This document shows positions 1 through 64,000 of a stretch of DNA of 64,000 nt, piece by piece. Location of the stretch: assembly GCA_021324885.1 (NCBI GenBank), contig JAJPIF010000011.1, positions 186,001-250,000 on the forward strand. Reading direction: 5' to 3'. The DNA is from Pseudomonadota bacterium (GTDB lineage Bacteria; Desulfobacterota; Binatia; Binatales; Binataceae). Position 1 is the stretch's first letter, and each line of letters opens with the position of its first letter. The notes under the pieces were generated by a model. That model was not told where the DNA came from, did not search any database, and saw nothing but the letters and a program-made list of their open reading frames with translations. The translations under genes were made by a program, and so were the position numbers.

Positions 1-431
1 TACACGCTGAAGCAGGCTTGCTGGAGTTCCTGGTCGGTGATCTGGAACAGCGGCATCCCCAGCGAGGTGTAAAGGACTTCCGCGCTGACCCCGTCCATCT
101 CCTGATCCTTGATCCGTTCCACTGGATCCCAGGCGCCGGGTCTGGCCTCTTCGTACCCGGCCGAGGAGGTAACGAATTTCTTGAAATCGTCACTGGCCTC
201 GCGCAGCAGCGCACCCGAACGGTTGACGTTTTGCCCGGCGGCAAACAGTTCGGCCAGGATTGGCAGGTCGAACAGGCCGGGAATCCGGAAAGCATAGCTG
301 GGCCCCTCTTTGGTTTCCTTAACGATCACGCGGGGCGCCTTATCGGTGTACTTTTTGTCCAGCCGGCTCACCCAGAAGTCGGCCGGCTCAACGACGTGCG
401 AATCCGCCGAAATATATTTTAACGCTTCCAT
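1..431 (-). CDS. Amidohydrolase family protein (Amidohydro_2-like), 3' part beyond the window edge
   Basis: Reading from ATG at 431 on the minus strand, 143 codons stay open to the window edge, so the C-terminal part is missing. The N-terminus carries ISADSHVVEPADFW, the metal-binding opening typical of Amidohydro_2 TIM-barrel hydrolases and decarboxylases (normally DxHxH; here DSHVVEP). Further on, DPVERIKDQEMDGVSAEVLYTS matches the 'R...M...GV...V.YP' segment of that family. Proteins of this type often sit among catabolic flavin monooxygenase genes, which fits the rest of the window. The substrate cannot be told. It is divergent from the YraN-like gene across 304 bp. Confidence 0.8.
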   Translation of the reverse strand, partial: MEALKYISADSHVVEPADFWVSRLDKKYTDKAPRVIVKETKEGPSYAFRIPGLFDLPILAELFAAGQNVNRSGALLREASDDFKKFVTSSAGYEEARPGAWDPVERIKDQEMDGVSAEVLYTSLGMPLFQITDQELQQACFSV

Positions 432-735
432 AACCTAGCTCTCCTTTCGCCGGCCGCCGAGCACGGCAAGCGGCTATGATTTGCAGACAGTGCTGTTTGA
501 GGCGGCTAAGCCAGCCGCGTGTACATCGGGCGAGGTCTCGCCAAAAAGTGCAACTCCCCGAAAATTCATCCCATTTGTTGGCGGGACAGCAAACCACGAT
601 CGCGCAGCTATCGCTTTCGCCAACACGAACCCTGCCAGTTGATAAAGTTACGCTTTTGCCGTCCCCATCGTCAAACGCTCAGGAACGGGGAGCGGATGCG
701 AGTTTTGTTTCCTCGTTATAGCTTGCTAGTTTGAT
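432..735. other. Divergent intergenic region
   Basis: These 304 bp separate the minus-strand amidohydrolase from the plus-strand YraN-like gene. It must hold promoters for both directions. I see no convincing -35/-10 pair, hairpin or RNA motif; short open frames here have no recognisable protein features. Confidence 0.4.
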
Positions 736-1224
736 GTGGCAGTGAACCCGCAGCGGATAGCTGGCCTGCTCTTTGGTTCGCAGCATGCTCATTCAGGGGT
801 GCGAGGCCGAAATCCGTTCAGATGGTTGATAGGACGTTTGCGCGCCGCCGCGGGACTTGAAACCCCGCGGCGCGCCCGCCGGCTGGCGCTGGGCGCGATG
901 GGCGAGCGGATGGCGGTGCGGCGGTTGCGCCGCGAGGGCTACCGGATTGTCGCACGCAATTACCGGGCCGCCGGCGCCGAAATCGACGCCATCGCGATCG
1001 ACCGCGATACACTAGTCTTTGTCGAGGTGAAAACCCGGCTGAGCCTGGCCGCCGGACGCCCCGAAGATTCGGTTCACGAACTGAAGCAAAATCGTATTCG
1101 GCGGGCGGCGGCCGTTTACGCCCGTACCCGCGCGATGGAAGACTGGCCGATGAGATTTGACGTGGTGGCAATCTCGGGCCGGGACGGGCGGTGGCAGTTG
1201 GAGATTATCAAGGACGCATTTTGA
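736..1224 (+). CDS. YraN/UPF0102 family putative endonuclease-like protein
   Basis: The core runs from LGAMGERMAVRRLRREGY through RNYRAAGAEIDAIA and VFVEVKTR to RFDVVAI, the standard UPF0102 order. The EID...VEVK residues form the PD-(D/E)xK-like core of this family, although the usual GEID is AEID here. The biological role of the family is unsettled. The frame opens at GTG 736, giving about 55 residues ahead of the conserved domain. TTG 826 or ATG 898 would give the usual family length, so the start is uncertain. The stop codon directly abuts the ATG of serS, so the two are probably co-transcribed. Confidence 0.85.
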   Translation: MAVNPQRIAGLLFGSQHAHSGVRGRNPFRWLIGRLRAAAGLETPRRARRLALGAMGERMAVRRLRREGYRIVARNYRAAGAEIDAIAIDRDTLVFVEVKTRLSLAAGRPEDSVHELKQNRIRRAAAVYARTRAMEDWPMRFDVVAISGRDGRWQLEIIKDAF

Positions 1225-2502
1225 ATGCTTGACATCAGGCTGATTCGCGACAACCCCGATAAAATCAAGGCTGAACTCGCCAAAGTCTCATTCCCACCGC
1301 AGGAGGTGGACCGGCTGCTTGCCGCGGACGAACGCCGGCGCAAACTTCAACATGAACTCGACGAATTGCGCGCTCGACGCACCCGCGAATCCAGGGAATT
1401 GGGCAGGATGGAGCCGGCCGAACGCGAAAGCCGCCGCGCCCAGATGCGCGCCCTGGGCGAGCAAATCGCCGAAGGCGAGCGCGAATTGACCCGTGCTGAA
1501 GCTGAATTCAACCGTCTGATGCTGCTGGTGCCCAATTTGCCGCGCCCGTGGGTTCCCGCCGGCGAGGGCGAAAGCGCCAATTCAGTGGTGCGCCGCGAAG
1601 GCGAACCGAAACAGTTTGATTTCACCCCTCTGCCCCATTGGGAACTGGGCGAAAAGCTCGGCATCATCGACTTCGAGCGCGGCGTCAAGCTTGCCGGCAG
1701 CCGGTTTTATTTTCTGGTTGGGATGGGTGCGAGACTTGAGCGAGCGCTGATCGCGATGATGCTCGACCTCAAACGCGAGCAAGGTTACCTCGAACTGGCA
1801 CCGCCGCTGATGGTCAACACCGAAACCGTGACCGGGACCGCCCATCTGCCCAAGTTTGCCGACACCATGTACCGCGACATCGAGGAGGACTACTGGTTCG
1901 TTCCCACGGCCGAGGTTCCTCTGACCAACTTCTATGCGCGCGAAATTCTGGACTCTGCACGATTGCCCATTTACCTGACCGCCTATACTCCCTGTTTTCG
2001 GCGTGAGAAGATGTCGGCAGGCCGCGACGTCCGCGGCATCAAACGAGGCCATCAGTTCGACAAGGTCGAGATGGTCAAGCTCGTGCATCCTGAAACGTCG
2101 GATGCGGAACTGGAATCGCTGGTCGAAAACGCCTGCGAGGTTTGCCGCCGCCTGGGTTTGGCTTTCCGGGTGATCCGGATGGGCACCGGCGATCTGGGTT
2201 TTGCCGCCGCCGCCAAATACGATGTGGAAGTCTGGGCACCTGGATGCGCGGAATGGCTGGAGGTCAGTTCGTGCTCGAATTGCTGGGATTTTCAGGCCCG
2301 GCGCGCGCAAATCCGTTTTCGCAACGAAAAGACCGGCCGCAATGAATTCGTCCATACGCTCAACGGCTCCGGGCTCGGACTTCCCCGAACGCTCATCGCA
2401 GTGCTGGAAAACTATCAACAGGCGGATGGGTCAGTAGCGATCCCGCAAGCGTTGCGGCCGTATCTGTCTGGGCTTGAATCTATCTCCATCGCTTCGCGCT
2501 AA
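1225..2502 (+). CDS. serS: Seryl-tRNA synthetase
   Basis: Class II aminoacyl-tRNA synthetase of 425 residues, the normal length for bacterial SerRS, which charges tRNA-Ser in the cytoplasm. The start MLDIRLIRDNPD and the following charged, helical region (roughly residues 25-105) form the tRNA-binding coiled-coil arm. Catalytic motifs are visible: the motif 2 region PCFRREKMSAGRDVRGIKRGHQF and motif 3 NGSGLGLPRTLIAVLEN. The gene starts at the base after the YraN-like stop. A Pho-box-like region follows, so transcription probably ends or is re-initiated before pstC. Confidence 0.98.
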   Translation: MLDIRLIRDNPDKIKAELAKVSFPPQEVDRLLAADERRRKLQHELDELRARRTRESRELGRMEPAERESRRAQMRALGEQIAEGERELTRAEAEFNRLMLLVPNLPRPWVPAGEGESANSVVRREGEPKQFDFTPLPHWELGEKLGIIDFERGVKLAGSRFYFLVGMGARLERALIAMMLDLKREQGYLELAPPLMVNTETVTGTAHLPKFADTMYRDIEEDYWFVPTAEVPLTNFYAREILDSARLPIYLTAYTPCFRREKMSAGRDVRGIKRGHQFDKVEMVKLVHPETSDAELESLVENACEVCRRLGLAFRVIRMGTGDLGFAAAAKYDVEVWAPGCAEWLEVSSCSNCWDFQARRAQIRFRNEKTGRNEFVHTLNGSGLGLPRTLIAVLENYQQADGSVAIPQALRPYLSGLESISIASR

Positions 2503-2512
2503 ATTCGCCCTT

Positions 2513-2541
2513 TCGTAACACTCCTGTAACAAATCCTGCTT
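2513..2541 (+). promoter_or_regulatory. Putative Pho box (PhoB operator) and -10 region upstream of pstC
   Basis: TCGTAAC at 2513-2519 and CTGTAAC at 2524-2530 are direct repeats with an 11-bp period; a weaker third unit, CCTGCTT, follows at 2535-2541. PhoB sites are known as 7-bp direct repeats spaced by 4 bp, which is this geometry. TAAACT just downstream (2541-2546) could be the -10 element, with PhoB replacing a -35. The regulated genes would be pstC to phoR, which include phoB itself, so autoregulation is expected. Confidence 0.55.
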
Positions 2542-2561
2542 AAACTAAACTAAATACGTTT

Positions 2562-3590
2562 ATGGAGCCTTCCAGAAAGCTGCCGGCCCGCAACGACGCC
2601 GAGCCACGTCCCCCTCAACCCACAAGACAGGTAATGGCGGCCATTGCCGAGAAGGCGCGCGTTGGAAGCCTGCCCGGTTTGCTGGGAGACCGGCTGTTCC
2701 GTTGGTCCACCGCGACCCTGGCGCTGATGGTAATCGCGCTGCTGGCGGGGTTTGCGGTGGTATTGACGATGCAGTCGCGGCTTTCCCTGGTCAAATTCAG
2801 CTTCCGCTTCTTCACCAGCTCGAACTGGGATCCGGTTAACGAGCAATTCGGCGCGCTGCCGTTTGTCTATGGCACGGTAATGACCTCAGCGATTGCTCTG
2901 CTGATCGCGGTGCCGCTCAGCCTGGGCTCCGCGCTGGCCATGGTCGAGATGCTGCCACAGTGGCTGGCGACGAGAATCGGCTTCATGGTGGAGCTGCTGG
3001 CGGCTATCCCCAGCGTGGTTTACGGCTTGTGGGGCATCTTCGTTCTGGGTCCGTGGCTGCGCGACAATATCGATCCCCTTTTAGCGGGCTATCTTGGATT
3101 TTTGCCCATCTTTCAGGGACCGCAGCTCTCGGTCAGCCTGTTGACCGCGGGAGTGCTGCTTTCGGTCATGATCATCCCGTACATTACCGCGGTTTGCACC
3201 GAGGTCTTTCGCGCGGTTCCGCAAAACCAGCGCGAGGCGGCTTTGGCCCTGGGCGCAACTCGATGGGAAATGATACGGATGGCGGTCGTTCCCTACGGCT
3301 ACTCCGGCGTAGTCGGAGCAATAATCCTGGGCTTGGGAAGGGCCCTTGGTGAAACGATTGCCGTCGCGATGGTAATTGGGAATCGTCCCGAGATCGCCGC
3401 CTCCCTTTTCATGCCGTCATCCACTTTGGCCAGCGCGATCGCCAACGAGTTTACCGAAGCCACCGGAGATTTGTACCTGTCAGCGCTGGTTGAATTGGGG
3501 CTGGTTCTGATGGTGCTGGCGGTGGTGCTTAACGCCGCCGCACGGGCATTGGTAATGGGTGTGGTCGGGCAGCAGGGAGAGCGCCGCTGA
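2562..3590 (+). CDS. pstC: Phosphate ABC transporter permease PstC
   Basis: Inner-membrane permease of 342 residues. Hydrophobic segments begin near residue 45 and there are about six in all. The EAA loop is clear ([16 protein letters not shown]), followed by GLGRALGETIAV, typical of PstC/PstA. An N-terminal tail of about 40 polar residues precedes the first membrane helix. No Shine-Dalgarno sequence lies ahead of ATG 2562 and the predicted -10 is close, so translation may be leaderless. Its stop overlaps the pstA start by one base. Together with PstA and the PstB ATPase it would import phosphate; the binding protein PstS is not encoded in the window. Confidence 0.96.
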   Translation: MEPSRKLPARNDAEPRPPQPTRQVMAAIAEKARVGSLPGLLGDRLFRWSTATLALMVIALLAGFAVVLTMQSRLSLVKFSFRFFTSSNWDPVNEQFGALPFVYGTVMTSAIALLIAVPLSLGSALAMVEMLPQWLATRIGFMVELLAAIPSVVYGLWGIFVLGPWLRDNIDPLLAGYLGFLPIFQGPQLSVSLLTAGVLLSVMIIPYITAVCTEVFRAVPQNQREAALALGATRWEMIRMAVVPYGYSGVVGAIILGLGRALGETIAVAMVIGNRPEIAASLFMPSSTLASAIANEFTEATGDLYLSALVELGLVLMVLAVVLNAAARALVMGVVGQQGERR

Positions 3591-4450
3591 TGTCCGCATC
3601 AACCCGCGATTCGTTCTACCTGTACCGCAAGCTCAAAAGCAGCCTCATGATGGGGCTGACGCTGGTCGCGACCGTCCTGACGCTGCTGCCCCTGATTTTT
3701 GTGCTGGCCTATCTGGTGAGCAAGGGACTGAGCAGTCTGAATTTTAATTTCTTCACCCATCTGCCCAAGCCGGTTGGCGAGCCTGGGGGCGGAATGGCAA
3801 ACGCAATCGTCGGCACCTTCGAACTGGTCGCGCTGGCCAGTCTGATGGGCGTTCCCATTGGGATTGGCGCCGGGCTTTACCTCAACGAGTATGGCGGCTC
3901 CCTCAGCGCACCCGCGCGTTTTGCCGCCGATGTCCTGATCGGGATGCCGTCGATCGTGGTGGGCATCTTTGCCTACGTCGTTGTAGTGCGCCCGATGCAT
4001 GGATTTTCGGCGCTGGCCGGCGGTTTCGCCCTGGGGATCATCATGATTCCCCTGGTCACCCGCACCACCGAGGAAATGGTGCGGCTGGTGCCGCAGGAAT
4101 TGCGCGAAGCGGCGCTGGCCCTTGGCGTGACGCGATGGCGCACCACGGTTTCGATTGTAGTGCGTACGGCGGCGGCCGGGATTGCGACGGGGGTCATTTT
4201 GGCGATCGCGCGAGTAGCGGGTGAAACGGCCCCGCTGCTTTTTACCGCGTTCGGCAACCGCTTCTGGTCACACGGGCTGAGCGAGCCCATCGCGTCTTTG
4301 ACCGTGCAAGTTTATACTTATGCTATATCTCCGTTCGCTAACTGGCAGCGTCAGGCGTGGGCGGGAGCCCTGGTGCTCACCGGCATTGTACTGGCGCTGG
4401 AGCTGGGAGTCCGATGGATAACGCGAGGACGGCTCAAACCGCTTCGATGA
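3590..4450 (+). CDS. pstA: Phosphate ABC transporter permease PstA
   Basis: Second permease subunit of the Pst transporter, 286 residues, with about six hydrophobic segments. The EAA-loop signature [16 protein letters not shown] and the following [17 protein letters not shown] are characteristic of PstA. It starts within the pstC stop (TGATG) and its own stop overlaps the pstB start (ATGA), so the three genes are translationally coupled. Confidence 0.97.
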
Positions 4451-5259
4451 TTTCTCTACCAGCGAGCAAATCGCCGGAATCGGCCGTCAAAGTGCCCGCT
4501 GCGGAAAAGCTCAAGGTGGCTGATCTGTCCGCGTATTATCGCGGCAAGACGGCGCTGCGCAGCATCAATCTGGATATCCTTGCCAACCATGTGACCGCGA
4601 TTATAGGTCCGTCGGGATGTGGCAAATCCACGCTGGTCAGATGTCTGAACCGCATGCATGAAGTGCAGGCCGGTAATCATGCTGAAGGCCAGGTCTGGCT
4701 CGACGGCGAAGACATCTACGCGCCCGGAGTCGATCCGGTCCAGGTGCGGCGGCGCATCGGAATGGTCTTTCAGAAGGCGACGCCGTTCCCTACCATGTCG
4801 ATCGAGGACAACGTCACCGCCGGTCTGCGCCTCAACCGGCGGCGGCTGGGCCGGGCCGAACGCGACCGCATCGTCGAGCGCAGCCTGCGGCGGGCCGCGT
4901 TGTGGGACGAGGTCAAAGACGTACTGCGCCAGCCCGGAACCAGTCTTTCCGGCGGGCAGCAGCAACGCCTGTGTATCGCGCGGGCCCTGGCGGTCGAACC
5001 CGAAGTGCTGCTGATGGACGAGCCATGCTCGGCGCTCGATCCGATTTCCACCGCGCGGATCGAGGAACTGCTCCTGGAACTCAAGGCGTCCTACACCATC
5101 GTGCTGGTGACGCATAACATGCAGCAGGCGGCGCGGGCGTCGGACTATACGGCCTTTTTGCTCAACGGCGACCTGATCGAGTTCGGCGAGACCAACCAGA
5201 TCTTTACCAACCCCGGTCGCCAGGAGACCGAGGAATATATTACGGGGCGCTTCGGCTAG
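4447..5259 (+). CDS. pstB: Phosphate ABC transporter ATP-binding protein PstB
   Basis: ABC ATPase, 270 residues from ATG 4447. Visible motifs: Walker [10 protein letters not shown] (residues 54-62), Q-loop [10 protein letters not shown] (TPFP is typical of PstB), signature LSGGQQQRL, Walker [13 protein letters not shown] and switch LVTHNMQQA. The frame is open further upstream, but those codons lie inside pstA; 4447 gives the usual 4-bp ATGA coupling and the normal PstB length. It energises phosphate import through PstCA. Confidence 0.97.
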
Positions 5260-5272
5260 GGGAGTCCGCGTC

Positions 5273-5962
5273 ATGGAAAACGCACATCCGCAGCACACCA
5301 ACCGTCAGTACGAAGAGGAACTGCGCAACCTGCGCACCAGTTTGCTCCAGATGGGCGGGTTGGTTGAGCGCCAGATCGCCAATGCGGTCGATTCGCTGGT
5401 GGAGCGTGATTCGGAACTGGCCCGCCAGACCATCGCCAGGGACGCTGAAGTCAATCGCATGGATATCGATATCGACGCCCTGTGTATCCGCCTGCTCGCG
5501 CTGCGCCAGCCCGCCGCCAGCGATTTGCGCTTCATCACCACCGGGCTGAAGATCACCACCGACCTGGAACGCATCGGTGACATGGCGGTTAACATCTGCG
5601 AACGCGTGCTGGAACTCAATCATGAGCCGGTGCTGAAGCCGTATATCGATATTCCGCGGATGGCGACGCTGGCGCAGTCGATGGTCAAGGACAGCCTGGA
5701 CGCCTTTGTCAACAATGACACCGATTTGGCCGAGCAGGTGATTGCTCGCGATGACGAAGTCGATCAGCTCAACTATCAGATCTTTCGCGAGTTGCTCAGC
5801 TACATGGCCGAGGAACCACGCACCATCAGCCGCGCCACCCGCGTCCTGTTCGTGTCCAAGTATCTCGAGCGCATCGCCGACCACGCAACCAATATTGCCG
5901 AGATGGTGGTCTTCATGGTGAAGGGCAAGACCATCCGGCACATGGATAAAGACAAAAAATGA
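5273..5962 (+). CDS. phoU: Phosphate transport system regulator PhoU
   Basis: All-helical protein of 229 residues with two PhoU domains. The repeats are recognisable from paired motifs: LRFITTGLKITTDLERIGDMAVNI in the first half and RATRVLFVSKYLERIADHATNIAE in the second. The E/DxxxD residues bind metal clusters in this family. PhoU links Pst transport to PhoR kinase activity. A GGGGAG ribosome-binding site stands 5-10 bases before the ATG, and the stop overlaps the phoB start (ATGA). Confidence 0.97.
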   Translation: MENAHPQHTNRQYEEELRNLRTSLLQMGGLVERQIANAVDSLVERDSELARQTIARDAEVNRMDIDIDALCIRLLALRQPAASDLRFITTGLKITTDLERIGDMAVNICERVLELNHEPVLKPYIDIPRMATLAQSMVKDSLDAFVNNDTDLAEQVIARDDEVDQLNYQIFRELLSYMAEEPRTISRATRVLFVSKYLERIADHATNIAEMVVFMVKGKTIRHMDKDKK

Positions 5963-6699
5963 GCCTCGCAGAGCTGGCGGAACGCAAGGGACCCAACCCG
6001 CGCGTGCTGGTGGTGGAGGATGAGGATGACATCCGCACCCTGGTGCGCTACAACCTCGAACAGGAAAGCTTTCGTGTCGATGAGGCACGCGACGGCGCCG
6101 AAGCCTACGATCTTATCCGGCGCCGGGCTCCCGACGCGGTGGTGCTCGATCTGATGCTGCCTGGCATGCCCGGTCTGGAGTTGTGTCAGAAGCTGCGGGC
6201 CGATTCCGCCACCCGGGCGCTCCCGATCCTGATGCTGACCGCGAAAGGCTCGGAGGTCGACCGTATCCTGGGGCTGGAGATGGGCGCCGACGATTACGTG
6301 GTCAAACCCTTCAGCCCGCGCGAGCTGGTGGCGCGCATCCGCGCCGTGCTGCGACGCGCCCAGGTTAATAGCGCCGCCGCTGCCGGACCCATTTACGAGC
6401 GCGGCCGTTTGCGTATCGACATGGGAACCTACGAGGTTTTTGTTGACGGCCAGGAACGCCAACTGTGCCTGCGCGAGTTCGAATTGTTGCGCTTCTTCGT
6501 CGAGCATCCGATGCGCGTGTACAGCCGCGAGCAACTGCTTGACCTGGTCTGGGGACGCGACGTTTTCGTCGAGCCGCGCACGGTCGACGTTCACGTGCGG
6601 CGGCTGCGCCGTCAAATCGAACGCGACGACAGCAAGCCCGAATTGATCCTGACCGTAAGGAGCGTGGGTTACCGCTTTAACCCCGAAGCGCTTGGGTAG
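5959..6699 (+). CDS. phoB: Phosphate regulon response regulator PhoB (OmpR/PhoB family)
   Basis: Response regulator of 246 residues. The receiver domain starts RVLVVEDEDDIRTL; the phosphoacceptor is Asp64 in VVLDLMLPG, with Thr94 (LMLTAK) and Lys116 (VVKPFS) completing the active site. A winged-helix DNA-binding domain follows (LREFELLRFFVEHP, RTVDVHVRRLRRQIE, VRSVGYRF). Its position between phoU and phoR supports the PhoB assignment over other OmpR-family members. The Pho-box-like repeat upstream of pstC is the likely target. Confidence 0.95.
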   Translation: MSLAELAERKGPNPRVLVVEDEDDIRTLVRYNLEQESFRVDEARDGAEAYDLIRRRAPDAVVLDLMLPGMPGLELCQKLRADSATRALPILMLTAKGSEVDRILGLEMGADDYVVKPFSPRELVARIRAVLRRAQVNSAAAAGPIYERGRLRIDMGTYEVFVDGQERQLCLREFELLRFFVEHPMRVYSREQLLDLVWGRDVFVEPRTVDVHVRRLRRQIERDDSKPELILTVRSVGYRFNPEALG

Positions 6700-6700
6700 A

Positions 6701-8134
6701 ATGATCGTCCGACGTCTGGCGGTGGCGGTGCTCTTGTGCATCCTGCCGCCCGCCGTGCTGCTGGCTGTGCTGGCGGCAAGCGGACACGTGTCCCTGGTCT
6801 GGGTGGCCCTCGTGCTCGGGCTTGCCACGGCTGGAGGAATCATCGGCGTCGCCGCGGTGGTCCGGGTCCTGATCGAACGGCGGGACACGCTGGATGCCGC
6901 CGCCGACGAGATTGAAAACCGCCATCGTCCGCTGCGCCTGGTGCGCGGCGATAATCTGGTCGGTCTGGCCGAGCAACGGCTGGTCGCCGCCGCCGACGCG
7001 ATGATAGACGACCTCGAAGACCTGGCCGAGCAGCGCGAGGAGCTCGAAGTTATCCTGCGCAGCATGTCCGAAGGCGTGGTGGTCACCGACGCTCACGGCC
7101 AGGTGATGCTGATCAATCGCGCCGCCCGCGAGATGCTCGAACTCAGTCCTGACCTGGACTATCGCAACCGCAGCCTGGTGGAAATCTGCCGCGATCCTGC
7201 TGTCCGGCAGTTGGTTACCGTGCCCGAGGAGCATCGCGAGCCTCCGCCCGAAAGTGTCGAGCTTGCAATCCAGCGCTCGGGTCCGCTGCGCCGGCTGCGG
7301 GTCACGGCGGGCGCGGTCGGCGCCTCATCGCGCGGGCGCGCCGCCTGGGTCCTGGTGCTTTACGACATCACGCAGCTCAAGGCCTACGAAGGTTTGCGAT
7401 CGGATTTCATTGCCAATCTCACCCACGAAATCCGCACCCCGCTAAGCGCTCTCAGCGGTTACACGGAAACGCTGCTGGCAGGCGTCGATGACCCCGACAC
7501 GCAGCAGCGGTTTTTGAAAATCATCGAGCGTCAGGCGCATCGTCTGGCGCGCCTGGTCGACGATCTGGTCTCGCTTTCGGACCTGGAGCGCGGCCTGACC
7601 CCGCTGCGCCCGCGTGAACTCGAGGTAAAGCATCTGTTCGAGGAAACCGTCGAGTTGATGAATGAACAGGCGGCGCGCCAGGGCGTCGAGTTGGAGATTC
7701 AGTGTCCCGAGGGATTGCCCGCGCTGCTTGGCGACCATGACCGGCTTTGCCAGGTGCTGATAAACCTGCTCGATAACGCGATCAAGTACACGCCGCGGGG
7801 CGGACGCGTTGCCCTGTCCGCGCGCAGCCTGAGCGCTGCCGCAAACAATGGCAAACCGGCTTTGGAATTAGCCGTCTCCGATACCGGCGAAGGAATACCC
7901 GCGCAGCACATCCCGCGGCTGACCGAGCGTTTCTACAGGGTCGATCGGGCGCGCTCGCGCGAACTGGGCGGCACCGGGCTGGGCCTGGCAATCGTCAAGC
8001 ACATCGTGCAATTGCACCAGGGTGAGTTGCAAATCGATAGCCGCGTGCGCGAAGGCACTACCGTCAGAGTGCGGCTTCCGCTGCCCCCCTCCGCGGTCGC
8101 GGATCAGCCTCCGGCGGTATCCGCCGCGGGCTGA
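6701..8134 (+). CDS. phoR: Phosphate regulon sensor histidine kinase PhoR
   Basis: Membrane histidine kinase of about 477 residues. Two hydrophobic helices occupy residues 5-55 with a very short loop between them, as in PhoR. A HAMP-like linker and a PAS domain (LRSMSEGVVVTDAHGQVMLIN) follow, then HisKA with His242 in NLTHEIRTPLSAL, and HATPase_c motifs LINLLDNAIKYT, VSDTGEGIP and GGTGLGLAIVKHI. ATG 6701 is preferred over TTG 6692, which lies inside phoB. Last gene of the operon. Confidence 0.95.
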   Translation: MIVRRLAVAVLLCILPPAVLLAVLAASGHVSLVWVALVLGLATAGGIIGVAAVVRVLIERRDTLDAAADEIENRHRPLRLVRGDNLVGLAEQRLVAAADAMIDDLEDLAEQREELEVILRSMSEGVVVTDAHGQVMLINRAAREMLELSPDLDYRNRSLVEICRDPAVRQLVTVPEEHREPPPESVELAIQRSGPLRRLRVTAGAVGASSRGRAAWVLVLYDITQLKAYEGLRSDFIANLTHEIRTPLSALSGYTETLLAGVDDPDTQQRFLKIIERQAHRLARLVDDLVSLSDLERGLTPLRPRELEVKHLFEETVELMNEQAARQGVELEIQCPEGLPALLGDHDRLCQVLINLLDNAIKYTPRGGRVALSARSLSAAANNGKPALELAVSDTGEGIPAQHIPRLTERFYRVDRARSRELGGTGLGLAIVKHIVQLHQGELQIDSRVREGTTVRVRLPLPPSAVADQPPAVSAAG

Positions 8135-8177
8135 GCGCATCGATCAAGACGACTCTCCCCAGGACCGCTGTGCCTGG

Positions 8178-8207
8178 TCAGGGTTTGCTCCCTGTTTCGT
8201 GCCCTGA
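8178..8207 (+). terminator. Weak hairpin between convergent phoR and glcD-like genes
   Basis: CAGGG-N6-CCCTG at 8179-8194 followed by TTT forms a short stem-loop; a second CCCTGA arm at 8202-8207 could pair alternatively with TCAGGG at 8178-8183. The position between converging genes is right for termination, but the stem is only 5-6 bp. Confidence 0.35.
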
Positions 8208-8214
8208 CGTCAAA

Positions 8215-9669
8215 CTACAACGGCACCTGGCGGCGGGGGGCTGCCACTTCCACGCAGGCGCCCGGTTGCGGCAGGACCTTGCCCGGATTGGAGCGATTGG
8301 CGGGGTCGAATACGGCGCGCAATTCGGCCATCACGCGCAGATCATCCGGACTGAACAGCAGCGGCATCTCCTGCATCTTCTCGACGCCGATCCCATGCTC
8401 GCCGGTCAGGCTCCCGCCCATCGCGACACACGCCTTGAGGATGTCGCGTCCGGCTTCGATCGCGCGACGCGTCTGGGCGGCGTCGCGCTCGTCGTACAGC
8501 ACGATCGGATGAATATTGCCGTCGCCGGCATGGAAGACGTTGCCGATCTGCAAATTGTAGCGGGCAGCAATCGCCGTAATCTCACGCAGGATATCTGGCA
8601 GCCGAGTGCGTGGTACCACGCCGTCCTGCGTGGCGTAGTTGGGCGCCAGCCGGCCGACCGCGCCGAAGGCGCGTTTACGGGCCTTCCACAAAAGCTGACG
8701 CTGAGTTTCGTCGCGCGCCAACTCCACCGAGCGGGCGCCGGCATTGCGCATCAGTTCGGCCGCGCGTGAGGCATGATCGTCAAGGCCTGCCGCCAGTCCG
8801 TCAAGTTCGACAATCAATGCGGCGCCCGCGTCCGCCGGGAAGCCGACGTGAAAGGCCGCCTCGACCGCACCCATGATCAGCCGATCCATCATCTCGACCG
8901 CACCCGGCACGATCCCGGCCGCGATGATTCGCGACACGGCGCGCGTGGCCGCCTCGACGTCATCGAACAGCGCGAGCATCGTGCGATAACTTTGCGGCGA
9001 ACGCGTCAGCCGCAGCACGGCCCGCGTGACGATGCCGACGGTGCCTTCCGCCCCGACCACGGCGCCAGCCAAATCGTAGCCCTGTTTGTCTTCCGCCGGA
9101 CCGCCCAGTTCGACCACCTCGCCGTCGGGCAGCACCAGTTCAACGCCGAGCACGTGATTGGTGGTGACGCCGTACTTGAGCGTGTGCGGGCCGCCGGAGT
9201 TTTCCGCGATATTCCCGCCGATCGTGCAGGCGCTCTGCGATGAAGGGTCGGGCGCGTAAAAGTAGCCCTGATTTTTAACTGCGTCGGTGACGTGGAGGTT
9301 GACCACGCCCGGCTGCACTTCGACGCGCCGATTGGCCAGATCGACCGACAGGATGCGGTTCATACGCGACGTGCAGATCATGACCGGAGCGTCCACCGGC
9401 AAGCATCCGCCGGAAAGTCCGGTTCCGGCCCCACGCGGCACGAAGGCCACGCCGGCGCGGTAAAGCGTCTTGAGTAGAGCGCTGACCTGCGCCGTGGATT
9501 GCGGCATCACGAGGAGATCGGGGGCGTTCTTTTCGATCGTCCATCCATCGCATTCGTAAACTTTGAGTTCGCTGCGGTGGGACACGACTGCGCCGGCGCC
9601 CACAATCGCCTCGAGCTCGGCGCGCAGGCCGGGATCGATCGCGGATCTCTTGCGTCCGTCGAGTTCCAT
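8215..9669 (-). CDS. FAD-linked oxidase, glycolate oxidase GlcD-like / D-2-hydroxyacid dehydrogenase
   Basis: 484 residues. The N-terminal FAD-binding PCMH domain shows VAFVPRGAGTGLSGGCLP and IGGNIAENSGGPHTLKYG, the standard GlcD signatures. The FAD-oxidase C-terminal domain includes NVFHAGDGNIHPIVLYD and the terminal GSLTGEHGIGVEKM. It would oxidise glycolate, D-lactate or a similar 2-hydroxyacid, normally with GlcE and GlcF partners, which are not seen here; single-subunit D-2-hydroxyacid dehydrogenases look much the same. It is divergent from a class V aminotransferase of the glyoxylate type, which suggests glycolate/glyoxylate metabolism. Confidence 0.88.
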   Translation of the reverse strand: MELDGRKRSAIDPGLRAELEAIVGAGAVVSHRSELKVYECDGWTIEKNAPDLLVMPQSTAQVSALLKTLYRAGVAFVPRGAGTGLSGGCLPVDAPVMICTSRMNRILSVDLANRRVEVQPGVVNLHVTDAVKNQGYFYAPDPSSQSACTIGGNIAENSGGPHTLKYGVTTNHVLGVELVLPDGEVVELGGPAEDKQGYDLAGAVVGAEGTVGIVTRAVLRLTRSPQSYRTMLALFDDVEAATRAVSRIIAAGIVPGAVEMMDRLIMGAVEAAFHVGFPADAGAALIVELDGLAAGLDDHASRAAELMRNAGARSVELARDETQRQLLWKARKRAFGAVGRLAPNYATQDGVVPRTRLPDILREITAIAARYNLQIGNVFHAGDGNIHPIVLYDERDAAQTRRAIEAGRDILKACVAMGGSLTGEHGIGVEKMQEMPLLFSPDDLRVMAELRAVFDPANRSNPGKVLPQPGACVEVAAPRRQVPL

Positions 9670-9801
9670 CGCAATTCACTTTACCACGCTGCCATCGTTT
9701 CACGAGACGCTCCACTCGCTTCTTTGGAAGGAATCATCCGGTCATAATGAGGGCGGTCGCGACACGTTATCCGGCGAGGATAAAAAGGAGCCGACAGCAA
9801 G

Positions 9802-10986
9802 GTGCAGCAGTTTCCCGAGTTCAATCCGCAGGCCCGAATTCTGCTCGGACCGGGGCCTTCCAACGTCAGCCCGCGAGTGCTCAAGGCGATGGCGTCCCCG
9901 ATGCTGGGCCATCTGGACCCGGACTTCATTGCCCTGATGGAGGAGATCAAGAAGCTTCTCCGCACCGTTTTTCAGACCGGAAACGAAATCACCTTCCCGG
10001 TTTCCGGCACCGGCTCAGCCGGGATGGAATCGGCGCTCGCCAATCTCATCGAAGAAGGCGACGAGGCGGTGGTCGGCGTCAACGGCGTCTTCGGGGCACG
10101 GGCGGCGGATTGTGCCGAGCGCATGGGTGCGAAGGTCCATCGAGTCGAGGCCCCGTGGGGTCGCATAGTGGATCCGCAGGAAATCGAGGCCGCGCTTAAG
10201 GCGTGCAAACGGCCCAGGCTGGTCGCGGTTGTGCATGCGGAAACGTCCACCGGCGTGCTGCAACCGGTCGAGGAGATCTCGCAACTGGCGCATCAATACG
10301 GCGCTTTGATGGTGCTGGATGCGGTGACGTCGCTCGGATGTATTCCGGTGCATATCGATCGATGGCAAATCGACGCCTGCTACAGTTGCACGCAGAAGGG
10401 AATCAGCGCGCCGCCGGGACTGGCGCCGTTGACGTTGAGCGAGCGCGCGATGGCGGCGATTGGGGAGCGCAAAACCAAGTGCCGTTCGTGGTACCTCGAT
10501 GTCGCCATGATCGCTCAGTACTGGGGCACCGAGCGTATCTACCATCACACCGCGCCAATCAGCATGAATTACGCGTTATACGAAGCGCTGCGCATAGTCG
10601 TGGAAGAGGGACTCGAAGCGCGATGGGCGCGTCATCTGCAAAACGCCGCGGCGTTGCAGGCGGGCCTCAGCGCGATGGGCCTGAAGTTCGTCGCCCAGGA
10701 AGGCCATCGCCTCCCACAGCTCAGCGCAATCGAGGCGCCGGCGGGGATCGACGAGGCCGCCATCCGGGCCGCTTTGCTGCGCAGCTACAACATGGAAATC
10801 GGTGCCGGGCTGGGGCCGTTCAAGGGCAAAGTCTGGCGCATCGGCCTGATGGGTGAATCGTCGCGCCGCGCCAACGTCGTGCTCGTGCTCAACGCGCTGG
10901 AGCAGTTGCTGACCGACGCCGGCGTCGAGATTGCGCGGGGCCGCGCTTTGGCCGCCGCCGACGCGGTTTACGCAAAGTCAGCCTGA
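9802..10986 (+). CDS. Class V aminotransferase, serine/alanine--glyoxylate aminotransferase family
   Basis: PLP enzyme of 394 residues. LLGPGPSNVSPRVLKAM and LGHLDPDFIALMEEI are the classic AGT/SgaA opening; FPVSGTGSAGMESAL binds the cofactor phosphate; Lys199 in CTQKGISAPPG is the Schiff-base lysine. The start is GTG 9802 with AAGGAG at 9785-9790 as the likely ribosome-binding site. Members transaminate glyoxylate with serine or alanine. The divergent glcD-like gene could supply glyoxylate. The exact amino donor is not determinable. Confidence 0.9.
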   Translation: MQQFPEFNPQARILLGPGPSNVSPRVLKAMASPMLGHLDPDFIALMEEIKKLLRTVFQTGNEITFPVSGTGSAGMESALANLIEEGDEAVVGVNGVFGARAADCAERMGAKVHRVEAPWGRIVDPQEIEAALKACKRPRLVAVVHAETSTGVLQPVEEISQLAHQYGALMVLDAVTSLGCIPVHIDRWQIDACYSCTQKGISAPPGLAPLTLSERAMAAIGERKTKCRSWYLDVAMIAQYWGTERIYHHTAPISMNYALYEALRIVVEEGLEARWARHLQNAAALQAGLSAMGLKFVAQEGHRLPQLSAIEAPAGIDEAAIRAALLRSYNMEIGAGLGPFKGKVWRIGLMGESSRRANVVLVLNALEQLLTDAGVEIARGRALAAADAVYAKSA

Positions 10987-11165
10987 TGATTTTGCCGCCA
11001 GCCTCCACGGCCTGCGATGCCCGCCCGTTTGGGTGAAGTTAAAAGGCCAGCCTGGCGTGAAAGTTGACTCCTTTGGAAGCGTTGATGCCTCCTTTTGAGA
11101 ATCAGCAAATGATTGCGGGCAGGTCGTCGCTGGGCGTTTTCTTACGCCTGTTCCACAGTTCGGCA

Positions 11166-11181
11166 CTGGCACGGCTTATGC
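11166..11181 (+). promoter_or_regulatory. Candidate sigma-54 promoter
   Basis: CTGGCACG followed by GCTT and then ATGC matches the sigma-54 consensus YTGGCACGrNNNTTGC except for one base in the -12 element (ATGC for TTGC). The spacing is exact. It ends 37 bp before ATG 11219 of the small zinc-ribbon gene. No bound activator site is evident. Confidence 0.35.
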
Positions 11182-11218
11182 GCTCCGCGTGTCGGAAAAC
11201 CTGAAGAGGTGGCCTGAC

Positions 11219-11419
11219 ATGTCGAATCAAATGCTGATCTGCGATGAGTGCAGACGCCCGCTCAAGGCCCCGGATGCCACCTGGGTGCAGCCCTCTGACG
11301 TCGTCCTGCTGTGCCGCGAATGCAGCCGCACCAGCGGACCCGCGCCCGCTTCGGGCCTGATGCCTTGCGTACTCGAACTCGATGAGGATATGCATCAGGA
11401 GACGGCGGCTTCCGGATGA
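11219..11419 (+). CDS. Small zinc-ribbon-like protein, 66 aa
   Basis: Not recognised as a named family. The protein has CDECRR (residues about 8-13) and CRECSR (about 30-35), a CxxC...CxxC pair that probably binds one zinc ion, then an acidic tail rich in Glu and Asp. ATG 11219 has GAAGAGG about 10 bases upstream; GTG 11189 would add ten residues. It lies 44 bp before an LLM monooxygenase on the same strand. It could be a regulatory or chaperone microprotein. Confidence 0.6.
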   Translation: MSNQMLICDECRRPLKAPDATWVQPSDVVLLCRECSRTSGPAPASGLMPCVLELDEDMHQETAASG

Positions 11420-11463
11420 ATTGGATGGTCGATTGTCCTCAGAAATCGCGGAGTCACTGACCG

Positions 11464-12696
11464 ATGAAATTCATGTGCTTTTTCCTTCCTACCGTCCCCG
11501 GCACGCTGGAAGAGCGCAGGCGTCTGCGTCCAATCGCGCATCATAATGACCGCATCCAGCGGATGATCGAGGAAGTTATCGAACTGTCCAAAATGGCCGA
11601 AGACCTGGGCTTCGAGATGGTCGGGCTTCCCGAACATTTCCTGCACACCGAGGGGCTTGAGTTCGGCAGTGTTCCGGCCGTGTACGCATATATCGCGGCC
11701 CAGACCAAACACGTGAAGGTCGGGCCGGTTGGCTATGTGCTGCCCGGATGGAACCCGCTGCGGCTGGCGGTTACGATCTCATGGCTGGACCATCTCACCA
11801 GGGGCCGGACCTTTGTCGGATTCGCCCGCGGTTATCAGACGCGATGGCTCAACCCGATGGCGCAGAAGCTTCACGTTCAAGCCACCGGCAGCGATCAATC
11901 GGAAATCGACAGGACCAACCGGGAAGCTTTCGAAGAGGTCTTTCAGATCCTGAAGCTTGCGTGGAAGGACGAGCCATTCGCATTCAAAGGTAAATACTAC
12001 GAATATCCATATCCATACGAGGAAGGCACTCCGTGGCGCGCAGCGCCATGGACCGCGGAAGCGGGCGCGCCCGGCGAAGTCGAGAACGGCCGCGTGCGCA
12101 GGATTTCGGTGGTTCCCAAGCCCTACCAGAAGCCGCATCCGCCGTTGTTCCAGGCCTTCTCCGCCAGCGATGCGACGATTTCCTGGGCGGCGCGCAACGG
12201 CGTCATCCCGTTGACCGCCGTTCCGAAAGTACCGGAGATTTTGCGGATAGCTGAATTTTATCGCAACGAAGCGGCGGGAGCGGGGCGCAAGCTGGCGTTG
12301 GGCGAAGCCTTTGGCGTGATGCACAGTGTTTATTTCGGCCGCAACGAAGACGAAGCATACGATCTCGCCTGGAACGGCGTCATCGGGGTGGTTACGCGCC
12401 TGTTCCACAGCCATTTCGGCTATGCGGAATCGATGCGCCGTCCCGACGACGCGATCAAGTATCCACTGGGCAAAGTGACCCTGCCCCCCGCAGAGATTAC
12501 CAGGGACCGCGTGCGCGAGTCGGGCACGGTCACCGCGGGGGCGGTTCCCGATGTTCTGCGCGAAATGGATCACCTGGTCGAAACGATAAATCCCGAGTAC
12601 TTCATCTACGGCCCGGATCAGGGCTTGCTGCCGTTGGATGTTGTGCGCAATCAGCTAAGGACGTTCGGCGAGCAGATTGTAAAACGCTATCGCTAG
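11464..12696 (+). CDS. LLM class flavin-dependent oxidoreductase (410 aa)
   Basis: Bacterial-luciferase-like TIM barrel. Visible family segments: EVIELSKMAEDLGFEMVGLPEHF near residues 35-60, HVKVGPVGYVLPGWNPLRLA, SWLDHLTRGRTFVGFARGY (the LLM phosphate/flavin loop) and a C-terminal ITRDRVRESGTVTAGAVPDVL. These enzymes use reduced FMN or F420 for monooxygenation or hydride transfer. At 410 residues it is longer than F420-type members and resembles FMNH2 monooxygenases. Substrate unknown. It converges on a second LLM gene. Confidence 0.88.
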   Translation: MKFMCFFLPTVPGTLEERRRLRPIAHHNDRIQRMIEEVIELSKMAEDLGFEMVGLPEHFLHTEGLEFGSVPAVYAYIAAQTKHVKVGPVGYVLPGWNPLRLAVTISWLDHLTRGRTFVGFARGYQTRWLNPMAQKLHVQATGSDQSEIDRTNREAFEEVFQILKLAWKDEPFAFKGKYYEYPYPYEEGTPWRAAPWTAEAGAPGEVENGRVRRISVVPKPYQKPHPPLFQAFSASDATISWAARNGVIPLTAVPKVPEILRIAEFYRNEAAGAGRKLALGEAFGVMHSVYFGRNEDEAYDLAWNGVIGVVTRLFHSHFGYAESMRRPDDAIKYPLGKVTLPPAEITRDRVRESGTVTAGAVPDVLREMDHLVETINPEYFIYGPDQGLLPLDVVRNQLRTFGEQIVKRYR

Positions 12697-12766
12697 ACTT
12701 GAATCTGCCAACCAAATCCTGGCCTCCTCCGGAGAGCGCAGGGTGAAGGGGGCCTCCCGAGCACGA

Positions 12767-13966
12767 TTACTTTTTTGGCGCGTTTTCCAACGTCACGTCC
12801 GCCGGCGGCAGCGGATTGCCGGTAACCCGGTACTGCTCGTGCTGCTCGTTGGTTGTGCGGATACCCTCTTCGAGCGCCGCCAGTTGCACTTCGCGATTTT
12901 GCAGATTGAAATCGTACGCGGCGCGGCGGGTGGCAAAGCCGCCATTGAAGTGCGGCATTACGTAGCGGGCGATCAGTTCGTAACTGCGCTTGGTCTGTTC
13001 CCAGTCGGCCCAGTCGTTGGCCAGGATCAGATGCGCTCCGAACTCGCCGATTCGATGGATCCGCTCGATGTGGCGGATGGCGTCCTCGGGTGTGCCGATC
13101 GCGGCCAACCCGTTCTCCACCAGGAAATTGGCCGGATCGGTGATATTGGGCGGGACGATTGCGAAGGTGCCGGCCTCCGCCAGGTAGCGGCACCACGGTT
13201 CGAGCCCGAACTTGACGTTTTCCAACGCCTTCTCGCGCGTCTCCGCGATATGCATCAGGGAGCAGATGCGCAGACGGCTGCGGTCCACGCGATGTCCGCT
13301 TTGCGCCGCGGTTTTTTCCGCCAGGCTCCAGTTATCGAACAGCGCCTGCAAGGCCGGGTCGGAGGTCCCGCTGATCGACACCATGCCCAGGCCCCATTGA
13401 CCCGCCAGCAACCCCGCCACCGGCGTGCGCGAGGAACTGATTACCACTTCAAGATGCGGATCGCTGTAAGGCGGCAATTGCAAGCGCGCGTTGCGCAGCA
13501 CGAACCAGTCGGTTTCCTTGGTTACGACCTCGCCGCGCAGCAGCCGCATTATGACTTCGACCGACTCCGCAACTCGGCGGCGCTGGTCCACCGTCTTGAC
13601 CCCGAACATCATGGCGTCGCTGACCAGCGCGCCCGGCCCTACGCCGAGCATCGCGCGTCCCCGCGTCATGTGATCGAGCTGGGTCATCCGATCCGCCACC
13701 ATCATCGGGTTGTGGTAGGGCAGCGACACGACCCCGGTGCCCAGCTTGATATGCCGGGTGCGCTCGGCGGCGGCGGCGATAAACAGTTCGGGCGACGCGA
13801 TAATTTCGAAACCGCCCGAATGATGCTCTCCAATCCACGCTTCGTCGTAACCGAGATAGTCGAGCAGTTCGACCAGCTCCATGTCGCGCCGCAAAGTGGT
13901 GTTGACGTCCTCGATAATCGCGTGAAAGGGGGCAAGGAAAATGCCCGAGCGCAGCCGCTTTGCCAT
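12767..13966 (-). CDS. LLM class flavin-dependent monooxygenase, limonene-monooxygenase-like (399 aa)
   Basis: The segments MAKRLRSGIFLAPFHAI, DYLGYDEAWIGEHHSGG, IKLGTGVVSLPYHNPMMVADRM and LDHMTRGRAMLGVGPGAL are typical of the LimB-like branch of luciferase-type monooxygenases. ATG 13966 is chosen over an upstream open extension because it fits the family N-terminus. The gene follows an aldehyde dehydrogenase and a SnoaL-like gene on the same strand (61 bp from the former), probably as one transcript. An epoxidation or hydroxylation of a terpenoid-like substrate is plausible but unproven. Confidence 0.88.
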   Translation of the reverse strand: MAKRLRSGIFLAPFHAIIEDVNTTLRRDMELVELLDYLGYDEAWIGEHHSGGFEIIASPELFIAAAAERTRHIKLGTGVVSLPYHNPMMVADRMTQLDHMTRGRAMLGVGPGALVSDAMMFGVKTVDQRRRVAESVEVIMRLLRGEVVTKETDWFVLRNARLQLPPYSDPHLEVVISSSRTPVAGLLAGQWGLGMVSISGTSDPALQALFDNWSLAEKTAAQSGHRVDRSRLRICSLMHIAETREKALENVKFGLEPWCRYLAEAGTFAIVPPNITDPANFLVENGLAAIGTPEDAIRHIERIHRIGEFGAHLILANDWADWEQTKRSYELIARYVMPHFNGGFATRRAAYDFNLQNREVQLAALEEGIRTTNEQHEQYRVTGNPLPPADVTLENAPKK

Positions 13967-14027
13967 TGGATTCTCCGTTGGTTTCCGAGTCAGCCTGAGA
14001 CGGTATTCGCAACCGTCATTTCGTGGT

Positions 14028-15542
14028 TCAGCGTCCACCCAGCCCGAAATACACTGACTTGATTTCCGTATACTCCTCGATTCCCTGCAAGCCGCCCTCG
14101 CGCCCGATGCCCGACCCTTTGAAGCCGCCAAAGGGCAGATTGGGCAGCGTGGCGAACGTGTTGACGCCGATTTTCCCCGCGCGAAACCCCTTGGCGAAGC
14201 GCATCGCGCGGCCGATGTCGCGCGTGCAAACCATCGCCGCCAGGCCGTAACTGGTGTCGTTGGCCAGCCGCAGCGCCTCGGCCTCGTCGCGGAACGGGAT
14301 CATGGCCAGGACCGGGCCAAAGATCTCCTCGCGCGCAATGGTCATATCGTTGCGCACGTCGGCGAACAGCGTCGGGTTGATATAGTTGCCCTTGGCCAGG
14401 TCGCCGACCGACGGCCGGTCGCCGCCGACCACCAGGCGCGCGCCGGATTCGGATCCCGCCTTGATGTAACCCATGATGCGATCGAGCTGCTTCTCGTTGA
14501 TAATTGGCGCCGAGGTCGTTGCCGGATCGAACGGGTCGCCATATTTGACGTTGCGCGAAAAACCCGCAGCTTTTTCCACAATGGCATCGTAAATGGATTG
14601 CTGGACAAGGGTGCGCGTGAGACACGAACAACCCTGCCCGGACAGGCCCATCGACACGCCGCCCATTGCCGCGGCGGCGGCCATGTTCAGATCCGGAGCG
14701 TCATCGAAAATCACCTGCGGACTCTTGCCGCCCAACTCGAGAGAAACGCGTTTGATGCCCTTGCCTGAGACTTCGAGGATGTGCTCCCCGACGCGGCGGC
14801 TGCCGGTGAAATGGATCTTGTCCACCCCCGGATGGGTAATCAGCGCCTCGCCGACGGTTGGACCGGTGCCGAGTACAAGATTGAAAACGCCCCTGGGCAC
14901 GCCGGCTTCTTCCAGCAGTTCGGTCAGGCGGAAGACCGTCAGGCTGGCGTATTCGGAGGGCTTCATGACGACGGTGCATCCGGCCGCCAGCGCCGGCGCG
15001 ACTTTTTTGCAAAACAGATTAAGCGGGGCGTTCCACGGCAGGATCGCCGCGACCACGCCCACCGGGTCGCGCAGCGTCATCGCGAGCACATCATCGGCGC
15101 CGCCCGGATCCGCAAGGGTCTGGCCGCCCAGCTTGTCGATCCATCCCGCATAATGCTCGAAGGTATCGGCGAAGTATTCGGGTCCGAGCGGATAGGCCGA
15201 GTACGAGGAGGCCGGCAGCCCGTTGTCCATGGTCTGGAGGCGGTTGAGCTGGTCGCCATGGTCGCGCGCCAGCTGCGCGATGCGGTCGAGGATACGTTTG
15301 CGCTCGCGCGCCTTCATTTTCGGCCAGGGGCCTTCCTCGAAAGCCCGGCGGGCCGCCTGTACCGCGCGATCGACGTCGGCCGCGCCGGCGGTGGCGAATC
15401 GGGCCACGGTTTCATGGGTCGCAGGATGGACATGAGTCCAAATCTGCTCGGTTTGCGGCTGCATCCAGCGGCCGTCGATGTACAGGTTGAAACGATCCTT
15501 CACTCCCAGCGGCTCTCGATGTGCCAGAACGCTGAATGCCAT
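14028..15542 (-). CDS. Aldehyde dehydrogenase family protein
   Basis: NAD(P)-dependent aldehyde dehydrogenase of 504 residues. Visible motifs: PWNAPLNLFCKKVAPALAAGC, the Rossmann segment FTGSRRVGEHI, the general base Glu in SLELGGKSPQVIFDD, the catalytic Cys in SGQGCSCLTR, and EIFGPVLAMIPF followed by LPFGGFKGSGIGREGG. Sits between a SnoaL-like gene and an LLM monooxygenase in the same orientation, so it probably oxidises an aldehyde produced in the same pathway. Confidence 0.95.
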   Translation of the reverse strand: MAFSVLAHREPLGVKDRFNLYIDGRWMQPQTEQIWTHVHPATHETVARFATAGAADVDRAVQAARRAFEEGPWPKMKARERKRILDRIAQLARDHGDQLNRLQTMDNGLPASSYSAYPLGPEYFADTFEHYAGWIDKLGGQTLADPGGADDVLAMTLRDPVGVVAAILPWNAPLNLFCKKVAPALAAGCTVVMKPSEYASLTVFRLTELLEEAGVPRGVFNLVLGTGPTVGEALITHPGVDKIHFTGSRRVGEHILEVSGKGIKRVSLELGGKSPQVIFDDAPDLNMAAAAAMGGVSMGLSGQGCSCLTRTLVQQSIYDAIVEKAAGFSRNVKYGDPFDPATTSAPIINEKQLDRIMGYIKAGSESGARLVVGGDRPSVGDLAKGNYINPTLFADVRNDMTIAREEIFGPVLAMIPFRDEAEALRLANDTSYGLAAMVCTRDIGRAMRFAKGFRAGKIGVNTFATLPNLPFGGFKGSGIGREGGLQGIEEYTEIKSVYFGLGGR

Positions 15543-15581
15543 ACGGTCCTCTCATTGTTTTTAGATCGGTAAGCAACCCCA

Positions 15582-16070
15582 TCATCTCATCAGCATGGTG
15601 GCGTCGCCGGTCTCCCAGGTGCAGGTCAGCGTCCAGCGGCGAATCCTCCATCCGCCGGCCGTCCTGACCATCGTATTGCGGTAATATCCGCCGACTTCAT
15701 ACGGCGCACTGCCCGGGAATTGCGTGCCGGCGAAATGCATCGCGCGCAGGTATGCAGTGCAAACCGCTTCGTTGCCGCTGACCTCGATCAGATGATTGCC
15801 GATCATGTGATGCGTCAGCGCAAAGGCGCTCATGCCCTCGAGCAGGCGACTGACCCATTGTTCACGCCCGAGTTTCAACCCCGCGGCGAATCCGGTGCTG
15901 ACGAACGCGTCGTGCAGCCTGCCCGCTGACGAGCCCTGGATCTCGACCTCGTCGGCAAAGCAGCCGCGCAGCACGGCAGCGTCGCGCGTGTCCACGCCGG
16001 TCGCATAGCGCGTCATCACTTCGGCAATGTCCAGCCGGTCGCGCAGCAATCGGAGTTCCGCTTCGTTCAT
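15582..16070 (-). CDS. SnoaL-like / NTF2-fold protein
   Basis: 162 residues. RLLRDRLDIAEVMTRYATGVDTRDAAVLRGCFADEVEI is the typical SnoaL_4 opening, an alpha+beta cone fold used by polyketide cyclases, small dehydratases, isomerases and dioxygenase beta subunits. RLLEGMSAFALTHHMIGNHLIEV and WRIRRWTLTCTWETGD complete the fold. First gene of the minus-strand SnoaL-ALDH-LLM group and divergent from hisC. It could be an isomerase, hydratase or lyase in that pathway. Confidence 0.85.
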   Translation of the reverse strand: MNEAELRLLRDRLDIAEVMTRYATGVDTRDAAVLRGCFADEVEIQGSSAGRLHDAFVSTGFAAGLKLGREQWVSRLLEGMSAFALTHHMIGNHLIEVSGNEAVCTAYLRAMHFAGTQFPGSAPYEVGGYYRNTMVRTAGGWRIRRWTLTCTWETGDATMLMR

Positions 16071-16194
16071 CGCCAGGTCTCCACGGTGTCTGACAAGTTA
16101 GTCAAACCGCGCTCAGTATGGTAGCGCTCGTTGGCGTTGCGGCCTGCCTTCTCCCACGTGCCCGGGTGTGGCAAAGTCGCGGTAAGAGTCCGCG

Positions 16195-17298
16195 ATGGAG
16201 CCGTTACGTTCAATGTTCCGCGATGCGATTGTGGCGATGGCGCCTTATGTGCCGGGAGAGCAGCCCAAACCCGGCGAGCGCCTGATCAAACTCAATACCA
16301 ATGAGAATCCCTATCCGCCGTCGCCGCGGGTACGGGCCGCGATAATCAAGGCGATCGAGGGCGACAAGCTGCGGCTGTATCCGCGCCCGATGGCCGATGA
16401 GTTTATCGAGGCGGCCTCGCAGTACTACCGCTTTCCGAAGGAGATGATACTGGCTGGCAACGGGTCGGACGAATTGCTCGCGATGCTGTTTCGGGCGGCG
16501 CTCGATCCCGGAGATCCGGTTGCCTATCCGGTGCCAACCTATTCGCTTTACGACACCCTGGCATCGGTGGAAAACGCACGCATCGTGGCAATCCAAATGA
16601 GCCGCGATTTTGCTTTTCCGGCCGCGGAGCTGGCGCGCGCCGCCGCGCGGCTCACGATCGTGTGCAATCCCAATTCGCCGACCGGCACCGCCGTATCGAG
16701 CGCGGCGCTGGCTGATTTGGCCCGGCGCCTGATGCCGCGGCTGCTCGCGATCGACGAGGCTTACGTCGATTTTGCCGATCGCCATTCGCTGGCCCTGGTC
16801 AGGAAGCATCCCAATGTCCTGGTCCTGCGCACGCTTTCGAAGTCCTATTCGTTGGCCGGGATGCGCCTGGGGCTGTGCTTTGCGCAACCGCCGATTATCG
16901 AGCAATTGCTCAAGGTGAAGGACTCCTACAATCTCAATCGCGTTTCGCAAGCGGCAGGAGCAGCAGCGCTGCGCCATTCACAGTGGGCGGAGCGCAACGC
17001 CAATCGAATCCGCCGCACGCGCCGCGATACCAGCCAGGCGCTGCGCGCGATCGGATTCGAGGTGCCGCCTTCTTCGGCCAATTTCGTGCTGGCCCGGCTT
17101 GCGGGTCACGATCTCTCCGAACTCGCCGCGCAACTGCGCCGCGAAGGTATCCTGGTGCGCTATTTTGCAACCCCGCTGCTTTACGACTGCCTGCGAATTT
17201 CGATCGGCAAGCCGGCCGAGATGAAACTTCTGCTGCGCCATCTCAAAAGACTCGTCCCGCCCATCCTTGCCAGCAGCAATGGCAAGGCGCCAACCTGA
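16195..17298 (+). CDS. hisC: Histidinol-phosphate aminotransferase
   Basis: Class I/II PLP aminotransferase, 367 residues, the usual HisC length. KLNTNENPYPPSPRVRAAI is the HisC hallmark; AGNGSDELLAMLFRA, NPNSPTGTAV, AIDEAYVDFA, the Schiff-base Lys216 in RTLSKSYSLAGMRLG, and LRISIGKPAEM follow. It catalyses the transamination of imidazole acetol phosphate in histidine synthesis. It stands alone, without other his genes, inside a catabolic region. Confidence 0.95.
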   Translation: MEPLRSMFRDAIVAMAPYVPGEQPKPGERLIKLNTNENPYPPSPRVRAAIIKAIEGDKLRLYPRPMADEFIEAASQYYRFPKEMILAGNGSDELLAMLFRAALDPGDPVAYPVPTYSLYDTLASVENARIVAIQMSRDFAFPAAELARAAARLTIVCNPNSPTGTAVSSAALADLARRLMPRLLAIDEAYVDFADRHSLALVRKHPNVLVLRTLSKSYSLAGMRLGLCFAQPPIIEQLLKVKDSYNLNRVSQAAGAAALRHSQWAERNANRIRRTRRDTSQALRAIGFEVPPSSANFVLARLAGHDLSELAAQLRREGILVRYFATPLLYDCLRISIGKPAEMKLLLRHLKRLVPPILASSNGKAPT

Positions 17299-17365
17299 TC
17301 GACGAAGTTGTTTGCCGTCGGGACTGCAGGGAACGGCGGTTCCACTGGCCGAATTACTTAGTTAG

Positions 17366-18157
17366 TTAACTGTCGAAAAAGGCCATGCGGTGCCCCGCGG
17401 TCCAGCCGCCGTCGACCACCAGGGTATGGCCGGTGATGAAACTGGCGTCGTCGCTGCACAGGAACAACGCCGCCCGCGCGATCTCCTCGGGCTGCGCCTG
17501 GCGCTTGATCAGGCTGTGAGTCATCGCCAGCTGTCCCATCTTCACCAGTTGCTCGGGCGCAATACGATTGACGATCTCTTTGGCGATATTGGTCTGAACG
17601 CCGCCTGGACAGATGCAATTGGCGCGGATGTTGTAGTGCGCGTAATCCATCGCGATCGACTTCATCAGATTTATGACACCGGCTTTGGCCGCGCCGTAAT
17701 GAGGCTCGCCGTTATGCCCCTCCAGGCCGGCAATCGATCCGGTCGCCAGAATGACGCCGCCGTGCTTCATCAACTCGGCCAGGGCGTACTTGCAGCCTAA
17801 AAACACGCCCTTGAGATTGATTGACAGCATCCGGTCCCATTCCTCTTCGCTCATGCTGTGGACCTGGGCGGGAAAGAAGATGCCGGCGTTGTTGTAGATG
17901 ATGTCGAGACGGCCGAAGCGCCTGACCGTTTCGGCCACCATCGCTTCGGCGTCGCGCGCCCTGGACACGTCGGCCTTAAAGGCGAAAGCCTGTCCGCCCT
18001 TGGCGCCGATCTCAGCTACGGCACCATTGGCGCCGTCCTGGTCAACGTCGACAACCGCGACTTTGGCGCCTTCCTGCGCGAATAAAATCGCGGTTGCCCG
18101 GCCGATGCCGGAGCCTGCGCCGGTGATCAGCGCAACTTTCCCATCCAGCTTGCCCAT
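17366..18157 (-). CDS. SDR family NAD(P)-dependent oxidoreductase
   Basis: Classical short-chain dehydrogenase of 263 residues. LITGAGSGIGRATA is the TGxxxGxG cofactor motif; NNAGI, the Ser of ATGSIAG, Tyr/Lys of HYGAAKAGV and CPGGVQT make up the catalytic and structural motifs. ATG 18157 is preferred over an upstream in-frame extension that does not fit the family. It lies downstream of the P450 gene on the same strand, so it may oxidise the alcohol made by the P450. Confidence 0.93.
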   Translation of the reverse strand: MGKLDGKVALITGAGSGIGRATAILFAQEGAKVAVVDVDQDGANGAVAEIGAKGGQAFAFKADVSRARDAEAMVAETVRRFGRLDIIYNNAGIFFPAQVHSMSEEEWDRMLSINLKGVFLGCKYALAELMKHGGVILATGSIAGLEGHNGEPHYGAAKAGVINLMKSIAMDYAHYNIRANCICPGGVQTNIAKEIVNRIAPEQLVKMGQLAMTHSLIKRQAQPEEIARAALFLCSDDASFITGHTLVVDGGWTAGHRMAFFDS

Positions 18158-18310
18158 GAGTTCTGCGAGCCTCCCCAAGGAATGACACCGAGCGCCCAAA
18201 CCCGCCTCGGCGTTTCTTGGTTACACGGGATTGATGGTTTCGGTCAATCTTGTTCAACAGGTTTTACCCGTGAGATCTGGAGTAGCGGGAGCGGACGCCT
18301 GGCCCGCCGA

Positions 18311-19522
18311 TTAATCGAGGATGAGGGGGAGGGTGGCGAGGCCGCGGCCGAAAGCATTACCGTTGTATTCAGGCGTCCAGCCGTCGGCGATGCGCACGCG
18401 CGGGAAGCGTTGCAGCACCCGTTGCAATGCCACCCGCGCCTCCACGCGTGCCGGTGCTGCCCCAACGCAGAAATGGATGCCCTCGCCAAAGCCGATGTGA
18501 TCGCTGTTGTCGCGGGTGATATCGAATTCGTCAGGATTGGCGAACTTGCGCGGATCGCGATTGGCCGCTCCAATCACGACGCATACCGGCGTGCGGGCCG
18601 GAATGTGGAGTCCCGCGATTTCCACCTCGCACGTCGTGGCCCGGAACAGCGTATGGATCGGCCCGTCATAGCGCAGCGTCTCTTCGAGCAGCGGTGCGAC
18701 CAGCGCGTGGTCGCGCTTGATCGCTGCGGCCAATTCCGGACGCCGCAGCATCTGGTAGAGCGCGCCGCTGATAAGATCTGCCGTGGTGCCGATTCCACCC
18801 GTGACCAGAACCATTACCATTCCGAACAATTCAAGGTCGTCGATCTTTTCGTGGGCTTCGTGGGCCGCTATCGCCAGGCTGATCAGGTCTTCGCCGCCAC
18901 GCTGTCCCTTGCGCGTCTGCACCAGATGACGGATAAAGTCGGCCCGCGATTCCATGAACCTGGGATCATGAAAATGGAACTCGCCGTCATTGGCGCGGCC
19001 CACGCCCAGAACCCGGATGATTTCATTTTCCGACTTCGGAATACCCAGCAGATGCCCGAAGGCGTAGGTCGGGACTTCGTGAGCGAGAAAACGCACCGCG
19101 TCAATCTCGCGCCGGCCCTGCCAGTGCTCATCGAGGATATCGTCGACCAGCTTCAGAAAAACCGGCGCCATGTTCTCCATCCGGCGCACCGCCAGCGACG
19201 GCGCCGCCACGCGCCGCAATCGCGCATGCACCGGTTCATCCACGAAGGTCATCACCGGGATCTGATTGAACGCGTCGTAAACCTCCGTGCCGGGCAGCAT
19301 CGGATTGACGCTGGAGTAGCACTGATGGTCGCGCAGCACGGCCACGCAATCGTCGTAGCGGGAAACCAGCGCCCATGGTATCTGGCGCTGGACCATGAGG
19401 GGCGGCGATTGCAGCAACGATTCGTAATAGGGGAACGGGTTGGCGCGGACTGCGGGATCGGAGAAGTCAAATTTGTACCTCAGATCGCAAGCGTCGCTCC
19501 GCTCTGAAACCTGTGTGGCCAT
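18311..19522 (-). CDS. Cytochrome P450
   Basis: Soluble bacterial P450 of 403 residues. The K-helix ExxR is present in LLEETLRYDGP, and the heme-binding loop FGEGIHFCVGAAPARVEA has Cys352 as the thiolate ligand. The I-helix reads LVTGGIGTTADL: the threonines are there, but the acidic residue that normally precedes them (GxD/E-T) is Gly. PVMTFVDEPVHARLRRVAAPS is the usual C-helix segment. No ferredoxin or reductase gene is adjacent. It lies between BVMO and SDR genes, suggesting hydroxylation of a ring or terpenoid substrate. Confidence 0.93.
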   Translation of the reverse strand: MATQVSERSDACDLRYKFDFSDPAVRANPFPYYESLLQSPPLMVQRQIPWALVSRYDDCVAVLRDHQCYSSVNPMLPGTEVYDAFNQIPVMTFVDEPVHARLRRVAAPSLAVRRMENMAPVFLKLVDDILDEHWQGRREIDAVRFLAHEVPTYAFGHLLGIPKSENEIIRVLGVGRANDGEFHFHDPRFMESRADFIRHLVQTRKGQRGGEDLISLAIAAHEAHEKIDDLELFGMVMVLVTGGIGTTADLISGALYQMLRRPELAAAIKRDHALVAPLLEETLRYDGPIHTLFRATTCEVEIAGLHIPARTPVCVVIGAANRDPRKFANPDEFDITRDNSDHIGFGEGIHFCVGAAPARVEARVALQRVLQRFPRVRIADGWTPEYNGNAFGRGLATLPLILD

Positions 19523-19626
19523 CCTTCTCCGATCCTCCGATCGCGCTGCGAATGCGCCTGATGTTCAGCCTGATCCGCCCTCTCTTCCCCGGTCAGGGCG
19601 GGAAGAACTTTATCTCGCCCGCGGAC

Positions 19627-19694
19627 GCGGACGAAGTCCGCGGCCCCGAACTGGGAGAGGCCGCCGGGCGATTTGTCTGCAAATCGCCCGGCGG
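19627..19694. repeat. Two hairpins between the BVMO and P450 genes
   Basis: A perfect 15-bp inverted repeat with a TCTG loop occupies 19661-19694 (arm CCGCCGGGCGATTTG). A 7-bp hairpin with a GAA loop lies at 19626-19642 (arm CGCGGAC). Both sit in the 180-bp gap just after the BVMO stop codon. No U-tract follows on the minus strand, so a transcript-stabilising or processing role is as likely as termination. Confidence 0.6.
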
Positions 19695-19702
19695 AGGAGG
19701 GC

Positions 19703-21463
19703 TCACTTCGTGAAGATGAAGTTCTGCTCCATCTTCTCTCTTACTTCTTCCATGTGTGTGCAGTAGCGGTTGAAACCGCCGTTGTAATTGCCGTCCTGCC
19801 GGCGATTGAACTCGCCCTCGAAATTGTAATAGCCGGGCGTGCAGTCTTGATTGCGGCTGGTCTTGCCGCGATGCTTGATCACTTCCTGTACCCACCATTC
19901 CTCGGCTTCAGGAGTGGCGTCGATCGTTTTGTAGCCATGACGGCGGGTGTAGTCGATACACGCCGCGATATGGTCGCCCTGCGCCTGGAGCATGTCGGTC
20001 AGATTGAACTGGAACGACGACTGGTAGCCGCCCATGATGAACAGGTTGGGATATCCATTGGAGTGAATCCCGACCAGCGTGCGCATCCCGTCGCGATACT
20101 TGTCGTTGAGTTCCAGTCCGCCCTTGCCCCTGATCTCATTGTAGATGCCGGTCTTCTGCACTTCGAAGCCGGTGGCGTAAATCAGCAGGTCAACTTCGTA
20201 CTGTTTGCCCTCGAACACCGGCCCCTTCTCGTTGATCTCGGTGATGCCCTTGCCGTGGGTGTCGACCAGATGCACGTTGGGGCGGTTGAAGGTCGGGAGG
20301 TAATCGTTATCGAAACATGGCCGCTTGCACATGAACATGTACCACGGTTTGAGCGATTCCGCCGTGGCCTTGTCCTTGACGATCTCCTCGATGCGGCGAT
20401 GGATCTTCATCATGTATTCGATGTTGGCGTTTTCCTGCCGGCGGATCTTCTCCTCCAGCGGCAGGCCTTCGATTTCCCCGCGCTGATCCTCCATCTTCTT
20501 GGATGCCATCCTATTGGCCAACCGCCGCTTCGCCTGCCATCCCGGCTGCAGACTGCGCGCCCACTCAGGATCGGTCGGCCAGTCGTCGCGGATGTCGATC
20601 GACGAAGGCGTGCGCTGGAACACGTACAACTCCTTGGACGCCGCGCCCAGTCCCGGAATGGCCTGGACCGCGGAGGCGCCGGTGCCGATGATACCGACTA
20701 CCTTGTCCTTCAAGCCCGAGAGGTCGGGCTTGGTGTACTCGTAGTCCCATCGCGAAGTGTGGAAGGAATGGCCTTTGAACTTCTCCATCCCATTGATTTT
20801 GGACAGCTTGGGCTTGGAGAGCGTCCCGTTGGCGCAGATCACGAACTTCGCCTTGAGATGGTCGCCGCGGTCGGTGCCGAGGTTCCACATCTGCTCCTCT
20901 TCGTTCCAGATCGTGGAGGTCACCGTGGTCTGGAAGATGGCCAGTTCGTAAAGGTTGTAGCGTCTGGCGATCAGCTGGCAGTAGGCGAAGATCTCGGGAC
21001 CGCGGGCGTAATGGCGCGAGGGCACGTACCCGGTTTCGTCCAGCAGCGGCAGGTAGTCATAAGCGACCACGTCGCACGCCGCGCCGGGATAGCGGTTCCA
21101 GTACCAGGTGCCGCCGACGTCGGCGCCGCGCTCGACGATGCGGATGCTGTCGACGCCGCATTGCCGCAGGCGCGCCGAAGTCAGCAGCGCGGAGAAGCCG
21201 CCGCCGATGAACAGGCATTCGACAGTGTCATTGATGGGGTCGCGCGGCTTGATTTCGCCGCCGTATGGATCGATTTCGTATTTGGCCAGCTCGCCGCTTA
21301 GATCGGACGTGTATTGGGCGGTGCCTTCGGGCCGGTACTTCAAGCGCAGGTCGCGCTCCTCGGCGAATTTACGCTTGATGGCGTCGTAGTACTCTTGCGG
21401 CCGCTTGGGCTTTGCCAACCAGTCGATTATTGCTGCCTGCGGCCTCTCGTCTGCATCGCTCAT
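19703..21463 (-). CDS. Baeyer-Villiger-type flavin-containing monooxygenase
   Basis: 586 residues. The FAD-binding region [15 protein letters not shown] and [18 protein letters not shown] are typical of cyclohexanone-monooxygenase relatives; [15 protein letters not shown] matches the BVMO fingerprint FxGxxxHxxxW(P/D); [14 protein letters not shown] is the NADPH-binding motif. The protein would insert oxygen into a ketone to give an ester or lactone. It belongs to a minus-strand run with LLM, P450 and SDR genes. Natural substrate unknown; 4-hydroxyacetophenone-type or cyclic ketones are possible. Confidence 0.93.
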
Positions 21464-21615
21464 CGTTTTCGACTCCGTACTTTGGTTTCCTTGGCCCCAG
21501 CGGTGGCCAGGTCGCGTGCGCCGCTTAACACCGTTGGGCGAGCCGGCGCCCCACTGAATCGGCTCCAGTATAACGTGGAACGATTGTTTAGCCTATCCAT
21601 CAGCAATTGCGCAAA

Positions 21616-22629
21616 TCACTGGAACTGCGGCATGACCTTGGTGGCGAACAGTTCGATGTGCTCGCGCATCAGCGGCATCGGGCATCCGCCTTCGTTGCCC
21701 ATGAAAAAGAACGTGTCGCAATGGTTGAATTCGATCTGCCTGCGGACGTGCTCGGCCATCTTCTCGGTTGATACCACCCTTAGCTGGCGGCTTTTTTTGA
21801 ATTCCTCGAGGTCGCGCGCGGCGGTATAGGCTGGCGGCGTGTTCCAGGTCTTCATCCATCCGGCATAGGTATTGGCCGAATGCATGCAGTAGGGCGCGAC
21901 CTCATTCCACATCCGCTCCGGATCGTTGGAGCAGAAAACCCACGCGCCGCCCCCGCCGATGATCCGGGCTTTGGCCGGATCCTTGCCCAGCCGGCGCAGC
22001 TCATCGACGTAGATCTGGTAGGTCTGCGGCGTGACGCCGACCAGCCCGTCGCCCATCCGCGCCGCCCGCTTGACGGCGTTGGGCGCATAGCCGCCGACCA
22101 TGATGGGCGGGCGCGGCTGTTGCACCGGCCGCGGCGTCAGGCGGGCGTTTTCGACCTGGAAGAATTTGCCTTTGAAATTGACCGTTTCGCCGTCCCACAG
22201 GCGGCGGATAATCTCCAGCATCTCATCGGCGCGGCGGCTGCGGTCAATCAGCCGCATCCCGTAGCCGCCAAATTCTTCAGGCCGATAGCCCAGTCCGACC
22301 GCCAATTCGTAACGTCCGCCCGAGAGAATATCGAGCACGGCCCCGTCTTCGGCCAGGCGCACCGGATGGTAAAACGGTAACAGCATGATGCTGGTGGACA
22401 GCCGCACGCGCCGGGTGCGGGCCGCGATCGCCGCCAGCAGCATCATCGGCGACGGCGCCCAGTCGTCGTTGGTGAAATGATGCTCGGTCAGAAAAATGTA
22501 GTCGTAACCCAAACCTTCGGCCCAAACCACATGCTCGATGATTTCTTCGTAAAGCCTGGTCGGGTCGCGATAGAACTGCGGCGGATTGCGAAATTCCAGG
22601 TTAATGCCGAAACGAATCTTGCCGGCCAT
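21616..22629 (-). CDS. LLM class flavin-dependent oxidoreductase (337 aa)
   Basis: Luciferase-like barrel: RFGINLEFRNPPQF, VWAEGLGYDYIFLTEHHF, TRRVRLSTSIMLLPFYHPVRLAED, LDILSGGRYELAVGLGYRPEEF and PIMVGGYAPNAVKRAARMGDG are standard for the family. It sits between the BVMO gene and a split-barrel flavin/F420-type gene, all on the minus strand. FMN or F420 may be the cofactor. Substrate unknown. Confidence 0.9.
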   Translation of the reverse strand: MAGKIRFGINLEFRNPPQFYRDPTRLYEEIIEHVVWAEGLGYDYIFLTEHHFTNDDWAPSPMMLLAAIAARTRRVRLSTSIMLLPFYHPVRLAEDGAVLDILSGGRYELAVGLGYRPEEFGGYGMRLIDRSRRADEMLEIIRRLWDGETVNFKGKFFQVENARLTPRPVQQPRPPIMVGGYAPNAVKRAARMGDGLVGVTPQTYQIYVDELRRLGKDPAKARIIGGGGAWVFCSNDPERMWNEVAPYCMHSANTYAGWMKTWNTPPAYTAARDLEEFKKSRQLRVVSTEKMAEHVRRQIEFNHCDTFFFMGNEGGCPMPLMREHIELFATKVMPQFQ

Positions 22630-22716
22630 CCTCGATGCCTCCCACGAAAAGACTGAGCGACATATAACGCGGCCATACTTTTGAGCGCCAGCGCCGGGAT
22701 CAGGTCTGCGCCCCGT

Positions 22717-23232
22717 TCAATAGGTGTCCGGCGCGAGTTTGCCGTGGTCCCAACTCGCCCATTTCTGCGGAATAAAAGAGATCGCGATTCGTTTGTGTGC
22801 CCGCTGCTTGACGAAATCAAGCAGTTGTCTCTCGGGTCGCGCTCCCAGACGCAGACTGCGTGCGGCGCCGTTTTCCCACATCGCAGTCAGGACCTCCACG
22901 ACGCGTTGCGGGTTGTCGTCCAGCTCGCAGACTCCGCGAATCATCAGACCTCTGAGCCGCCGATGCTCAAAGCCGCCCGTTTCTCCATACGGCGAGGCTT
23001 CCAAAATGACCGCTGCCTTCGGATCCCGGCGCAGATTAACTATCTTCTGTGATTTGCCATAGGTCTGAAACAGGATTCGGCCGTTTCGGTATATCCATCC
23101 CATGGATACTATGTGCGGGTATCCGCCCGGACCGTTGGTGGCCAGAAACATGGGCCACATCTCTCTCATCCCCTCATGCAGGAACGCGATTGCTTCCTGT
23201 TCTGTCATCTTAATCGCGTCGCGTTGTTTCAT
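22717..23232 (-). CDS. Pyridoxamine 5'-phosphate oxidase-like split-barrel protein (flavin or F420 binding)
   Basis: 171 residues from ATG 23232. FLHEGMREMWPMFLATNGPGGYPHIVSMGWIY, then FQTYGKSQKIVNLRRDPKAAVILE, match the PNPOx-like/F420-dependent reductase split-barrel fold. The second segment is the usual 'K..NL.RdP.v.v' phosphate-binding loop. It heads a minus-strand series with LLM, BVMO, P450 and SDR genes. It may supply reduced flavin/F420 chemistry or have an independent role. Confidence 0.78.
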   Translation of the reverse strand: MKQRDAIKMTEQEAIAFLHEGMREMWPMFLATNGPGGYPHIVSMGWIYRNGRILFQTYGKSQKIVNLRRDPKAAVILEASPYGETGGFEHRRLRGLMIRGVCELDDNPQRVVEVLTAMWENGAARSLRLGARPERQLLDFVKQRAHKRIAISFIPQKWASWDHGKLAPDTY

Positions 23233-23353
23233 CGCCTGACTCCCCGACGGACCAATGTACGCCTCGCTGTGGGCGACGCCGTTTTTCCAGCTCCGGTTGT
23301 GAGCTCTTTGCCCGCAGGTTATCTTCTCACGCTGTACGGCAACAGCAATCGGT

Positions 23354-24139
23354 ATGCGGCTGATAAGGCGAACGCTTTTATGCCTTGCACTCGCGTTAGT
23401 TATCGCGAACGTGCCTGCGGTTATGGCCACTGATTTCTATGAGCTGCAGATCTATACCGTCGACACCGCGCCTGAGGGTCAGTTGCTTGCTGAATTGCAT
23501 TCCAGTTCGGTGCTGTCGGCGACTGGGAGACAGTCGCGCTCCAATTTTCCGCTTTACCAGATCCACAATACCTTCGAACTCAGTTACGGGCTGCTGCCGT
23601 ACGTCGAAATCGGGCAATACCTGTGCACTGCCCGCCTGAATTCTCCCGGCTACCAGTACGCGGGCGCGCGTACCAAAGTGCATTTTGCGATTCCGCTGAC
23701 CGAATCATGGCCGATTGAACTGGGCGGCAATATCGAGCTCCAGTACATGCGGCGCGCTGCCGTTAGCGATCCGTTAAACCTCGAATTCATGCCGATAATC
23801 CAGGGCACGTTCGGGGGCTTTTTCTTCGCCGCCAATCCGGCGATCGAAAAGCAGTTCAGCGGCCCGGGCACTCACGCAGGTCTCAGTTTCGAACCCGCCG
23901 CGCAGCTCAGCTACCGGCTGCACGGAAGCTGGAGCTGGCTGGAACCCTCGCTGGAGTATTACGGCGAACAGGGTCCGTTCAGCGATTTCTATCCGCTGGC
24001 ACAACAACAGGAGTTCGTCGTGCCTTCCGTCAACCTGTATCTTCATCCCCGGCTTGAATTCAATTTCGGCTTCGGTTTCGGAACGACCCAGGATTGGAAG
24101 GGCCGCTTTATCAAAGGCACGATCGGCTGGCTGTTCTGA
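23354..24139 (+). CDS. Predicted secreted outer-membrane beta-barrel protein
   Basis: No named family recognised. A signal peptide is clear (MRLIRRTLLCLALALVIANVP...VMA). The mature part (about 235 residues) alternates polar and hydrophobic residues in short strands separated by turns, e.g. FELSYGLLPYVEIGQYL and LEPSLEYYGEQGPF, and it ends with the aromatic-rich strand GTIGWLF. This C-terminal Phe is the usual barrel-assembly signal. Such proteins resemble the 'transporter/MetA-pathway' barrels, but I cannot prove membership. Convergent with nth. Confidence 0.65.
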   Translation: MRLIRRTLLCLALALVIANVPAVMATDFYELQIYTVDTAPEGQLLAELHSSSVLSATGRQSRSNFPLYQIHNTFELSYGLLPYVEIGQYLCTARLNSPGYQYAGARTKVHFAIPLTESWPIELGGNIELQYMRRAAVSDPLNLEFMPIIQGTFGGFFFAANPAIEKQFSGPGTHAGLSFEPAAQLSYRLHGSWSWLEPSLEYYGEQGPFSDFYPLAQQQEFVVPSVNLYLHPRLEFNFGFGFGTTQDWKGRFIKGTIGWLF

Positions 24140-24161
24140 TTGCGTGAGCGCTCGTCCGGGG

Positions 24162-24917
24162 TCAGCGCGAGCGCGCGACGCCGATTTTCGGGCATCGCCG
24201 CTCCAACGAGCATCGCGAGCAAAACGGTGACACCGGCTGGCAGATGGTCTGACCGAACGCCACCAGCAGGCCGTTAATCTCGATCCAATGGCGGCGGGGC
24301 AGGACCTTGCGCAGCGCCTGCTCGGTCTGCTCGGGAGTCCTGGTGCGCACCAGGCCCCATCGATTGGAAATCCGATGCACATGGGTGTCGACGCAGATGC
24401 CGGGTTTGCGAAAGGCCTGCGTCACCACCAGGTTGGCGGTCTTGCGCCCCACGCCCTTAAGCGTCAGCAGGTCATCGATTCGATCCGGCACCCGTCCATC
24501 GAAGCGTTCGATCAGGTCGCGGCAGATGCCCCGGATGACGCGGGCCTTGGTGCGATAAAAGCCCACCGGATAAATGGCTTTGGCCAGTTCTTCCGCATCC
24601 ATTGTCAGGACCCGCTGCGGAGTATCGGCAATCGAGAACAGCCGCGCCGCGGCGATGGCCGTAGTCTGGTCCTTGGTGCGCAGGCTCAGGATACATCCAA
24701 TCAGCGTTTTGAACGGATCCCCGTGCTCGGCGGAAATCAGGTTGAGTACCGGCGCGTTCCAATCGGCAGCCTCGCGCCGCAGGATCTTGATCGCGGCTCC
24801 TGCCGCCCGCGCGTTGAATGGGCCCACCGTTTTTGCGCGAGGCGAGTCAGGACGGCGCAATTTGCCTGGCAAGCCAACTCTGCGAGACGCCGCAGCGATT
24901 CCATTGTCCGGTGCCAT
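24162..24917 (-). CDS. nth: Endonuclease III
   Basis: DNA glycosylase/AP lyase for oxidised pyrimidines. The helix-hairpin-helix LLTLKGVGRKTANLVV has the catalytic Lys, and Asp lies in CVDTHVHRI. The [4Fe-4S] cluster ligands follow the standard C-x6-C-x2-C-x5-C spacing in CQPVSPFCSRC...C at the end. Start at ATG 24917 gives 251 residues, with a 40-residue basic N-terminal extension ahead of the catalytic fold; a later start is possible. Divergent from the M20 gene. Confidence 0.95.
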   Translation of the reverse strand: MAPDNGIAAASRRVGLPGKLRRPDSPRAKTVGPFNARAAGAAIKILRREAADWNAPVLNLISAEHGDPFKTLIGCILSLRTKDQTTAIAAARLFSIADTPQRVLTMDAEELAKAIYPVGFYRTKARVIRGICRDLIERFDGRVPDRIDDLLTLKGVGRKTANLVVTQAFRKPGICVDTHVHRISNRWGLVRTRTPEQTEQALRKVLPRRHWIEINGLLVAFGQTICQPVSPFCSRCSLERRCPKIGVARSR

Positions 24918-25067
24918 CGAAAACTCCGGTGATGAGCTTAGCACGACGCTTCGGCGCATACTTTCCGCGCCGAAGTGTCGCTGATGCAGCGCATTGGTTG
25001 CTATTTCCAATTTGTAAGACAGCCCCGGTTCTGGATTACAATTGCGCCAGATGGGACCGGAGGCCGA

Positions 25068-26474
25068 ATGGTGGAAGTGTTGAGCTGGAAAAGATGCGTC
25101 CTGCTCGCCGCGCTTGTCTGCCTTTTGCTCATAGCGGTGCAGGCACGGGCCGAACCTAAAAGTTTTGATTGGGATGCAATTACCGCCGAGGCGACTGACC
25201 TCCTTTCCAACTACATCAAAATCGACACCACCAATCCGCCCGGCAATGAGCTGCCCGCGGCGAAAATGCTCAAGGAGAAATTCCTCACCGACGGCATCCC
25301 CGCCGCGGTATTCGAGCCCGCCCCCGGACGTGGAATCGTGGCGGCGCGTCTGCGCGGTATCGGCAAGCATCGCAAGACGCTGATCCTGCTAAGTCACATG
25401 GATGTAGCGCCAGCCGATCCCAGGGAATGGAAGGTGCCGCCGTTGTCGGGCGAAGTGAAGAACGGCGAAATCTGGGGCCGCGGCGCTTTGCACGGCAAAG
25501 GGCCGGGGGTTATCGATCTGATGGCGATGCTGGCGATCAAGCGCGCCCGCATCCTGCTCGACCGCGACGTCTTGTTTATCGCCACCGGTGACGAGGAACT
25601 CGGCGGCAAATACGGAGCGCAATGGCTGACCACGCATCAGGCCAATCTTTACAGGGACGCGGGCTACGTGCTGGGCGAGGGCGGCGGATTGCGCACCATC
25701 CAGGGCCACCTTTTCTACAGCGTGGCGGTTACGGAAAAAAGCCCGCTGTGGCTGCGGCTGACCGCAACCGGCAGCGCCGGTTATGCCGCGGTGCCGCCGG
25801 CGCAGACGCCGGTCACGCGGTTGGTGACCGCACTGCAAAAACTGATCGAGTACCAGCCGCCGTTGAAAATCCTGCCGCTGGTGCAGGACTATTACCACAG
25901 CCTGGCGGCGCTCGAGAATCAGCCCAGATTGCTCGATTTGCGCCAGGCCCTGGCCGATGCCGATTTCGCCAAACAGTTCGTGGCCGCGCCGGAGAACAAC
26001 GCGATGGTGCGGGATACGATTGCCCCCACGATCCTCAACGCGGGTTACCAAACCAATGTCATTCCTGCCACTGCCGCGGCCGAAATCGACTGCCGCTTGC
26101 TGCCCGGCGAAAACGCCGACGCGTTCATCAAAGCAATACGCGAGCAAATCAGCGATGATAAAATAGCCATCGACACGCTGCTCAGCGTGCCGACCATGAT
26201 TTCGCCCGATCACAGCGAACTGATGAGCGCAATCCTTGCCCTGTCGCGACGCAAGGACAAGGACGCGCCGGTGGTGGCGTCGATGCTGCCTGATTTCAAC
26301 GACAGTCATTACTTCCGCCAGCGCGGTCTGGTGACTTACGGTTTCGTGCCCATCCAGTTGACCGGACAGCAGCAGGCGGCCGAGCGCGACGCCAACGAGA
26401 GGATCGCGGTCAAGACGCTGCGCAACGGGATTGAACGGATGGTGGAGCTGCTGCGAATCATGGGTGGCCAATGA
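25068..26474 (+). CDS. Secreted M20 family metallopeptidase with altered metal-bridging residue
   Basis: 468 residues. The signal peptide MVEVLSWKRCVLLAALVCLL...ARA starts at ATG 25068, which has GGAGG about 5 bases upstream. M20 features: ligand His in LLSHMDVAPAD, catalytic Glu in ATGDEELGGKYG, Glu in LGEGGGLR, and the final His in DFNDSHYFRQRG. The residue that bridges both metals, normally Asp in GRGAxDxKG, is His in GRGALHGKGPG (CAC instead of GAC). The dimerisation domain is present. Probably periplasmic; substrate unknown. Ten bp before the FIST gene. Confidence 0.88.
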   Translation: MVEVLSWKRCVLLAALVCLLLIAVQARAEPKSFDWDAITAEATDLLSNYIKIDTTNPPGNELPAAKMLKEKFLTDGIPAAVFEPAPGRGIVAARLRGIGKHRKTLILLSHMDVAPADPREWKVPPLSGEVKNGEIWGRGALHGKGPGVIDLMAMLAIKRARILLDRDVLFIATGDEELGGKYGAQWLTTHQANLYRDAGYVLGEGGGLRTIQGHLFYSVAVTEKSPLWLRLTATGSAGYAAVPPAQTPVTRLVTALQKLIEYQPPLKILPLVQDYYHSLAALENQPRLLDLRQALADADFAKQFVAAPENNAMVRDTIAPTILNAGYQTNVIPATAAAEIDCRLLPGENADAFIKAIREQISDDKIAIDTLLSVPTMISPDHSELMSAILALSRRKDKDAPVVASMLPDFNDSHYFRQRGLVTYGFVPIQLTGQQQAAERDANERIAVKTLRNGIERMVELLRIMGGQ

Positions 26475-26483
26475 GGTATTACT

Positions 26484-27665
26484 ATGCTACGCGCAGGAGT
26501 TGGATTTTCCACCGCCATCGATCCGGCGGCCGCCGCCGATGAAGCCACCACGCAGGCGCTGGCCCAGGCCGGGCTGAGAGTTGCCGACGGGGCAGTCTGT
26601 TTCGCCAGCAGCACGCATACGGCGGCATTCCGTCCCTTGATGCGGGCGGTCGCCGAACGCGCGCAGACGGCGCAGGTCGCCGGGTGCGGCGCCAGCGGCG
26701 TGATTGCCTGCGGGCGCGAGATCGAAAGCGGTCCGGCGGTCGCTGTGCTCACGGTCGGAGGCGGAATCAGCGCGCGGCGGGTCTTCGTACCGGGCCTCAA
26801 AGGCCGCGAGGCGCAGGCCGCGGTCGAAGTGGCCGAGGCGGTCCGCCCGGGATTGGACCGCGCCAATCTGCTCTGTCTGTTTCCGGATTCCTACAATATC
26901 AATCCCGAGCCGTTCCTGGAGGCGCTCGAGCGCGAACTGCCCGGCGTTACCGTCGTCGGCGGCGGCGCCAGCGAAGACGGCATGAGCGGCGAGACTTTCG
27001 CGCTGTGCGGCGACGCGGTCAGCACCAACGCGGTTTCCGGGATGCTGTTTGCCGGCGATTTCGAAATAAATGCCAGAGCTTCATTGGGATGCCGCCTGAT
27101 CGGCCGTCCGCGGCGCGTGACCGCTGTTCACAACAACATCTTGATCGAGCTGGACGGACAGCCCGCCCTGGAGGTGCTGAAACAGACTATTGGTCCGCTG
27201 GCCGGCGACCTGCGCCGCGCTGCGACGATGGTCTATCTGGCGATGGGGCTCGAGCCCCAGGCGCAGCGGCTCGAACATGGCCGTTATCTGATCCGCCATC
27301 TGATCGGTTTTGACGAGGCACGGGGTCTGATCGCTACCGTGTGCCGCCCTGACCCTGGTGATCTGGTGGGATTTGCGCTGCGCGACGAGGAAGGCGCGCG
27401 CGATGACCTGAAGCTGATGCTTGAACATATGGAGCGCGGAGTGCGCAATCCGCCGGTCTTCGGTTTGTACTTCAACTGCGTATCGCGAGGCAGCAGGCTT
27501 TACTCCATTGGCGATCACGACAGCGCTTACATCAGCCGCCATTTCCCCGGCGTGCCGATCGCGGGATTCTTTTCCGGCTTCGAGCTCGGGCCGCATGCGT
27601 CGGCGCCGCGGCTGCTGCAGTATTCGGGCGTTCTGGCGCTGGTCTCTCCGCCGACCGAGCATTGA
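26484..27665 (+). CDS. FIST domain protein (FIST_N and FIST_C)
   Basis: 393 residues covering both FIST domains. QVAGCGASGVIACGREIESGPAVAVLTV is the FIST_N core, and the C-terminal half with VFGLYFNCVSRGSRLY, ISRHFPGVPIAGFFSGFELGP is FIST_C. FIST proteins are proposed sensory modules for small ligands such as amino acids, often linked to signalling; here the protein has no kinase or receiver domain and stands alone. A short intergenic distance suggests co-transcription with the M20 peptidase, hinting that it could sense the peptide or amino acid released. Confidence 0.88.
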   Translation: MLRAGVGFSTAIDPAAAADEATTQALAQAGLRVADGAVCFASSTHTAAFRPLMRAVAERAQTAQVAGCGASGVIACGREIESGPAVAVLTVGGGISARRVFVPGLKGREAQAAVEVAEAVRPGLDRANLLCLFPDSYNINPEPFLEALERELPGVTVVGGGASEDGMSGETFALCGDAVSTNAVSGMLFAGDFEINARASLGCRLIGRPRRVTAVHNNILIELDGQPALEVLKQTIGPLAGDLRRAATMVYLAMGLEPQAQRLEHGRYLIRHLIGFDEARGLIATVCRPDPGDLVGFALRDEEGARDDLKLMLEHMERGVRNPPVFGLYFNCVSRGSRLYSIGDHDSAYISRHFPGVPIAGFFSGFELGPHASAPRLLQYSGVLALVSPPTEH

Positions 27666-27732
27666 ACCTGTCAGGTCCCAATTCTCTGACGAAAACGCTT
27701 TGGTTACGCGCGCGGGCCAGCGGAGCATGGAT

Positions 27733-27761
27733 TTGCGACAATCCCGCCTTTGTCGTTATGT
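27733..27761 (+). promoter_or_regulatory. Candidate sigma-70 promoter
   Basis: TTGCGA at 27733-27738 and TTATGT at 27756-27761 are separated by 17 bp, a fair match to -35/-10 elements. It lies about 110 bp before the acyl-CoA synthetase start, in the only sizeable gap in this stretch. Confidence 0.3.
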
Positions 27762-27868
27762 TGCTTAAGAGTTGGACTGCTGTGACGCCACCGATTGCGC
27801 AGTTGCGGGGTGGCCAACCAGCCTGAAACCGGGGCGCCGCCCCGAATCGCATATCGAGGAGCGCTGAC

Positions 27869-29992
27869 ATGAACAAAACCGCGATAGCAGAGGTGTTGGC
27901 CGCAGTTAAGGCCCAGGGCCGCACCTCGCTGACCGCGCCTGAAGCCAGGACCGTGTGCGAGGCCTGCTCGATCGCCGTGCCCAAAGAAGGCCTCGCGACT
28001 TCCGCCAAACAAGCCGCCATGATTGCCGACGAGATCGGCTATCCGGTGGTGATGAAAATCGTTTCCCCCGAAATTCTGCACAAAACCGAGGCCGGCGGCG
28101 TGATTGCCAATCTGACCAAAGCCGCCGAAGTCCGCGCTGCTTATAAAACCATCATCGGTAACGCCAAATCATTCGCGCCCGATGCCCACATACTCGGCGT
28201 GCAGGTGCAGCAGATGATCGGTGGAGGGCACGAGGTGATCGTCGGCGCCCTTACCGATCCGAGCTTCGGCAAGCTCGCCGCTTTCGGCATGGGCGGCGTG
28301 CTGGTCGAAGTCCTCAATGACGTCAGCTTTCGCCTGGCGCCCGCCGGACGCGAAGAGGCGCTTTCGATGATCAACGAAATTCGCGCCGCCGAGATTTTGC
28401 GTGGTGTGCGCGGCGCCGCCGCCGCCAATCAGGACGCGCTGGCTTCGATGATCTGTTCAGTTTCGCAATTGGTCCACGAATTCCCCGAAATTTCCGAAAT
28501 CGATCTCAACCCGGTCTTCGCCGGACCACAGGGCGCCGTCGCCGCCGATGTCCGCATCATCGTCAACTTCAATCCACCCGCTGCGCCCTTCCGGCCCAGT
28601 CAGGATGAAATCCTCAAGGCGATGAACCGCATCATGCGCCCCGATTCGATTGCGGTGATCGGAGCGTCAGCCGAGGACGGAAAGATCGGCAACTCCGTCA
28701 TGCGCAATCTGATCGATGGTGGATACCAGGGCGAAATCTACCCGATCCATCCGCGCCTCGACGAAGTCCTGGGAAAGAAGGCATTTCGCAGCGTAAAGGA
28801 TATCGCGGGCAGTGTCGATGTGGCGGTGTTTGCGATTCCTGCGCGCGCGGTGGCGGCGGCGCTGGCCGAATGCGGGGAGAAGGGCGTCGCCGGCGCGGTC
28901 CTGATCCCGTCAGGTTTTGCCGAGACCGGCAATCAGGATCTCCAGGACGAGGTCGTGAAAGTCGCGCGCCAATATAACATCCGACTGATGGGTCCGAACA
29001 TCTACGGGTTTTACTACACGCCCAAAAACCTGTGCGCGACCTTCTGCACGCCCTACGACGTCAAGGGCAAAGTGGCGCTTTCCTCGCAAAGCGGTGGTGT
29101 CGGGATGGCGATCGTCGGCTTCAGCCGCTCCACCCGCATGGGCGTTTCGGCCATCGTCGGACTGGGTAATAAATCTGATATTGACGAGGACGACCTGCTG
29201 ACGTTTTTCGAACAGGATGACCATACCCAGGCGATCGCGATGCACTTCGAGGACCTCAAGGATGGCCGCGCATTCGCCGAGGCCGCGATGCGGGTGTCCA
29301 GGCGCAAGCCCGTGATCGCGCTGAAGGCGGGACGCACCGCGATGGGCGCGCGGGCCGCGCGGTCGCATACCGCGGCGCTGGCCGGCGACGACCGGGTTTA
29401 CGAGGACGTGCTCAGGCAAAGCGGCGTGGTGCGGGCGCGCAGCCTCAACGATATGCTCCAGTTTGCGCGGTGCCTGCCGATGATGCCCACGCCCAGGGGA
29501 GAAAACGTGGTGATTATCACCGGCGCCGGCGGCTCAGGGGTGTTGCTTGCTGACGCCTGCACGGACTGGCACCTGCAGCTGATGGCGATGCCGCCCGATC
29601 TGGACGAGGCGTTCAAAAAATTCATTCCACCCTTCGGCGCGTCAGGCAATCCGGTGGATATTACCGGCGGAGAGCCGCCCACGACTTACCGCAACACTAT
29701 CGCGCTGGGGTTGGAGGATGAGCGGATTCATGCGCTGATCCTGGGCTACTGGCACACAATCATTACGCCGCCGATGGTATTCGCGAATCTGGTGGCCGAA
29801 GTGGTGGAGGAATACCGGGCAAAAGGCGTTAATAAGCCCGTGGTAGCGTCATTGGTGGGCGATGTCGCGGTGGAGGAAGCGTCGCGTCATCTGTTCGATC
29901 ACAATATCCCGGCGTACGCCTATACGACCGAATTGCCGGTGGCGGTGCTGGGCGCCAAGTACCAATGGGCCAGGCGTGCCGGCTTGATTTAG
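27869..29992 (+). CDS. Acetate--CoA ligase (ADP-forming)-like fused acyl-CoA synthetase
   Basis: 707 residues. The N-terminal ATP-grasp part (residues about 10-225: GYPVVMKIVSPEILHKTEAGGV, IGGGHEVIVGALTDPSFG, EIDLNPVF) comes before the CoA-binding part (PDSIAVIGASAEDGKIGNSV, YPIHPR) and succinyl-CoA-ligase-like domains with SSQSGGVGMAI. The conserved phosphohistidine motif SHTAALAGDD is present. Members interconvert acyl-CoA, ADP and phosphate with acid, CoA and ATP. GAGGAG-like bases precede the ATG. Acid specificity cannot be read. Confidence 0.88.
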   Translation: MNKTAIAEVLAAVKAQGRTSLTAPEARTVCEACSIAVPKEGLATSAKQAAMIADEIGYPVVMKIVSPEILHKTEAGGVIANLTKAAEVRAAYKTIIGNAKSFAPDAHILGVQVQQMIGGGHEVIVGALTDPSFGKLAAFGMGGVLVEVLNDVSFRLAPAGREEALSMINEIRAAEILRGVRGAAAANQDALASMICSVSQLVHEFPEISEIDLNPVFAGPQGAVAADVRIIVNFNPPAAPFRPSQDEILKAMNRIMRPDSIAVIGASAEDGKIGNSVMRNLIDGGYQGEIYPIHPRLDEVLGKKAFRSVKDIAGSVDVAVFAIPARAVAAALAECGEKGVAGAVLIPSGFAETGNQDLQDEVVKVARQYNIRLMGPNIYGFYYTPKNLCATFCTPYDVKGKVALSSQSGGVGMAIVGFSRSTRMGVSAIVGLGNKSDIDEDDLLTFFEQDDHTQAIAMHFEDLKDGRAFAEAAMRVSRRKPVIALKAGRTAMGARAARSHTAALAGDDRVYEDVLRQSGVVRARSLNDMLQFARCLPMMPTPRGENVVIITGAGGSGVLLADACTDWHLQLMAMPPDLDEAFKKFIPPFGASGNPVDITGGEPPTTYRNTIALGLEDERIHALILGYWHTIITPPMVFANLVAEVVEEYRAKGVNKPVVASLVGDVAVEEASRHLFDHNIPAYAYTTELPVAVLGAKYQWARRAGLI

Positions 29993-30006
29993 GGCAGAGA
30001 GAAAAT

Positions 30007-30086
30007 GAGAAACTGGAAATGAGAGTCAGAAGACGGGCAGGGCCGCCCAACCTGGCAGAACTCCCGAAACTCATTTCGCTTTTCTC
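30007..30086. repeat. Imperfect palindrome, copy A of a dispersed purine/pyrimidine family
   Basis: GAGAAA (30007-30012), a 3-base internal loop, and GAAATGAG (30016-30023) pair with CTCATTTC (30070-30077), a 3-base internal loop and TTTCTC (30081-30086). It lies between convergent genes and its right arm overlaps the 3' end of the YncE-like gene. Related palindromes occur near 35.1, 45.8 and 47.6 kb. Confidence 0.5.
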
Positions 30087-31081
30087 CTATCTCCGACCGT
30101 GAATTCCATGAGCTCCGCTCGCTGGCCCCGTTGCTTCGGTACCGCGACGAACAGCCGATGCGCCGACGGCACCAGCAGCGACGTACGCGCGTTGGGAAAC
30201 GTGTTAACCGTGTCAATCCTTTGATAGTCGTTGGTTTGCGCCGGCCGAAACACGTTGACGCATCCCTGGCCGCCTGACACATAAATCAGCTTCCCTTGCG
30301 GCTGATAAAACAGGTCGTCCGCGTCGCCGCAGGCGCTCATAATCGCAATCACCTTTCCCGTCTCCGTTTCCATCACGGCGATTCCTGGAGGTTTGCGCGT
30401 GCCGACGTACAGCCGCTGGCCTGCCTCGTCCAGCGCCATCGGAAAATTCCCGGCCAGCGGTTTCAGCTTCCATACGTTAGGTGGCCGGCGCATGGCGCGA
30501 TCGAACACTTCGACTTCGTCCGCCGCCGGAACGTTGATAAAGATGCGCGTACCGTGCTTCTCGATCTGGAATGATTCGGGATGGCCGTCCAACGCGATTT
30601 CAGCGGTTACCGCGACTGCCTCGGGATCGATGACCGCCAACGCCCCCTCGCCGTAACCGACGTAAACCAGGTTCGCGTCCGCGTCGTAGCGGACGTTGTC
30701 GGCGTCGGGGAGCCCGCGCGCTGCTCCGAGTGGACGCAGCGTGTCCGAGGTGTAAAATCGCACCTCGCCGTCGCCTCCGCTCGCCACTGCGATCCGGTTG
30801 GATTTGGAAAGGTAACAGATTCCCTGCGGCGCTCTGATACCGGTGATAACGCCGGTGACCTTGGCGCCCTCAGTATCGACGCGCAGCACGCGGTTGGCGC
30901 CAAAAGCCGCGACAAATAACGATCGGCCGTCGGTTGTGGCGGCCATGTGATCGATGCGTCCGCTGATCCCAGGCAGCGCGATTGTCCCCGTCAGCCGCAG
31001 GACATGATCTTCGGCCCGTGAAATTCCTGCGAGGGCAGTCAAAACAAGCGCGATCGGGAGAGCTGACTTGAAGCTGCGCAT
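30071..31081 (-). CDS. Secreted YncE-like beta-propeller protein
   Basis: 336 residues. The signal peptide is MRSFKSALPIALVLTALAG...A. The mature part shows repeating blade patterns such as DGRSLFVAAFGANRVLRVDTEG, KSNRIAVASGGDGEVRFY, DANLVYVGYGEGALAVIDPE and AGQRLYVGTRKPPGIAVMETETG, typical of YncE/YVTN seven-bladed propellers in the periplasm. Function unknown; such proteins may bind metals, DNA or partner proteins. ATG 31081 fits the signal peptide; 14 bp after the gene upstream. Confidence 0.85.
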   Translation of the reverse strand: MRSFKSALPIALVLTALAGISRAEDHVLRLTGTIALPGISGRIDHMAATTDGRSLFVAAFGANRVLRVDTEGAKVTGVITGIRAPQGICYLSKSNRIAVASGGDGEVRFYTSDTLRPLGAARGLPDADNVRYDADANLVYVGYGEGALAVIDPEAVAVTAEIALDGHPESFQIEKHGTRIFINVPAADEVEVFDRAMRRPPNVWKLKPLAGNFPMALDEAGQRLYVGTRKPPGIAVMETETGKVIAIMSACGDADDLFYQPQGKLIYVSGGQGCVNVFRPAQTNDYQRIDTVNTFPNARTSLLVPSAHRLFVAVPKQRGQRAELMEFTVGDRRKAK

Positions 31082-31095
31082 ATTCCCGAAACCAA

Positions 31096-31794
31096 CTAGC
31101 GGCGCGACAGCGCGCGGCCGAAATCTCGGATTAAGCCGCGCGCGCGCTTGACCGCAGTCGCAATCCGTGAGCGCTCCGGCTCTTCCTGGGGCAGCGGACA
31201 GCGCACAAATCGCCTCAGGACCAGCATATGTTCCCGGATCGACTCGCGTTGCGCATCGGGATTCGGCGACTTGTTGGCCTGCAGTTTGCGCGGTCCCTCG
31301 TGGCCGCCCTCGGAGAAGTACCAATCCTTGAATTGGCCGCGAAAGCCGCCACGGAACATCAGCTCCCCGAGATAGCTGCAGGCGGGTGGTACCCGCGCCG
31401 CCAATTCAGCCATCGTGAGGTCCTGGCCCCCGCTGTCGTAGTCGATCATCAGATGGCCGCCCGGCGGGATCAGCGATCCCATCAGATTGATGAAACCGGC
31501 TTCGAGCCCGAGCGCGCGCGCGTCTATGGTCCGGTCTGGCCCGAAACTGACTTGGGGAAAAATGCGGCATTCCATCCATGGTTTCACGCCGCGGCCGCCC
31601 CCGCTCACTATCCCCGTCACCAGATGGGTGGTGGAAGTCTCGCCCTCGGCGGTGGCCAGAGCGATATCGACGTAGAGCCATCCGGCGCGCGGGCGCACCG
31701 GGCGTACCGCGGTGACTTTCAAGGTATGGCGGCCTACCTGGCAGCCGTCGATCGCGCGGACGGTTGAGAAGGCGGCACTGGAATCCTCTGACAT
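31096..31794 (-). CDS. Hypothetical protein, possible DUF1122-like
   Basis: No firm family. About 232 residues, soluble, no signal peptide. The middle has LIPPGGHLMIDYDSGG and FRGQFKDWYFSEGGHEGPRKL, a pattern I associate with DUF1122 proteins, but I cannot confirm it. The C-terminal third is basic (ERSRIATAVKRARGLIRDFGRALSRR). ATG 31794 is preferred over TTG 31812. It lies 14 bp upstream of the YncE-like gene, so they may be co-transcribed. Confidence 0.6.
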   Translation of the reverse strand: MSEDSSAAFSTVRAIDGCQVGRHTLKVTAVRPVRPRAGWLYVDIALATAEGETSTTHLVTGIVSGGGRGVKPWMECRIFPQVSFGPDRTIDARALGLEAGFINLMGSLIPPGGHLMIDYDSGGQDLTMAELAARVPPACSYLGELMFRGGFRGQFKDWYFSEGGHEGPRKLQANKSPNPDAQRESIREHMLVLRRFVRCPLPQEEPERSRIATAVKRARGLIRDFGRALSRR

Positions 31795-31805
31795 GATCGA
31801 TGGGA

Positions 31806-31832
31806 TTGCCAAATGAAATGAGTTACTATAAA
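31806..31832 (+). promoter_or_regulatory. Candidate promoter for the small zinc-ribbon gene
   Basis: TATAAA at 31827-31832 is a good -10 element and TTGCCA at 31806-31811 a possible -35, but the 15-bp spacer is short. The following gene starts 33 bp later without a clear ribosome-binding site. Confidence 0.3.
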
Positions 31833-31865
31833 CGCTCAGGTTTCAAGATGTTTCGCATTTAACTT

Positions 31866-32120
31866 ATGCGCGCCACCGAAGTCCAGTCTGCCGCTTTTCC
31901 GACCGCACACTGCGCGGCCTGCGAGGGGGATGTGCTTACCTACCTCACGCTCGATAGCGGAGGAAATGAGACGCGACGTTGCGTGGATTGCGACGCCGAA
32001 ATAAACGAACCGCTTCAATGGATCAGTGCTGCTGACCTGGAAAAACTGGGCTACAGCTTTGGCGCTCCGGGCAAAAAGTCCGGCGGATGTGGCGGAGGAT
32101 GCGGCTCCTGTTCGAGATAG
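31866..32120 (+). CDS. Small zinc-ribbon protein with Cys-rich tail, 84 aa
   Basis: Unnamed. Two CxxC pairs (CAACEGD near residue 16 and CVDCDAE near residue 40) form a probable zinc ribbon. LQWISAADLEKLGYSF follows, and the protein ends in GGCGGGCGSCSR, which adds three more cysteines in a glycine-rich tail. No Shine-Dalgarno sequence is visible at ATG 31866. Likely a metal-binding or regulatory microprotein; upstream of the fructose-bisphosphate enzyme gene but separated by a hairpin and a promoter-like site. Confidence 0.6.
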   Translation: MRATEVQSAAFPTAHCAACEGDVLTYLTLDSGGNETRRCVDCDAEINEPLQWISAADLEKLGYSFGAPGKKSGGCGGGCGSCSR

Positions 32121-32174
32121 CTTACCAGTCGCGATGCGATACACGAACGTCATGCGCATAAGAAAGGAAACAGA

Positions 32175-32203
32175 TGGCGAGGATACATTTTCTCGCCAGT
32201 TTT
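32175..32203 (+). terminator. Hairpin with short T run after the small zinc-ribbon gene
   Basis: TGGCGAG (32175-32181) and CTCGCCA (32192-32198) form a perfect 7-bp stem with a 10-base loop, followed by GTTTTG. Likely weak intrinsic terminator before the next promoter. Confidence 0.45.
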
Positions 32204-32231
32204 GTGGCAAGAATCGGCGAAAAAGGATAAT
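32202..32231 (+). promoter_or_regulatory. Candidate sigma-70 promoter of the FBP aldolase/phosphatase gene
   Basis: TTGTGG at 32202-32207, an 18-bp spacer and GATAAT at 32226-32231. A GGAGGA ribosome-binding site follows before ATG 32285. Confidence 0.45.
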
Positions 32232-32284
32232 CAACTACAGGCCATGAACAAGCTTGCCCCGCTCAAATCGTTGGAGGAACGGCG

Positions 32285-33430
32285 ATGAAAACGACCATTT
32301 CTGTAATCAAAGCCGATGTCGGCTCGATCGGCGGCCACATCAAGCCCAGCGCCCGGCTTAAGGAAACCGTCGAGCGCTTCGTGCGTGAGAAAGGCAAGAA
32401 GCTCCTTCTCGATGTCTATGTCAGCTCGACTGGCGATGACGTCGCGCTGCTGATGTCGCATGACCGGGGCGTGGACGACCCCAAAATCCATGAACTGGCC
32501 TGGGATGCTTTCATGGCCGGAACCAAAGTGGCCAAGGAACAGGGGCTGTACGGCGCCGGCCAGGATCTGCTGAAGGACGCCTTTTCGGGCAATGTGCGCG
32601 GGCTCGGTCCGGCTTCCTGCGAGATGGAATTTGAGGAGCGACCCAACGAACCGTTCCTGTTCTTTGCTGCCGACAAGACCGATCCCGGCGCTTACAACCT
32701 GCCTCTTTATCTCGCGTTTTGCGATCCGATGCATTGCGCAGGGTTGTTGCTGTCGCCCAAGATGGCCAAGGGCTTCACTTTCACCATCATGGACGTCAAC
32801 CACACCGAGGGCGACCGCGTGATTGAATTGAACGCGCCCGAGGAGCTTTACGATATCGCCTGCCTGCTGCGGGATAACGAGCGCTTTGTGGTGGAATCGG
32901 TGCGCAGCCGGGCCAACAACGACATCGCCGCAGTGGTCTCCACCTCGCGCCTGCACAATATTGCCGGGACCTATACCGGCAAGGACGATCCGGTCGCGTT
33001 GGTGCGCAGCCAGGGCAATTTCCCCGCCACCGGCGAACTTCTCTCGCCCTACCGGATCGGGCATTACGTGGCTGGCACGATGCGCGGGAGCCATCATGGG
33101 CCGCTGATGCCGGTCAAGCTGAACTCGACCATTTCCTTTTTTGATGGGCCGGCCGTAGTGAGCTGCGCGGCCTTCTGCGTGCATGAAGGCAAGTTCACCG
33201 AACCGGTTGACGCCTTCGACCATCCGTTCTGGGATTGGGTGCGCAATAACGTCTCGCAAAAGGCCGCCGAGATTCGCAACCAGGGCTTCTCGGGTCCGGC
33301 GATGCTCCCCTACAGCGAATTGGAGTATGGCGGAGTGGTCGAGAAAATGGGCCAGCTCGACCAGCGTTTCATCGTCCGCAAGGACAAAGAAGCGGCGCAC
33401 GGCAACGGCCGCAAGCCCAAAGCCGCCTGA
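32285..33430 (+). CDS. fbp: Fructose-1,6-bisphosphate aldolase/phosphatase (class V FBPase)
   Basis: 381 residues, the archaeal-type bifunctional enzyme that makes fructose 6-phosphate from triose phosphates through FBP in one protein, committing carbon to gluconeogenesis. Diagnostic segments: TISVIKADVGSIGGHIKPS, DVYVSSTGDDVALLMSHDRG, LYGAGQDLLKDAFSGNVRGLGP, FFAADKTDPGAYNLPLYLAF, and LSPYRIGHYVAGTMRGSHHGPLMPV. Good ribosome-binding site, own promoter-like element, and a strong terminator just after. Known mainly from archaea and deep-branching, often thermophilic or autotrophic bacteria. Confidence 0.96.
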   Translation: MKTTISVIKADVGSIGGHIKPSARLKETVERFVREKGKKLLLDVYVSSTGDDVALLMSHDRGVDDPKIHELAWDAFMAGTKVAKEQGLYGAGQDLLKDAFSGNVRGLGPASCEMEFEERPNEPFLFFAADKTDPGAYNLPLYLAFCDPMHCAGLLLSPKMAKGFTFTIMDVNHTEGDRVIELNAPEELYDIACLLRDNERFVVESVRSRANNDIAAVVSTSRLHNIAGTYTGKDDPVALVRSQGNFPATGELLSPYRIGHYVAGTMRGSHHGPLMPVKLNSTISFFDGPAVVSCAAFCVHEGKFTEPVDAFDHPFWDWVRNNVSQKAAEIRNQGFSGPAMLPYSELEYGGVVEKMGQLDQRFIVRKDKEAAHGNGRKPKAA

Positions 33431-33447
33431 GCTCTCGTGCGTCAAGT

Positions 33448-33483
33448 AAGAAGGGGAGGCGCCGATGCGCCTCCCCTTCTTTT
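33448..33483 (+). terminator. Strong intrinsic terminator after fbp
   Basis: A 15-bp perfect stem (arm AAGAAGGGGAGGCGC is 33448-33462, pairing with 33467-33481), a 4-base CGAT loop and a run of T after it, starting 18 bp after the stop codon. The arms carry A and T at the outer ends, so it could work in both directions. Confidence 0.9.
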
Positions 33484-33659
33484 GGTCCGTGAGAGGGCGG
33501 CCCCGCTCGTCGAGCTCTTCCCTTTGAGCAAAACGCTTCCGTAATCGCGGCGAAAGTTAGTACTATCGATATTGGAGCCTGAGTCTCAGATCAGATCGGG
33601 TGAGGGTAAAGACCGCTCCGATCGGAAACAGTTTCGGCTTGCTTCCCACTCCCTGTTAC

Positions 33660-35072
33660 ATGGCTTCGTTCACGCCGGACCCTCGGCGTCCAGAGTCAGG
33701 GGCTTTGATCCGGGCCGTCATGTTGCTGGCGGCGATGCTGGTTGGCGGTTGCGGGACTATTCCCAGCGCGCGCACATATATCGGCGCCAGCGTCTATTAC
33801 CTCGAGCATCCCAGGATGGTTGGTCCTGACGGCCCCTTGACCGCAAAACAGGCGCAGCGGGTGATTGATCGGCTCGAAGCCAGCCAGAAGGTCCCGACCG
33901 ACATACTCAAGCGCGATTTGGAGTTCCAGCAGGCGCTTACAGATACCCCGCTTGTGCTCGGCAACAGTGTGACATTGTTGGAGAACGGCGGGTCCACGTA
34001 CAGGGAGATGCTCAAGGCTATCCGCGGCGCCCGCGACAGCATCAATCTGGAAACCTACATCTTTTCCGACGGCGCGATAGGCAACGAATTCGCCGACGCC
34101 CTGATCGAACGCCAACAGCATGGCGTCCAGGTCAACCTCATCTACGACAGCTTCGGGAGCCTGAACACGCCTTCGAGTTTCTTTGACCGCATGCGTCGCA
34201 GCGGAATTGCCATACTGCAATACCGTCCGATCGATCCGCTGGCCGGCAATATTCCCTGGATGCCGACTCATCGCGACCATCGCAAGATGCTGGTGGTCGA
34301 CGGGCGCATCGCGTTTACCGGCGGCATCAATATCTCCGAAGTGTATGCCAGCGGCCTTCACACCAGCGAAGAACGGGCGCCGCTGCAGTATTGGCGCGAT
34401 ACCGACGTCGAGGTAACCGGTCCCGCCGTCGCCGAGTTTCAACACTTGTTCATCGACGAGTGGCGGCATCAGAAAGGCCCTCCCCTGCGCCCGCGCAATT
34501 ACTTTCCCAAAATTGGATGGCAGGGCACGGATATCGTCCAGGTGGTCGGCAGCGTTCCCGAACGATTCAGCGTGATTTACGTGACCTTGATTTCAGCAAT
34601 CGTCTATTCCGAAACCAACGTGTATATCACCGATGCTTACTTCGCCCCCGATGATCAGATCCTGCACGCGCTGGAGCGCGCGGCGCGTCGCGGCGTCGAT
34701 GTGCGCCTGCTCCTGCCCGGCCAGACCGACGAACCGCTGATCCTTTCCGCGCAGCGCTCCCACTATGACGGCCTGCTCAAGGCGGGGGTGAAAATCTACG
34801 AATGGCGAGGCAGGATGTTGCATGCCAAGACCGCCACCATCGACCATGTATGGTCAACGGTCGGAAGCTCGAACCTGGACTGGTGGAGTCTCGCGCGCAA
34901 CAACGAAGTTGACGCCATCATTCTAAGCCATTCCTTCGGCCAGCAGATGGATTTGATGTTCCGCAACGACATGGAAAGTGCCCGCCAAATCACGCTCGAA
35001 CAATGGCAGCATCGCGGCCTGATTGAAAGACTGCACGAGTGCGTGGCCCGCGTGCTGCAACCGATTTTGTGA
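33660..35072 (+). CDS. Phospholipase D/cardiolipin-synthase-like lipoprotein
   Basis: 470 residues from ATG 33660 (frame open back to GTG 33600). A hydrophobic stretch ends in MLVGGCGT, a lipobox, so the mature protein starts at Cys and is lipid-anchored. Two HKD motifs: HRDHRKMLVVDGRIAFTGGIN and LHAKTATIDHVWSTVGSSNLD. NLETYIFSDGAIGNEFADAL and YITDAYFAPDDQIL surround them. The cytoplasmic-membrane ClsA/B type usually has transmembrane helices, so this resembles the lipoprotein PLD/Cls branch; it could make cardiolipin or cut phospholipids in the periplasm. Confidence 0.88.
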   Translation: MASFTPDPRRPESGALIRAVMLLAAMLVGGCGTIPSARTYIGASVYYLEHPRMVGPDGPLTAKQAQRVIDRLEASQKVPTDILKRDLEFQQALTDTPLVLGNSVTLLENGGSTYREMLKAIRGARDSINLETYIFSDGAIGNEFADALIERQQHGVQVNLIYDSFGSLNTPSSFFDRMRRSGIAILQYRPIDPLAGNIPWMPTHRDHRKMLVVDGRIAFTGGINISEVYASGLHTSEERAPLQYWRDTDVEVTGPAVAEFQHLFIDEWRHQKGPPLRPRNYFPKIGWQGTDIVQVVGSVPERFSVIYVTLISAIVYSETNVYITDAYFAPDDQILHALERAARRGVDVRLLLPGQTDEPLILSAQRSHYDGLLKAGVKIYEWRGRMLHAKTATIDHVWSTVGSSNLDWWSLARNNEVDAIILSHSFGQQMDLMFRNDMESARQITLEQWQHRGLIERLHECVARVLQPIL

Positions 35073-35091
35073 GTGGATAGGAAAAGGGACC

Positions 35092-35339
35092 GAGGGAAGA
35101 GCAGGATTTCCTCCTGGAGGAGAAAGGGATTAAAGGAGAGAGTCGTCGCGTGCGGCGCTTTTTCAGCGGAGCATTACAATTCCGATTTCTAAAAAAAAGC
35201 ACCGCAACAACTGTGACACTGGCCGAACCCAAACAGTTTGCAACGCGCATTTCCTTTTGGCCCGCCTCTGTTCTCTTTTTCTCATTTCTGTTTTTTGTTC
35301 TCTCACTCCTCGTCCCTTTCTCCTTGCGCCTCTTCCCTC
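35092..35339. repeat. Long imperfect inverted repeat, copy B of a dispersed purine/pyrimidine family
   Basis: GAGGGAAGAG (35092-35101) pairs with CTCTTCCCTC (35330-35339), and GGAGAAAGGGA (35119-35129) pairs with TCCCTTTCTCC (35313-35323), around a core of about 180 bases. The left arms are purine-rich and the right arms pyrimidine-rich. It fills most of the 295-bp gap between the PLD gene and cobQ; no cobalamin riboswitch motif is visible there. Confidence 0.6.
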
Positions 35340-35367
35340 ACCACGCTCTGCTCGCTACTAAACCTTC

Positions 35368-36873
35368 ATGAGCGCCAAACCGTTGATGGTCATGGGGACT
35401 GCTTCGGACGTGGGCAAAAGCGTCGTGGTGACGGCGCTTGGCCGCGCGCTGCATCGGAAGGGACTCCGTGTCGCCCCATTCAAGGCGCAGAACATGTCCA
35501 ACAATGCCGCCGTGTGTGCGGGCGGAGAGATCGGGCGCGCGCAGGCGGTGCAGGCGCAGGCATGCGGCCTTGAGCCCGACGTTGATATGAATCCGGTGCT
35601 GCTCAAACCCGAGAGCGAAATGGGATGCCAGGTTGTAATCCGGGGACGAGCGCGGTTTCACATGCACGCGATGGACTACGAGCGCTATCGCACCGAGGCC
35701 TGGCCGGAAATCCAGGAAAGTTATGCCCGCTTGGCGCGAGAATTCGAGGTTATAGTGATCGAAGGGGCGGGCGGCGCGGCCGAAATCAACCTGCGCCATC
35801 GTGATATGGTCAACTGGGCGATCGCCGAGATGGCGGATGCGCCGGTGCTGATCGTGGCCGATATCGACAAGGGTGGGGTGTTCGCGTCGCTTTACGGCAC
35901 CGTCGCGCTGCTGGCGGCGGCGGAGCGAGCCCGCGTCAAAGGCCTGATCATCAACAAGTTCCGCGGCGACCTGCGCCTGCTCGGCGACGGACTGGAGCTT
36001 CTGGAGCGCAAAACCGGCGTGCCGGTTGTGGGCGTGCTGCCCTATCTTCCCGATCTGCGCATCCCGCAGGAGGACAGCGCGTCGCTCGACGGCGCGGCCA
36101 AGCCGGGCAATTCCGATGCCGACATCACGGCGGGCGTGGTGCGATTTCCGCGCATTTCCAACTACACCGATTTTGCCCCACTCGAAGCGGAGCCGGACGT
36201 GCGGTTGCATTACCTGACCGATCCTCAGACCGCGCCTGAGTTGGACCTCCTGATCCTCCCCGGCTCCAAGAGCACGATTGCCGATTTGCAATGGATGCGG
36301 CAGGTGGGCTGGGAGGATTACCTGATGCGCCATCGCCGACGCGGCGGCTGGACGATTGGCGTGTGCGGCGGCTACCAGATGTTGGGCACCTGCATCATCG
36401 ACGATCTGGCCGTCGAGTCCAAAACTCCGATAACCGCAGGATTGGGCCTGCTCGAGGTCGAAACCAGCTTCGCGCGCGAAAAGATTACCGCGCGCGTCCG
36501 CGCCACCCATCTGGCCTGGGATGTCGGCCTTTCAGGTTACGAGATTCATGCCGGACGCGTCAGGCGGGCTGCCGCCGCCGAACCCCTGTTGCGGATTACG
36601 CAACGCGAGGGTGTGAACACCAACGAGCTTGAAGGCGCATGGTCGCCCCAGGAGCGCGTGATGGGCACGTCGGTGCACGGGGTGTTCGACGCGGCACCCT
36701 TGCGCCGGCGCTTTATAGACCTCGTCCGCGCCGCGAAAGGATTGGCGCCGAGGACGGAAAGCACGCTTGAGGATTTCACGTCTGTGCGCGAGCGCGCCTA
36801 CGATCTGATGGCCGACGCGGTCGAGCGGCACCTGGATATGAAAACGGTGATGGCGCTGGCGGGAATCAGGTGA
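35368..36873 (+). CDS. cobQ: Cobyric acid synthase
   Basis: 501 residues. The ATP-binding N-terminal domain shows MVMGTASDVGKSVVVTALGRAL and APFKAQNMSNNAAVC; DIDKGGVFASLYGTV follows. The glutamine amidotransferase domain has the nucleophile Cys in TIGVCGGYQMLG and the His in GTSVHGVFD. It amidates adenosylcobyrinic a,c-diamide at four positions in B12 synthesis. No other cob gene is in the window. Confidence 0.97.
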   Translation: MSAKPLMVMGTASDVGKSVVVTALGRALHRKGLRVAPFKAQNMSNNAAVCAGGEIGRAQAVQAQACGLEPDVDMNPVLLKPESEMGCQVVIRGRARFHMHAMDYERYRTEAWPEIQESYARLAREFEVIVIEGAGGAAEINLRHRDMVNWAIAEMADAPVLIVADIDKGGVFASLYGTVALLAAAERARVKGLIINKFRGDLRLLGDGLELLERKTGVPVVGVLPYLPDLRIPQEDSASLDGAAKPGNSDADITAGVVRFPRISNYTDFAPLEAEPDVRLHYLTDPQTAPELDLLILPGSKSTIADLQWMRQVGWEDYLMRHRRRGGWTIGVCGGYQMLGTCIIDDLAVESKTPITAGLGLLEVETSFAREKITARVRATHLAWDVGLSGYEIHAGRVRRAAAAEPLLRITQREGVNTNELEGAWSPQERVMGTSVHGVFDAAPLRRRFIDLVRAAKGLAPRTESTLEDFTSVRERAYDLMADAVERHLDMKTVMALAGIR

Positions 36874-36923
36874 AACAGGCTATGGTTGCGGCCACATCGC
36901 CGCGGCTGGGGTAAGGTGAAGCC

Positions 36924-37784
36924 ATGAAAGTAGGATTGAGCTGGTTCTTTGTAAAACCGATGCCTTTTGAACGTGAAGTGCTTCTGCATTACGCCAGGGA
37001 AGCCGACCGTCTGGGCTTTGAATCGATTTGGATTCCCGAGCACGCCGTGATTCCGCACGGCTACAGTACCCATTACCCCTATTCGGCCGATGGCAAGCTG
37101 CCCACCAACGACGAGGAGATGCCGTTTCCCGATCCGCTGCTGACGCTGGCGGCGGCCGCGGCGGTCACGACCAAAATCAAGTTCGCCACTAATATAATGA
37201 TTCTGGGCCAGCGCGATCCGCTTTATACGGCCAAGGAAGTCGCGACGCTGGACGTGTTATCCCGGGGGCGGGTAATCCTCGGCATCGGATCGGGATGGCT
37301 CAAAGAGGAATTCGACGCGCTCAACGTCGATTATCACAAACGCGGCAAGCGCACCGACGAGGCGATCGAAGCGATGCGCGTGCTGTGGCGCGACGATCCG
37401 GCCAGCTATCACGGCACCCAGTTCAAATTCGGTCCGGTCCACGCGTTTCCCAAGCCGGTCAACAAGCGGGTGCCGATCTTTGTCGGCGGCGTCTCGCCGG
37501 CCGCGATTCGGCGCGCCGCCCGTTTGGGCGACGGCTATCTGCCGGTGCCCGTTCCGGAGATCGGCGAGTTGTTCAAAAAGGTGCGCGAGGAATGCTCCCG
37601 GATCGGCCGCAATCCCAACGAAATTGAGTTCTGCTACCCGGCGCAGCCCACGCTCGACGGCGTCAAACAGGCCCAGGACCTCGGCGCCACCCGTATCACC
37701 ACGGGCATCTTCTTCAGCCGCGACCTGCAGCAAATCACCCGCGATTTGGAAAAAATAGCCAACGACGTGCTGGCCAGAATCTGA
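36924..37784 (+). CDS. LLM class F420-dependent oxidoreductase (286 aa)
   Basis: Short luciferase-like barrel: MKVGLSWFFVKPM, READRLGFESIWIPEHAVIP, TTKIKFATNIMILGQRDPLYTAKEVATLDVLSRGRVILGIGSGW, and PIFVGGVSPAAIRRAARLGDGY. The pattern is that of the TIGR03619 family of probable F420-dependent enzymes, e.g. Rv2161c type. A GGTGAAG ribosome-binding site precedes the ATG. Follows cobQ by 50 bp; the link, if any, is unclear. Confidence 0.88.
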   Translation: MKVGLSWFFVKPMPFEREVLLHYAREADRLGFESIWIPEHAVIPHGYSTHYPYSADGKLPTNDEEMPFPDPLLTLAAAAAVTTKIKFATNIMILGQRDPLYTAKEVATLDVLSRGRVILGIGSGWLKEEFDALNVDYHKRGKRTDEAIEAMRVLWRDDPASYHGTQFKFGPVHAFPKPVNKRVPIFVGGVSPAAIRRAARLGDGYLPVPVPEIGELFKKVREECSRIGRNPNEIEFCYPAQPTLDGVKQAQDLGATRITTGIFFSRDLQQITRDLEKIANDVLARI

Positions 37785-37822
37785 CCCTTACTGCGCAGGG
37801 CGGGCCGTCTCCGGACTTCAGG

Positions 37823-38803
37823 CTAATTGTTGTGATGCAGCGGCAGGGCGGCGACTCGTGATTCCACGAAATCGATCACCTGTTCTTCCAGCTTGACGCC
37901 GTCAAGCCGGTTGATCTCCTGGACGCCGGTAGGGCTGGTGACGTTCACCTCGGTCAGAAAATCGCCGATGATGTCCAGGCCGACGAAGTACAGGCCGTCG
38001 TGTTGCAGGCGCGGCCTGAGCACGCGGCAGATTTCACGGTCGCGCGCGGTTACCTCGGCCTTCACGCAGGTGCCGCCGACATGGATATTGCCGCGATGCT
38101 CCGCCGCCATCGGCACCCGCAGCGTACATCCCAGTGGTTCGCCGTCGAGCACGATCAGACGTTTGTCGCCTTTGCGGACTTCGGGGATGTAGCGCTGGGC
38201 CATAATCGGACGCTTTTCGAACTGGGTGGCGGTCTCAAGGATCGCGTTGAGGTTGCGGTCGCCGCGCACCAGCACGAACACTCCTTCTCCGCCGTGGCCA
38301 TCGAGCGGCTTAATCACCATCTCGCCGCCTTGCTCGTCCATGAAGCGCTTGAGCCGATCGATTTCGTAGGTGACCAGGGTCGGCGGGATGACCGAGGGAA
38401 AGTTCAGTTGATAAAGCTTTTCGTTCGCCTCCCGCAATCCCTTGGGGCTGTTCATCACAAAGGTGCGCCGGCTGTCGGTCAGGCTGAGCAGCATCGTTGC
38501 GTACAGATAGTTGGCGTCGGCCGGGGGGTCCTTGCGCATGAAGATCGCGTCAAAGGCGTCCAGCGGCATCTCAACACCCCCATCGAGCAGCCGATAATGA
38601 TCCGACGCGCGCCTGACCTCGCATCGGGTAGCCCGGCACAGCGGCATCGATCCGACGCAGTACATATCCTTGAGGCCGACGAAAAAGATCTGATGTCCCC
38701 GCGCCTGCGCCTCCAGCATCATGACGAAGGTGGTGTCCTTGTCCACCAGTACCGACTCGAGGGGGTCCATGATGAAAGCGAATTTGTAATCAGGTCCAGC
38801 CAT
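37823..38803 (-). CDS. gshB: Glutathione synthetase
   Basis: 326 residues, ATP-grasp ligase joining gamma-glutamylcysteine to glycine. FAFIMDPLESVLVDKDTTFVMM, DAIFMRKDPPADANYLYATMLL, MNSPKGLREANEKLYQLNFPS, IKPLDGHGGEGVFVLVRGD and DFLTEVNVTSPTGVQEINRL are diagnostic. ATG 38803 chosen to fit the family N-terminus. Last gene of prmA-rsmE-gshB on the minus strand; no gshA in view. Confidence 0.95.
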   Translation of the reverse strand: MAGPDYKFAFIMDPLESVLVDKDTTFVMMLEAQARGHQIFFVGLKDMYCVGSMPLCRATRCEVRRASDHYRLLDGGVEMPLDAFDAIFMRKDPPADANYLYATMLLSLTDSRRTFVMNSPKGLREANEKLYQLNFPSVIPPTLVTYEIDRLKRFMDEQGGEMVIKPLDGHGGEGVFVLVRGDRNLNAILETATQFEKRPIMAQRYIPEVRKGDKRLIVLDGEPLGCTLRVPMAAEHRGNIHVGGTCVKAEVTARDREICRVLRPRLQHDGLYFVGLDIIGDFLTEVNVTSPTGVQEINRLDGVKLEEQVIDFVESRVAALPLHHNN

Positions 38804-38887
38804 GGCATTATGCGCCTCGCCCGTGGTGCGCGGCGCCATTGTATGTCGCGCCACGGTTCGCTGCGAGCCGGCTCGGGTCGCTCGGCT

Positions 38888-39616
38888 TCAGCTCAAAGCC
38901 TCCAGAATCGGCGCCGCGATCGCCAGCGCGGCAATCGCGGCGGTCTCGGTGCGCAGGCGATTGCGGCCCAGACCGGCGCGGACGAAACCGGCCTGCTCCG
39001 CAGCCGCGACCTCCTGCTCGGTAAAATCGCCCTCGGGTCCGCAAACGATCAGGATACCGGCGCGGGTGGCGTTGCCGAGGACTGACGATAATGGCGGCGC
39101 GCCGGCCCGGCAAATCACGCGCAGGACTCCGTCGGGCGCGCGCGCCGGCAGTTCCCGGAATTCCATCGGCGCGCTGACTTCCATCGGACGGACGGACAGA
39201 CTCTGCTTGCATGCCGCCGAGGCCAACCGGCGCCATCGGGCGAGCCGCTCGGGACCGGGGTCGCGCGCCACGCAGCGCGCGCAATGCAGCGGCCATAAGT
39301 GGGTGGCGCCTAATTCGGCCGCCTTTTCGATCGCCACGTCCATCCGCGGACCCTTTATGATCGCCAGCGCAATTATCAGCGGAGATGAGGCGCGAGGCTC
39401 CTCGACGTGATCGATCCCGATGAGCGCCGAGTCCGCGTCGACCGAAACGATGCGTCCGGCGTAGCGGCGCCCGCGCTCATCGACCATGGCGATGCCATCG
39501 CCGGTGCGCAGGCGCGCTACGTCGCGCAGATGGTGCAATTCGGCGCCCTGTATCCGCGCGGTTTTTCCGCTCACGGCGGCACTGTCGATTCGAAAGCGCG
39601 GCGGTAGCGAACCCAT
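38888..39616 (-). CDS. rsmE: 16S rRNA (uracil-1498-N3)-methyltransferase
   Basis: 242 residues. SPOUT-class enzyme with a PUA-like N-terminus (HHLRDVARLRTGDGIAMVDERG) and the trefoil-knot signatures AIIKGPRMDVAIEKAAELGATHLWPL, CGPEGDFTEQEVAAAEQAGF and LGRNRLRTETAAIAAL. One base separates it from the prmA stop, so the two are co-transcribed; this prmA-rsmE pairing is common in bacteria. Confidence 0.95.
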   Translation of the reverse strand: MGSLPPRFRIDSAAVSGKTARIQGAELHHLRDVARLRTGDGIAMVDERGRRYAGRIVSVDADSALIGIDHVEEPRASSPLIIALAIIKGPRMDVAIEKAAELGATHLWPLHCARCVARDPGPERLARWRRLASAACKQSLSVRPMEVSAPMEFRELPARAPDGVLRVICRAGAPPLSSVLGNATRAGILIVCGPEGDFTEQEVAAAEQAGFVRAGLGRNRLRTETAAIAALAIAAPILEALS

Positions 39617-39617
39617 C

Positions 39618-40526
39618 TTACTGCGACCGCGCGAGAACCAGCGTGATCCAACCGCCTTGCGCGTAGGAGCGCAAGCGGCGCAGCGGCGGACGGTAATGAG
39701 CGATCACGTCCGCGGCCTCGCGCTTGAGAATGCCCGACAGGATCAGGCGACCGCCGGGCGCGAGCAGCCGGATCAGATGGGGTGCCATCGAAATCAGGAC
39801 CGAGGACAGAATGTTGGCGGTAATCAGTGGAAAGGGACGGCGCAGCCGTGGCAAAGCAGCGGGATAAAAGCGGATCACCTGCGCGCAATGGTTCAGCTCG
39901 ACATTGTGGCGCGCATTGTCCAGCGCCAGCGGGTCCTTATCGACAGCCGCGACCTGCCTGACACCCAACCGCGCCATCGCCAAACTCAAAATGCCCGAGC
40001 CGCATCCCACGTCGAGGCCGCGGTCGAAATTGTGCCGGCTGCATTCGTTTTGCAGCGCTATCAGGGTGCACCGTGTGGTCGCGTGATGGCCCGTGCCGAA
40101 GCCCTGTCCCGGATCGATCACAATCGGGATACGGTCTGGCGCCAGCTGCGCACTTTCCCACGGCGGCACAATTACCAGCCGCCGCCCAACCTTAAGCGGC
40201 TTGAAGCGCGCCTTCCACATCGCCGCCCATCCGGGATCGACGAGCGCGACCGGAGCCGGCGCGCAACCCGATGAATCGAGCATCCCGGCGGCGTCCAGTG
40301 CGGCGCGATGAGCTTTGAGTTGCTGGTCTGAAAGCCGTTTGAAATAAGCCTGTAAAGTCAGCGGCGAGCGCGGGGAGCGGCTGATTTTATGGGTCCATTT
40401 AACGGAGCATCCGATCGCGCCCCGAGCGGTCAGGATCCCCGCGGCTTCATCGGCCAGACCGGCAGGAACGCGGAAGTTGGCCTGAACAAAGGAATTCGGC
40501 GGTGAACCGGATTTGTGAACGGCCAT
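39618..40526 (-). CDS. prmA: Ribosomal protein L11 methyltransferase
   Basis: 302 residues from ATG 40526. SAM-binding core motifs: DPGQGFGTGHHATTRCTLIAL, GLDVGCGSGILSLAMARLG, AVDKDPLALDNARHNVELN, and ITANILSSVLISMAPHLIRLLAPGGRLILSGIL. The N-terminal domain that recognises L11 is present. First gene of the prmA-rsmE-gshB group, divergent from the GDPD gene. Confidence 0.93.
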   Translation of the reverse strand: MAVHKSGSPPNSFVQANFRVPAGLADEAAGILTARGAIGCSVKWTHKISRSPRSPLTLQAYFKRLSDQQLKAHRAALDAAGMLDSSGCAPAPVALVDPGWAAMWKARFKPLKVGRRLVIVPPWESAQLAPDRIPIVIDPGQGFGTGHHATTRCTLIALQNECSRHNFDRGLDVGCGSGILSLAMARLGVRQVAAVDKDPLALDNARHNVELNHCAQVIRFYPAALPRLRRPFPLITANILSSVLISMAPHLIRLLAPGGRLILSGILKREAADVIAHYRPPLRRLRSYAQGGWITLVLARSQ

Positions 40527-40782
40527 TTGTAATCGCACATGATAGCCGATTGCGCCGGCAAACCTAAGCCTGATGCGAAAATCAGTATTTGGTTCACGTG
40601 CGTGACACCATTGAGGCAGAGGGCCTTTGCGGTCCGGTCTCCTTTCAGGAAAGCTCCTGTCTTGTTCCTTAAGCCAAAGAGAAATCATTGTTCAAAAAAG
40701 GGCGCCGCGCCGTTTGCGTGGAGACTCATACGAAAGGTTTAATCAAAGGCAGGTCGCCATTCACAGTGAGGGTCGGGTCAGG

Positions 40783-41520
40783 TTGCTCAATATCGCTCAT
40801 CGCGGGGCCAGCGGTGAATTTCCGGAAAACACGCTGAGGGCGTTTTCGGCCGCGATCGATGCCGGCGCGCAGATGTGCGAATTGGACGTCCAGTTGACCT
40901 GTGATGGCGCCGCGGTTGTGATTCATGATGACAGCGTCGATCGAACTACTGACGGACGCGGCGCCGTTGCCTCGATGAGCCTGGAGCAGATTCGGCGCCT
41001 TGATGCGGGACGGAGGTTCGGCGCTCGGTTTGCCGGAGAACGTGTCCCGACGCTGGCCGAAGTTATCGAGCTGACCCGGGGCAAATGCGCGCTTAACGTG
41101 GAACTCAAAGGCGCGGCGGTGGAAGCCGAGGTATGCCGGTTGTTGCAAGCCTATGATGTCGTCGGCGACACGATTGTTTCCAGCTTCGACTGGAACGCGC
41201 TGGCGGCGGCGCGCAAAATCGATCCTGCGCTTCCCCTGGGTGTTTTGACCGACCGGCGCGGGGACGCGATGCTGCAAGCGGCGGCGCGCCTCAATGCCGT
41301 CAGCGTCCATCCGCGCTATGACCTGGTAAGCGCGGCGCTGGTCGAAAAGGCTCATCGCGAGGGATTCAAAGTGCTGGTCTGGACGATCGATAACGTCGCA
41401 CGGATGCGCCGAATGATCAGGCTGGGCGTTGACGGCATCATGACCAACTATCCGGCGCGGCTGGCGGCGTTGATGGCTGAGGAGAAGGCGGAGCCAGGTT
41501 GTCGGCGGCGATGGCGTTGA
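40783..41520 (+). CDS. Glycerophosphodiester phosphodiesterase
   Basis: TIM-barrel phosphodiesterase that releases glycerol 3-phosphate. Motifs: IAHRGASGEFPENTLRAF, MCELDVQLTCDGAAVVIHDDSVDRTTDGRG, NVELKG, and VLVWTIDNVARMRRM...GVDGIMTNYPARL. No ATG precedes the domain. TTG 40783, with GAGGGT about 10 bases upstream, starts just ahead of the conserved core and is preferred; TTG 40627 would add 52 residues. No signal peptide, so cytoplasmic. Its 3' end overlaps dnaG. Confidence 0.88.
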   Translation: MLNIAHRGASGEFPENTLRAFSAAIDAGAQMCELDVQLTCDGAAVVIHDDSVDRTTDGRGAVASMSLEQIRRLDAGRRFGARFAGERVPTLAEVIELTRGKCALNVELKGAAVEAEVCRLLQAYDVVGDTIVSSFDWNALAAARKIDPALPLGVLTDRRGDAMLQAAARLNAVSVHPRYDLVSAALVEKAHREGFKVLVWTIDNVARMRRMIRLGVDGIMTNYPARLAALMAEEKAEPGCRRRWR

Positions 41521-43253
41521 ACGATACACAGATCGAACAGGTGCGCAGCCGCGCCGATATCGTCGAGATAATTGGCGCGCACGTGCGGCTTAAAAGGGCG
41601 GGACGCAATTTTGTCGGGCTGTGTCCGTTTCATGGCGAAAAGACGCCGTCGTTCACGGTCAACCGCGAAAAGGGATTCTTTTACTGTTTCGGATGCGGCG
41701 TAGGCGGCAACGTATTCAGCTTCATCATGCGGATGGAGGGGGCGACGTTTCCGGAAGCGGTGCGCGCGCTGGCCGCCCGCTATGGAATCACCCTTGCCGA
41801 GGAACGCCAGCGCGATCCGCGTGCCCTGGCGGAGCGGGAAGCGATGCTCAGGGCGGCGGAAGTCGCGAGCGAGTTCTTCGCTCACGTGCTGTGGGAAGAC
41901 AAGGCCGGCCTTGCGGCGCGCGAATATTTGAAAAGGCGCGCAATCGACACCGCCACCGCCAAGGCTTTCAAGCTCGGCTTTGCTCCTGCGGGCGGCTCCC
42001 TGACCGCCGCATTAAACAAGCGCGGGCTGCTCGAAGCAGGCATCCGGATAGGCGTGGTCAAGGGCACAGGTTCGCAGGCGTCCGATATGTTCCGGGCGCG
42101 GCTGATGTTTCCGATCCATGACGCCGCCGGGCGCGTGATTGCGTTTGGGGGACGCGTGCTTGACAGCAGCCTGCCCAAGTACATCAACTCGCCCGAATCG
42201 CCGCTATATTCGAAATCGCGCAACCTTTATGGCCTGGCGCAGGCGCGCGCCGCGATTGTCAAAGCCGATCGCGCCATTGTGGTCGAGGGCTATATCGACG
42301 CAATTGCGCTGGCGCAGGCCGGATTCAGGGAAACTGTCGCCAGTCTGGGCACAGCGCTGACCGTGGATCAACTGCGGTTGTTGGGCCGCTATACGCGCAA
42401 CGTGTTTGCCTGCTTCGACGGCGACAAGGCGGGACACAGCGCGTCGGTTCGGTCCTTGCGCACCTTTTTGGAAGCGGGTCTGCTGGGCCGCGGAATTTTC
42501 ATCCCGCAGGGATTCGATCCCGACACGCTGATCAGGGAGCGCGGCGCGCAGAGCTTCGCCGCGATGATCGATTCCGCCGAATTGCTGGTCGATTATTTTG
42601 TCCGCAGCGAGGCTGCCGGCGCTGGCAATTCGCTCTCCGGCCGCGCCCGCGCCGCCGAGCACGTGGCGGAAGTGCTCAAGCTGGTGGACAACGCTTTTGA
42701 ATTTGACCTGCTGACGCGCAAAGCCTCGGAGATACTGGGTGTGCGCGAGGAATTGCTCCGCACCCAAGCCAGAGCGGCAAACGTGCCGCGTCCTGGGGCC
42801 GACCGGCCGGCGGCTCCAACCACCGGCCGCCGAGCGATCGCCGAATATGGTGTACTGGCAATTGCTATTGCGTATCCCGATTTGCGCGATGAGATCCTCG
42901 CCAGCCGTGTTCTGCCGGACTTCGAAGATCGTACTCTGGCGGCGGTCGTGGAGGAGATTTGCGGCAGCGGCAGACAGTCTGCAGCGGCGCTCATCGCGCA
43001 GCGGCTGCCGCCCGATCAGCAGGGCGCTGTGAGCGCCCGGATGATTGATCCGATGCTGGAAAGTCCCGAAAAAGCGCGCTTCGTTCTTGGCGAGTATCAG
43101 CGCACACTGGCTTTGGTGCGCCGAGAGAAACAGATGCAGGAGCGGGTGCGTGGGGCTCGTGAACAGCTTGGAATCGAAGCGCAAACGCAAACCGCGCAGG
43201 AGGCGGTCCTGCTGGCGCGCGAGCGCCAGAAGTTGCGATTGGCGCGCAGCTAG
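41511..43253 (+). CDS. dnaG: DNA primase
   Basis: 580 residues from ATG 41511 (TTG 41499 possible). The CHC2 zinc-binding domain CPFHGEKTPSF...FYCFGCGVGGN starts near residue 35; the catalytic core has FPIHDAAGRVIAFGGRVL and YSKSRNLYGL; TOPRIM motifs are VVEGYIDAIAL and CFDGDKAGHSA. The C-terminal part is a helical helicase-binding region. It overlaps the end of GDPD by about 10 bases. The usual neighbour rpoD is missing; a tRNA follows instead. Confidence 0.96.
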   Translation: MALNDTQIEQVRSRADIVEIIGAHVRLKRAGRNFVGLCPFHGEKTPSFTVNREKGFFYCFGCGVGGNVFSFIMRMEGATFPEAVRALAARYGITLAEERQRDPRALAEREAMLRAAEVASEFFAHVLWEDKAGLAAREYLKRRAIDTATAKAFKLGFAPAGGSLTAALNKRGLLEAGIRIGVVKGTGSQASDMFRARLMFPIHDAAGRVIAFGGRVLDSSLPKYINSPESPLYSKSRNLYGLAQARAAIVKADRAIVVEGYIDAIALAQAGFRETVASLGTALTVDQLRLLGRYTRNVFACFDGDKAGHSASVRSLRTFLEAGLLGRGIFIPQGFDPDTLIRERGAQSFAAMIDSAELLVDYFVRSEAAGAGNSLSGRARAAEHVAEVLKLVDNAFEFDLLTRKASEILGVREELLRTQARAANVPRPGADRPAAPTTGRRAIAEYGVLAIAIAYPDLRDEILASRVLPDFEDRTLAAVVEEICGSGRQSAAALIAQRLPPDQQGAVSARMIDPMLESPEKARFVLGEYQRTLALVRREKQMQERVRGAREQLGIEAQTQTAQEAVLLARERQKLRLARS

Positions 43254-43344
43254 GAGTGTGCGTTTAGCGATCAAATGATTGCCATGGCCACTTAAAGAGT
43301 GGCGCCCGAACTGGTAGGATGAAGTACTGCCAATGCCTTCTCGT

Positions 43345-43420
43345 GGGCCCATAGCTCAGCTTGGTTCAGAGCTGCCGGCTCATAACCGGCTGGTCCCAGG
43401 TTCAAATCCTGGTGGGCCCA
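43345..43420 (+). tRNA. tRNA with CAT anticodon (tRNA-Met, or tRNA-Ile2)
   Basis: 76 bases fold as a complete cloverleaf: 7-bp acceptor stem GGGCCCA/TGGGCCC, D arm GCTC...GAGC, anticodon stem GCCGG/CCGGC with loop CTCATAA (anticodon CAT at 43381-43383), and T arm CCAGG-TTCAAAT-CCTGG. CCA is not encoded. The lack of three consecutive G-C pairs in the anticodon stem end argues against initiator tRNA. Elongator Met and lysidine-modified Ile2 cannot be separated by eye. Confidence 0.95.
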
Positions 43421-43472
43421 TTCCTAAAATGCCGCCGGTTAACGGCAAGCTCGACAAGCCAACCTTTAGTCA

Positions 43473-44207
43473 ATGGAGGTCGAATTGCGGGAAGAGATAA
43501 AACGGCTCGCCGCCCTGCAGGCGATTGACCAGGAACTTCGCTCGCAGGAGCGGGAGCTATCGAAAATCAGCGCCCGGGTGGACGACTTGCAGGCGCGCGT
43601 CGAACGCAAAGCCGCCGAACTGGATCAACTCAGTGGCGCCGAACGCGACAGCGCGCTAGCCCGGCGTGAGTTGGAACGCACGCTGGCGGAAGGCGAGGTC
43701 CAGATCAGGAACAAGCGCATGCGTCTTAGCCTGATCAAAAATGAACGTGAGTTGCAGGCGCTGGGACACGAAGTCGAGGTGCTTAAGGAAAACAACCAGC
43801 GAATCGAGGCCGAACTCCTGGCCCGGATGGACGGCAGCGAGCAGAACAAAGCCCGCCTGGAGGAACTTTCGCAGGCGCTCGAGCAGGATCGCGCCGAACT
43901 CAAAAGTGCACAGCGCGAAGTGGCCGATCAGATCGAGCAGATGCGCGCGCGGATCGAGGCGCGCCGGCGTGAGCGCGAGGAGTTGGCTGCCCGGATCGAC
44001 AGCAGCCTGCGCCAGCGCTACGAGGTGATCTTCGATCGGCGCGGCGGTTTCGCCGTGGTCGCGGTCAAGGCGGGGACCTGCCAGGGTTGCAGGATGCGGA
44101 TTCCGCCCCAGCTTTTCAACCTGATCCAGAGATACGACGCGATCCATTTCTGTCCCAACTGCCAGCGGATCCTGTACTACGAGTCCGATAAGGAAACCGA
44201 AGCCTGA
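43473..44207 (+). CDS. C4-type zinc-ribbon coiled-coil protein (CdsZ/zf-RING_7 type)
   Basis: 244 residues. Residues 5-185 are a nearly continuous charged heptad-rich coiled coil, followed by a zinc ribbon with CQGCRMRIPPQLFNLIQ and HFCPNCQRILYY (two CxxC pairs about 22 apart). This protein family has been characterised as putative RNA- or DNA-related factors and is often encoded beside rnpB, exactly as here: 44 bp separate it from RNase P RNA. Cytoplasmic. Confidence 0.88.
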   Translation: MEVELREEIKRLAALQAIDQELRSQERELSKISARVDDLQARVERKAAELDQLSGAERDSALARRELERTLAEGEVQIRNKRMRLSLIKNERELQALGHEVEVLKENNQRIEAELLARMDGSEQNKARLEELSQALEQDRAELKSAQREVADQIEQMRARIEARRREREELAARIDSSLRQRYEVIFDRRGGFAVVAVKAGTCQGCRMRIPPQLFNLIQRYDAIHFCPNCQRILYYESDKETEA

Positions 44208-44251
44208 TCCGGCCTTACGCAGGGCGCACGGCGCAGGTATATAATTGGTTT

Positions 44252-44598
44252 GGCCGGAGTGGGCCGGGCGGCCGCCCGACCAGGTCGGGAGGAAAGTCCG
44301 GGCTCCATAGGGCAAGGGTGGCTGCTAACGGCAGCGCGGAGCGATCCGCGGAAAGTGGCACAGAAAACAGACCGCCCGCAAGGGCAAGGGTGAAATGGTG
44401 GAGTAAGAGCCCACCGGCGCGCGAGTGATCGCGCGCGCATGCTAAACCCCACCCGGAGCAAGACCAAATAGGAGGGAATGGGTGGCCCGCCCAACCCTCG
44501 GGTACGGTCGCTAGAGCCGCCGAGCAATCGGCGGCCCAGAGGAATGGCCGCCGCCCGCATCTCGCGGGTACAGAACCCGGCTTACAGGCTCACTCCGG
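44252..44598 (+). ncRNA. rnpB: RNase P RNA (bacterial type A)
   Basis: Universally conserved core elements occur in order: GAGGAAAGTCCGGGCTCC with ATAGGGCA, ACAGAAAACAGACCGCC, GGTGAAATGGTGGAGTAAGAG, TAAACCCCACCCGGAGCAAG, CCAAATAGG, and near the end ACAGAACCCGGCTTACAGG. The ends pair as CCGGAGTG (44254-44261) with CACTCCGG (44591-44598). The RNA subunit removes 5' leaders from tRNA precursors. Its 3' end overlaps the stop codon region of the opposite-strand ATPase gene. Confidence 0.97.
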
Positions 44599-45796
44599 TT
44601 TCCCACGACTGCACCGATCGCAGCCGCGCGGGTTTGATTTCACAACCTTCGAGGTAGCGGCCAAAACCGGCCAATTGCTTCAAACCTATCACGCCGGCTC
44701 GAACCTCCGGCGTGACCGCAAGCCGCACTCCGGGCGGCAACGCCTGAGCAAAGGCGCCCGCTCGCGCAATATCGCGATAAGCGCGCGCGCGGTAATTCTC
44801 CAGGTATTTGACCAGAGCATCGAGGCCATGATGGCGGTCAAGACCGCGGCCCAAAGCGCCGCGCAGATTTGCGATCGCGTCCAGTCCAGGCGCTGTCCCG
44901 CGCGCGCTGCCGTGCAGATATTGCCAGGTCTCCTCGTCCACCAGGCGGTTGATGACAATAGCCGAAAGGCGAAGTCGTTGAGCCTTCATCTGCTCGATCG
45001 TTGCGCCCGCCTCTCGCAGCCGTTCCTCCTCCGATCCCGTGACCAGCAGGAAACTGACGGTCCCGGAGTGGAGCAGCGCTTCGGCTTTATTTAATTGGTC
45101 AACCATCCCGTCGAGCGCCTGTTGCGCGGCGGTGAAGAAATCCGAGATCGAGGTGAGCACCGTTGCCCCGGCAAACCGTTCCAGTTCGCGGACCACAAAA
45201 CGCGCCGCGCCGCTGGCCAATCTCATCGCCAGGCGCCCGGCGGACACATAGGGCGTGAACAGCCATCGCGCGACCCGCGAGTCGAGCAGGCGGCTGAGAT
45301 GGGCAGGCGCCTGGAGGAATTCGAAGGCGTCGGCCGCAGGCGGCGTATCGACCACGATCAGATCAAAATCGCCGCGCGAATGGACATCGTGGAGCTGTGC
45401 CAGCGCGGCATAGGCTTCGGAACCGGCAAACTGGCTGGTCAATTGCCGATAAAATGGATTGTTCAGGATGCGCTCGCGCAGCGCCGAATCGGTGGTGAAG
45501 CGCTCGATCAGCGCATCCCATGCCCCCTTTACGTCCAGAACCATCGCAAAGAACTGAAGCGAGGGATCCAGTCCCGCCGCTGCCAGGCGGCGGGCGCCCA
45601 GGGCGGTCGGCCTGCCGCCCAAATGATCGAGTCCCAGCGCGTCACGCAGGCGGCGCGAAGGGTCAACCGTAATGACCGCGGTCTTCAAGCCGGCGCGCGC
45701 CGCCACCACCCCCAGCGACGCGGCAATCGTGGTTTTGCCAACACCGCCGGTCCCCAAAACAATCAGCGTCGCGCCTTTTTTCAGCAGGTCTCTCAC
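44582..45796 (-). CDS. ArsA/Get3-family ATPase
   Basis: 404 residues. Deviant Walker A GTGGVGKTTIAASLG (P-loop of the SIMIBI/ArsA type), VITVDPSRRLRDALGL and LIVVDTPPAADAFEFL match 'anion-transporting ATPase' proteins found in actinobacteria and deltaproteobacteria, often in pairs. True arsenite pumps carry two such domains and the arsenite cysteines; neither is seen, so a different role is likely. Reverse-strand TAA at 44582-44584 lies inside the rnpB 3' end. Confidence 0.85.
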   Translation of the reverse strand: MRDLLKKGATLIVLGTGGVGKTTIAASLGVVAARAGLKTAVITVDPSRRLRDALGLDHLGGRPTALGARRLAAAGLDPSLQFFAMVLDVKGAWDALIERFTTDSALRERILNNPFYRQLTSQFAGSEAYAALAQLHDVHSRGDFDLIVVDTPPAADAFEFLQAPAHLSRLLDSRVARWLFTPYVSAGRLAMRLASGAARFVVRELERFAGATVLTSISDFFTAAQQALDGMVDQLNKAEALLHSGTVSFLLVTGSEEERLREAGATIEQMKAQRLRLSAIVINRLVDEETWQYLHGSARGTAPGLDAIANLRGALGRGLDRHHGLDALVKYLENYRARAYRDIARAGAFAQALPPGVRLAVTPEVRAGVIGLKQLAGFGRYLEGCEIKPARLRSVQSWETGVSL

Positions 45797-45801
45797 TAAA
45801 G

Positions 45802-45903
45802 CCTCAGGGGAGAGAAGTGAGGCGGGAGGAACAGGAAGTGGAAAAACGGCTTCTCCCTTTTTCCCATCACTCTTTTCTCACCTCTCATTTCTCTCTCCTC
45901 AGG
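45802..45903. repeat. Imperfect palindrome, copy C of a dispersed purine/pyrimidine family
   Basis: CCTCAGGGGAGAGAAGTGAG (45802-45821) pairs with CTCATTTCTCTCTCCTCAGG (45884-45903), with one mismatch and two G-T pairs over 20 bases; an inner GGAAAAA (45840-45846) pairs with TTTTTCC (45858-45864). It fills the gap between the DUF35 gene and the ATPase gene and could form a hairpin of nearly 100 bases in the transcript. Confidence 0.7.
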
Positions 45904-46321
45904 TCTCTTCAAGGCTCCAGTGGAAGATTTTCCCGGCCGTGCCGTCGTTCCATCTTACCGGCTCGAAGACCAACTGCACCGGCATGTCGAGCCGCAGCTT
46001 TTCGGGGTCGCCGCCGGGCATGTCGGCGACGACGATCGGGCCTTCCTCGAGCTCGGCGAGGACGACCAGGTTGGGCGGCGGGATTTCGGGAAAGTACTGG
46101 CGGTAGAACACGCACCACGACATTATCCGGCCCCGTCCGCTCATCAGGTCCCATTTGCAATTTTCCGACAGGCACTTCGGGCAAACGCCGGCCGGCGGGT
46201 AGCGCACGAAGCCGCAATCGGTGCATCGTTGAAGCCGCAATTCGCTTTTGTCCGCGGCCTCCCACAAGGGTCCATCGAACATACCCCGCGGCGGCGCCGG
46301 ACGTAGCTTCATCTCACTCAT
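45899..46321 (-). CDS. DUF35 OB-fold and zinc-ribbon protein (ChsH2/acyl-CoA-thiolase partner type)
   Basis: 140 residues from ATG 46321. The rubredoxin-like zinc ribbon reads RCTDCGFVRYPPAGVCPKCLS, then the OB-fold domain (GRGRIMSWCVFYRQYFPEIPPPNLVVLAELEEG). Family members act as partner subunits of SCP2-like thiolases and retro-aldolases, as ChsH2 does with Ltp2. The ATG overlaps the thiolase-like stop by 4 bp, so the proteins are made together. Confidence 0.93.
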   Translation of the reverse strand: MSEMKLRPAPPRGMFDGPLWEAADKSELRLQRCTDCGFVRYPPAGVCPKCLSENCKWDLMSGRGRIMSWCVFYRQYFPEIPPPNLVVLAELEEGPIVVADMPGGDPEKLRLDMPVQLVFEPVRWNDGTAGKIFHWSLEET

Positions 46322-47505
46322 GACATTCTCCCGTAAATCACAGAACCCGCCTTGGCGTTCTGATTGAGCATGAAATGCGCGTACCGTGCGCCTTCGACCT
46401 GGCGCGGGCCGGCCTCGCCGCGAAGCTGACGGACCATCTCGACCTGCGCGTTCCATCCGTGCATGTATGCCTCCGACAGCATCCCTCCCGAGGTGTTGAC
46501 CGGAAATTTGCCGCCCGGTCCGATTCCCCTGGTCCGGATAAATTCCGCGGCGCGGCCCTCCTCGCAGTAGCCGCAGTTCTCCAGCATGTAGAACAGCTCG
46601 CCGCTGAAGTTGTCATAGTAATAAAACGCGCTGATATCCTGCGGCCCGACTCCGGCCATCTGATACGCTTCCTGCGCGGCGCGGCGCATCTGCTTGCGGC
46701 TGAAGTTGAGCTTGGGCCGGAACTGCGCCATGTCGGCATTGTCCTCGCCGAACCCGACGCCTTTGACCGCCACCGGCGGATGGTTTTTCATGCGGCGGGC
46801 GCGCTCGACGCTGGTCACGATCAGGGTGACGCCGCCGTCATTGATGAGACAATAATCGAGCAGTCGCAGCGGCGCAGCGACGAAGGGAGAGCGCAGGTAA
46901 TCTTCCAGCGTGATCGGATTGCGCATGATGGCGCGCGGATTCATGCTGGCCCACGCGCGCTGCGCGATCGGCACCATCCCGATCTCCTCGTGCTTGAGGC
47001 CGTACTTTTCCATGTAGCGCTGGACCACCACGGAATCGAACGCGCCCTGCGAGGTGAAGCCCCAGGGCCGGTACCAGTAGTAGTGCAGCACGGCGTCGGT
47101 GGCGACGGCGTTGGGTCCGCCGAACTGGCGTCCGGAGGAGCGGTACGCGTTGCCGTAGATTATCGCGACGCATTGCGCGCGACCGCTGGATATCGCGTCG
47201 ATCGCCAAAGCCATCGCTTCATGCACCCAGAACGCGCCCCAACTGAATTGCAGGTCCAGCCCGAGGACCTCCTCCACGCGCATCCAGGGCACCAGCGCCG
47301 CGACCATCCCATCGATATCGCTGGCCTTCAGCCCGGCGTCTTCCAGCGCCAGCTTGAAACCCCTGGCGGCATAGCCGAAAACGTCGGTGGTGGGCGGCTT
47401 TCGAGCGCGCGCGGCGGCGTAGTCGGCGCCGAAATCGGTCTCACCGATCCCGACGATCGCGGCAACGTCGGAGCCTGTTCGCAACAGCTTGGGATCGTAG
47501 GCCAT
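46318..47505 (-). CDS. SCP2-type thiolase-like protein lacking thiolase cysteines; probable CoA-linked aldolase
   Basis: 395 residues. The thiolase fold shows VAIVGIGETDFGADY, DAGLKASDIDGMVAAL, AIDAISSGRAQCVAIIYG, VGPQDISAFYYYDNFSGELFYML and PVNTSGGMLSEAYMHGWNAQ. At the position of the nucleophilic Cys the sequence is LQFSWGAFWVHEAM, and the C-terminal CxG motif is also absent (FMLNQNAKAGSVIYG). It therefore probably cannot do classical Claisen thiolysis; known Ltp2-type proteins with this pattern are retro-aldolases working with DUF35 subunits, as encoded next to it. Confidence 0.85.
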   Translation of the reverse strand: MAYDPKLLRTGSDVAAIVGIGETDFGADYAAARARKPPTTDVFGYAARGFKLALEDAGLKASDIDGMVAALVPWMRVEEVLGLDLQFSWGAFWVHEAMALAIDAISSGRAQCVAIIYGNAYRSSGRQFGGPNAVATDAVLHYYWYRPWGFTSQGAFDSVVVQRYMEKYGLKHEEIGMVPIAQRAWASMNPRAIMRNPITLEDYLRSPFVAAPLRLLDYCLINDGGVTLIVTSVERARRMKNHPPVAVKGVGFGEDNADMAQFRPKLNFSRKQMRRAAQEAYQMAGVGPQDISAFYYYDNFSGELFYMLENCGYCEEGRAAEFIRTRGIGPGGKFPVNTSGGMLSEAYMHGWNAQVEMVRQLRGEAGPRQVEGARYAHFMLNQNAKAGSVIYGRMS

Positions 47506-47564
47506 GCTGAACTCCTTCAGGGTTCCTAGTATCGTCCCGTCCGGCAGCCGGTCAAGGTCAGGCG

Positions 47565-47652
47565 TGAGGAGTGAGGGGCGGAATCGCGAAAAGCGAGTCG
47601 GCAGTCGGTTTTGGCCGCCTTTCCCTTTTTGCTAATCTTTGCTCACTCCTCA
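47565..47652. repeat. Imperfect palindrome, copy D of a dispersed purine/pyrimidine family
   Basis: TGAGGAGTGAG at 47565-47575 pairs perfectly with CTCACTCCTCA at 47642-47652; inner purine and pyrimidine tracts pair partially. It lies in the 209-bp divergent gap between the thiolase-like gene and the CMD-like gene. Confidence 0.55.
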
Positions 47653-47714
47653 TTTTTTTCTTGCTGAGAAGGGGCCGTCGGTTAGGTTTTCGCCGCTCAA
47701 TCGTGTAAGCATTT

Positions 47715-48179
47715 ATGGTGCTGACGATGGTGTCCATGAACAGCGCCAATCTGATCGACCGGCTCACCATAGCCGGGGCTTCCGCCCAGGCTTTCGACCA
47801 GGTCTGGCGGGCCATCTGGAATCAGCCGCATGTGCCCGCCGCGATCCTCGAATTGTGCCGTCTGAACCTGGCGCGGCTGCATCGGGCGGAGGCGGAGCTC
47901 GCGATGCGGATGCCTCTGGCGCAGAGTCTCGACGAGGAGAAAATTCAAAGTCTGCTGAGGGAAAACTGGATGACCGATCCGCGCTTTTCCGCAAGCGAGC
48001 GGGCCGTCCTCAACTTCACCGAATGGTATCACGTCGATCCGCAGTCGATTCCCGACCAGGTGGCAAACGAGGTGATTGCGCATCTGGGACAAAGCGGTTT
48101 TGTGGCGTTAATCGAAGCGCTCGGCTTTATTGACGGCCGTATCCGTATCGCGATGATCTATTCGCGGATCCAGGAGTGA
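47715..48179 (+). CDS. Carboxymuconolactone decarboxylase/AhpD-like protein without CxxC
   Basis: 154 residues. The all-helical AhpD-type layout is recognisable: WNQPHVPAAILELCRLNLARLHRAEAEL, then FSASERAVLNFTEWYHVDPQSI and LIEALGFIDGRIRIAMIY. The usual redox CxxC and its His in the central helix are lacking (CRLNLARLHRAEAE). ATG starts at 47715, 47727 or 47736 are all possible. It stands 7 bp before a second CMD-like gene that has the CxxC. Confidence 0.7.
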   Translation: MVLTMVSMNSANLIDRLTIAGASAQAFDQVWRAIWNQPHVPAAILELCRLNLARLHRAEAELAMRMPLAQSLDEEKIQSLLRENWMTDPRFSASERAVLNFTEWYHVDPQSIPDQVANEVIAHLGQSGFVALIEALGFIDGRIRIAMIYSRIQE

Positions 48180-48186
48180 ATCCAAA

Positions 48187-48699
48187 ATGGGAACTGTCGC
48201 CCGCGTTCAGGCGCCGCAGGGCAATACCGGAGATCCGATTCGTGACAGCGCGCTGGGCCTGGTCCCGGAAACCGTCGATCCGATTGCCGGTCTCAATCGC
48301 AGCGTATGGCGCAGCAGTCCGGTGCGGCCGGCGCTGCTTGAAATCGTTCGCCTGCGCAACGCTCGCACGGTGAATTGCCAATTCTGCAAGAGCGTGCGTT
48401 ATGACGTGGCGCGGCGCGACGGGCTGACCGAAAGTAAAGTCGATCAGATTCGCGACGGCTATGAACAAAGCGCTCTATCGGAGGAGGAAAAGCTGGCCAT
48501 CGCGTTTGCCGACGCCTACCTGCACGATCCTAAAGCCATGACCGCCGAACTGGCGGCGCGCCTGAAGCGCCATTTCAGCGCGGCCCAGCTCGCCCATCTG
48601 GCGATCGCGCTGATCGCCTTCAACGCCACCTCGCGCTGCGCGGTGAGCATCGGCGGGATGCCGGACAACCTGCCCATCACGGAGATTGCGGCGCCCTGA
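48187..48699 (+). CDS. Carboxymuconolactone decarboxylase/AhpD-like protein
   Basis: 170 residues. LEIVRLRNARTVNCQFCKSVRYDVARRDGL contains the CxxC of AhpD-type thiol enzymes. ALSEEEKLAIAFADAYLHDP and FSAAQLAHLAIALIAFNATSRCAVSIGG complete the fold. It could be a peroxidase-like, isomerase or decarboxylase protein. Just downstream of a paralogue that lacks the cysteines, so they may form a heteromer. A terminator-like hairpin follows. Confidence 0.82.
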   Translation: MGTVARVQAPQGNTGDPIRDSALGLVPETVDPIAGLNRSVWRSSPVRPALLEIVRLRNARTVNCQFCKSVRYDVARRDGLTESKVDQIRDGYEQSALSEEEKLAIAFADAYLHDPKAMTAELAARLKRHFSAAQLAHLAIALIAFNATSRCAVSIGGMPDNLPITEIAAP

Positions 48700-48749
48700 T
48701 TCCCTGGTGCGCTGCAAAACGCCGGGCGAACAGCGAACCGCGGATATTT

Positions 48750-48775
48750 GGACAGGCCAAAGCCTGTCCTTATTT
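48750..48775 (+). terminator. Intrinsic terminator between the CMD and pbpC genes
   Basis: GGACAGGC (48750-48757), CAAA loop, GCCTGTCC (48762-48769), then TTATTT. Eight perfect pairs plus a T-rich tail on the plus strand; it lies between convergent genes. Confidence 0.7.
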
Positions 48776-50966
48776 ACTGCGCGCCGCGAACCTTGAACGA
48801 TACTTCGTCCAGCTTGTGGCCGGAGCTGTCCGTCAGCGCCAGCACATGAGTGCCGGGAGTCGGGGGCCACAGGGTCAGCTTGCCGGCTTCGCCCAGGCTG
48901 CGCGAGTCCAGTATCCAGTGCGCCCTGGCGGCATCCGGACCCGCCTGGAACCTGACGCGCTGCAGCGAGCGCGGAATATCCGGGTCGATTGCGATAATCG
49001 TTTGCGCAGCGGGCGACAAAATGCGCGGGTTTCGGTCGTCCAGCCGCGTCTGCTGCGTGCCGGGCTCGGTTCCCGCGATAAACCACTCCCTGCGCGGCGG
49101 TTCGACCGAGTTGGGAAAGTTGACCTCTGCGGCGCGCAGACCGCCCGGACGCGCGATCGGCGCTGCGCCATAGCGGTCATACAGATAGTTCATTACCGCC
49201 AGCCACACGGGCGCAGCGCCGGTAATCCCGCTTACATCATGCATCGCGGCACCCGAGAAATTTCCCACCCACACTCCTACCGTGAAGCGCGCCGTGTAGC
49301 CGACGCACCAGTTGTCGCGCATGTCCTTGCTGGTGCCGGTTTTGACCGCGCTCCAATAGCGCGTCGCCAGATTGTTCTCCAGCCCAAAGGTGGCGCTGCG
49401 GGCGGCGCGATCGGCGAGCATGTCCGACAACAGCCACGCCGTGGCGGGCGAGTAGATTCGCCTGCCCGGCCCGGCGCCACCCGCGAACAGACGCAGCGGC
49501 GATCGCACGCCGCCGTTGGCCAGCGTGCGGTAGGCGTTGACCAGATCCCACAGGCTGACGTCGGGCGAACCCAGGGCAATGGACGCGCCATAGTAATCGC
49601 CTGGCTCGACGATTTCGCGCAAGCCCAACTCACGCAGATGCTCCGCCAGGACATCGACGCCGACCAGGGTCGCCGTCCTCACCGCGGGAACATTCAGCGA
49701 CGACGCCAGCGCCGTGCGCATCGAGACCAGTCCCCGGAACTGGCGGTCGTAATCCAGCGGGCGGTAAAGACCCCGTTCCTCCGGCACTTCCAGCGGCGTA
49801 TCGAGCAGCATTGAGGCGGGCGTGAGCAGGCGGCGCTCCAGCGCAAGCCCGTAAAGGAACGGTTTGAGCGCGGAGCCGGGCTGGCGCTGCGCGCGAACCC
49901 CGTCCACGTAGGGAGCGCTGGACAGGTCCCCCGTGCCGGCGACGTAGGCCCACACCTCGCCGGTCGGGTTTTCGACCACCAGCACCGCGCCATCGGCAAC
50001 ATGACGGTCGCGCACCTGCAGAACCTGGGCGCGCAGCGTCTGTGTCGCAAAGCTTTGGAGCGCGCGATCGATCGTGCATCGCATTGCGCTGCGATCCTGC
50101 TTCAGCCATTTTTCAGCCAGACCGGGAGCGAGAGTGACGCGTTTGAAGTCGCTGCCGCGCGCTGCCGTAGCGCGGGCGAGCGCTGCTTCGAGCTCGGCGT
50201 GCGTGGGCTGCGCCTGATGCATCGCGAGGCGCACCGCCTCCGCCCGTTTTTCGACAGCGGCGCGAGGCGCGTTCGGCGCCCTGATCAGGGCAGCCAGAAC
50301 GGCGGCTTCGGCCGGATCGATACCGCTGGGACGCTTGCCAAACAGCACGCGCGCCGCCGCGCCGATTCCCTGGATCTCGCCGCGATAGGTGACCAGGTTG
50401 AGATAGGCTTCAAGTACCTGGCGCCGCGACCATCGCCGACCGATCGCCAACGCGACTTCGATCTGACCCAGCTTCTGCCCGATGCTTCTATGTCCGCGCG
50501 CCGGCCTGAGTGACAGATAAAGCAGCGCCGCAAGCTGCATCGTGATAGTGCTGGCGCCGCGCCGGGTGCCGCGCCCCAACGCACGATCGGCGAGCGAGCG
50601 CGCAAGCGCAATGAAGTCGACCCCGTGATCGCTCCAGAAACGTCGATCCTCGCACTGAATAACCGTTCCGATCAGGGCGGGCGAAATGTCGTCGAGGGCG
50701 GTCCAGGCAAGCCGCCGCCCGCGCCGGTCGATGCGGACTTCGTCCAGCGGTTCGCCGTGGCGATCGAACAACTGCGCGTCGGACGGGTGCCAGCGGGCGC
50801 GCACGGCATCGAAGCTCACAATGGGAGCGTGAGGGATCGCGCGCCATGCCATTATCAGAACCATTGCGATAACGGCTGCGATTGCTCGTCTGCCGGATTT
50901 GCCAATCGCTCGACGGCAAACGCCCGAGATGCCTGGGGGGCCGAATTGTTCACGCAAGCTTCTCAT
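48774..50966 (-). CDS. pbpC: Penicillin-binding protein 1C
   Basis: About 730 residues from ATG 50966 (GTG/ATG further up possible). After an N-terminal membrane anchor (AIAAVIAMVLIMAWRAI), the glycosyltransferase domain has IQCEDRRFWSDHGVD, GASTITMQLAAL and QVLEAYLNLV; the transpeptidase domain has SxxK in PGSALKPFLYG, SSLN and KTGTS. The C-terminal part (about residues 640-730) matches the BiPBP_C beta domain of PBP1C. Polymerises and cross-links peptidoglycan. Usually found with an alpha-2-macroglobulin gene, which is not seen here. Confidence 0.94.
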   Translation of the reverse strand: MRSLREQFGPPGISGVCRRAIGKSGRRAIAAVIAMVLIMAWRAIPHAPIVSFDAVRARWHPSDAQLFDRHGEPLDEVRIDRRGRRLAWTALDDISPALIGTVIQCEDRRFWSDHGVDFIALARSLADRALGRGTRRGASTITMQLAALLYLSLRPARGHRSIGQKLGQIEVALAIGRRWSRRQVLEAYLNLVTYRGEIQGIGAAARVLFGKRPSGIDPAEAAVLAALIRAPNAPRAAVEKRAEAVRLAMHQAQPTHAELEAALARATAARGSDFKRVTLAPGLAEKWLKQDRSAMRCTIDRALQSFATQTLRAQVLQVRDRHVADGAVLVVENPTGEVWAYVAGTGDLSSAPYVDGVRAQRQPGSALKPFLYGLALERRLLTPASMLLDTPLEVPEERGLYRPLDYDRQFRGLVSMRTALASSLNVPAVRTATLVGVDVLAEHLRELGLREIVEPGDYYGASIALGSPDVSLWDLVNAYRTLANGGVRSPLRLFAGGAGPGRRIYSPATAWLLSDMLADRAARSATFGLENNLATRYWSAVKTGTSKDMRDNWCVGYTARFTVGVWVGNFSGAAMHDVSGITGAAPVWLAVMNYLYDRYGAAPIARPGGLRAAEVNFPNSVEPPRREWFIAGTEPGTQQTRLDDRNPRILSPAAQTIIAIDPDIPRSLQRVRFQAGPDAARAHWILDSRSLGEAGKLTLWPPTPGTHVLALTDSSGHKLDEVSFKVRGAQ

Positions 50967-51080
50967 GGCGCGCTTATTTTTGCCGGCCCGAGCCGCCTCT
51001 GCAAACATCGCGGTAAAAGCAGGGAGCGGGTTGGCCGGTTCAACCGGCGATGGGAAGTCGGCTTCGGCGCCGATCGCCTT

Positions 51081-51848
51081 TCAGCCGCCATCGGCGTCGC
51101 GGCTGGCGCTGCGGCTCATATACAGACCCACCAGGCGCGCAACCAGGATAGCGAGATAGAATTGTCCGGTGATTGCCTCCGCCACCGCGGCATAGCGGGC
51201 TTGCAGAGATACCGGTGTGATATCGCCGAAGCCGACCGTGGAAATCGTCGTCAGGCTGAAGTAAAGCATGACGGGAAATATCTTGCTGGCGGAAAGTTCC
51301 GGCGCGGTGCCGAAGGCAAAGGCGTGCGGGTTGGCATAGTAGAGCACGACGTATAAAACGGTCCAGGTCATTCCGAGCAGAAGGTAGATCGAGATGGACA
51401 AGCTGATTGTCTCGCCAGTCACCTCCTTCTGCTTGAGTACGGCTCGCAATTCATTCCACGTGATGTAGCTGAAAAACAAAAACCAGAATGCCATTCCGCT
51501 GATCATAACGTAGCGGCTTGGCGTGATAACGATCAGGAATCGCTCCGCGATGGCCGGCACAGCCAGCAGCCATCCGATTTTGTTCCCTCTTTTCCTCTGC
51601 GCTATCAGCTTTTCCCGATCGCCCAGCAGTTCGTCAATTTGAACGGTGTAAAGCGACACCAGCATCAACATAATAAGGGCGAAACTGAAGGCGAGGGGGG
51701 CAAATCCCTGATCTCCAACCAAAGGGCGTATCGCAAAGGCGACCACCAGCGCCAGCAGCAGGGCACTGTGCCGGTGCTGCAACAAGCGCACGCGCAGCAC
51801 CTCGAGATTTTCACGCAAGCCGCGCGCCGATGCGATTGTAAAAGCCAT
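51081..51848 (-). CDS. Potassium-channel-like membrane protein
   Basis: 255 residues. About six hydrophobic segments. The pore loop FSLTTISTVGFGDITPVSL has the K+ selectivity filter TVGFGD and lies between the last two helices, as in 6TM or 2TM Ion_trans_2 channels. There is no regulatory RCK domain. Seven bases after pqiC on the same strand, so it is probably co-transcribed with the lipid-transport genes. Confidence 0.85.
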   Translation of the reverse strand: MAFTIASARGLRENLEVLRVRLLQHRHSALLLALVVAFAIRPLVGDQGFAPLAFSFALIMLMLVSLYTVQIDELLGDREKLIAQRKRGNKIGWLLAVPAIAERFLIVITPSRYVMISGMAFWFLFFSYITWNELRAVLKQKEVTGETISLSISIYLLLGMTWTVLYVVLYYANPHAFAFGTAPELSASKIFPVMLYFSLTTISTVGFGDITPVSLQARYAAVAEAITGQFYLAILVARLVGLYMSRSASRDADGG

Positions 51849-51854
51849 TTTAAG

Positions 51855-52445
51855 CTACGAGTTCGCGGCTTCTGAGCGGATCGCCGCCGCAATGTCGGCG
51901 CTGATCTTGACCAGTGCGCGGCTGTGGGCGGCGGCCAGGGCGTCGAATCCGTTGCCCGCAACGGGTTCGCGCGCGATCGTGCGTCCCGTTCGCGCCGGCC
52001 CGCCGGTGTTGCGGCGGACCACCCAGACCGCCTCAATCAGCGCCTCCTGGCCGCGGATCGATTCGAACCGCTGCACGTCCACCGACACGCGATAATCCGG
52101 GGTGAAGTTAGCCAGCGGCGCGGCCGTGACGTCGGGGCTTCCAAGTTCCGCGGACAGATCGCCGGCCAGGGCGCGGGCGATGCTTTCGTTGAGCGGCGCG
52201 GCCCAGCGGTTGAACTCGTCCACCTCGACGCGATTGGCCGATGCTTGCACCACAAACTGCGGCTGATCGACCGAGGCGGGCACCGTAACCGGTCCAACCA
52301 TCACCGCGATATGGTTGAGCGGTGCGCCGCCGGAAGCCGCGGTTGAATCCAGCGTATAGAAATGCGGCTGAGCCGAGGCGCAGCCCAGCATCGCACCGGC
52401 CATCAGCATAAATGCGAGTCGACGGATGAATTGACGGGCCATCAC
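51855..52445 (-). CDS. pqiC: PqiC-like ABC-transport auxiliary lipoprotein
   Basis: 196 residues. The signal ends in AGAMLGCAS, a lipobox, so it is an outer- or inner-leaflet lipoprotein. HFYTLDSTAASG, IAVMVGPVTVPASVDQPQFVVQASANRVEVDEFNRWAAPL and LSAELGSPDV are DUF330/ABC_trans_aux signatures. PqiC works with PqiB in the periplasmic lipid-transport bridge. The start overlaps the pqiB stop by 4 bp. Confidence 0.93.
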   Translation of the reverse strand: MMARQFIRRLAFMLMAGAMLGCASAQPHFYTLDSTAASGGAPLNHIAVMVGPVTVPASVDQPQFVVQASANRVEVDEFNRWAAPLNESIARALAGDLSAELGSPDVTAAPLANFTPDYRVSVDVQRFESIRGQEALIEAVWVVRRNTGGPARTGRTIAREPVAGNGFDALAAAHSRALVKISADIAAAIRSEAANS

Positions 52446-54055
52446 TTCGGCTCCCCTTTCTTGCCGCGCAACAGCGCCTCCGGATGGCGTTCGAGGTAAT
52501 CCGCCAGAACCCGCACCGAACGAGCCGCGCGCGTAAGCTCGATTAGCGCGGCGTCCAGCTCCTGGCTTTGCATTGAATTGGGCTCAAGAAAGCTGTTGGC
52601 ATTGTCAATCGTGCTGCGCGCGCTGAGCAAAGTGCTGTTGGCCGTCGTCAGGGTCGTGCGTGCGGCGCCCAGAGTCAGGTTAAGAGTCGCCAGGTCGGCG
52701 CGCAGCTCGTTGCCGATTTGATCCAGCGGCATCTTGTCGAGCTTTTTGACGATGTTCTCGGCGCTTGTCTCCAGGGTCTGCAATTCACCCGGAGTGGTCG
52801 GCAACTGGACCGGATTCTGCGACCAATCAACGCTCGCCGGCGGCGCGCCGGGAAAGAAGTCGAAGGCCACGTAAGTCGCTCCGGTCAGCAGGTTGCCGGT
52901 TTGCAACTGCGCCCGCACACCGTCGGCGACCAGGTTGTCGATGACACGCCTGCGGATACTGGCGAGGTCGGCGGCGCTTTTGAGATCGAGTACCTTGACC
53001 CCGAGTCTCTGCGGGTCCAACTGGATTGTGACCGGCGCCGAGAACTGAAGTGTGCGGGCGTCGATTTGCGCCCGTACGTCGGTGACCTGGCCGATCTTGA
53101 TGCCGCGGAATTCAACCGGCGCTCCGGGCAGAAGACCGCGCACCGACTCCTTGAAAATAAGCTGGTAGGTTTGCGGATTGCGCGGCGGCGGCTCGAAAGC
53201 CTGGCTGCGGTTGGCGTAAAGAGTGTAGGGCGTATCGGGCGAAGTCAGCGACGCCGGAATCACCGCACCTTCTGAGGGAGTCGCGAATGCGATGCCGCCG
53301 ATCAGGATCGAGAGCAGCGATTGGGTCTGCACGCTCAGACCGCTGGCCGAGAGCGATACGTCGATTCCGCTGGCCTGCCAAAAGCGCGTAAGCGGCGTCA
53401 CATAGCGGTCGTAGGGCGATTGCACGAAAATCCGCAGGATGAAAAATTGGCCGGTCGCGTCCAGCTTGTATGACACCACCTCGCCGACCTGGAGCCGGCG
53501 GAAGAAGACCGGCGTGCCGGTATCCAGCGAACCCAGATCGGTTGTCTTCAGGACGAAGAAGCGCCCGGACTGTTCGCCGCTGACCACCGGCGGCGTGTCA
53601 AGCGCGACGAAGTCGTACTTGTTTTCCTTGGACTTGCCGATTTCCATTCCAATGTAGGCGCCGGAAATCAGTGTTCCCAGCCCGGTTACGGTCGCGCCGG
53701 AGATCCGCGGCCGTACGACCCAGAACTGAGTGTCGGTGACCAGGAATTCGTCGGTGCGCGGCGCCATTGCAGCGGTTGCGATGACGCTGTGATGGTCGTC
53801 GGAAAGCCGGATATTTTTGATCGTGCCAACGTCCACTCCCTTGTACTGGATCCTGGTCTTGCCCGCTTCCAGTCCGTCCGCGGAGCGGAACACGATCGTG
53901 ATCGTCGGGCCCTCGCTGCGGATATGATTGATACCAACCCAGATCCCGACCACGCCGGCCAGCAGCGGAATGATCCACACCGGGGACAGCCGCGCATGCT
54001 TCCTGGCCACCGTCCTCGAGCTTGGGACCGCAGACGGCACTTGCTCGTCACCCAT
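52442..54055 (-). CDS. pqiB: PqiB, MCE-domain lipid transport protein
   Basis: 537 residues, close to the usual length. N-terminal membrane anchor (LSPVWIIPLLAGVVGIWVGI), then three MCE/MlaD domains recognised by repeated ITIVFRSADGLEAGKTRIQYKG, FFRRLQVGEVVSYKLD..., and LPGAPVEFRGIKIGQVTDVRA. A helical C-terminal tail follows. MCE repeats stack into a tube carrying lipids between membranes. Two bases after the pqiA half gene. Confidence 0.95.
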   Translation of the reverse strand: MGDEQVPSAVPSSRTVARKHARLSPVWIIPLLAGVVGIWVGINHIRSEGPTITIVFRSADGLEAGKTRIQYKGVDVGTIKNIRLSDDHHSVIATAAMAPRTDEFLVTDTQFWVVRPRISGATVTGLGTLISGAYIGMEIGKSKENKYDFVALDTPPVVSGEQSGRFFVLKTTDLGSLDTGTPVFFRRLQVGEVVSYKLDATGQFFILRIFVQSPYDRYVTPLTRFWQASGIDVSLSASGLSVQTQSLLSILIGGIAFATPSEGAVIPASLTSPDTPYTLYANRSQAFEPPPRNPQTYQLIFKESVRGLLPGAPVEFRGIKIGQVTDVRAQIDARTLQFSAPVTIQLDPQRLGVKVLDLKSAADLASIRRRVIDNLVADGVRAQLQTGNLLTGATYVAFDFFPGAPPASVDWSQNPVQLPTTPGELQTLETSAENIVKKLDKMPLDQIGNELRADLATLNLTLGAARTTLTTANSTLLSARSTIDNANSFLEPNSMQSQELDAALIELTRAARSVRVLADYLERHPEALLRGKKGEPK

Positions 54056-54057
54056 AA

Positions 54058-54690
54058 CTAACCTCCGTCGAACTCATCAGCATCCCAAATCAAACGCGGA
54101 TCGAACGATTCCGCCGCGAGCATCGTGAACACCACCACCGCCGCGAAAAAAAACAACCCGGGACCCGGTTCGACCGACATCAGCGGTTGAAGCTGGATCA
54201 GGGCGGCGGTGAAAGTGTCGACGAACACATCGACCATCGACCAGCGTCCGATGAATTCGACAATTCGGTACAGCCGCACGCGCTGCTCGCTATTGCTGTT
54301 GGACCGCCGATGCACGGTGATGAGCAGATAGGCCAGCGCGATGATCTTGGCGCTGGGGATCATGATGCTGGCGAAGAGCACGATGAGCGACAGCGGCCAT
54401 CCGCTCGGCGACCACAGCAGGATCACACCTTGCAAAATCGTATCCGACTCAGTGCCGGTGGCGGTGGTCGTGGTCAAAACCGGCAAAACGTTGGCTGGGA
54501 TATAGCAGATTGCCGCGGCCATCAGGAATGCCCAGGTGCGCTGGAGGCTGGCAGGTTTGCGAAAATCCAGGCTTTGCCCGCATCGCGGGCATTCTCCCTC
54601 CTCCTCGCCCGGCGCCGGACGCGAAAGCAGCCCGCAGGCCTCGCAATTCTGCAGGCCCTGCTGCATCGCGGTCAATGCGGGAGCATTCAT
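54058..54690 (-). CDS. pqiA: PqiA-like half protein (second)
   Basis: 210 residues. Zinc-binding region CEACGLLSRPAPGEEEGECPRCGQSL, followed by three or four hydrophobic segments and VRLYRIVEFIGRWSMVDVFVDTF, a PqiA domain signature. E. coli PqiA has two such domains in one chain; here each is its own gene. ATG 54690 overlaps the stop of the upstream half by 4 bp (ATGA). Confidence 0.92.
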   Translation of the reverse strand: MNAPALTAMQQGLQNCEACGLLSRPAPGEEEGECPRCGQSLDFRKPASLQRTWAFLMAAAICYIPANVLPVLTTTTATGTESDTILQGVILLWSPSGWPLSLIVLFASIMIPSAKIIALAYLLITVHRRSNSNSEQRVRLYRIVEFIGRWSMVDVFVDTFTAALIQLQPLMSVEPGPGLFFFAAVVVFTMLAAESFDPRLIWDADEFDGG

Positions 54691-55361
54691 GAAGCGAACC
54701 CGCTTGCGCGCTCCTGTGCGAGCTTGCGTTCCGCGCGCGTTTGCGCCCATTCAATCCGTTCCCAGACTTCGCGCGGATCGAAGGCCGATTGCATCCCGGC
54801 CAGCACAAACACCAGCGCGCCCAGCGCGAAAAGTGCCAGCCCCGGGATAACGGTGGCATAATCCGCAATCTTGGTGAGCGCGACCAGCACTCCCAGCATC
54901 ATCACTTCGATCATGCTCCAGGTGCGGGTGGTCCCGTGATGGCGAAGCAGAAAACCGACCCATCCCGGCACCGGATCGCGCCAGGTGCCGATCACGATCG
55001 CCAGCATAAATCCGATTTGGAGCGCCGGGGCCAATACCGCGGTGAACAGCACCAGGATGGCGACGGTCGTGCTTCCGTCATCCCACAGGTGCTGGGCGCC
55101 GCCGATCACGGTGGTGAACGCCTCGCGCCCGACCACGCTCAGTCCCAGCATCGGCACGGTGTTCGCGACGATATAAAGGATCGCGGCCGCGATCGTCAGA
55201 GCGAGAGTGCGGTTGAGCGAGTCCGTACGCGGACGCCACAACTCAAAGTTGCACCTTGGGCATCGCGCCGCAGCCCCCGGCGCAAGGTCCGGAAGACGCT
55301 GCAGCAGGTCGCAATGAGGGCAGCTCACGAGCGACCGGTCTGCGATCGGCTGATTGTACAT
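54687..55361 (-). CDS. pqiA: PqiA-like half protein (first)
   Basis: 224 residues from ATG 55361. Zinc ribbon CPHCDLLQRLPDLAPGAAARCPRCNFEL, then hydrophobic segments and TRTWSMIEVMMLGVLVALTKI, the PqiA domain. It is the first gene of pqiA-pqiA-pqiB-pqiC. The two halves probably assemble to the equivalent of one full PqiA. GTG 55415 would add 18 residues. Confidence 0.92.
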   Translation of the reverse strand: MYNQPIADRSLVSCPHCDLLQRLPDLAPGAAARCPRCNFELWRPRTDSLNRTLALTIAAAILYIVANTVPMLGLSVVGREAFTTVIGGAQHLWDDGSTTVAILVLFTAVLAPALQIGFMLAIVIGTWRDPVPGWVGFLLRHHGTTRTWSMIEVMMLGVLVALTKIADYATVIPGLALFALGALVFVLAGMQSAFDPREVWERIEWAQTRAERKLAQERASGFAS

Positions 55362-55467
55362 TAAGAGATCGATACTTTCCGTGGTCCCGCCGGTGCTGTT
55401 CCGCAAAAGACGCACTCCGACAGAATTTATAGGAAAGGCACGCGGCGCGGAACCCCGGTGAAATCGG

Positions 55468-56421
55468 TCAATAAGGAGACGGCACTACCCGGTAATAGAC
55501 TCCATTGGCGCCATACGCGGGCTGCACCCAGGTATTGCTATTGGGGCCGCACAGATAATACGTCGCGTCATTGACGGTCTGCGGGGTCGAACAACTGGCG
55601 GGCAACGTCGCGTAGATCGCGCCCATCGCCAATTGCGCGTTAGCGCTGCCCGCGGCGTACCCATGCTGGCTGCCTGCCGCGTACCCTTGCGCACTGCCCG
55701 CACTATAGCCAGACTGGTAGGCGTTCGACGCGCTTGCGTTGGAAGCCGCCGTGCCCACTGCGACACCCGCGACGACCCCGACAATCGCGCCTGCGGCAGC
55801 CGCGCCACCTGTGCTCCATCCACCGCAGTCAGAGCACGAGCTGCCATAGTAATTCACGACGGCCGGTGGATGGTAAGTCGAGTAGTATGCCCCATAGTAA
55901 GGATGATAGGCGCCGTATGTAGTTCCGGTGTAAGGACCGGTGTGGACTGCGCCATAGCTGTTGGCGTAGGTGGTTCCTCCGTATGCATTGGTGTGCACGG
56001 CGCCGTATTGGTTAGCATATGAGGTCCCGCCGTACGGGTTTTCGTGCACGGCGCCGTACTGGTTGGCGTAGGTCTTTCCGCCATAGGTGTTTGTATGCTC
56101 CGCGCCGTAATCGTACCGGCCGGTCGTACTGCCGCCATACTCGTTGGTGTGGGTGGTGCTGCCGCCGTAATTATGCTCGGTGCTGCCGCCATACATATTG
56201 GTGTGCTCAGCGCGCTGGCTATTAAAGGACGAACTGCCACCAAAGGAATTGGAGTGGCTGCTGAAACCGCTGCTGTGGGACCAGCCGCCGCTGCCGCCAG
56301 CGCCCTGGAATCCGTGGAACCCGCCGCCTCCCCATCCGCCGGCGTGGCCCCAGGCGCCGGCCGGAACGCTTGCCAAGGCCGCAATCAGAAAACTCGCGAA
56401 GCCAAGAAGTGCAGATTTCAT
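55468..56421 (-). CDS. Secreted Gly/Tyr/Asn-rich repeat protein (YGG repeats)
   Basis: 317 residues, no family recognised. Signal peptide MKSALLGFASFLIAALASVPAGA. Residues 27-70 are Gly/Ser rich; 71-104 hold irregular TNxYGGST units; 105-172 are four 17-residue tandem repeats of the form YGAVHTNAYGGTTYANQ. A hydrophobic glycine-zipper stretch (AGAIVGVVAGVAVG) follows near residue 210, then three 8-residue repeats (GYAAGSxx) and a Cys-containing C-terminus. Last of three genes after the DUF2092 gene (25-bp gap). Could be a surface, adhesive or matrix protein. Confidence 0.75.
   Translation of the reverse strand: MKSALLGFASFLIAALASVPAGAWGHAGGWGGGGFHGFQGAGGSGGWSHSSGFSSHSNSFGGSSSFNSQRAEHTNMYGGSTEHNYGGSTTHTNEYGGSTTGRYDYGAEHTNTYGGKTYANQYGAVHENPYGGTSYANQYGAVHTNAYGGTTYANSYGAVHTGPYTGTTYGAYHPYYGAYYSTYHPPAVVNYYGSSCSDCGGWSTGGAAAAGAIVGVVAGVAVGTAASNASASNAYQSGYSAGSAQGYAAGSQHGYAAGSANAQLAMGAIYATLPASCSTPQTVNDATYYLCGPNSNTWVQPAYGANGVYYRVVPSPY
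55906..56109 (-). repeat. Four 51-bp in-frame tandem repeats
   Basis: Four copies of a 51-bp unit code residues 105-172 of the repeat protein; the spacing is exact, e.g. the GCACGGCGCCG block recurs every 51 bp. Third-codon bases differ between copies, so the repeats are old or the protein sequence is under selection. Confidence 0.85.
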
Positions 56422-56445
56422 GGCTATATCCTCATTGTTGCATTC

Positions 56446-57360
56446 TTATTGTTTCTTGAATCGATGTGACTTGGGCGGCGGCGCGAAGCGGTTGGGGGCC
56501 CACGGGTCCGGACGGGCGAAGGCGATCCGCTTGGCTGAGTCCGCTTTGGCGAGGGTGAAATGATCGGCTGAAAAAGAGGGATCGATCTGCCAGTTCGATA
56601 GCACCATCTCATGACGCAGCATCGTGGGATCGCTGGCGAACACGGCCCGCAGCATCCGCGGCAGCTTATCCTCGGTCCCGATCCACGCCTGGATGAAAAC
56701 CACGTCATTGCCGTAGGCCACGATATCGGTCGTGACTCCGCCGATAACCTTGGATTGGCCGATGTAGAACGCAACCTTGAGACCGTCGGAAAGATCCTTG
56801 TAAGGATTAGCCACGACAACGTCGCTGAAGGGAAAGTATATTGCCGCCTTATCGTATGCCGCCTTCAACGCTCCATCGATTGTTGGAGGCGCCGGGCTCG
56901 TGGCCACCATGTCCTCAGTCGGCGCGAATGCGATCATGGTTTTGCCGTTGTAGTAGAAGTCGGAAGGTGGGCCATCGCCTGGCGTGATCACGCGCAGCTT
57001 GTCGGGACGCTGCATGGCCACTTCGGATTTCGTCATGTAGGCAAGCGGTGTGCCGAACACGCTGGGACTTTCGTACATGACGATTGCCGTAAATGCCATC
57101 GAATGGGCGGCTGCGAGCCGCTCGCACGAGGCCTTGACAATCGCGATAGCCTTGAGTTCGAGCGCCGGCTTGGCCGCGCTTTCGGTTTTGCGGGGAGAGC
57201 CTTTTTTGCTTTTGCTGGACCCCGGCTGCTGCTCCTGTGCCTGGACGCTTACTGCCAGAGATATCCCGAAAAGCACGAGCAGCAACATGCGCTGGATTGC
57301 CGAACCGTAGCGGGTGTTCGGGGTTCCCGATGACAAATCAGCCGGGATTCCTGTATTCAT
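56446..57360 (-). CDS. DUF2092 secreted protein
   Basis: 304 residues. A signal peptide (IQRMLLLVLFGISLAVSVQAQ) is followed by a Lys/Ser-rich linker and the DUF2092 region: SCERLAAAHSMAFTAIVMYESPS, TKSEVAMQRPDKLRV, SDFYYNGKTMIAFAP, AAIYFPFSDVVVANPY and MLRHEMVLSNWQIDPSF. The fold is predicted to be LolA/outer-membrane-lipoprotein-carrier-like. ATG 57360 overlaps the upstream stop (ATGA) and is preferred. It sits between a small secreted protein gene and the YGG-repeat gene. Confidence 0.82.
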   Translation of the reverse strand: MNTGIPADLSSGTPNTRYGSAIQRMLLLVLFGISLAVSVQAQEQQPGSSKSKKGSPRKTESAAKPALELKAIAIVKASCERLAAAHSMAFTAIVMYESPSVFGTPLAYMTKSEVAMQRPDKLRVITPGDGPPSDFYYNGKTMIAFAPTEDMVATSPAPPTIDGALKAAYDKAAIYFPFSDVVVANPYKDLSDGLKVAFYIGQSKVIGGVTTDIVAYGNDVVFIQAWIGTEDKLPRMLRAVFASDPTMLRHEMVLSNWQIDPSFSADHFTLAKADSAKRIAFARPDPWAPNRFAPPPKSHRFKKQ

Positions 57361-57650
57361 GGAATTAAACCACAATCGAACAATTTGTTGGCGATCGGCG
57401 CCGCCACCTGGTTAATGAAATAGATGCGCATTTGCGGATCGGTATGCAGGAATCGAATCACTCTCTGAGCTTCGGGAGAAGGCGGCTGACCCCTTTTGTT
57501 CGCCAACTGCTCGCACGAGGAGTTCTGGTATTTCTGAATTACTTTGTGCGCGACTCGATCGAGAATCGGGTACTGTTGAGCGCTGGCCAGACCGGCCAGC
57601 AGCACCAGGGCCGGCACCGCGAAGAGGCATAAACGGACGCGTCTGGCCAT
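57357..57650 (-). CDS. Small secreted protein, 97 aa
   Basis: Not a named family. Signal peptide MARRVRLCLFAVPALVLLAGLASA. The 70-residue mature part is helical in character (ILDRVAHKVIQKYQNSSCEQLANKRGQPPS...AQRVIRFLHTDPQMRIYF) with two cysteines, one in SSCEQL and one near the end in FDCGLIP, that may form a disulfide. It is coupled to the DUF2092 gene by a 4-bp overlap. Its upstream region carries a 22-bp motif also found before the arylsulfatase gene. Confidence 0.72.
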   Translation of the reverse strand: MARRVRLCLFAVPALVLLAGLASAQQYPILDRVAHKVIQKYQNSSCEQLANKRGQPPSPEAQRVIRFLHTDPQMRIYFINQVAAPIANKLFDCGLIP

Positions 57651-57723
57651 TGTCTTCTCCCTTCTCCTGCCGTTTCCTGACGGCAACTCGCGAACCTTTG
57701 CATATCAAATGGACCGCCATACG

Positions 57724-57745
57724 GGATATTGGACTTTGGTCTTAT
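57724..57745 (-). promoter_or_regulatory. 22-bp shared motif, copy 1
   Basis: GGATATTGGACTTTGGTC and four more bases (TTAT) are 21 of 22 identical to 61505-61526. The minus strand contains the near-dyad AGACCAAAGTCC. It lies about 75 bp upstream of the small secreted protein gene. Confidence 0.5.
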
Positions 57746-57906
57746 TTGAAATGCTTCTGACCTGACGCCGTTCGCGCCGGTGTACCGGCAATTTGAGGCA
57801 GCGCCCTTGACTTCCGAAGTTCTCACTTCCTCCTTTAGCATCCACGACGCGTCAAAGCGCGGGTGATTTCCGGTTCAACCGCAAAGCCGGTGCGTTTTGG
57901 GTGGCT

Positions 57907-58668
57907 CTATTTGCCGAGATAAATTACGGCATTGCGCAGCGGGATATCGGAAATCCGCATGAGTCCTTCAAAAGGCCGGTCGAGTTCCAGGATCAGAAAA
58001 ATTGCGGTGGCGATCGAAAGCGAACTCAGCAGGAGAGCTCCGGCCACGGTTGGGTTGGCGGGCGCGAACAGGCCGAAGCCGATGAAGATAACAGTTAGCC
58101 AGAAAACCAGTATTACCAGGAATGGCATCGGGATTGAGCCTTGGGTCTGTTCCAGCAGCAGAGAATGCGTGGCGGTGAGGTCAGCGCTGATCTGCAGCGC
58201 CTGGGCCTGAAGCGAGCGCTGGTATTCGTCACCTGGTTTGAGCTGCTGTACATTTTCAAGAAATCGATTAGCGCTTGCTCTGGCCGCCGTGGAGTCCAGG
58301 TTCGCGGCCTTGTACCTATCATTGGGCCATATCTCATCGATACCCGTGATGAGAGTGCTGCGCAGCAGGCTGCGGGCGTCTCTGCTCTCCGGACCATAGC
58401 GAGCCAGCACGCGGTCCAACTGGATGAAATCGGCGGCCATCCTGATGACTTCCCCGCGCTGGGTATCGTAAGAGCTTTTTGCCGAGCTAATCAGCAGGGC
58501 CAGAACCAGCGCCGCCATCGTACCCAACACACCCATTGCCAACTTTATTAAATCTTTGGAATCGGTGCTCAGATGACTTTCGGGCAGCCGCGTGCGCAGG
58601 AACATACCGAGCATCGACCCGCCAAAGAGGCACGCGAAGACGATTGTGCCGATTGCTATGGCGCCCAT
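57907..58668 (-). CDS. DUF4239-like membrane protein
   Basis: 253 residues. An N-terminal helix (IGTIVFACLFGGSMLGMFL), a second one (LIKLAMGVLGTMAALVLALLISS), a polar helical middle and two C-terminal helices (PFLVILVFWLTVIFIGFGLF, VAGALLLSSLSIATAIFLILEL) followed by LDRPFEGLMRIS, a pattern of DUF4239 (bestrophin-like) proteins. Commonly next to arylsulfatase genes. Function unknown. Confidence 0.75.
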   Translation of the reverse strand: MGAIAIGTIVFACLFGGSMLGMFLRTRLPESHLSTDSKDLIKLAMGVLGTMAALVLALLISSAKSSYDTQRGEVIRMAADFIQLDRVLARYGPESRDARSLLRSTLITGIDEIWPNDRYKAANLDSTAARASANRFLENVQQLKPGDEYQRSLQAQALQISADLTATHSLLLEQTQGSIPMPFLVILVFWLTVIFIGFGLFAPANPTVAGALLLSSLSIATAIFLILELDRPFEGLMRISDIPLRNAVIYLGK

Positions 58669-58885
58669 TTGGCCAGTTCTCGCTGCAAGGTGCGAATCCT
58701 TCTCTAACGTTTTACCACAACGAATGCATTACGTAGATGCCGCTTAATCGAGAGATCAAGCGCCGGTGCGCGATGAGCCGGCGGTTCAGCTATCACAGGC
58801 GTCGCTCCCGCCGTCGTTATCCTCTTATAACTGGTGCGCGATGCAGATTTCGGGAGATGCGGTCTATTCGCCCCAGGCTATTTTT

Positions 58886-61266
58886 CTATTGCCGCGCCAT
58901 CAGGATGTGCATGAGTTGCTCGCGTGAAATGAGATGGTCCACCTCTGCCTTGGGGTCCGTCTCAATCACTATCAGCCGCACGGTGCCGGTAAATGCGTTG
59001 TTCCGCACCGGCACGTCGCTGGTGATCGGCGACCCACGCTTCATGCCCACGTCCGTCGTTTCGTCAGCCGACAGCGCCATCGGCAACGTTGCCTCGACCC
59101 GGCCTGAGCCGACTGCGTTCCCGTCAACATAGAGCGTGACGGTGCCCCCTTTGGCGAGCCCGCCACCGTCGTAGGCAAACTCCATCCGTACCTGACGGTC
59201 GCCGGCTGGTAGTGGTTGGTTTGCCGAAATGACGAACTTCTGCAATGCGCCGAAGTTGTAGCAATACGTCAACCGTCCCTCTTTGACATAAAGAATCCAG
59301 CCTCCGGCGAATCCGCCCTGCGAAAGAATCACGCCTTCACAAGGCTTTCCTTCCGGAACCGTCAACTGAGCAGTGATTGAATGAGACTTGTTTTTGAGGT
59401 TGATCAGCCCGTTTTCATTGAGCCCGCCCATCCCCCTTGCGAGAATTTGGGAATTGCCGCGCACCAGTACCGGACGTCCGGCGATGTCCGAGTTAAAGCG
59501 CTCGGCCCCGCGATCGTCGAGCGGCAAGACGTTATTGCGGGTCGCCTCGATGATCCACAGGCGCTGCAGGTCGTGAAGTTTTTCAGGCATCTGCCTGGAT
59601 AGATCGTGAGCCTGGGTCCAATCCCTGCTGGTGTCGTATAGCTCCCACACGTCGTCGTCGAATGGCAGCGTCTTGCCGGTCAGGATCCAGGGCGTGCGAT
59701 GGCGGGTAACCGCGGTCCAGCCCTTGTGGTAAATGCCGCGATTGCCGAACATCTCAAAATACTGAGTTTCACGCCGCTCCGCCGCTTTGGCATCATCGAA
59801 ACTGTAGCGCATGCTAACCCCTTGCATCGGTACCTGCGCGACGCCGTTTACCATGTAGGGCTCGGGGAGTTGTGCCGTTTCGAGAATTGTCGGCGCCACG
59901 TCGATGACATGATGGAACTGATGGCGGTCTCGCCTTTGGCCGTGATGCCCTTGGGCCAGTGTAGGATTGTGCCGTTGCGCGTTCCGCCCCAATGCGACGC
60001 GACCTGTTTGGTCCATTGGTACGGAGTGTCCATCGCGTGCGCCCAGCCGACGGCGTAGTGATTGTAGGAGTCCGGGCTGCCCAACCGGTCCATGCGAACG
60101 CTCAGGAATGCCGCCGTCTCCAGCGCGTTGAGCCCGTTTAGCGCAATGGCTTCGTTGAAGCTGCCTTGTAACGTGCCTTCGCCCGAGGCCCCATTGTCGC
60201 CGATGATGAAAAAGATCAGGGTATCGTCGAGCACTTGCAGTTGCTCCAGGGCGTCGATGAGCCGGCCGGTATGGTAATCGGTAAACTCCATGAATCCCGC
60301 ATAGACTTCCATCTGCCGGGCCAGGACGGGCTTCAGTTCCGCGGGCTGATCATCCCAGGCGGGAATCTCGGCGGGGCGCCGGGTCAGATCGCAGTCCGCC
60401 GGAATGACGCCGAGTTCTTTTTGCCGCGCGAAGGTTTCTTCACGCAGCTTGTCCCATCCCTGATCGAATTTCCCCTTATATTTGTCCGCCCACTCCTTGG
60501 GCACGTGATGGGGCGCATGGGTGGCGCCGGGGGCAAAGTACATAAAAAACGGCTTGGCCGGCGCCAGCAGGCGCTGCTGACGCACCCAATCGATCGCGCG
60601 GTCCGCCATGTCGGCCATGAAGTGATAGCCCTCTTCGGGAGTGGCCGGGGGATCGATGCTCCTGGTGCCTTCGTGAATCGATGGGTACCATTGGTTGGTC
60701 TCTCCCGCGACGAAGCCGTAAAAGTGTTCGAATCCCGAACCTGTGGGCCAGCGATCGAACGGACCGACCGGACTCGCCTCCCAGACTGGTACTTCGTGGC
60801 ACTTGCCGAACTGCGCGGTCGAATAGCCGTTAAGACGGAGAATCTCGGCCAGCGGCGCCATCGCGTTGGGACGGCGCGAGTTGTACCCGGGCGCCGACGT
60901 CGCAATCTCCGTGATCCCTCCCATCCCGACCATATGATGATTGCGGCCCGAAAGCAGCGCGGCACGCGTCGGCGAGCACAGGGCGGTGGTGTGGAAACGC
61001 GTGTAGCGCAAGCCATTGGCCGCCAGCCGTTGCGCGGTCGGCGTACGGCAGGGTCCGCCAAACGCACTGGACGCGCCGAAGCCCACGTCGTCGAGCAGGA
61101 CGATCAGGACGTTGGGGGCGCCCGGTGGCGGAAGCAACTCCCGGATCGGCGCAAATTTGGAATCAGGATCCTTTGCGTCGTAGGCCACAAACCCGGCGTA
61201 AGGCTGGTCGGGAACGGGCAGGATCTGACGCTGAATGCGGCTCGATGTGTCGATAGAATTGCTCAT
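58886..61266 (-). pseudogene. Arylsulfatase, interrupted by one frameshift
   Basis: A large sulfatase of about 793 residues. The formylglycine motif is CSPTRAALLSGR; DDVGFGASSAFGG, GKCHEVPVWE, FAPGATHAPHH and GDNGASGEG provide the metal and sulfate ligands. Frame 1 (61266 down to 59848) ends out of frame. Reading on needs a shift near 59926-59930 to continue into VIDVAPTILETAQLPEP (frame 2 to 58886). One base appears missing in the sequence GAGACCGCCAT (GAGACCCGCCAT would restore the frame). The total of 2381 nt is not a multiple of 3. Real decay or sequencing error cannot be told apart. Confidence 0.88.
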
Positions 61267-61504
61267 CGTGCTTCTCCCATTGGGCCATCTCAATGCCACT
61301 TTGATTGATGCACCTTACAAAGTGCAGGGTGACGGATCCGCGCTCACGGCGCGCATGGTAAACATCACCAGATAGCCGCAACCAAAGCCGCATACCTGTG
61401 TGGCTCTAAACTTCCACTTAGAAAATGACAGAGCCCCGCCTGCGCGAAGTTTGGCTTGAAGGACAGCTATCTCGTCTCAGATCATGCGTATTTTTGCTCG
61501 CCGT

Positions 61505-61526
61505 GGATATTGGACTTTGGTCCTAT
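61505..61526 (-). promoter_or_regulatory. 22-bp shared motif, copy 2
   Basis: GGATATTGGACTTTGGTC, then CTAT. On the minus strand it contains the perfect dyad GGACCAAAGTCC. It lies 240 bp upstream of the arylsulfatase gene, just after the end of the 174-residue membrane protein gene. 21 of 22 positions match copy 1. Confidence 0.5.
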
Positions 61527-61533
61527 GCGCGAT

Positions 61534-62058
61534 TTATTCGGGAGAATCGAAAAAGAGCTTGCGTAATTCGCCCTCGCCCATTCGCTGGCCGATCTCCACA
61601 AAGGAAAAATACAGGGCGAAAATCATGCTTACACCCAGTGCCCAGGCAAGCAGCCGATAGTATGCCCCGTGGTTGATCAGGTGGTCGAACGCTCCGCCGA
61701 AGCTGTGGACCTTATGCAGCGCCTCGAAAAACCGTTCGATAAACCCGAGAAGCAGGGTGACGAGACCATAGAAAACCGTCTTCGCGGCAATCGCAAGGAT
61801 CCTTCGATAATGCGCAAGGCTGCGCGCCAGGGGCGTTTCGTCGAGTACGAGCGCCGCTTTCGCGGCGAACAGGGCGCCAACAAGGGCGTTAGAAACGGCC
61901 AATACCTCGATCGAGTAGTCTTCGAGCACAAGCTTGATTAGCGTAAACAACAGCAGGAATCCAATTAGAAAAAAAAGAAACACGGGCCAAAGCGCGACCA
62001 ATTCTTTATGCAGAAATCGGCCGGCTCCTGCGACTCTATGTGATATGCTTGCCGCCAT
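61534..62058 (-). CDS. Four-helix membrane protein of unknown function
   Basis: 174 residues with about four hydrophobic segments: VALWPVFLFFLIGFLLLFTLIKLV, VLAVSNALVGALFAAKAALVL, AKTVFYGLVTLLLGFIERFF and RLLAWALGVSMIFALYFSFVEIG. The third and fourth are separated by a His-rich loop (HKVHSFGGAFDHLINHGAYY). No family recognised. Followed by the 22-bp motif. Confidence 0.65.
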   Translation of the reverse strand: MAASISHRVAGAGRFLHKELVALWPVFLFFLIGFLLLFTLIKLVLEDYSIEVLAVSNALVGALFAAKAALVLDETPLARSLAHYRRILAIAAKTVFYGLVTLLLGFIERFFEALHKVHSFGGAFDHLINHGAYYRLLAWALGVSMIFALYFSFVEIGQRMGEGELRKLFFDSPE

Positions 62059-62205
62059 AATAACCCCGGAGCAACCATCGTTTTTGGTGAGAGCCTAATG
62101 GATCCGCTCTGAGGCCGAAGCTTCTCCAAAAGTTCGGTGATTGTAAAGCTCGCCGTCTCCCTGCCGTTTCGCTACTCGATGAAAGTTCCGAAAAACGACC
62201 GCTGA

Positions 62206-63501
62206 TTAAAACACGTAAATCAGGCTGAGCGAGAAGAAATTAATCACCGTGTTGGTGAACTGCCCGCCAAGCGTGGTACCCGTGATTCTCGATTGCTGCA
62301 GCGGCATCTTGCCTTCCCACAGGAATTCGTAAGCAAACCCGGTCTTCAGGCGTTCCGTCCACTGGTATTGGATACCGGCGGCATAGCGGTATTGAGCGCC
62401 AACGGGAGCGCTCACCGTGCGATTGCCGTCGCTAACCATCGAGCTGTCGTACGCAAATCCGGCCGAGAGCATTAGCGGGACAGATACCTGGTACTGCAAT
62501 CCAGCCGCGATTTGCCAGGTATCCTGATAATTGAAATTTTGGGTCAGACTGCGCGGATTTGCGGAGTTGACGTTGATTCCGACCAGGCCGAACTGGCTCC
62601 AGTTTTGCCAGTTCACACTGCCCAGCAGCGCCAAGCGGCCGGTTATCTGCCGGTACGCGCTCAGCATTACCATTTGCGGTACGGTGATTCCCAGGTCCAC
62701 CGGAGCGCCGAGAAGTCCGCGACGGCGCAACAGTGTCATTAAAATCGGCCCGGTTCCTCTGAAATGCGGAATAGAACTGAAGTTGAGATCGACCGGGGTC
62801 AGGTAAGTTATGCCGATCCGGGTTTTTTCGTCCGGCTGGATCATCAGGCCAATATCCCCGCCAACGCCGGCGGTGTAGTCCTGATACTTAACCTGTCCGT
62901 CCCTGCCCGGCAGCAGGTTTCTAACTCCCGCCTTCTCGCGCAGATATCCCAGCATCACGTTCACGCCGCCGCCCACCGACAGCCAATCATTAACCCGGTA
63001 GGCGACGGCGGGAATAAACGACAGGCCGAGGATGGTCGCTCCCTGGAGAAAGTACCTGCCGACCCAGTTCAGGTTGTACTCCAAAGCGCCGCCGAAATAG
63101 TCACACATGGCGAAGCCGAATTTAAGCCGGCTGTTCAGGCTGTAAACATAAAAGAAGCTGCCGGCGGGCAGCGGAACCAGCGCGTTGCCGCCGTCGGTTC
63201 CCCGCGTCGTCGTGCTTGTGTCGGGTGCGAAATTAAGATGGGTGTAAATCGGCTGAATGCCGGTCAAAAGCTGCGAATGATCGAGCAGAGCCATCCCGGC
63301 TGGATTGCTGAACACAGTGGAGGCGTCCTGCGCGCGCGCGCCGTAGCCGGCGCTGGCGAGCCCCACGTCCGGGGTGCCCATCTCGTACAGGAAGAAGCCG
63401 CCGGCCAAAGCCGAACCCGGCCGCCATGTCATCAACAGCGAGATGGCGAGCGCGCCGAACCAGACGATACTGCAGGTCCGCACGAATTGCATCCTGGCCA
63501 T
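62206..63501 (-). CDS. FadL/OmpP1/TodX-type outer-membrane transporter
   Basis: 431 residues. Signal peptide VWFGALAISLLMTWRPGSALA. FFLYEMGTPDVGLASAGYGARAQDASTVFSNPAGMALLD is the FadL hatch/plug signature with the NPAGM motif. The rest is strand-rich with alternating aromatic residues and ends in SLSLIYVF. It takes up hydrophobic molecules across the outer membrane, which fits the oxidative catabolic genes. Confidence 0.92.
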   Translation of the reverse strand: MARMQFVRTCSIVWFGALAISLLMTWRPGSALAGGFFLYEMGTPDVGLASAGYGARAQDASTVFSNPAGMALLDHSQLLTGIQPIYTHLNFAPDTSTTTRGTDGGNALVPLPAGSFFYVYSLNSRLKFGFAMCDYFGGALEYNLNWVGRYFLQGATILGLSFIPAVAYRVNDWLSVGGGVNVMLGYLREKAGVRNLLPGRDGQVKYQDYTAGVGGDIGLMIQPDEKTRIGITYLTPVDLNFSSIPHFRGTGPILMTLLRRRGLLGAPVDLGITVPQMVMLSAYRQITGRLALLGSVNWQNWSQFGLVGINVNSANPRSLTQNFNYQDTWQIAAGLQYQVSVPLMLSAGFAYDSSMVSDGNRTVSAPVGAQYRYAAGIQYQWTERLKTGFAYEFLWEGKMPLQQSRITGTTLGGQFTNTVINFFSLSLIYVF

Positions 63502-63528
63502 TCATCCTCTCCACTCCGCCGGCTCCTG

Positions 63529-64000
63529 TCAGAGTTCCACCCGCGGCAATATTACCGTTATCTGAAACTTCAGAATGAACTGTGGAGCCTTCGGATCGAA
63601 TTGGCGGTAAGTTATCCACTCGCCGACGATTGATGCGTTAATGTCACGATCTTCAGCAACCTGCCATACCTTGCCGATACCGGCGCTGAGCGAAATTTCG
63701 GTCGAGGTGTTATGACGTAAATTGAATGTCCAGGTCGCGTCCCGGGATCTCAGATACCAGCCTTGTCCCAACTGGTAAACGAAGAACGGCTGAAACGTGA
63801 GCTGTGTTACTGGTCTGCGATCGGGCGCGGTGTAAGCAAAAGAGGTGCCCTGTTGAAAAAGGCCGCCAACCAGAAGCCCCGGTATGCCGCGATAGGTTGC
63901 GGCCGCCGCCGGGCCGATCTGCCAGGTGCCGGACCCCGCGGCCCGCGTGGTTGCGGTGGGAACAACGAGATACGGCCCGACACCCCAACGCAGTCCCGTC
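63529..64000 (-). CDS. Transporter/MetA-pathway-type outer-membrane barrel, 5' end beyond the window
   Basis: Reading the minus strand from the window edge, the frame is open: GLRWGVGPYLVVPTATT, TWQIGPAAAATYRGIPGLLVGGLFQQ, and TQLTFQPFFVYQLGQGWYLRS lead into GKVWQVAEDRDINASIVGEWITY and the C-terminal FQITVILPRVEL. This order matches the 'transporter/neuromedin U' family linked to phenol MetA-pathway uptake. The N-terminal part is missing. It lies 27 bp upstream of FadL and is probably co-transcribed. Confidence 0.75.
   Translation of the reverse strand, partial: TGLRWGVGPYLVVPTATTRAAGSGTWQIGPAAAATYRGIPGLLVGGLFQQGTSFAYTAPDRRPVTQLTFQPFFVYQLGQGWYLRSRDATWTFNLRHNTSTEISLSAGIGKVWQVAEDRDINASIVGEWITYRQFDPKAPQFILKFQITVILPRVEL

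Follow-up and report, generated by a model that had tools for sequence, protein, structure and literature searches.

Positions 11464-23232 of the window (the whole stretch of DNA analysed here, 64,000 nucleotides of contig JAJPIF010000011.1 from an uncultured member of the Binataceae) carry genes for several oxidative enzymes. At the left end, LLM1 (11464-12696, + strand; PF00296, 98.7 bits) belongs to the luciferase-like monooxygenase (LLM) family. Three genes follow on the - strand: LLM2, a LimB-family flavin monooxygenase (12767-13966; PF00296, 146 bits), an aldehyde dehydrogenase with a GQGC motif (ALDH, 14028-15542; PF00171, 538.8 bits), and an NTF2-fold protein of the SnoaL_4 family (15582-16070; PF13577, 94.4 bits). 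The histidinol-phosphate aminotransferase gene hisC (16195-17298, + strand; NCBIfam TIGR01141, 320.6 bits, cut-off 276.55) comes next. The remaining genes are on the - strand and encode a short-chain dehydrogenase with TGAGSGIG and YxxxK motifs (SDR, 17366-18157; PF13561, 232.6 bits), a cytochrome P450 (18311-19522; PF00067, 103.5 bits), a type I Baeyer-Villiger monooxygenase of the PtlE/polycyclic-ketone group (BVMO, 19703-21463), LLM3 (21616-22629; PF00296, 206.9 bits; TIGR03619, 163.8 bits, slightly below the cut-off of 166.9), and a PNPOx-like protein (22717-23232; PF01243, 42.5 bits).

These identities are demonstrated: every gene named in the preliminary description is present with Pfam support, and the enzyme classes were borne out by the domains found. 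The PNPOx-like gene, which starts at 23232, was absent from that description's title. The Pfam scan covered 50 window ORFs out of 150 of at least 120 aa, and an Rfam search of the window returned RNase P and one tRNA and nothing else. The starts of LLM2 (13966) and SDR (18157) are chosen ATGs, the mechanical ORFs extending further out. The ALDH, SDR, BVMO and P450 motifs were read from the translations.

The SnoaL_4 gene lies 39 bases upstream of the ALDH gene, which is separated from LLM2 by 61 bases, and the gaps in the right-hand run are 152-180 bases. Directly 3' of the BVMO stop codon, a hairpin with a 15-bp stem (19661-19694; fold z-score -5.6) separates the BVMO from the P450-SDR pair; it is one of two perfect hairpins of at least 12 bp in the window. 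One contiguous operon is ruled out by the opposite-strand hisC, the gaps in the right-hand run, and this hairpin. The hairpin may mark where a transcript stops, or it may belong to a repeat. A terminator role is a guess, because no T run stands behind it and it was missing from the hits of the terminator scan; promoter-like and terminator-like sites in a consensus scan were fewer than in shuffled sequences. The segment 19614-19708 was matched at three places (78-82%) in one of the two same-genus genomes compared (G026), and the core hairpin pattern occurred in only two of the 200 loci searched, both overlapping the window.

We compared the stretch with these two congeners (G025 and G026), all assemblies being drafts. 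At the DNA level it splits into separate pieces in both, and the neighbour pairs from LLM1 to LLM3 are retained in two of eight cases in G025 and one of eight in G026. The genes are thus largely not conserved together, the outcome that the preliminary description had itself named as evidence against its proposal of a single pathway island, and that proposal is unsupported. LLM2 and ALDH are nevertheless paired in both congeners, and SDR orthologues (88-89% at the protein level) lie beside them, with an AraC regulator between SDR and ALDH-LLM2 and a different P450 alongside. The ALDH orthologues in the congeners are 84-86% identical, and matches in the other 38 relatives from the order do not exceed 50% (E up to 1e-130). 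Orthologues of the window P450 (79% at G025:C4, 77% at G026:C39), LLM1 and hisC are located elsewhere. The LLM1 orthologue (82% DNA, G026:C21:56062-57310) is apart from the other island genes and G025 holds partial matches only, of at most 74%; LLM1 is a stand-alone gene, probably a neighbour by position without relation to the core. For hisC, a 72% DNA match was found in G026 (C33:185862), where the LLM2-ALDH-SDR cluster is some 112 kb away; the G025 matches, on contigs C61 and C6, are partial. LLM3 adjoins the BVMO in G025 (C125:63160-66106) and the two are separate in G026. In both congeners the PNPOx-like gene shares one stretch with the genes found at 24162-27646 of the window; it travels with the flanking backbone and was ruled out as an island member.

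The module boundaries in the two congeners, and the split of this cluster in the genome under study, are direct observations. In the latter, the AraC gene is on another contig, C7, beside an amidohydrolase gene and 887 bases from the contig end, whereas LLM2-ALDH and SDR are in the window. No orthologue of the congener-cluster P450 was found in this genome, the best match being 35%. A thiolase-like gene lies 5-7 kb from LLM2 in the congener cluster and has a 94-96% counterpart 32 kb away on the contig of the window core; it may therefore be the amidohydrolase-AraC part that moved. An assembly misjoin may also account for the split, although the window sits inside a 345-kb contig. Loss of adjacency does not disprove shared function, because genes in this genus are loosely ordered overall: a control stretch (27700-47500) is likewise fragmented, its longest collinear runs measuring about 6.6 kb. 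The link across hisC that had been drawn between the two runs is supported in so far as both congeners have the SDR gene close to ALDH-LLM2, separated from it by AraC, but not as a conserved single island.

The preliminary description had called LLM2 LimB-like. At the family level, that of the enzymes with which other bacteria begin limonene degradation, this holds: with 91% of the query aligned, LLM2 shares 44.2% identity with an LLM from a lim-type cluster on a Rhodococcus plasmid (NZ_CP054208.1, locus L189), where that gene sits between a limonene-epoxide-hydrolase-family gene and limC. This LLM is not the nearest relative, as identities rise to 48% among LLMs on Streptomyces plasmids and to 54% in a genome of the same class. 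The Rhodococcus cluster resembles the window further in having an SDR nearby, its limC, a carveol dehydrogenase, being 37% identical to the window SDR (tblastn). It differs in its limonene-epoxide hydrolase family gene, of which none was identified in the window, where ALDH and SnoaL_4 stand in place; the congeners instead carry the AraC regulator and a P450. Among four plasmid regions with LLM2 relatives, a single one is of the lim type; another adjoins a polyketide/peptide synthase, and the remaining two are of other kinds. Flavin reductase genes occur near the LLM in two of the four, and none was identified beside LLM2. LLM2 matches (E up to 1e-70) were found in eight of 395 sampled genomes of the phylum, its own included, with at most four candidates scored per genome. 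At L077, a locus from an alphaproteobacterium, a BVMO orthologue (71%) has two LLM2-like genes (46-48%) next to it. A search for ALDH (E up to 1e-12, with 40% query coverage) gave no match at this locus, in the four plasmid regions, or in six regions with LLM2 homologues drawn from this genome and others.

Tyr22, Asp27 and His88 of the SnoaL_4 protein are identical in all nine aligned sequences, itself included, and they agree more closely with the pattern of dehydratase-like members than with that of limonene-epoxide hydrolase. None of the five matches to solved structures (E up to 1) is named epoxide hydrolase. An assignment as limonene-epoxide hydrolase, which a limonene 1,2-epoxide degradation cluster calls for, is unsupported; the SnoaL_4 family, the kept residues and the structure matches speak against it. 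By sequence, the protein is possibly a dehydratase- or lyase-type enzyme. Its best non-self match in the order is 44% (E up to 1e-20), and the AlphaFold model, built on two sequences, is poor (pLDDT 54).

The BVMO has the BVMO fingerprint, of the form FxGxxxHxxxW(P/D), between two Rossmann motifs, with GTGASA in the translation. BVMO structures were among its best structural-database matches, the closest solved relative being 5mq6, a polycyclic ketone enzyme. It shares with the PtlE/5mq6 group long similarity, an N-terminal extension and the fingerprint motif, but as PtlE neopentalenolactone D synthase it was rejected (NF045818, 536 bits against a curated cut-off of 1100), and no terpene synthase was found among the 50 window ORFs scanned. 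Relatives of 69-91% identity occur in several phyla, judged by record title. At 80 such loci, many of them short, a neighbour search (E up to 1e-15, at least half of the query) found no protein at least 50% identical to the window P450, SDR, LLM3 or ALDH; the recurrent neighbours belong to other families.

Canonical oxygen-activating P450s have an acid-alcohol pair (D/E-T) in the I-helix. The window P450 retains the haem-binding Cys motif (FGEGIHFCVG) but lacks the I-helix acid: the I-helix reads GGIGTT in this gene and its two orthologues and GGISTT or GGLSTT in five paralogues, and E or D occupies that position in 40 of 49 rows compared from the fetched loci. One query gave 15 P450 matches in the genome. 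These alignments suggest a small subfamily without the usual acid, found in this genus only. Literature searches on such P450s, judged in part by title, gave nothing relevant. We regard it as quite unlikely that this genus-own subfamily, having lost its acid and lying near LLMs and other oxidising genes, activates O2 with help from the substrate or through a water relay, or performs chemistry other than hydroxylation, and that in this genome it replaced the ordinary P450 belonging to a LimB-like operon for terpenoid oxidation.

Could the genes simply be unrelated neighbours, from LLM, P450 and SDR families so expanded that runs arise by chance? The 4.53-Mb genome carries 127 LLM matches, a few of them fragments, and because of this number three LLMs within 11 kb are weak evidence; at least three LLMs fall in 11 of the 127 LLM-anchored 11-kb windows (random placement mean 4.6), and ten further clusters of at least three exist at 12-kb linkage. 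The genes themselves certainly exceed chance; for the clustering of three LLMs the case is much weaker. The P450 matches and the loose gene order would also suit chance assembly, but LLM2-ALDH-(AraC)-SDR is retained in both congeners and the SnoaL-ALDH-LLM2 gaps are short, and we consider this explanation very unlikely. The genes ladA, ssuD, sfnG and dmoA are LLM family members. Literature searches on LLM expansion turned up only off-topic papers; the main Binatota genome paper (PMC8262859) reports these four genes, and the words luciferase, F420 and Baeyer are absent from its main text.

Another possibility is one newly assembled, limonene-like pathway, in which LLM2 would epoxidise the ring, the SnoaL_4 protein handle the epoxide or diol, SDR yield a hydroxyketone, the BVMO insert oxygen, the lactone open by itself, and ALDH finish the route. 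The BVMO and SDR lie less than 9 kb from LLM2, and the similarity of LLM2 to the lim-type LLM and the gene pairing in L077 agree with such a pathway. So does the presence here of the enzyme classes that Rhodococcus erythropolis DCL14 uses (route outlined in PMC4097962), with the exception of a proven epoxide hydrolase. A literature search combining limonene terms returned no papers. We nevertheless find it unlikely, given that the genes are not together in either congener, that LLM2 relatives occur in other settings too, and that the hairpin parts the BVMO from P450-SDR. The dehydratase-like residues of the SnoaL_4 protein, the names of its structure matches, and the BVMO's polycyclic-ketone relative also argue against it.

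Camphor catabolism (P450cam, a dehydrogenase and diketocamphane monooxygenases) likewise combines a P450, an alcohol dehydrogenase and ring-oxygen-inserting enzymes, and LLM1 (E 7e-15) and LLM2 (E 9e-18) are distant relatives of 3,6-diketocamphane monooxygenase (4uwm), the best match of both being 7bip. The window differs from it in its type I BVMO (FxGxxxHxxxWD), the lack of an adjacent ferredoxin among the scanned ORFs, and a gene set not conserved together. The set had been called unlike the camphor and cyclohexanone pathways for want of a nearby ferredoxin or lactone hydrolase. Neither was found among the 50 window ORFs scanned, but the absence of a lactone hydrolase carries little weight because the first camphor lactone hydrolyses spontaneously, according to PMC4097962, although a second limonene route described there uses a lactone hydrolase.

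We conclude that the stretch is probably a mosaic of oxidative catabolic modules and not one conserved pathway island; a probable catabolic role is supported. The functional core would be the SnoaL-ALDH-LLM2 unit with the nearby SDR. As we infer substrates and reaction order, LLM2 would start by oxidising an alkene or an alicyclic compound resembling a terpenoid, after which SDR would oxidise the resulting alcohol and ALDH the aldehyde. The congener core has the AraC regulator inside and its own P450 beside it; in the genome under study, with AraC on the other contig and the congener-type P450 not found, another P450 adjoins SDR. These two genes sit side by side in one orientation here, and their products may act together. 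LLM3-BVMO would form a second module, LLM1 and hisC would be unrelated neighbours, and the PNPOx-like gene would belong to the backbone.

In oxygenase-rich genomes, then, an apparent pathway island needs a test in sister species before a pathway is drawn. Here that test points to a smaller unit retained by both congeners, made up of a P450, a LimB-family LLM, an ALDH, an AraC regulator and an SDR, and to a P450 subfamily without the I-helix acid that is worth testing.

Every gene between 11464 and 23232 is supported by Pfam, with NCBIfam agreeing for some of them, and the gene set named in the preliminary description was borne out. From right to left, the minus strand carries PNPOx (23232-22717), LLM3 (21616-22629), the Baeyer-Villiger monooxygenase BVMO (19703-21463), a P450 (18311-19522) and an SDR (ending at 17366). 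After hisC on the plus strand come SnoaL_4, ALDH and LLM2 (12767-13966), again on the minus strand, and LLM1 (11464-12696, plus strand) forms the left edge; LLM1, LLM2 and LLM3 are luciferase-like monooxygenase (LLM) genes. As described earlier, hisC does lie between two runs, flanked by the minus-strand SDR and SnoaL_4.

We compared positions 8000-27700 at the DNA level with two congeners, the draft genomes G025 and G026, and fetched the matching regions. LLM2 and ALDH adjoin in both (81-82% DNA identity), and the SDR lies about 1 kb beyond them (83%), separated by a gene for an AraC regulator. The P450 flanking the other side of LLM2 in both congeners is only about 29% identical to that of the window, whose orthologues lie elsewhere (G025:C4 and G026:C39), where their neighbors are an LLM-resembling gene and one encoding some 200 residues. 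BVMO and LLM3 adjoin in G025 and are separate in G026; of the two congeners only G026 has a match to LLM1 (82%), its hisC match (contig C33) is about 112 kb away from the cluster, and SnoaL has no non-self match above 44% in the order. By our own count, two of the eight neighbor pairs from LLM1 to LLM3 are retained in G025 and one of eight in G026, so the genes were largely not kept together, the outcome named beforehand as counting against a joint function. A control stretch (27700-47500) was likewise fragmented, which indicates that gene order is loose across the genus. Its collinear runs reached about 6.6 kb (G025:C152) and 6.5 kb (G026:C10), against at most 4.6 kb (LLM2 to SDR) within the island, whose order thus seems somewhat looser in these two congeners. 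An RNase P RNA (44256-44600) and a tRNA gene (43345-43420) were also located, both on the plus strand.

When the G026 cluster region (P450, LLM2, ALDH, AraC regulator and SDR) was used as a query against the window's own genome, LLM2-ALDH and the SDR were found in the window. The amidohydrolase and the AraC regulator of that region adjoin on another contig, C7, 355 bases apart, with no match to the cluster P450, LLM2 or ALDH between them; C7 ends 887 bases beyond the AraC gene. Nothing in this genome matches the cluster P450 at more than 35%. The BVMOs of the three species are about equidistant (90-92%), and the layout found in two of these species probably predates that of the third. Either part may have moved: a thiolase-like gene that lies 5-7 kb from LLM2 in both congeners is represented here (94-96%; 46318-47505) on the same contig as LLM2, 32 kb away.

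The three LLMs are themselves weak evidence for one pathway because such genes are abundant and often clustered in this genome (4.53 Mb, 30 contigs). It holds 127 matches to PF00296, including a few fragments; when an 11-kb window is anchored on each LLM, 11 of the 127 contain at least three (random placement mean, 4.6), and 12-kb linkage gave 10 further clusters of at least three. First-look candidates, with at most 41 scored per genome, ranged from 13 to 176 across 41 genomes of the order, with the window's genus at the top and both congeners exceeding the window's genome. Since cofD of F420 synthesis scores above its cut-off (298.1 bits vs. 257.45), F420-dependent LLMs are possible; LLM3 scores just under the cut-off of an F420-type subfamily. 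For LLM2, a flavin reductase gene near 46-48% homologues in two of four plasmid regions read is a hint of FMN as cofactor.

The window P450 and its orthologues read GGIGTT in the I-helix, and paralogues read GGISTT (62% identity) and GGLSTT (43%). Among the fetched loci, with one further 43% match left out, glutamate or aspartate occupies this place in 40 of 49 rows, the other nine representing seven distinct genes. Besides 18311-19522, this acid-less subfamily comprises loci L111, L113, L115, L116, L156, L161 and L162. Across the order's 41 genomes, matches above 39% were confined to the three of this genus, except for one partial match of 41% (G004). Because the I-helix acid serves proton delivery in ordinary P450s, we considered that this small subfamily may work differently. 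In the window, two divergent neighbors at 8215-10986 encode a class V aminotransferase and an FAD oxidase of GlcD type; this pair has stayed together in both congeners, where a member of the acid-less P450 subfamily adjoins it.

The best solved relative of BVMO, above phenylacetone and steroid monooxygenases, was 5mq6, a polycyclic ketone monooxygenase whose entry names a pyridine nucleotide-disulfide oxidoreductase-like protein. Among 80 relatives, the nearest being L031 (91%), 15 record titles name Binatia, Binatota or Binataceae, including many of the closest; others name Proteobacteria, Deltaproteobacteria and further groups. No protein at least 50% identical to the window P450, SDR, LLM3 or ALDH was found at these 80 loci, many of which are too short to show it. 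Recurrent neighbors, scanned by one representative per family, were SDRs in two groups (10 and 7 loci of the 80), enoyl-CoA hydratases likewise in two (7 and 6), CoA-transferase III (9) and Rieske oxygenase alpha and beta (8 each), and therefore point to CoA-linked ring degradation. Because a hairpin with a 15-bp stem (fold z-score -5.6) lies beyond the BVMO stop codon, BVMO and P450-SDR may be separate transcripts. Folds predicted behind BVMO in G025 and G026, run without a shuffle control, also have long stems, of other sequence and with no perfect 12-bp stem. About 95 bases with the strong hairpin (19614-19708) match three places in G026 at 78-82% and are possibly a dispersed repeat; no other locus compared carries the core pattern.

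LLM2 had been called LimB-like, and by sequence it belongs to the LimB family, being 44% identical to a Rhodococcus plasmid LLM whose gene is flanked by limC and by a member of the limonene-epoxide-hydrolase family. This lim-type protein is not its closest relative, however: an LLM beside a polyketide/peptide synthase on a Streptomyces plasmid (48%) and one from a genome of the same class (54%) are closer. According to PMC4097962, the known Rhodococcus limonene route converts the epoxide to a diol, then to a hydroxyketone and a lactone; a lactone hydrolase acts in a second limonene route, and the first camphor lactone opens spontaneously. The window has most enzyme types of the Rhodococcus route, but no epoxide hydrolase was identified and these types are not conserved as a set. 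We therefore take LLM2-ALDH-SDR as the working core; joint degradation by both runs as one unit was not supported. This core would act on an alkene or terpenoid-like compound, the substrate being a guess, and BVMO-LLM3 and the P450 would be separate modules, perhaps serving the core and perhaps not.
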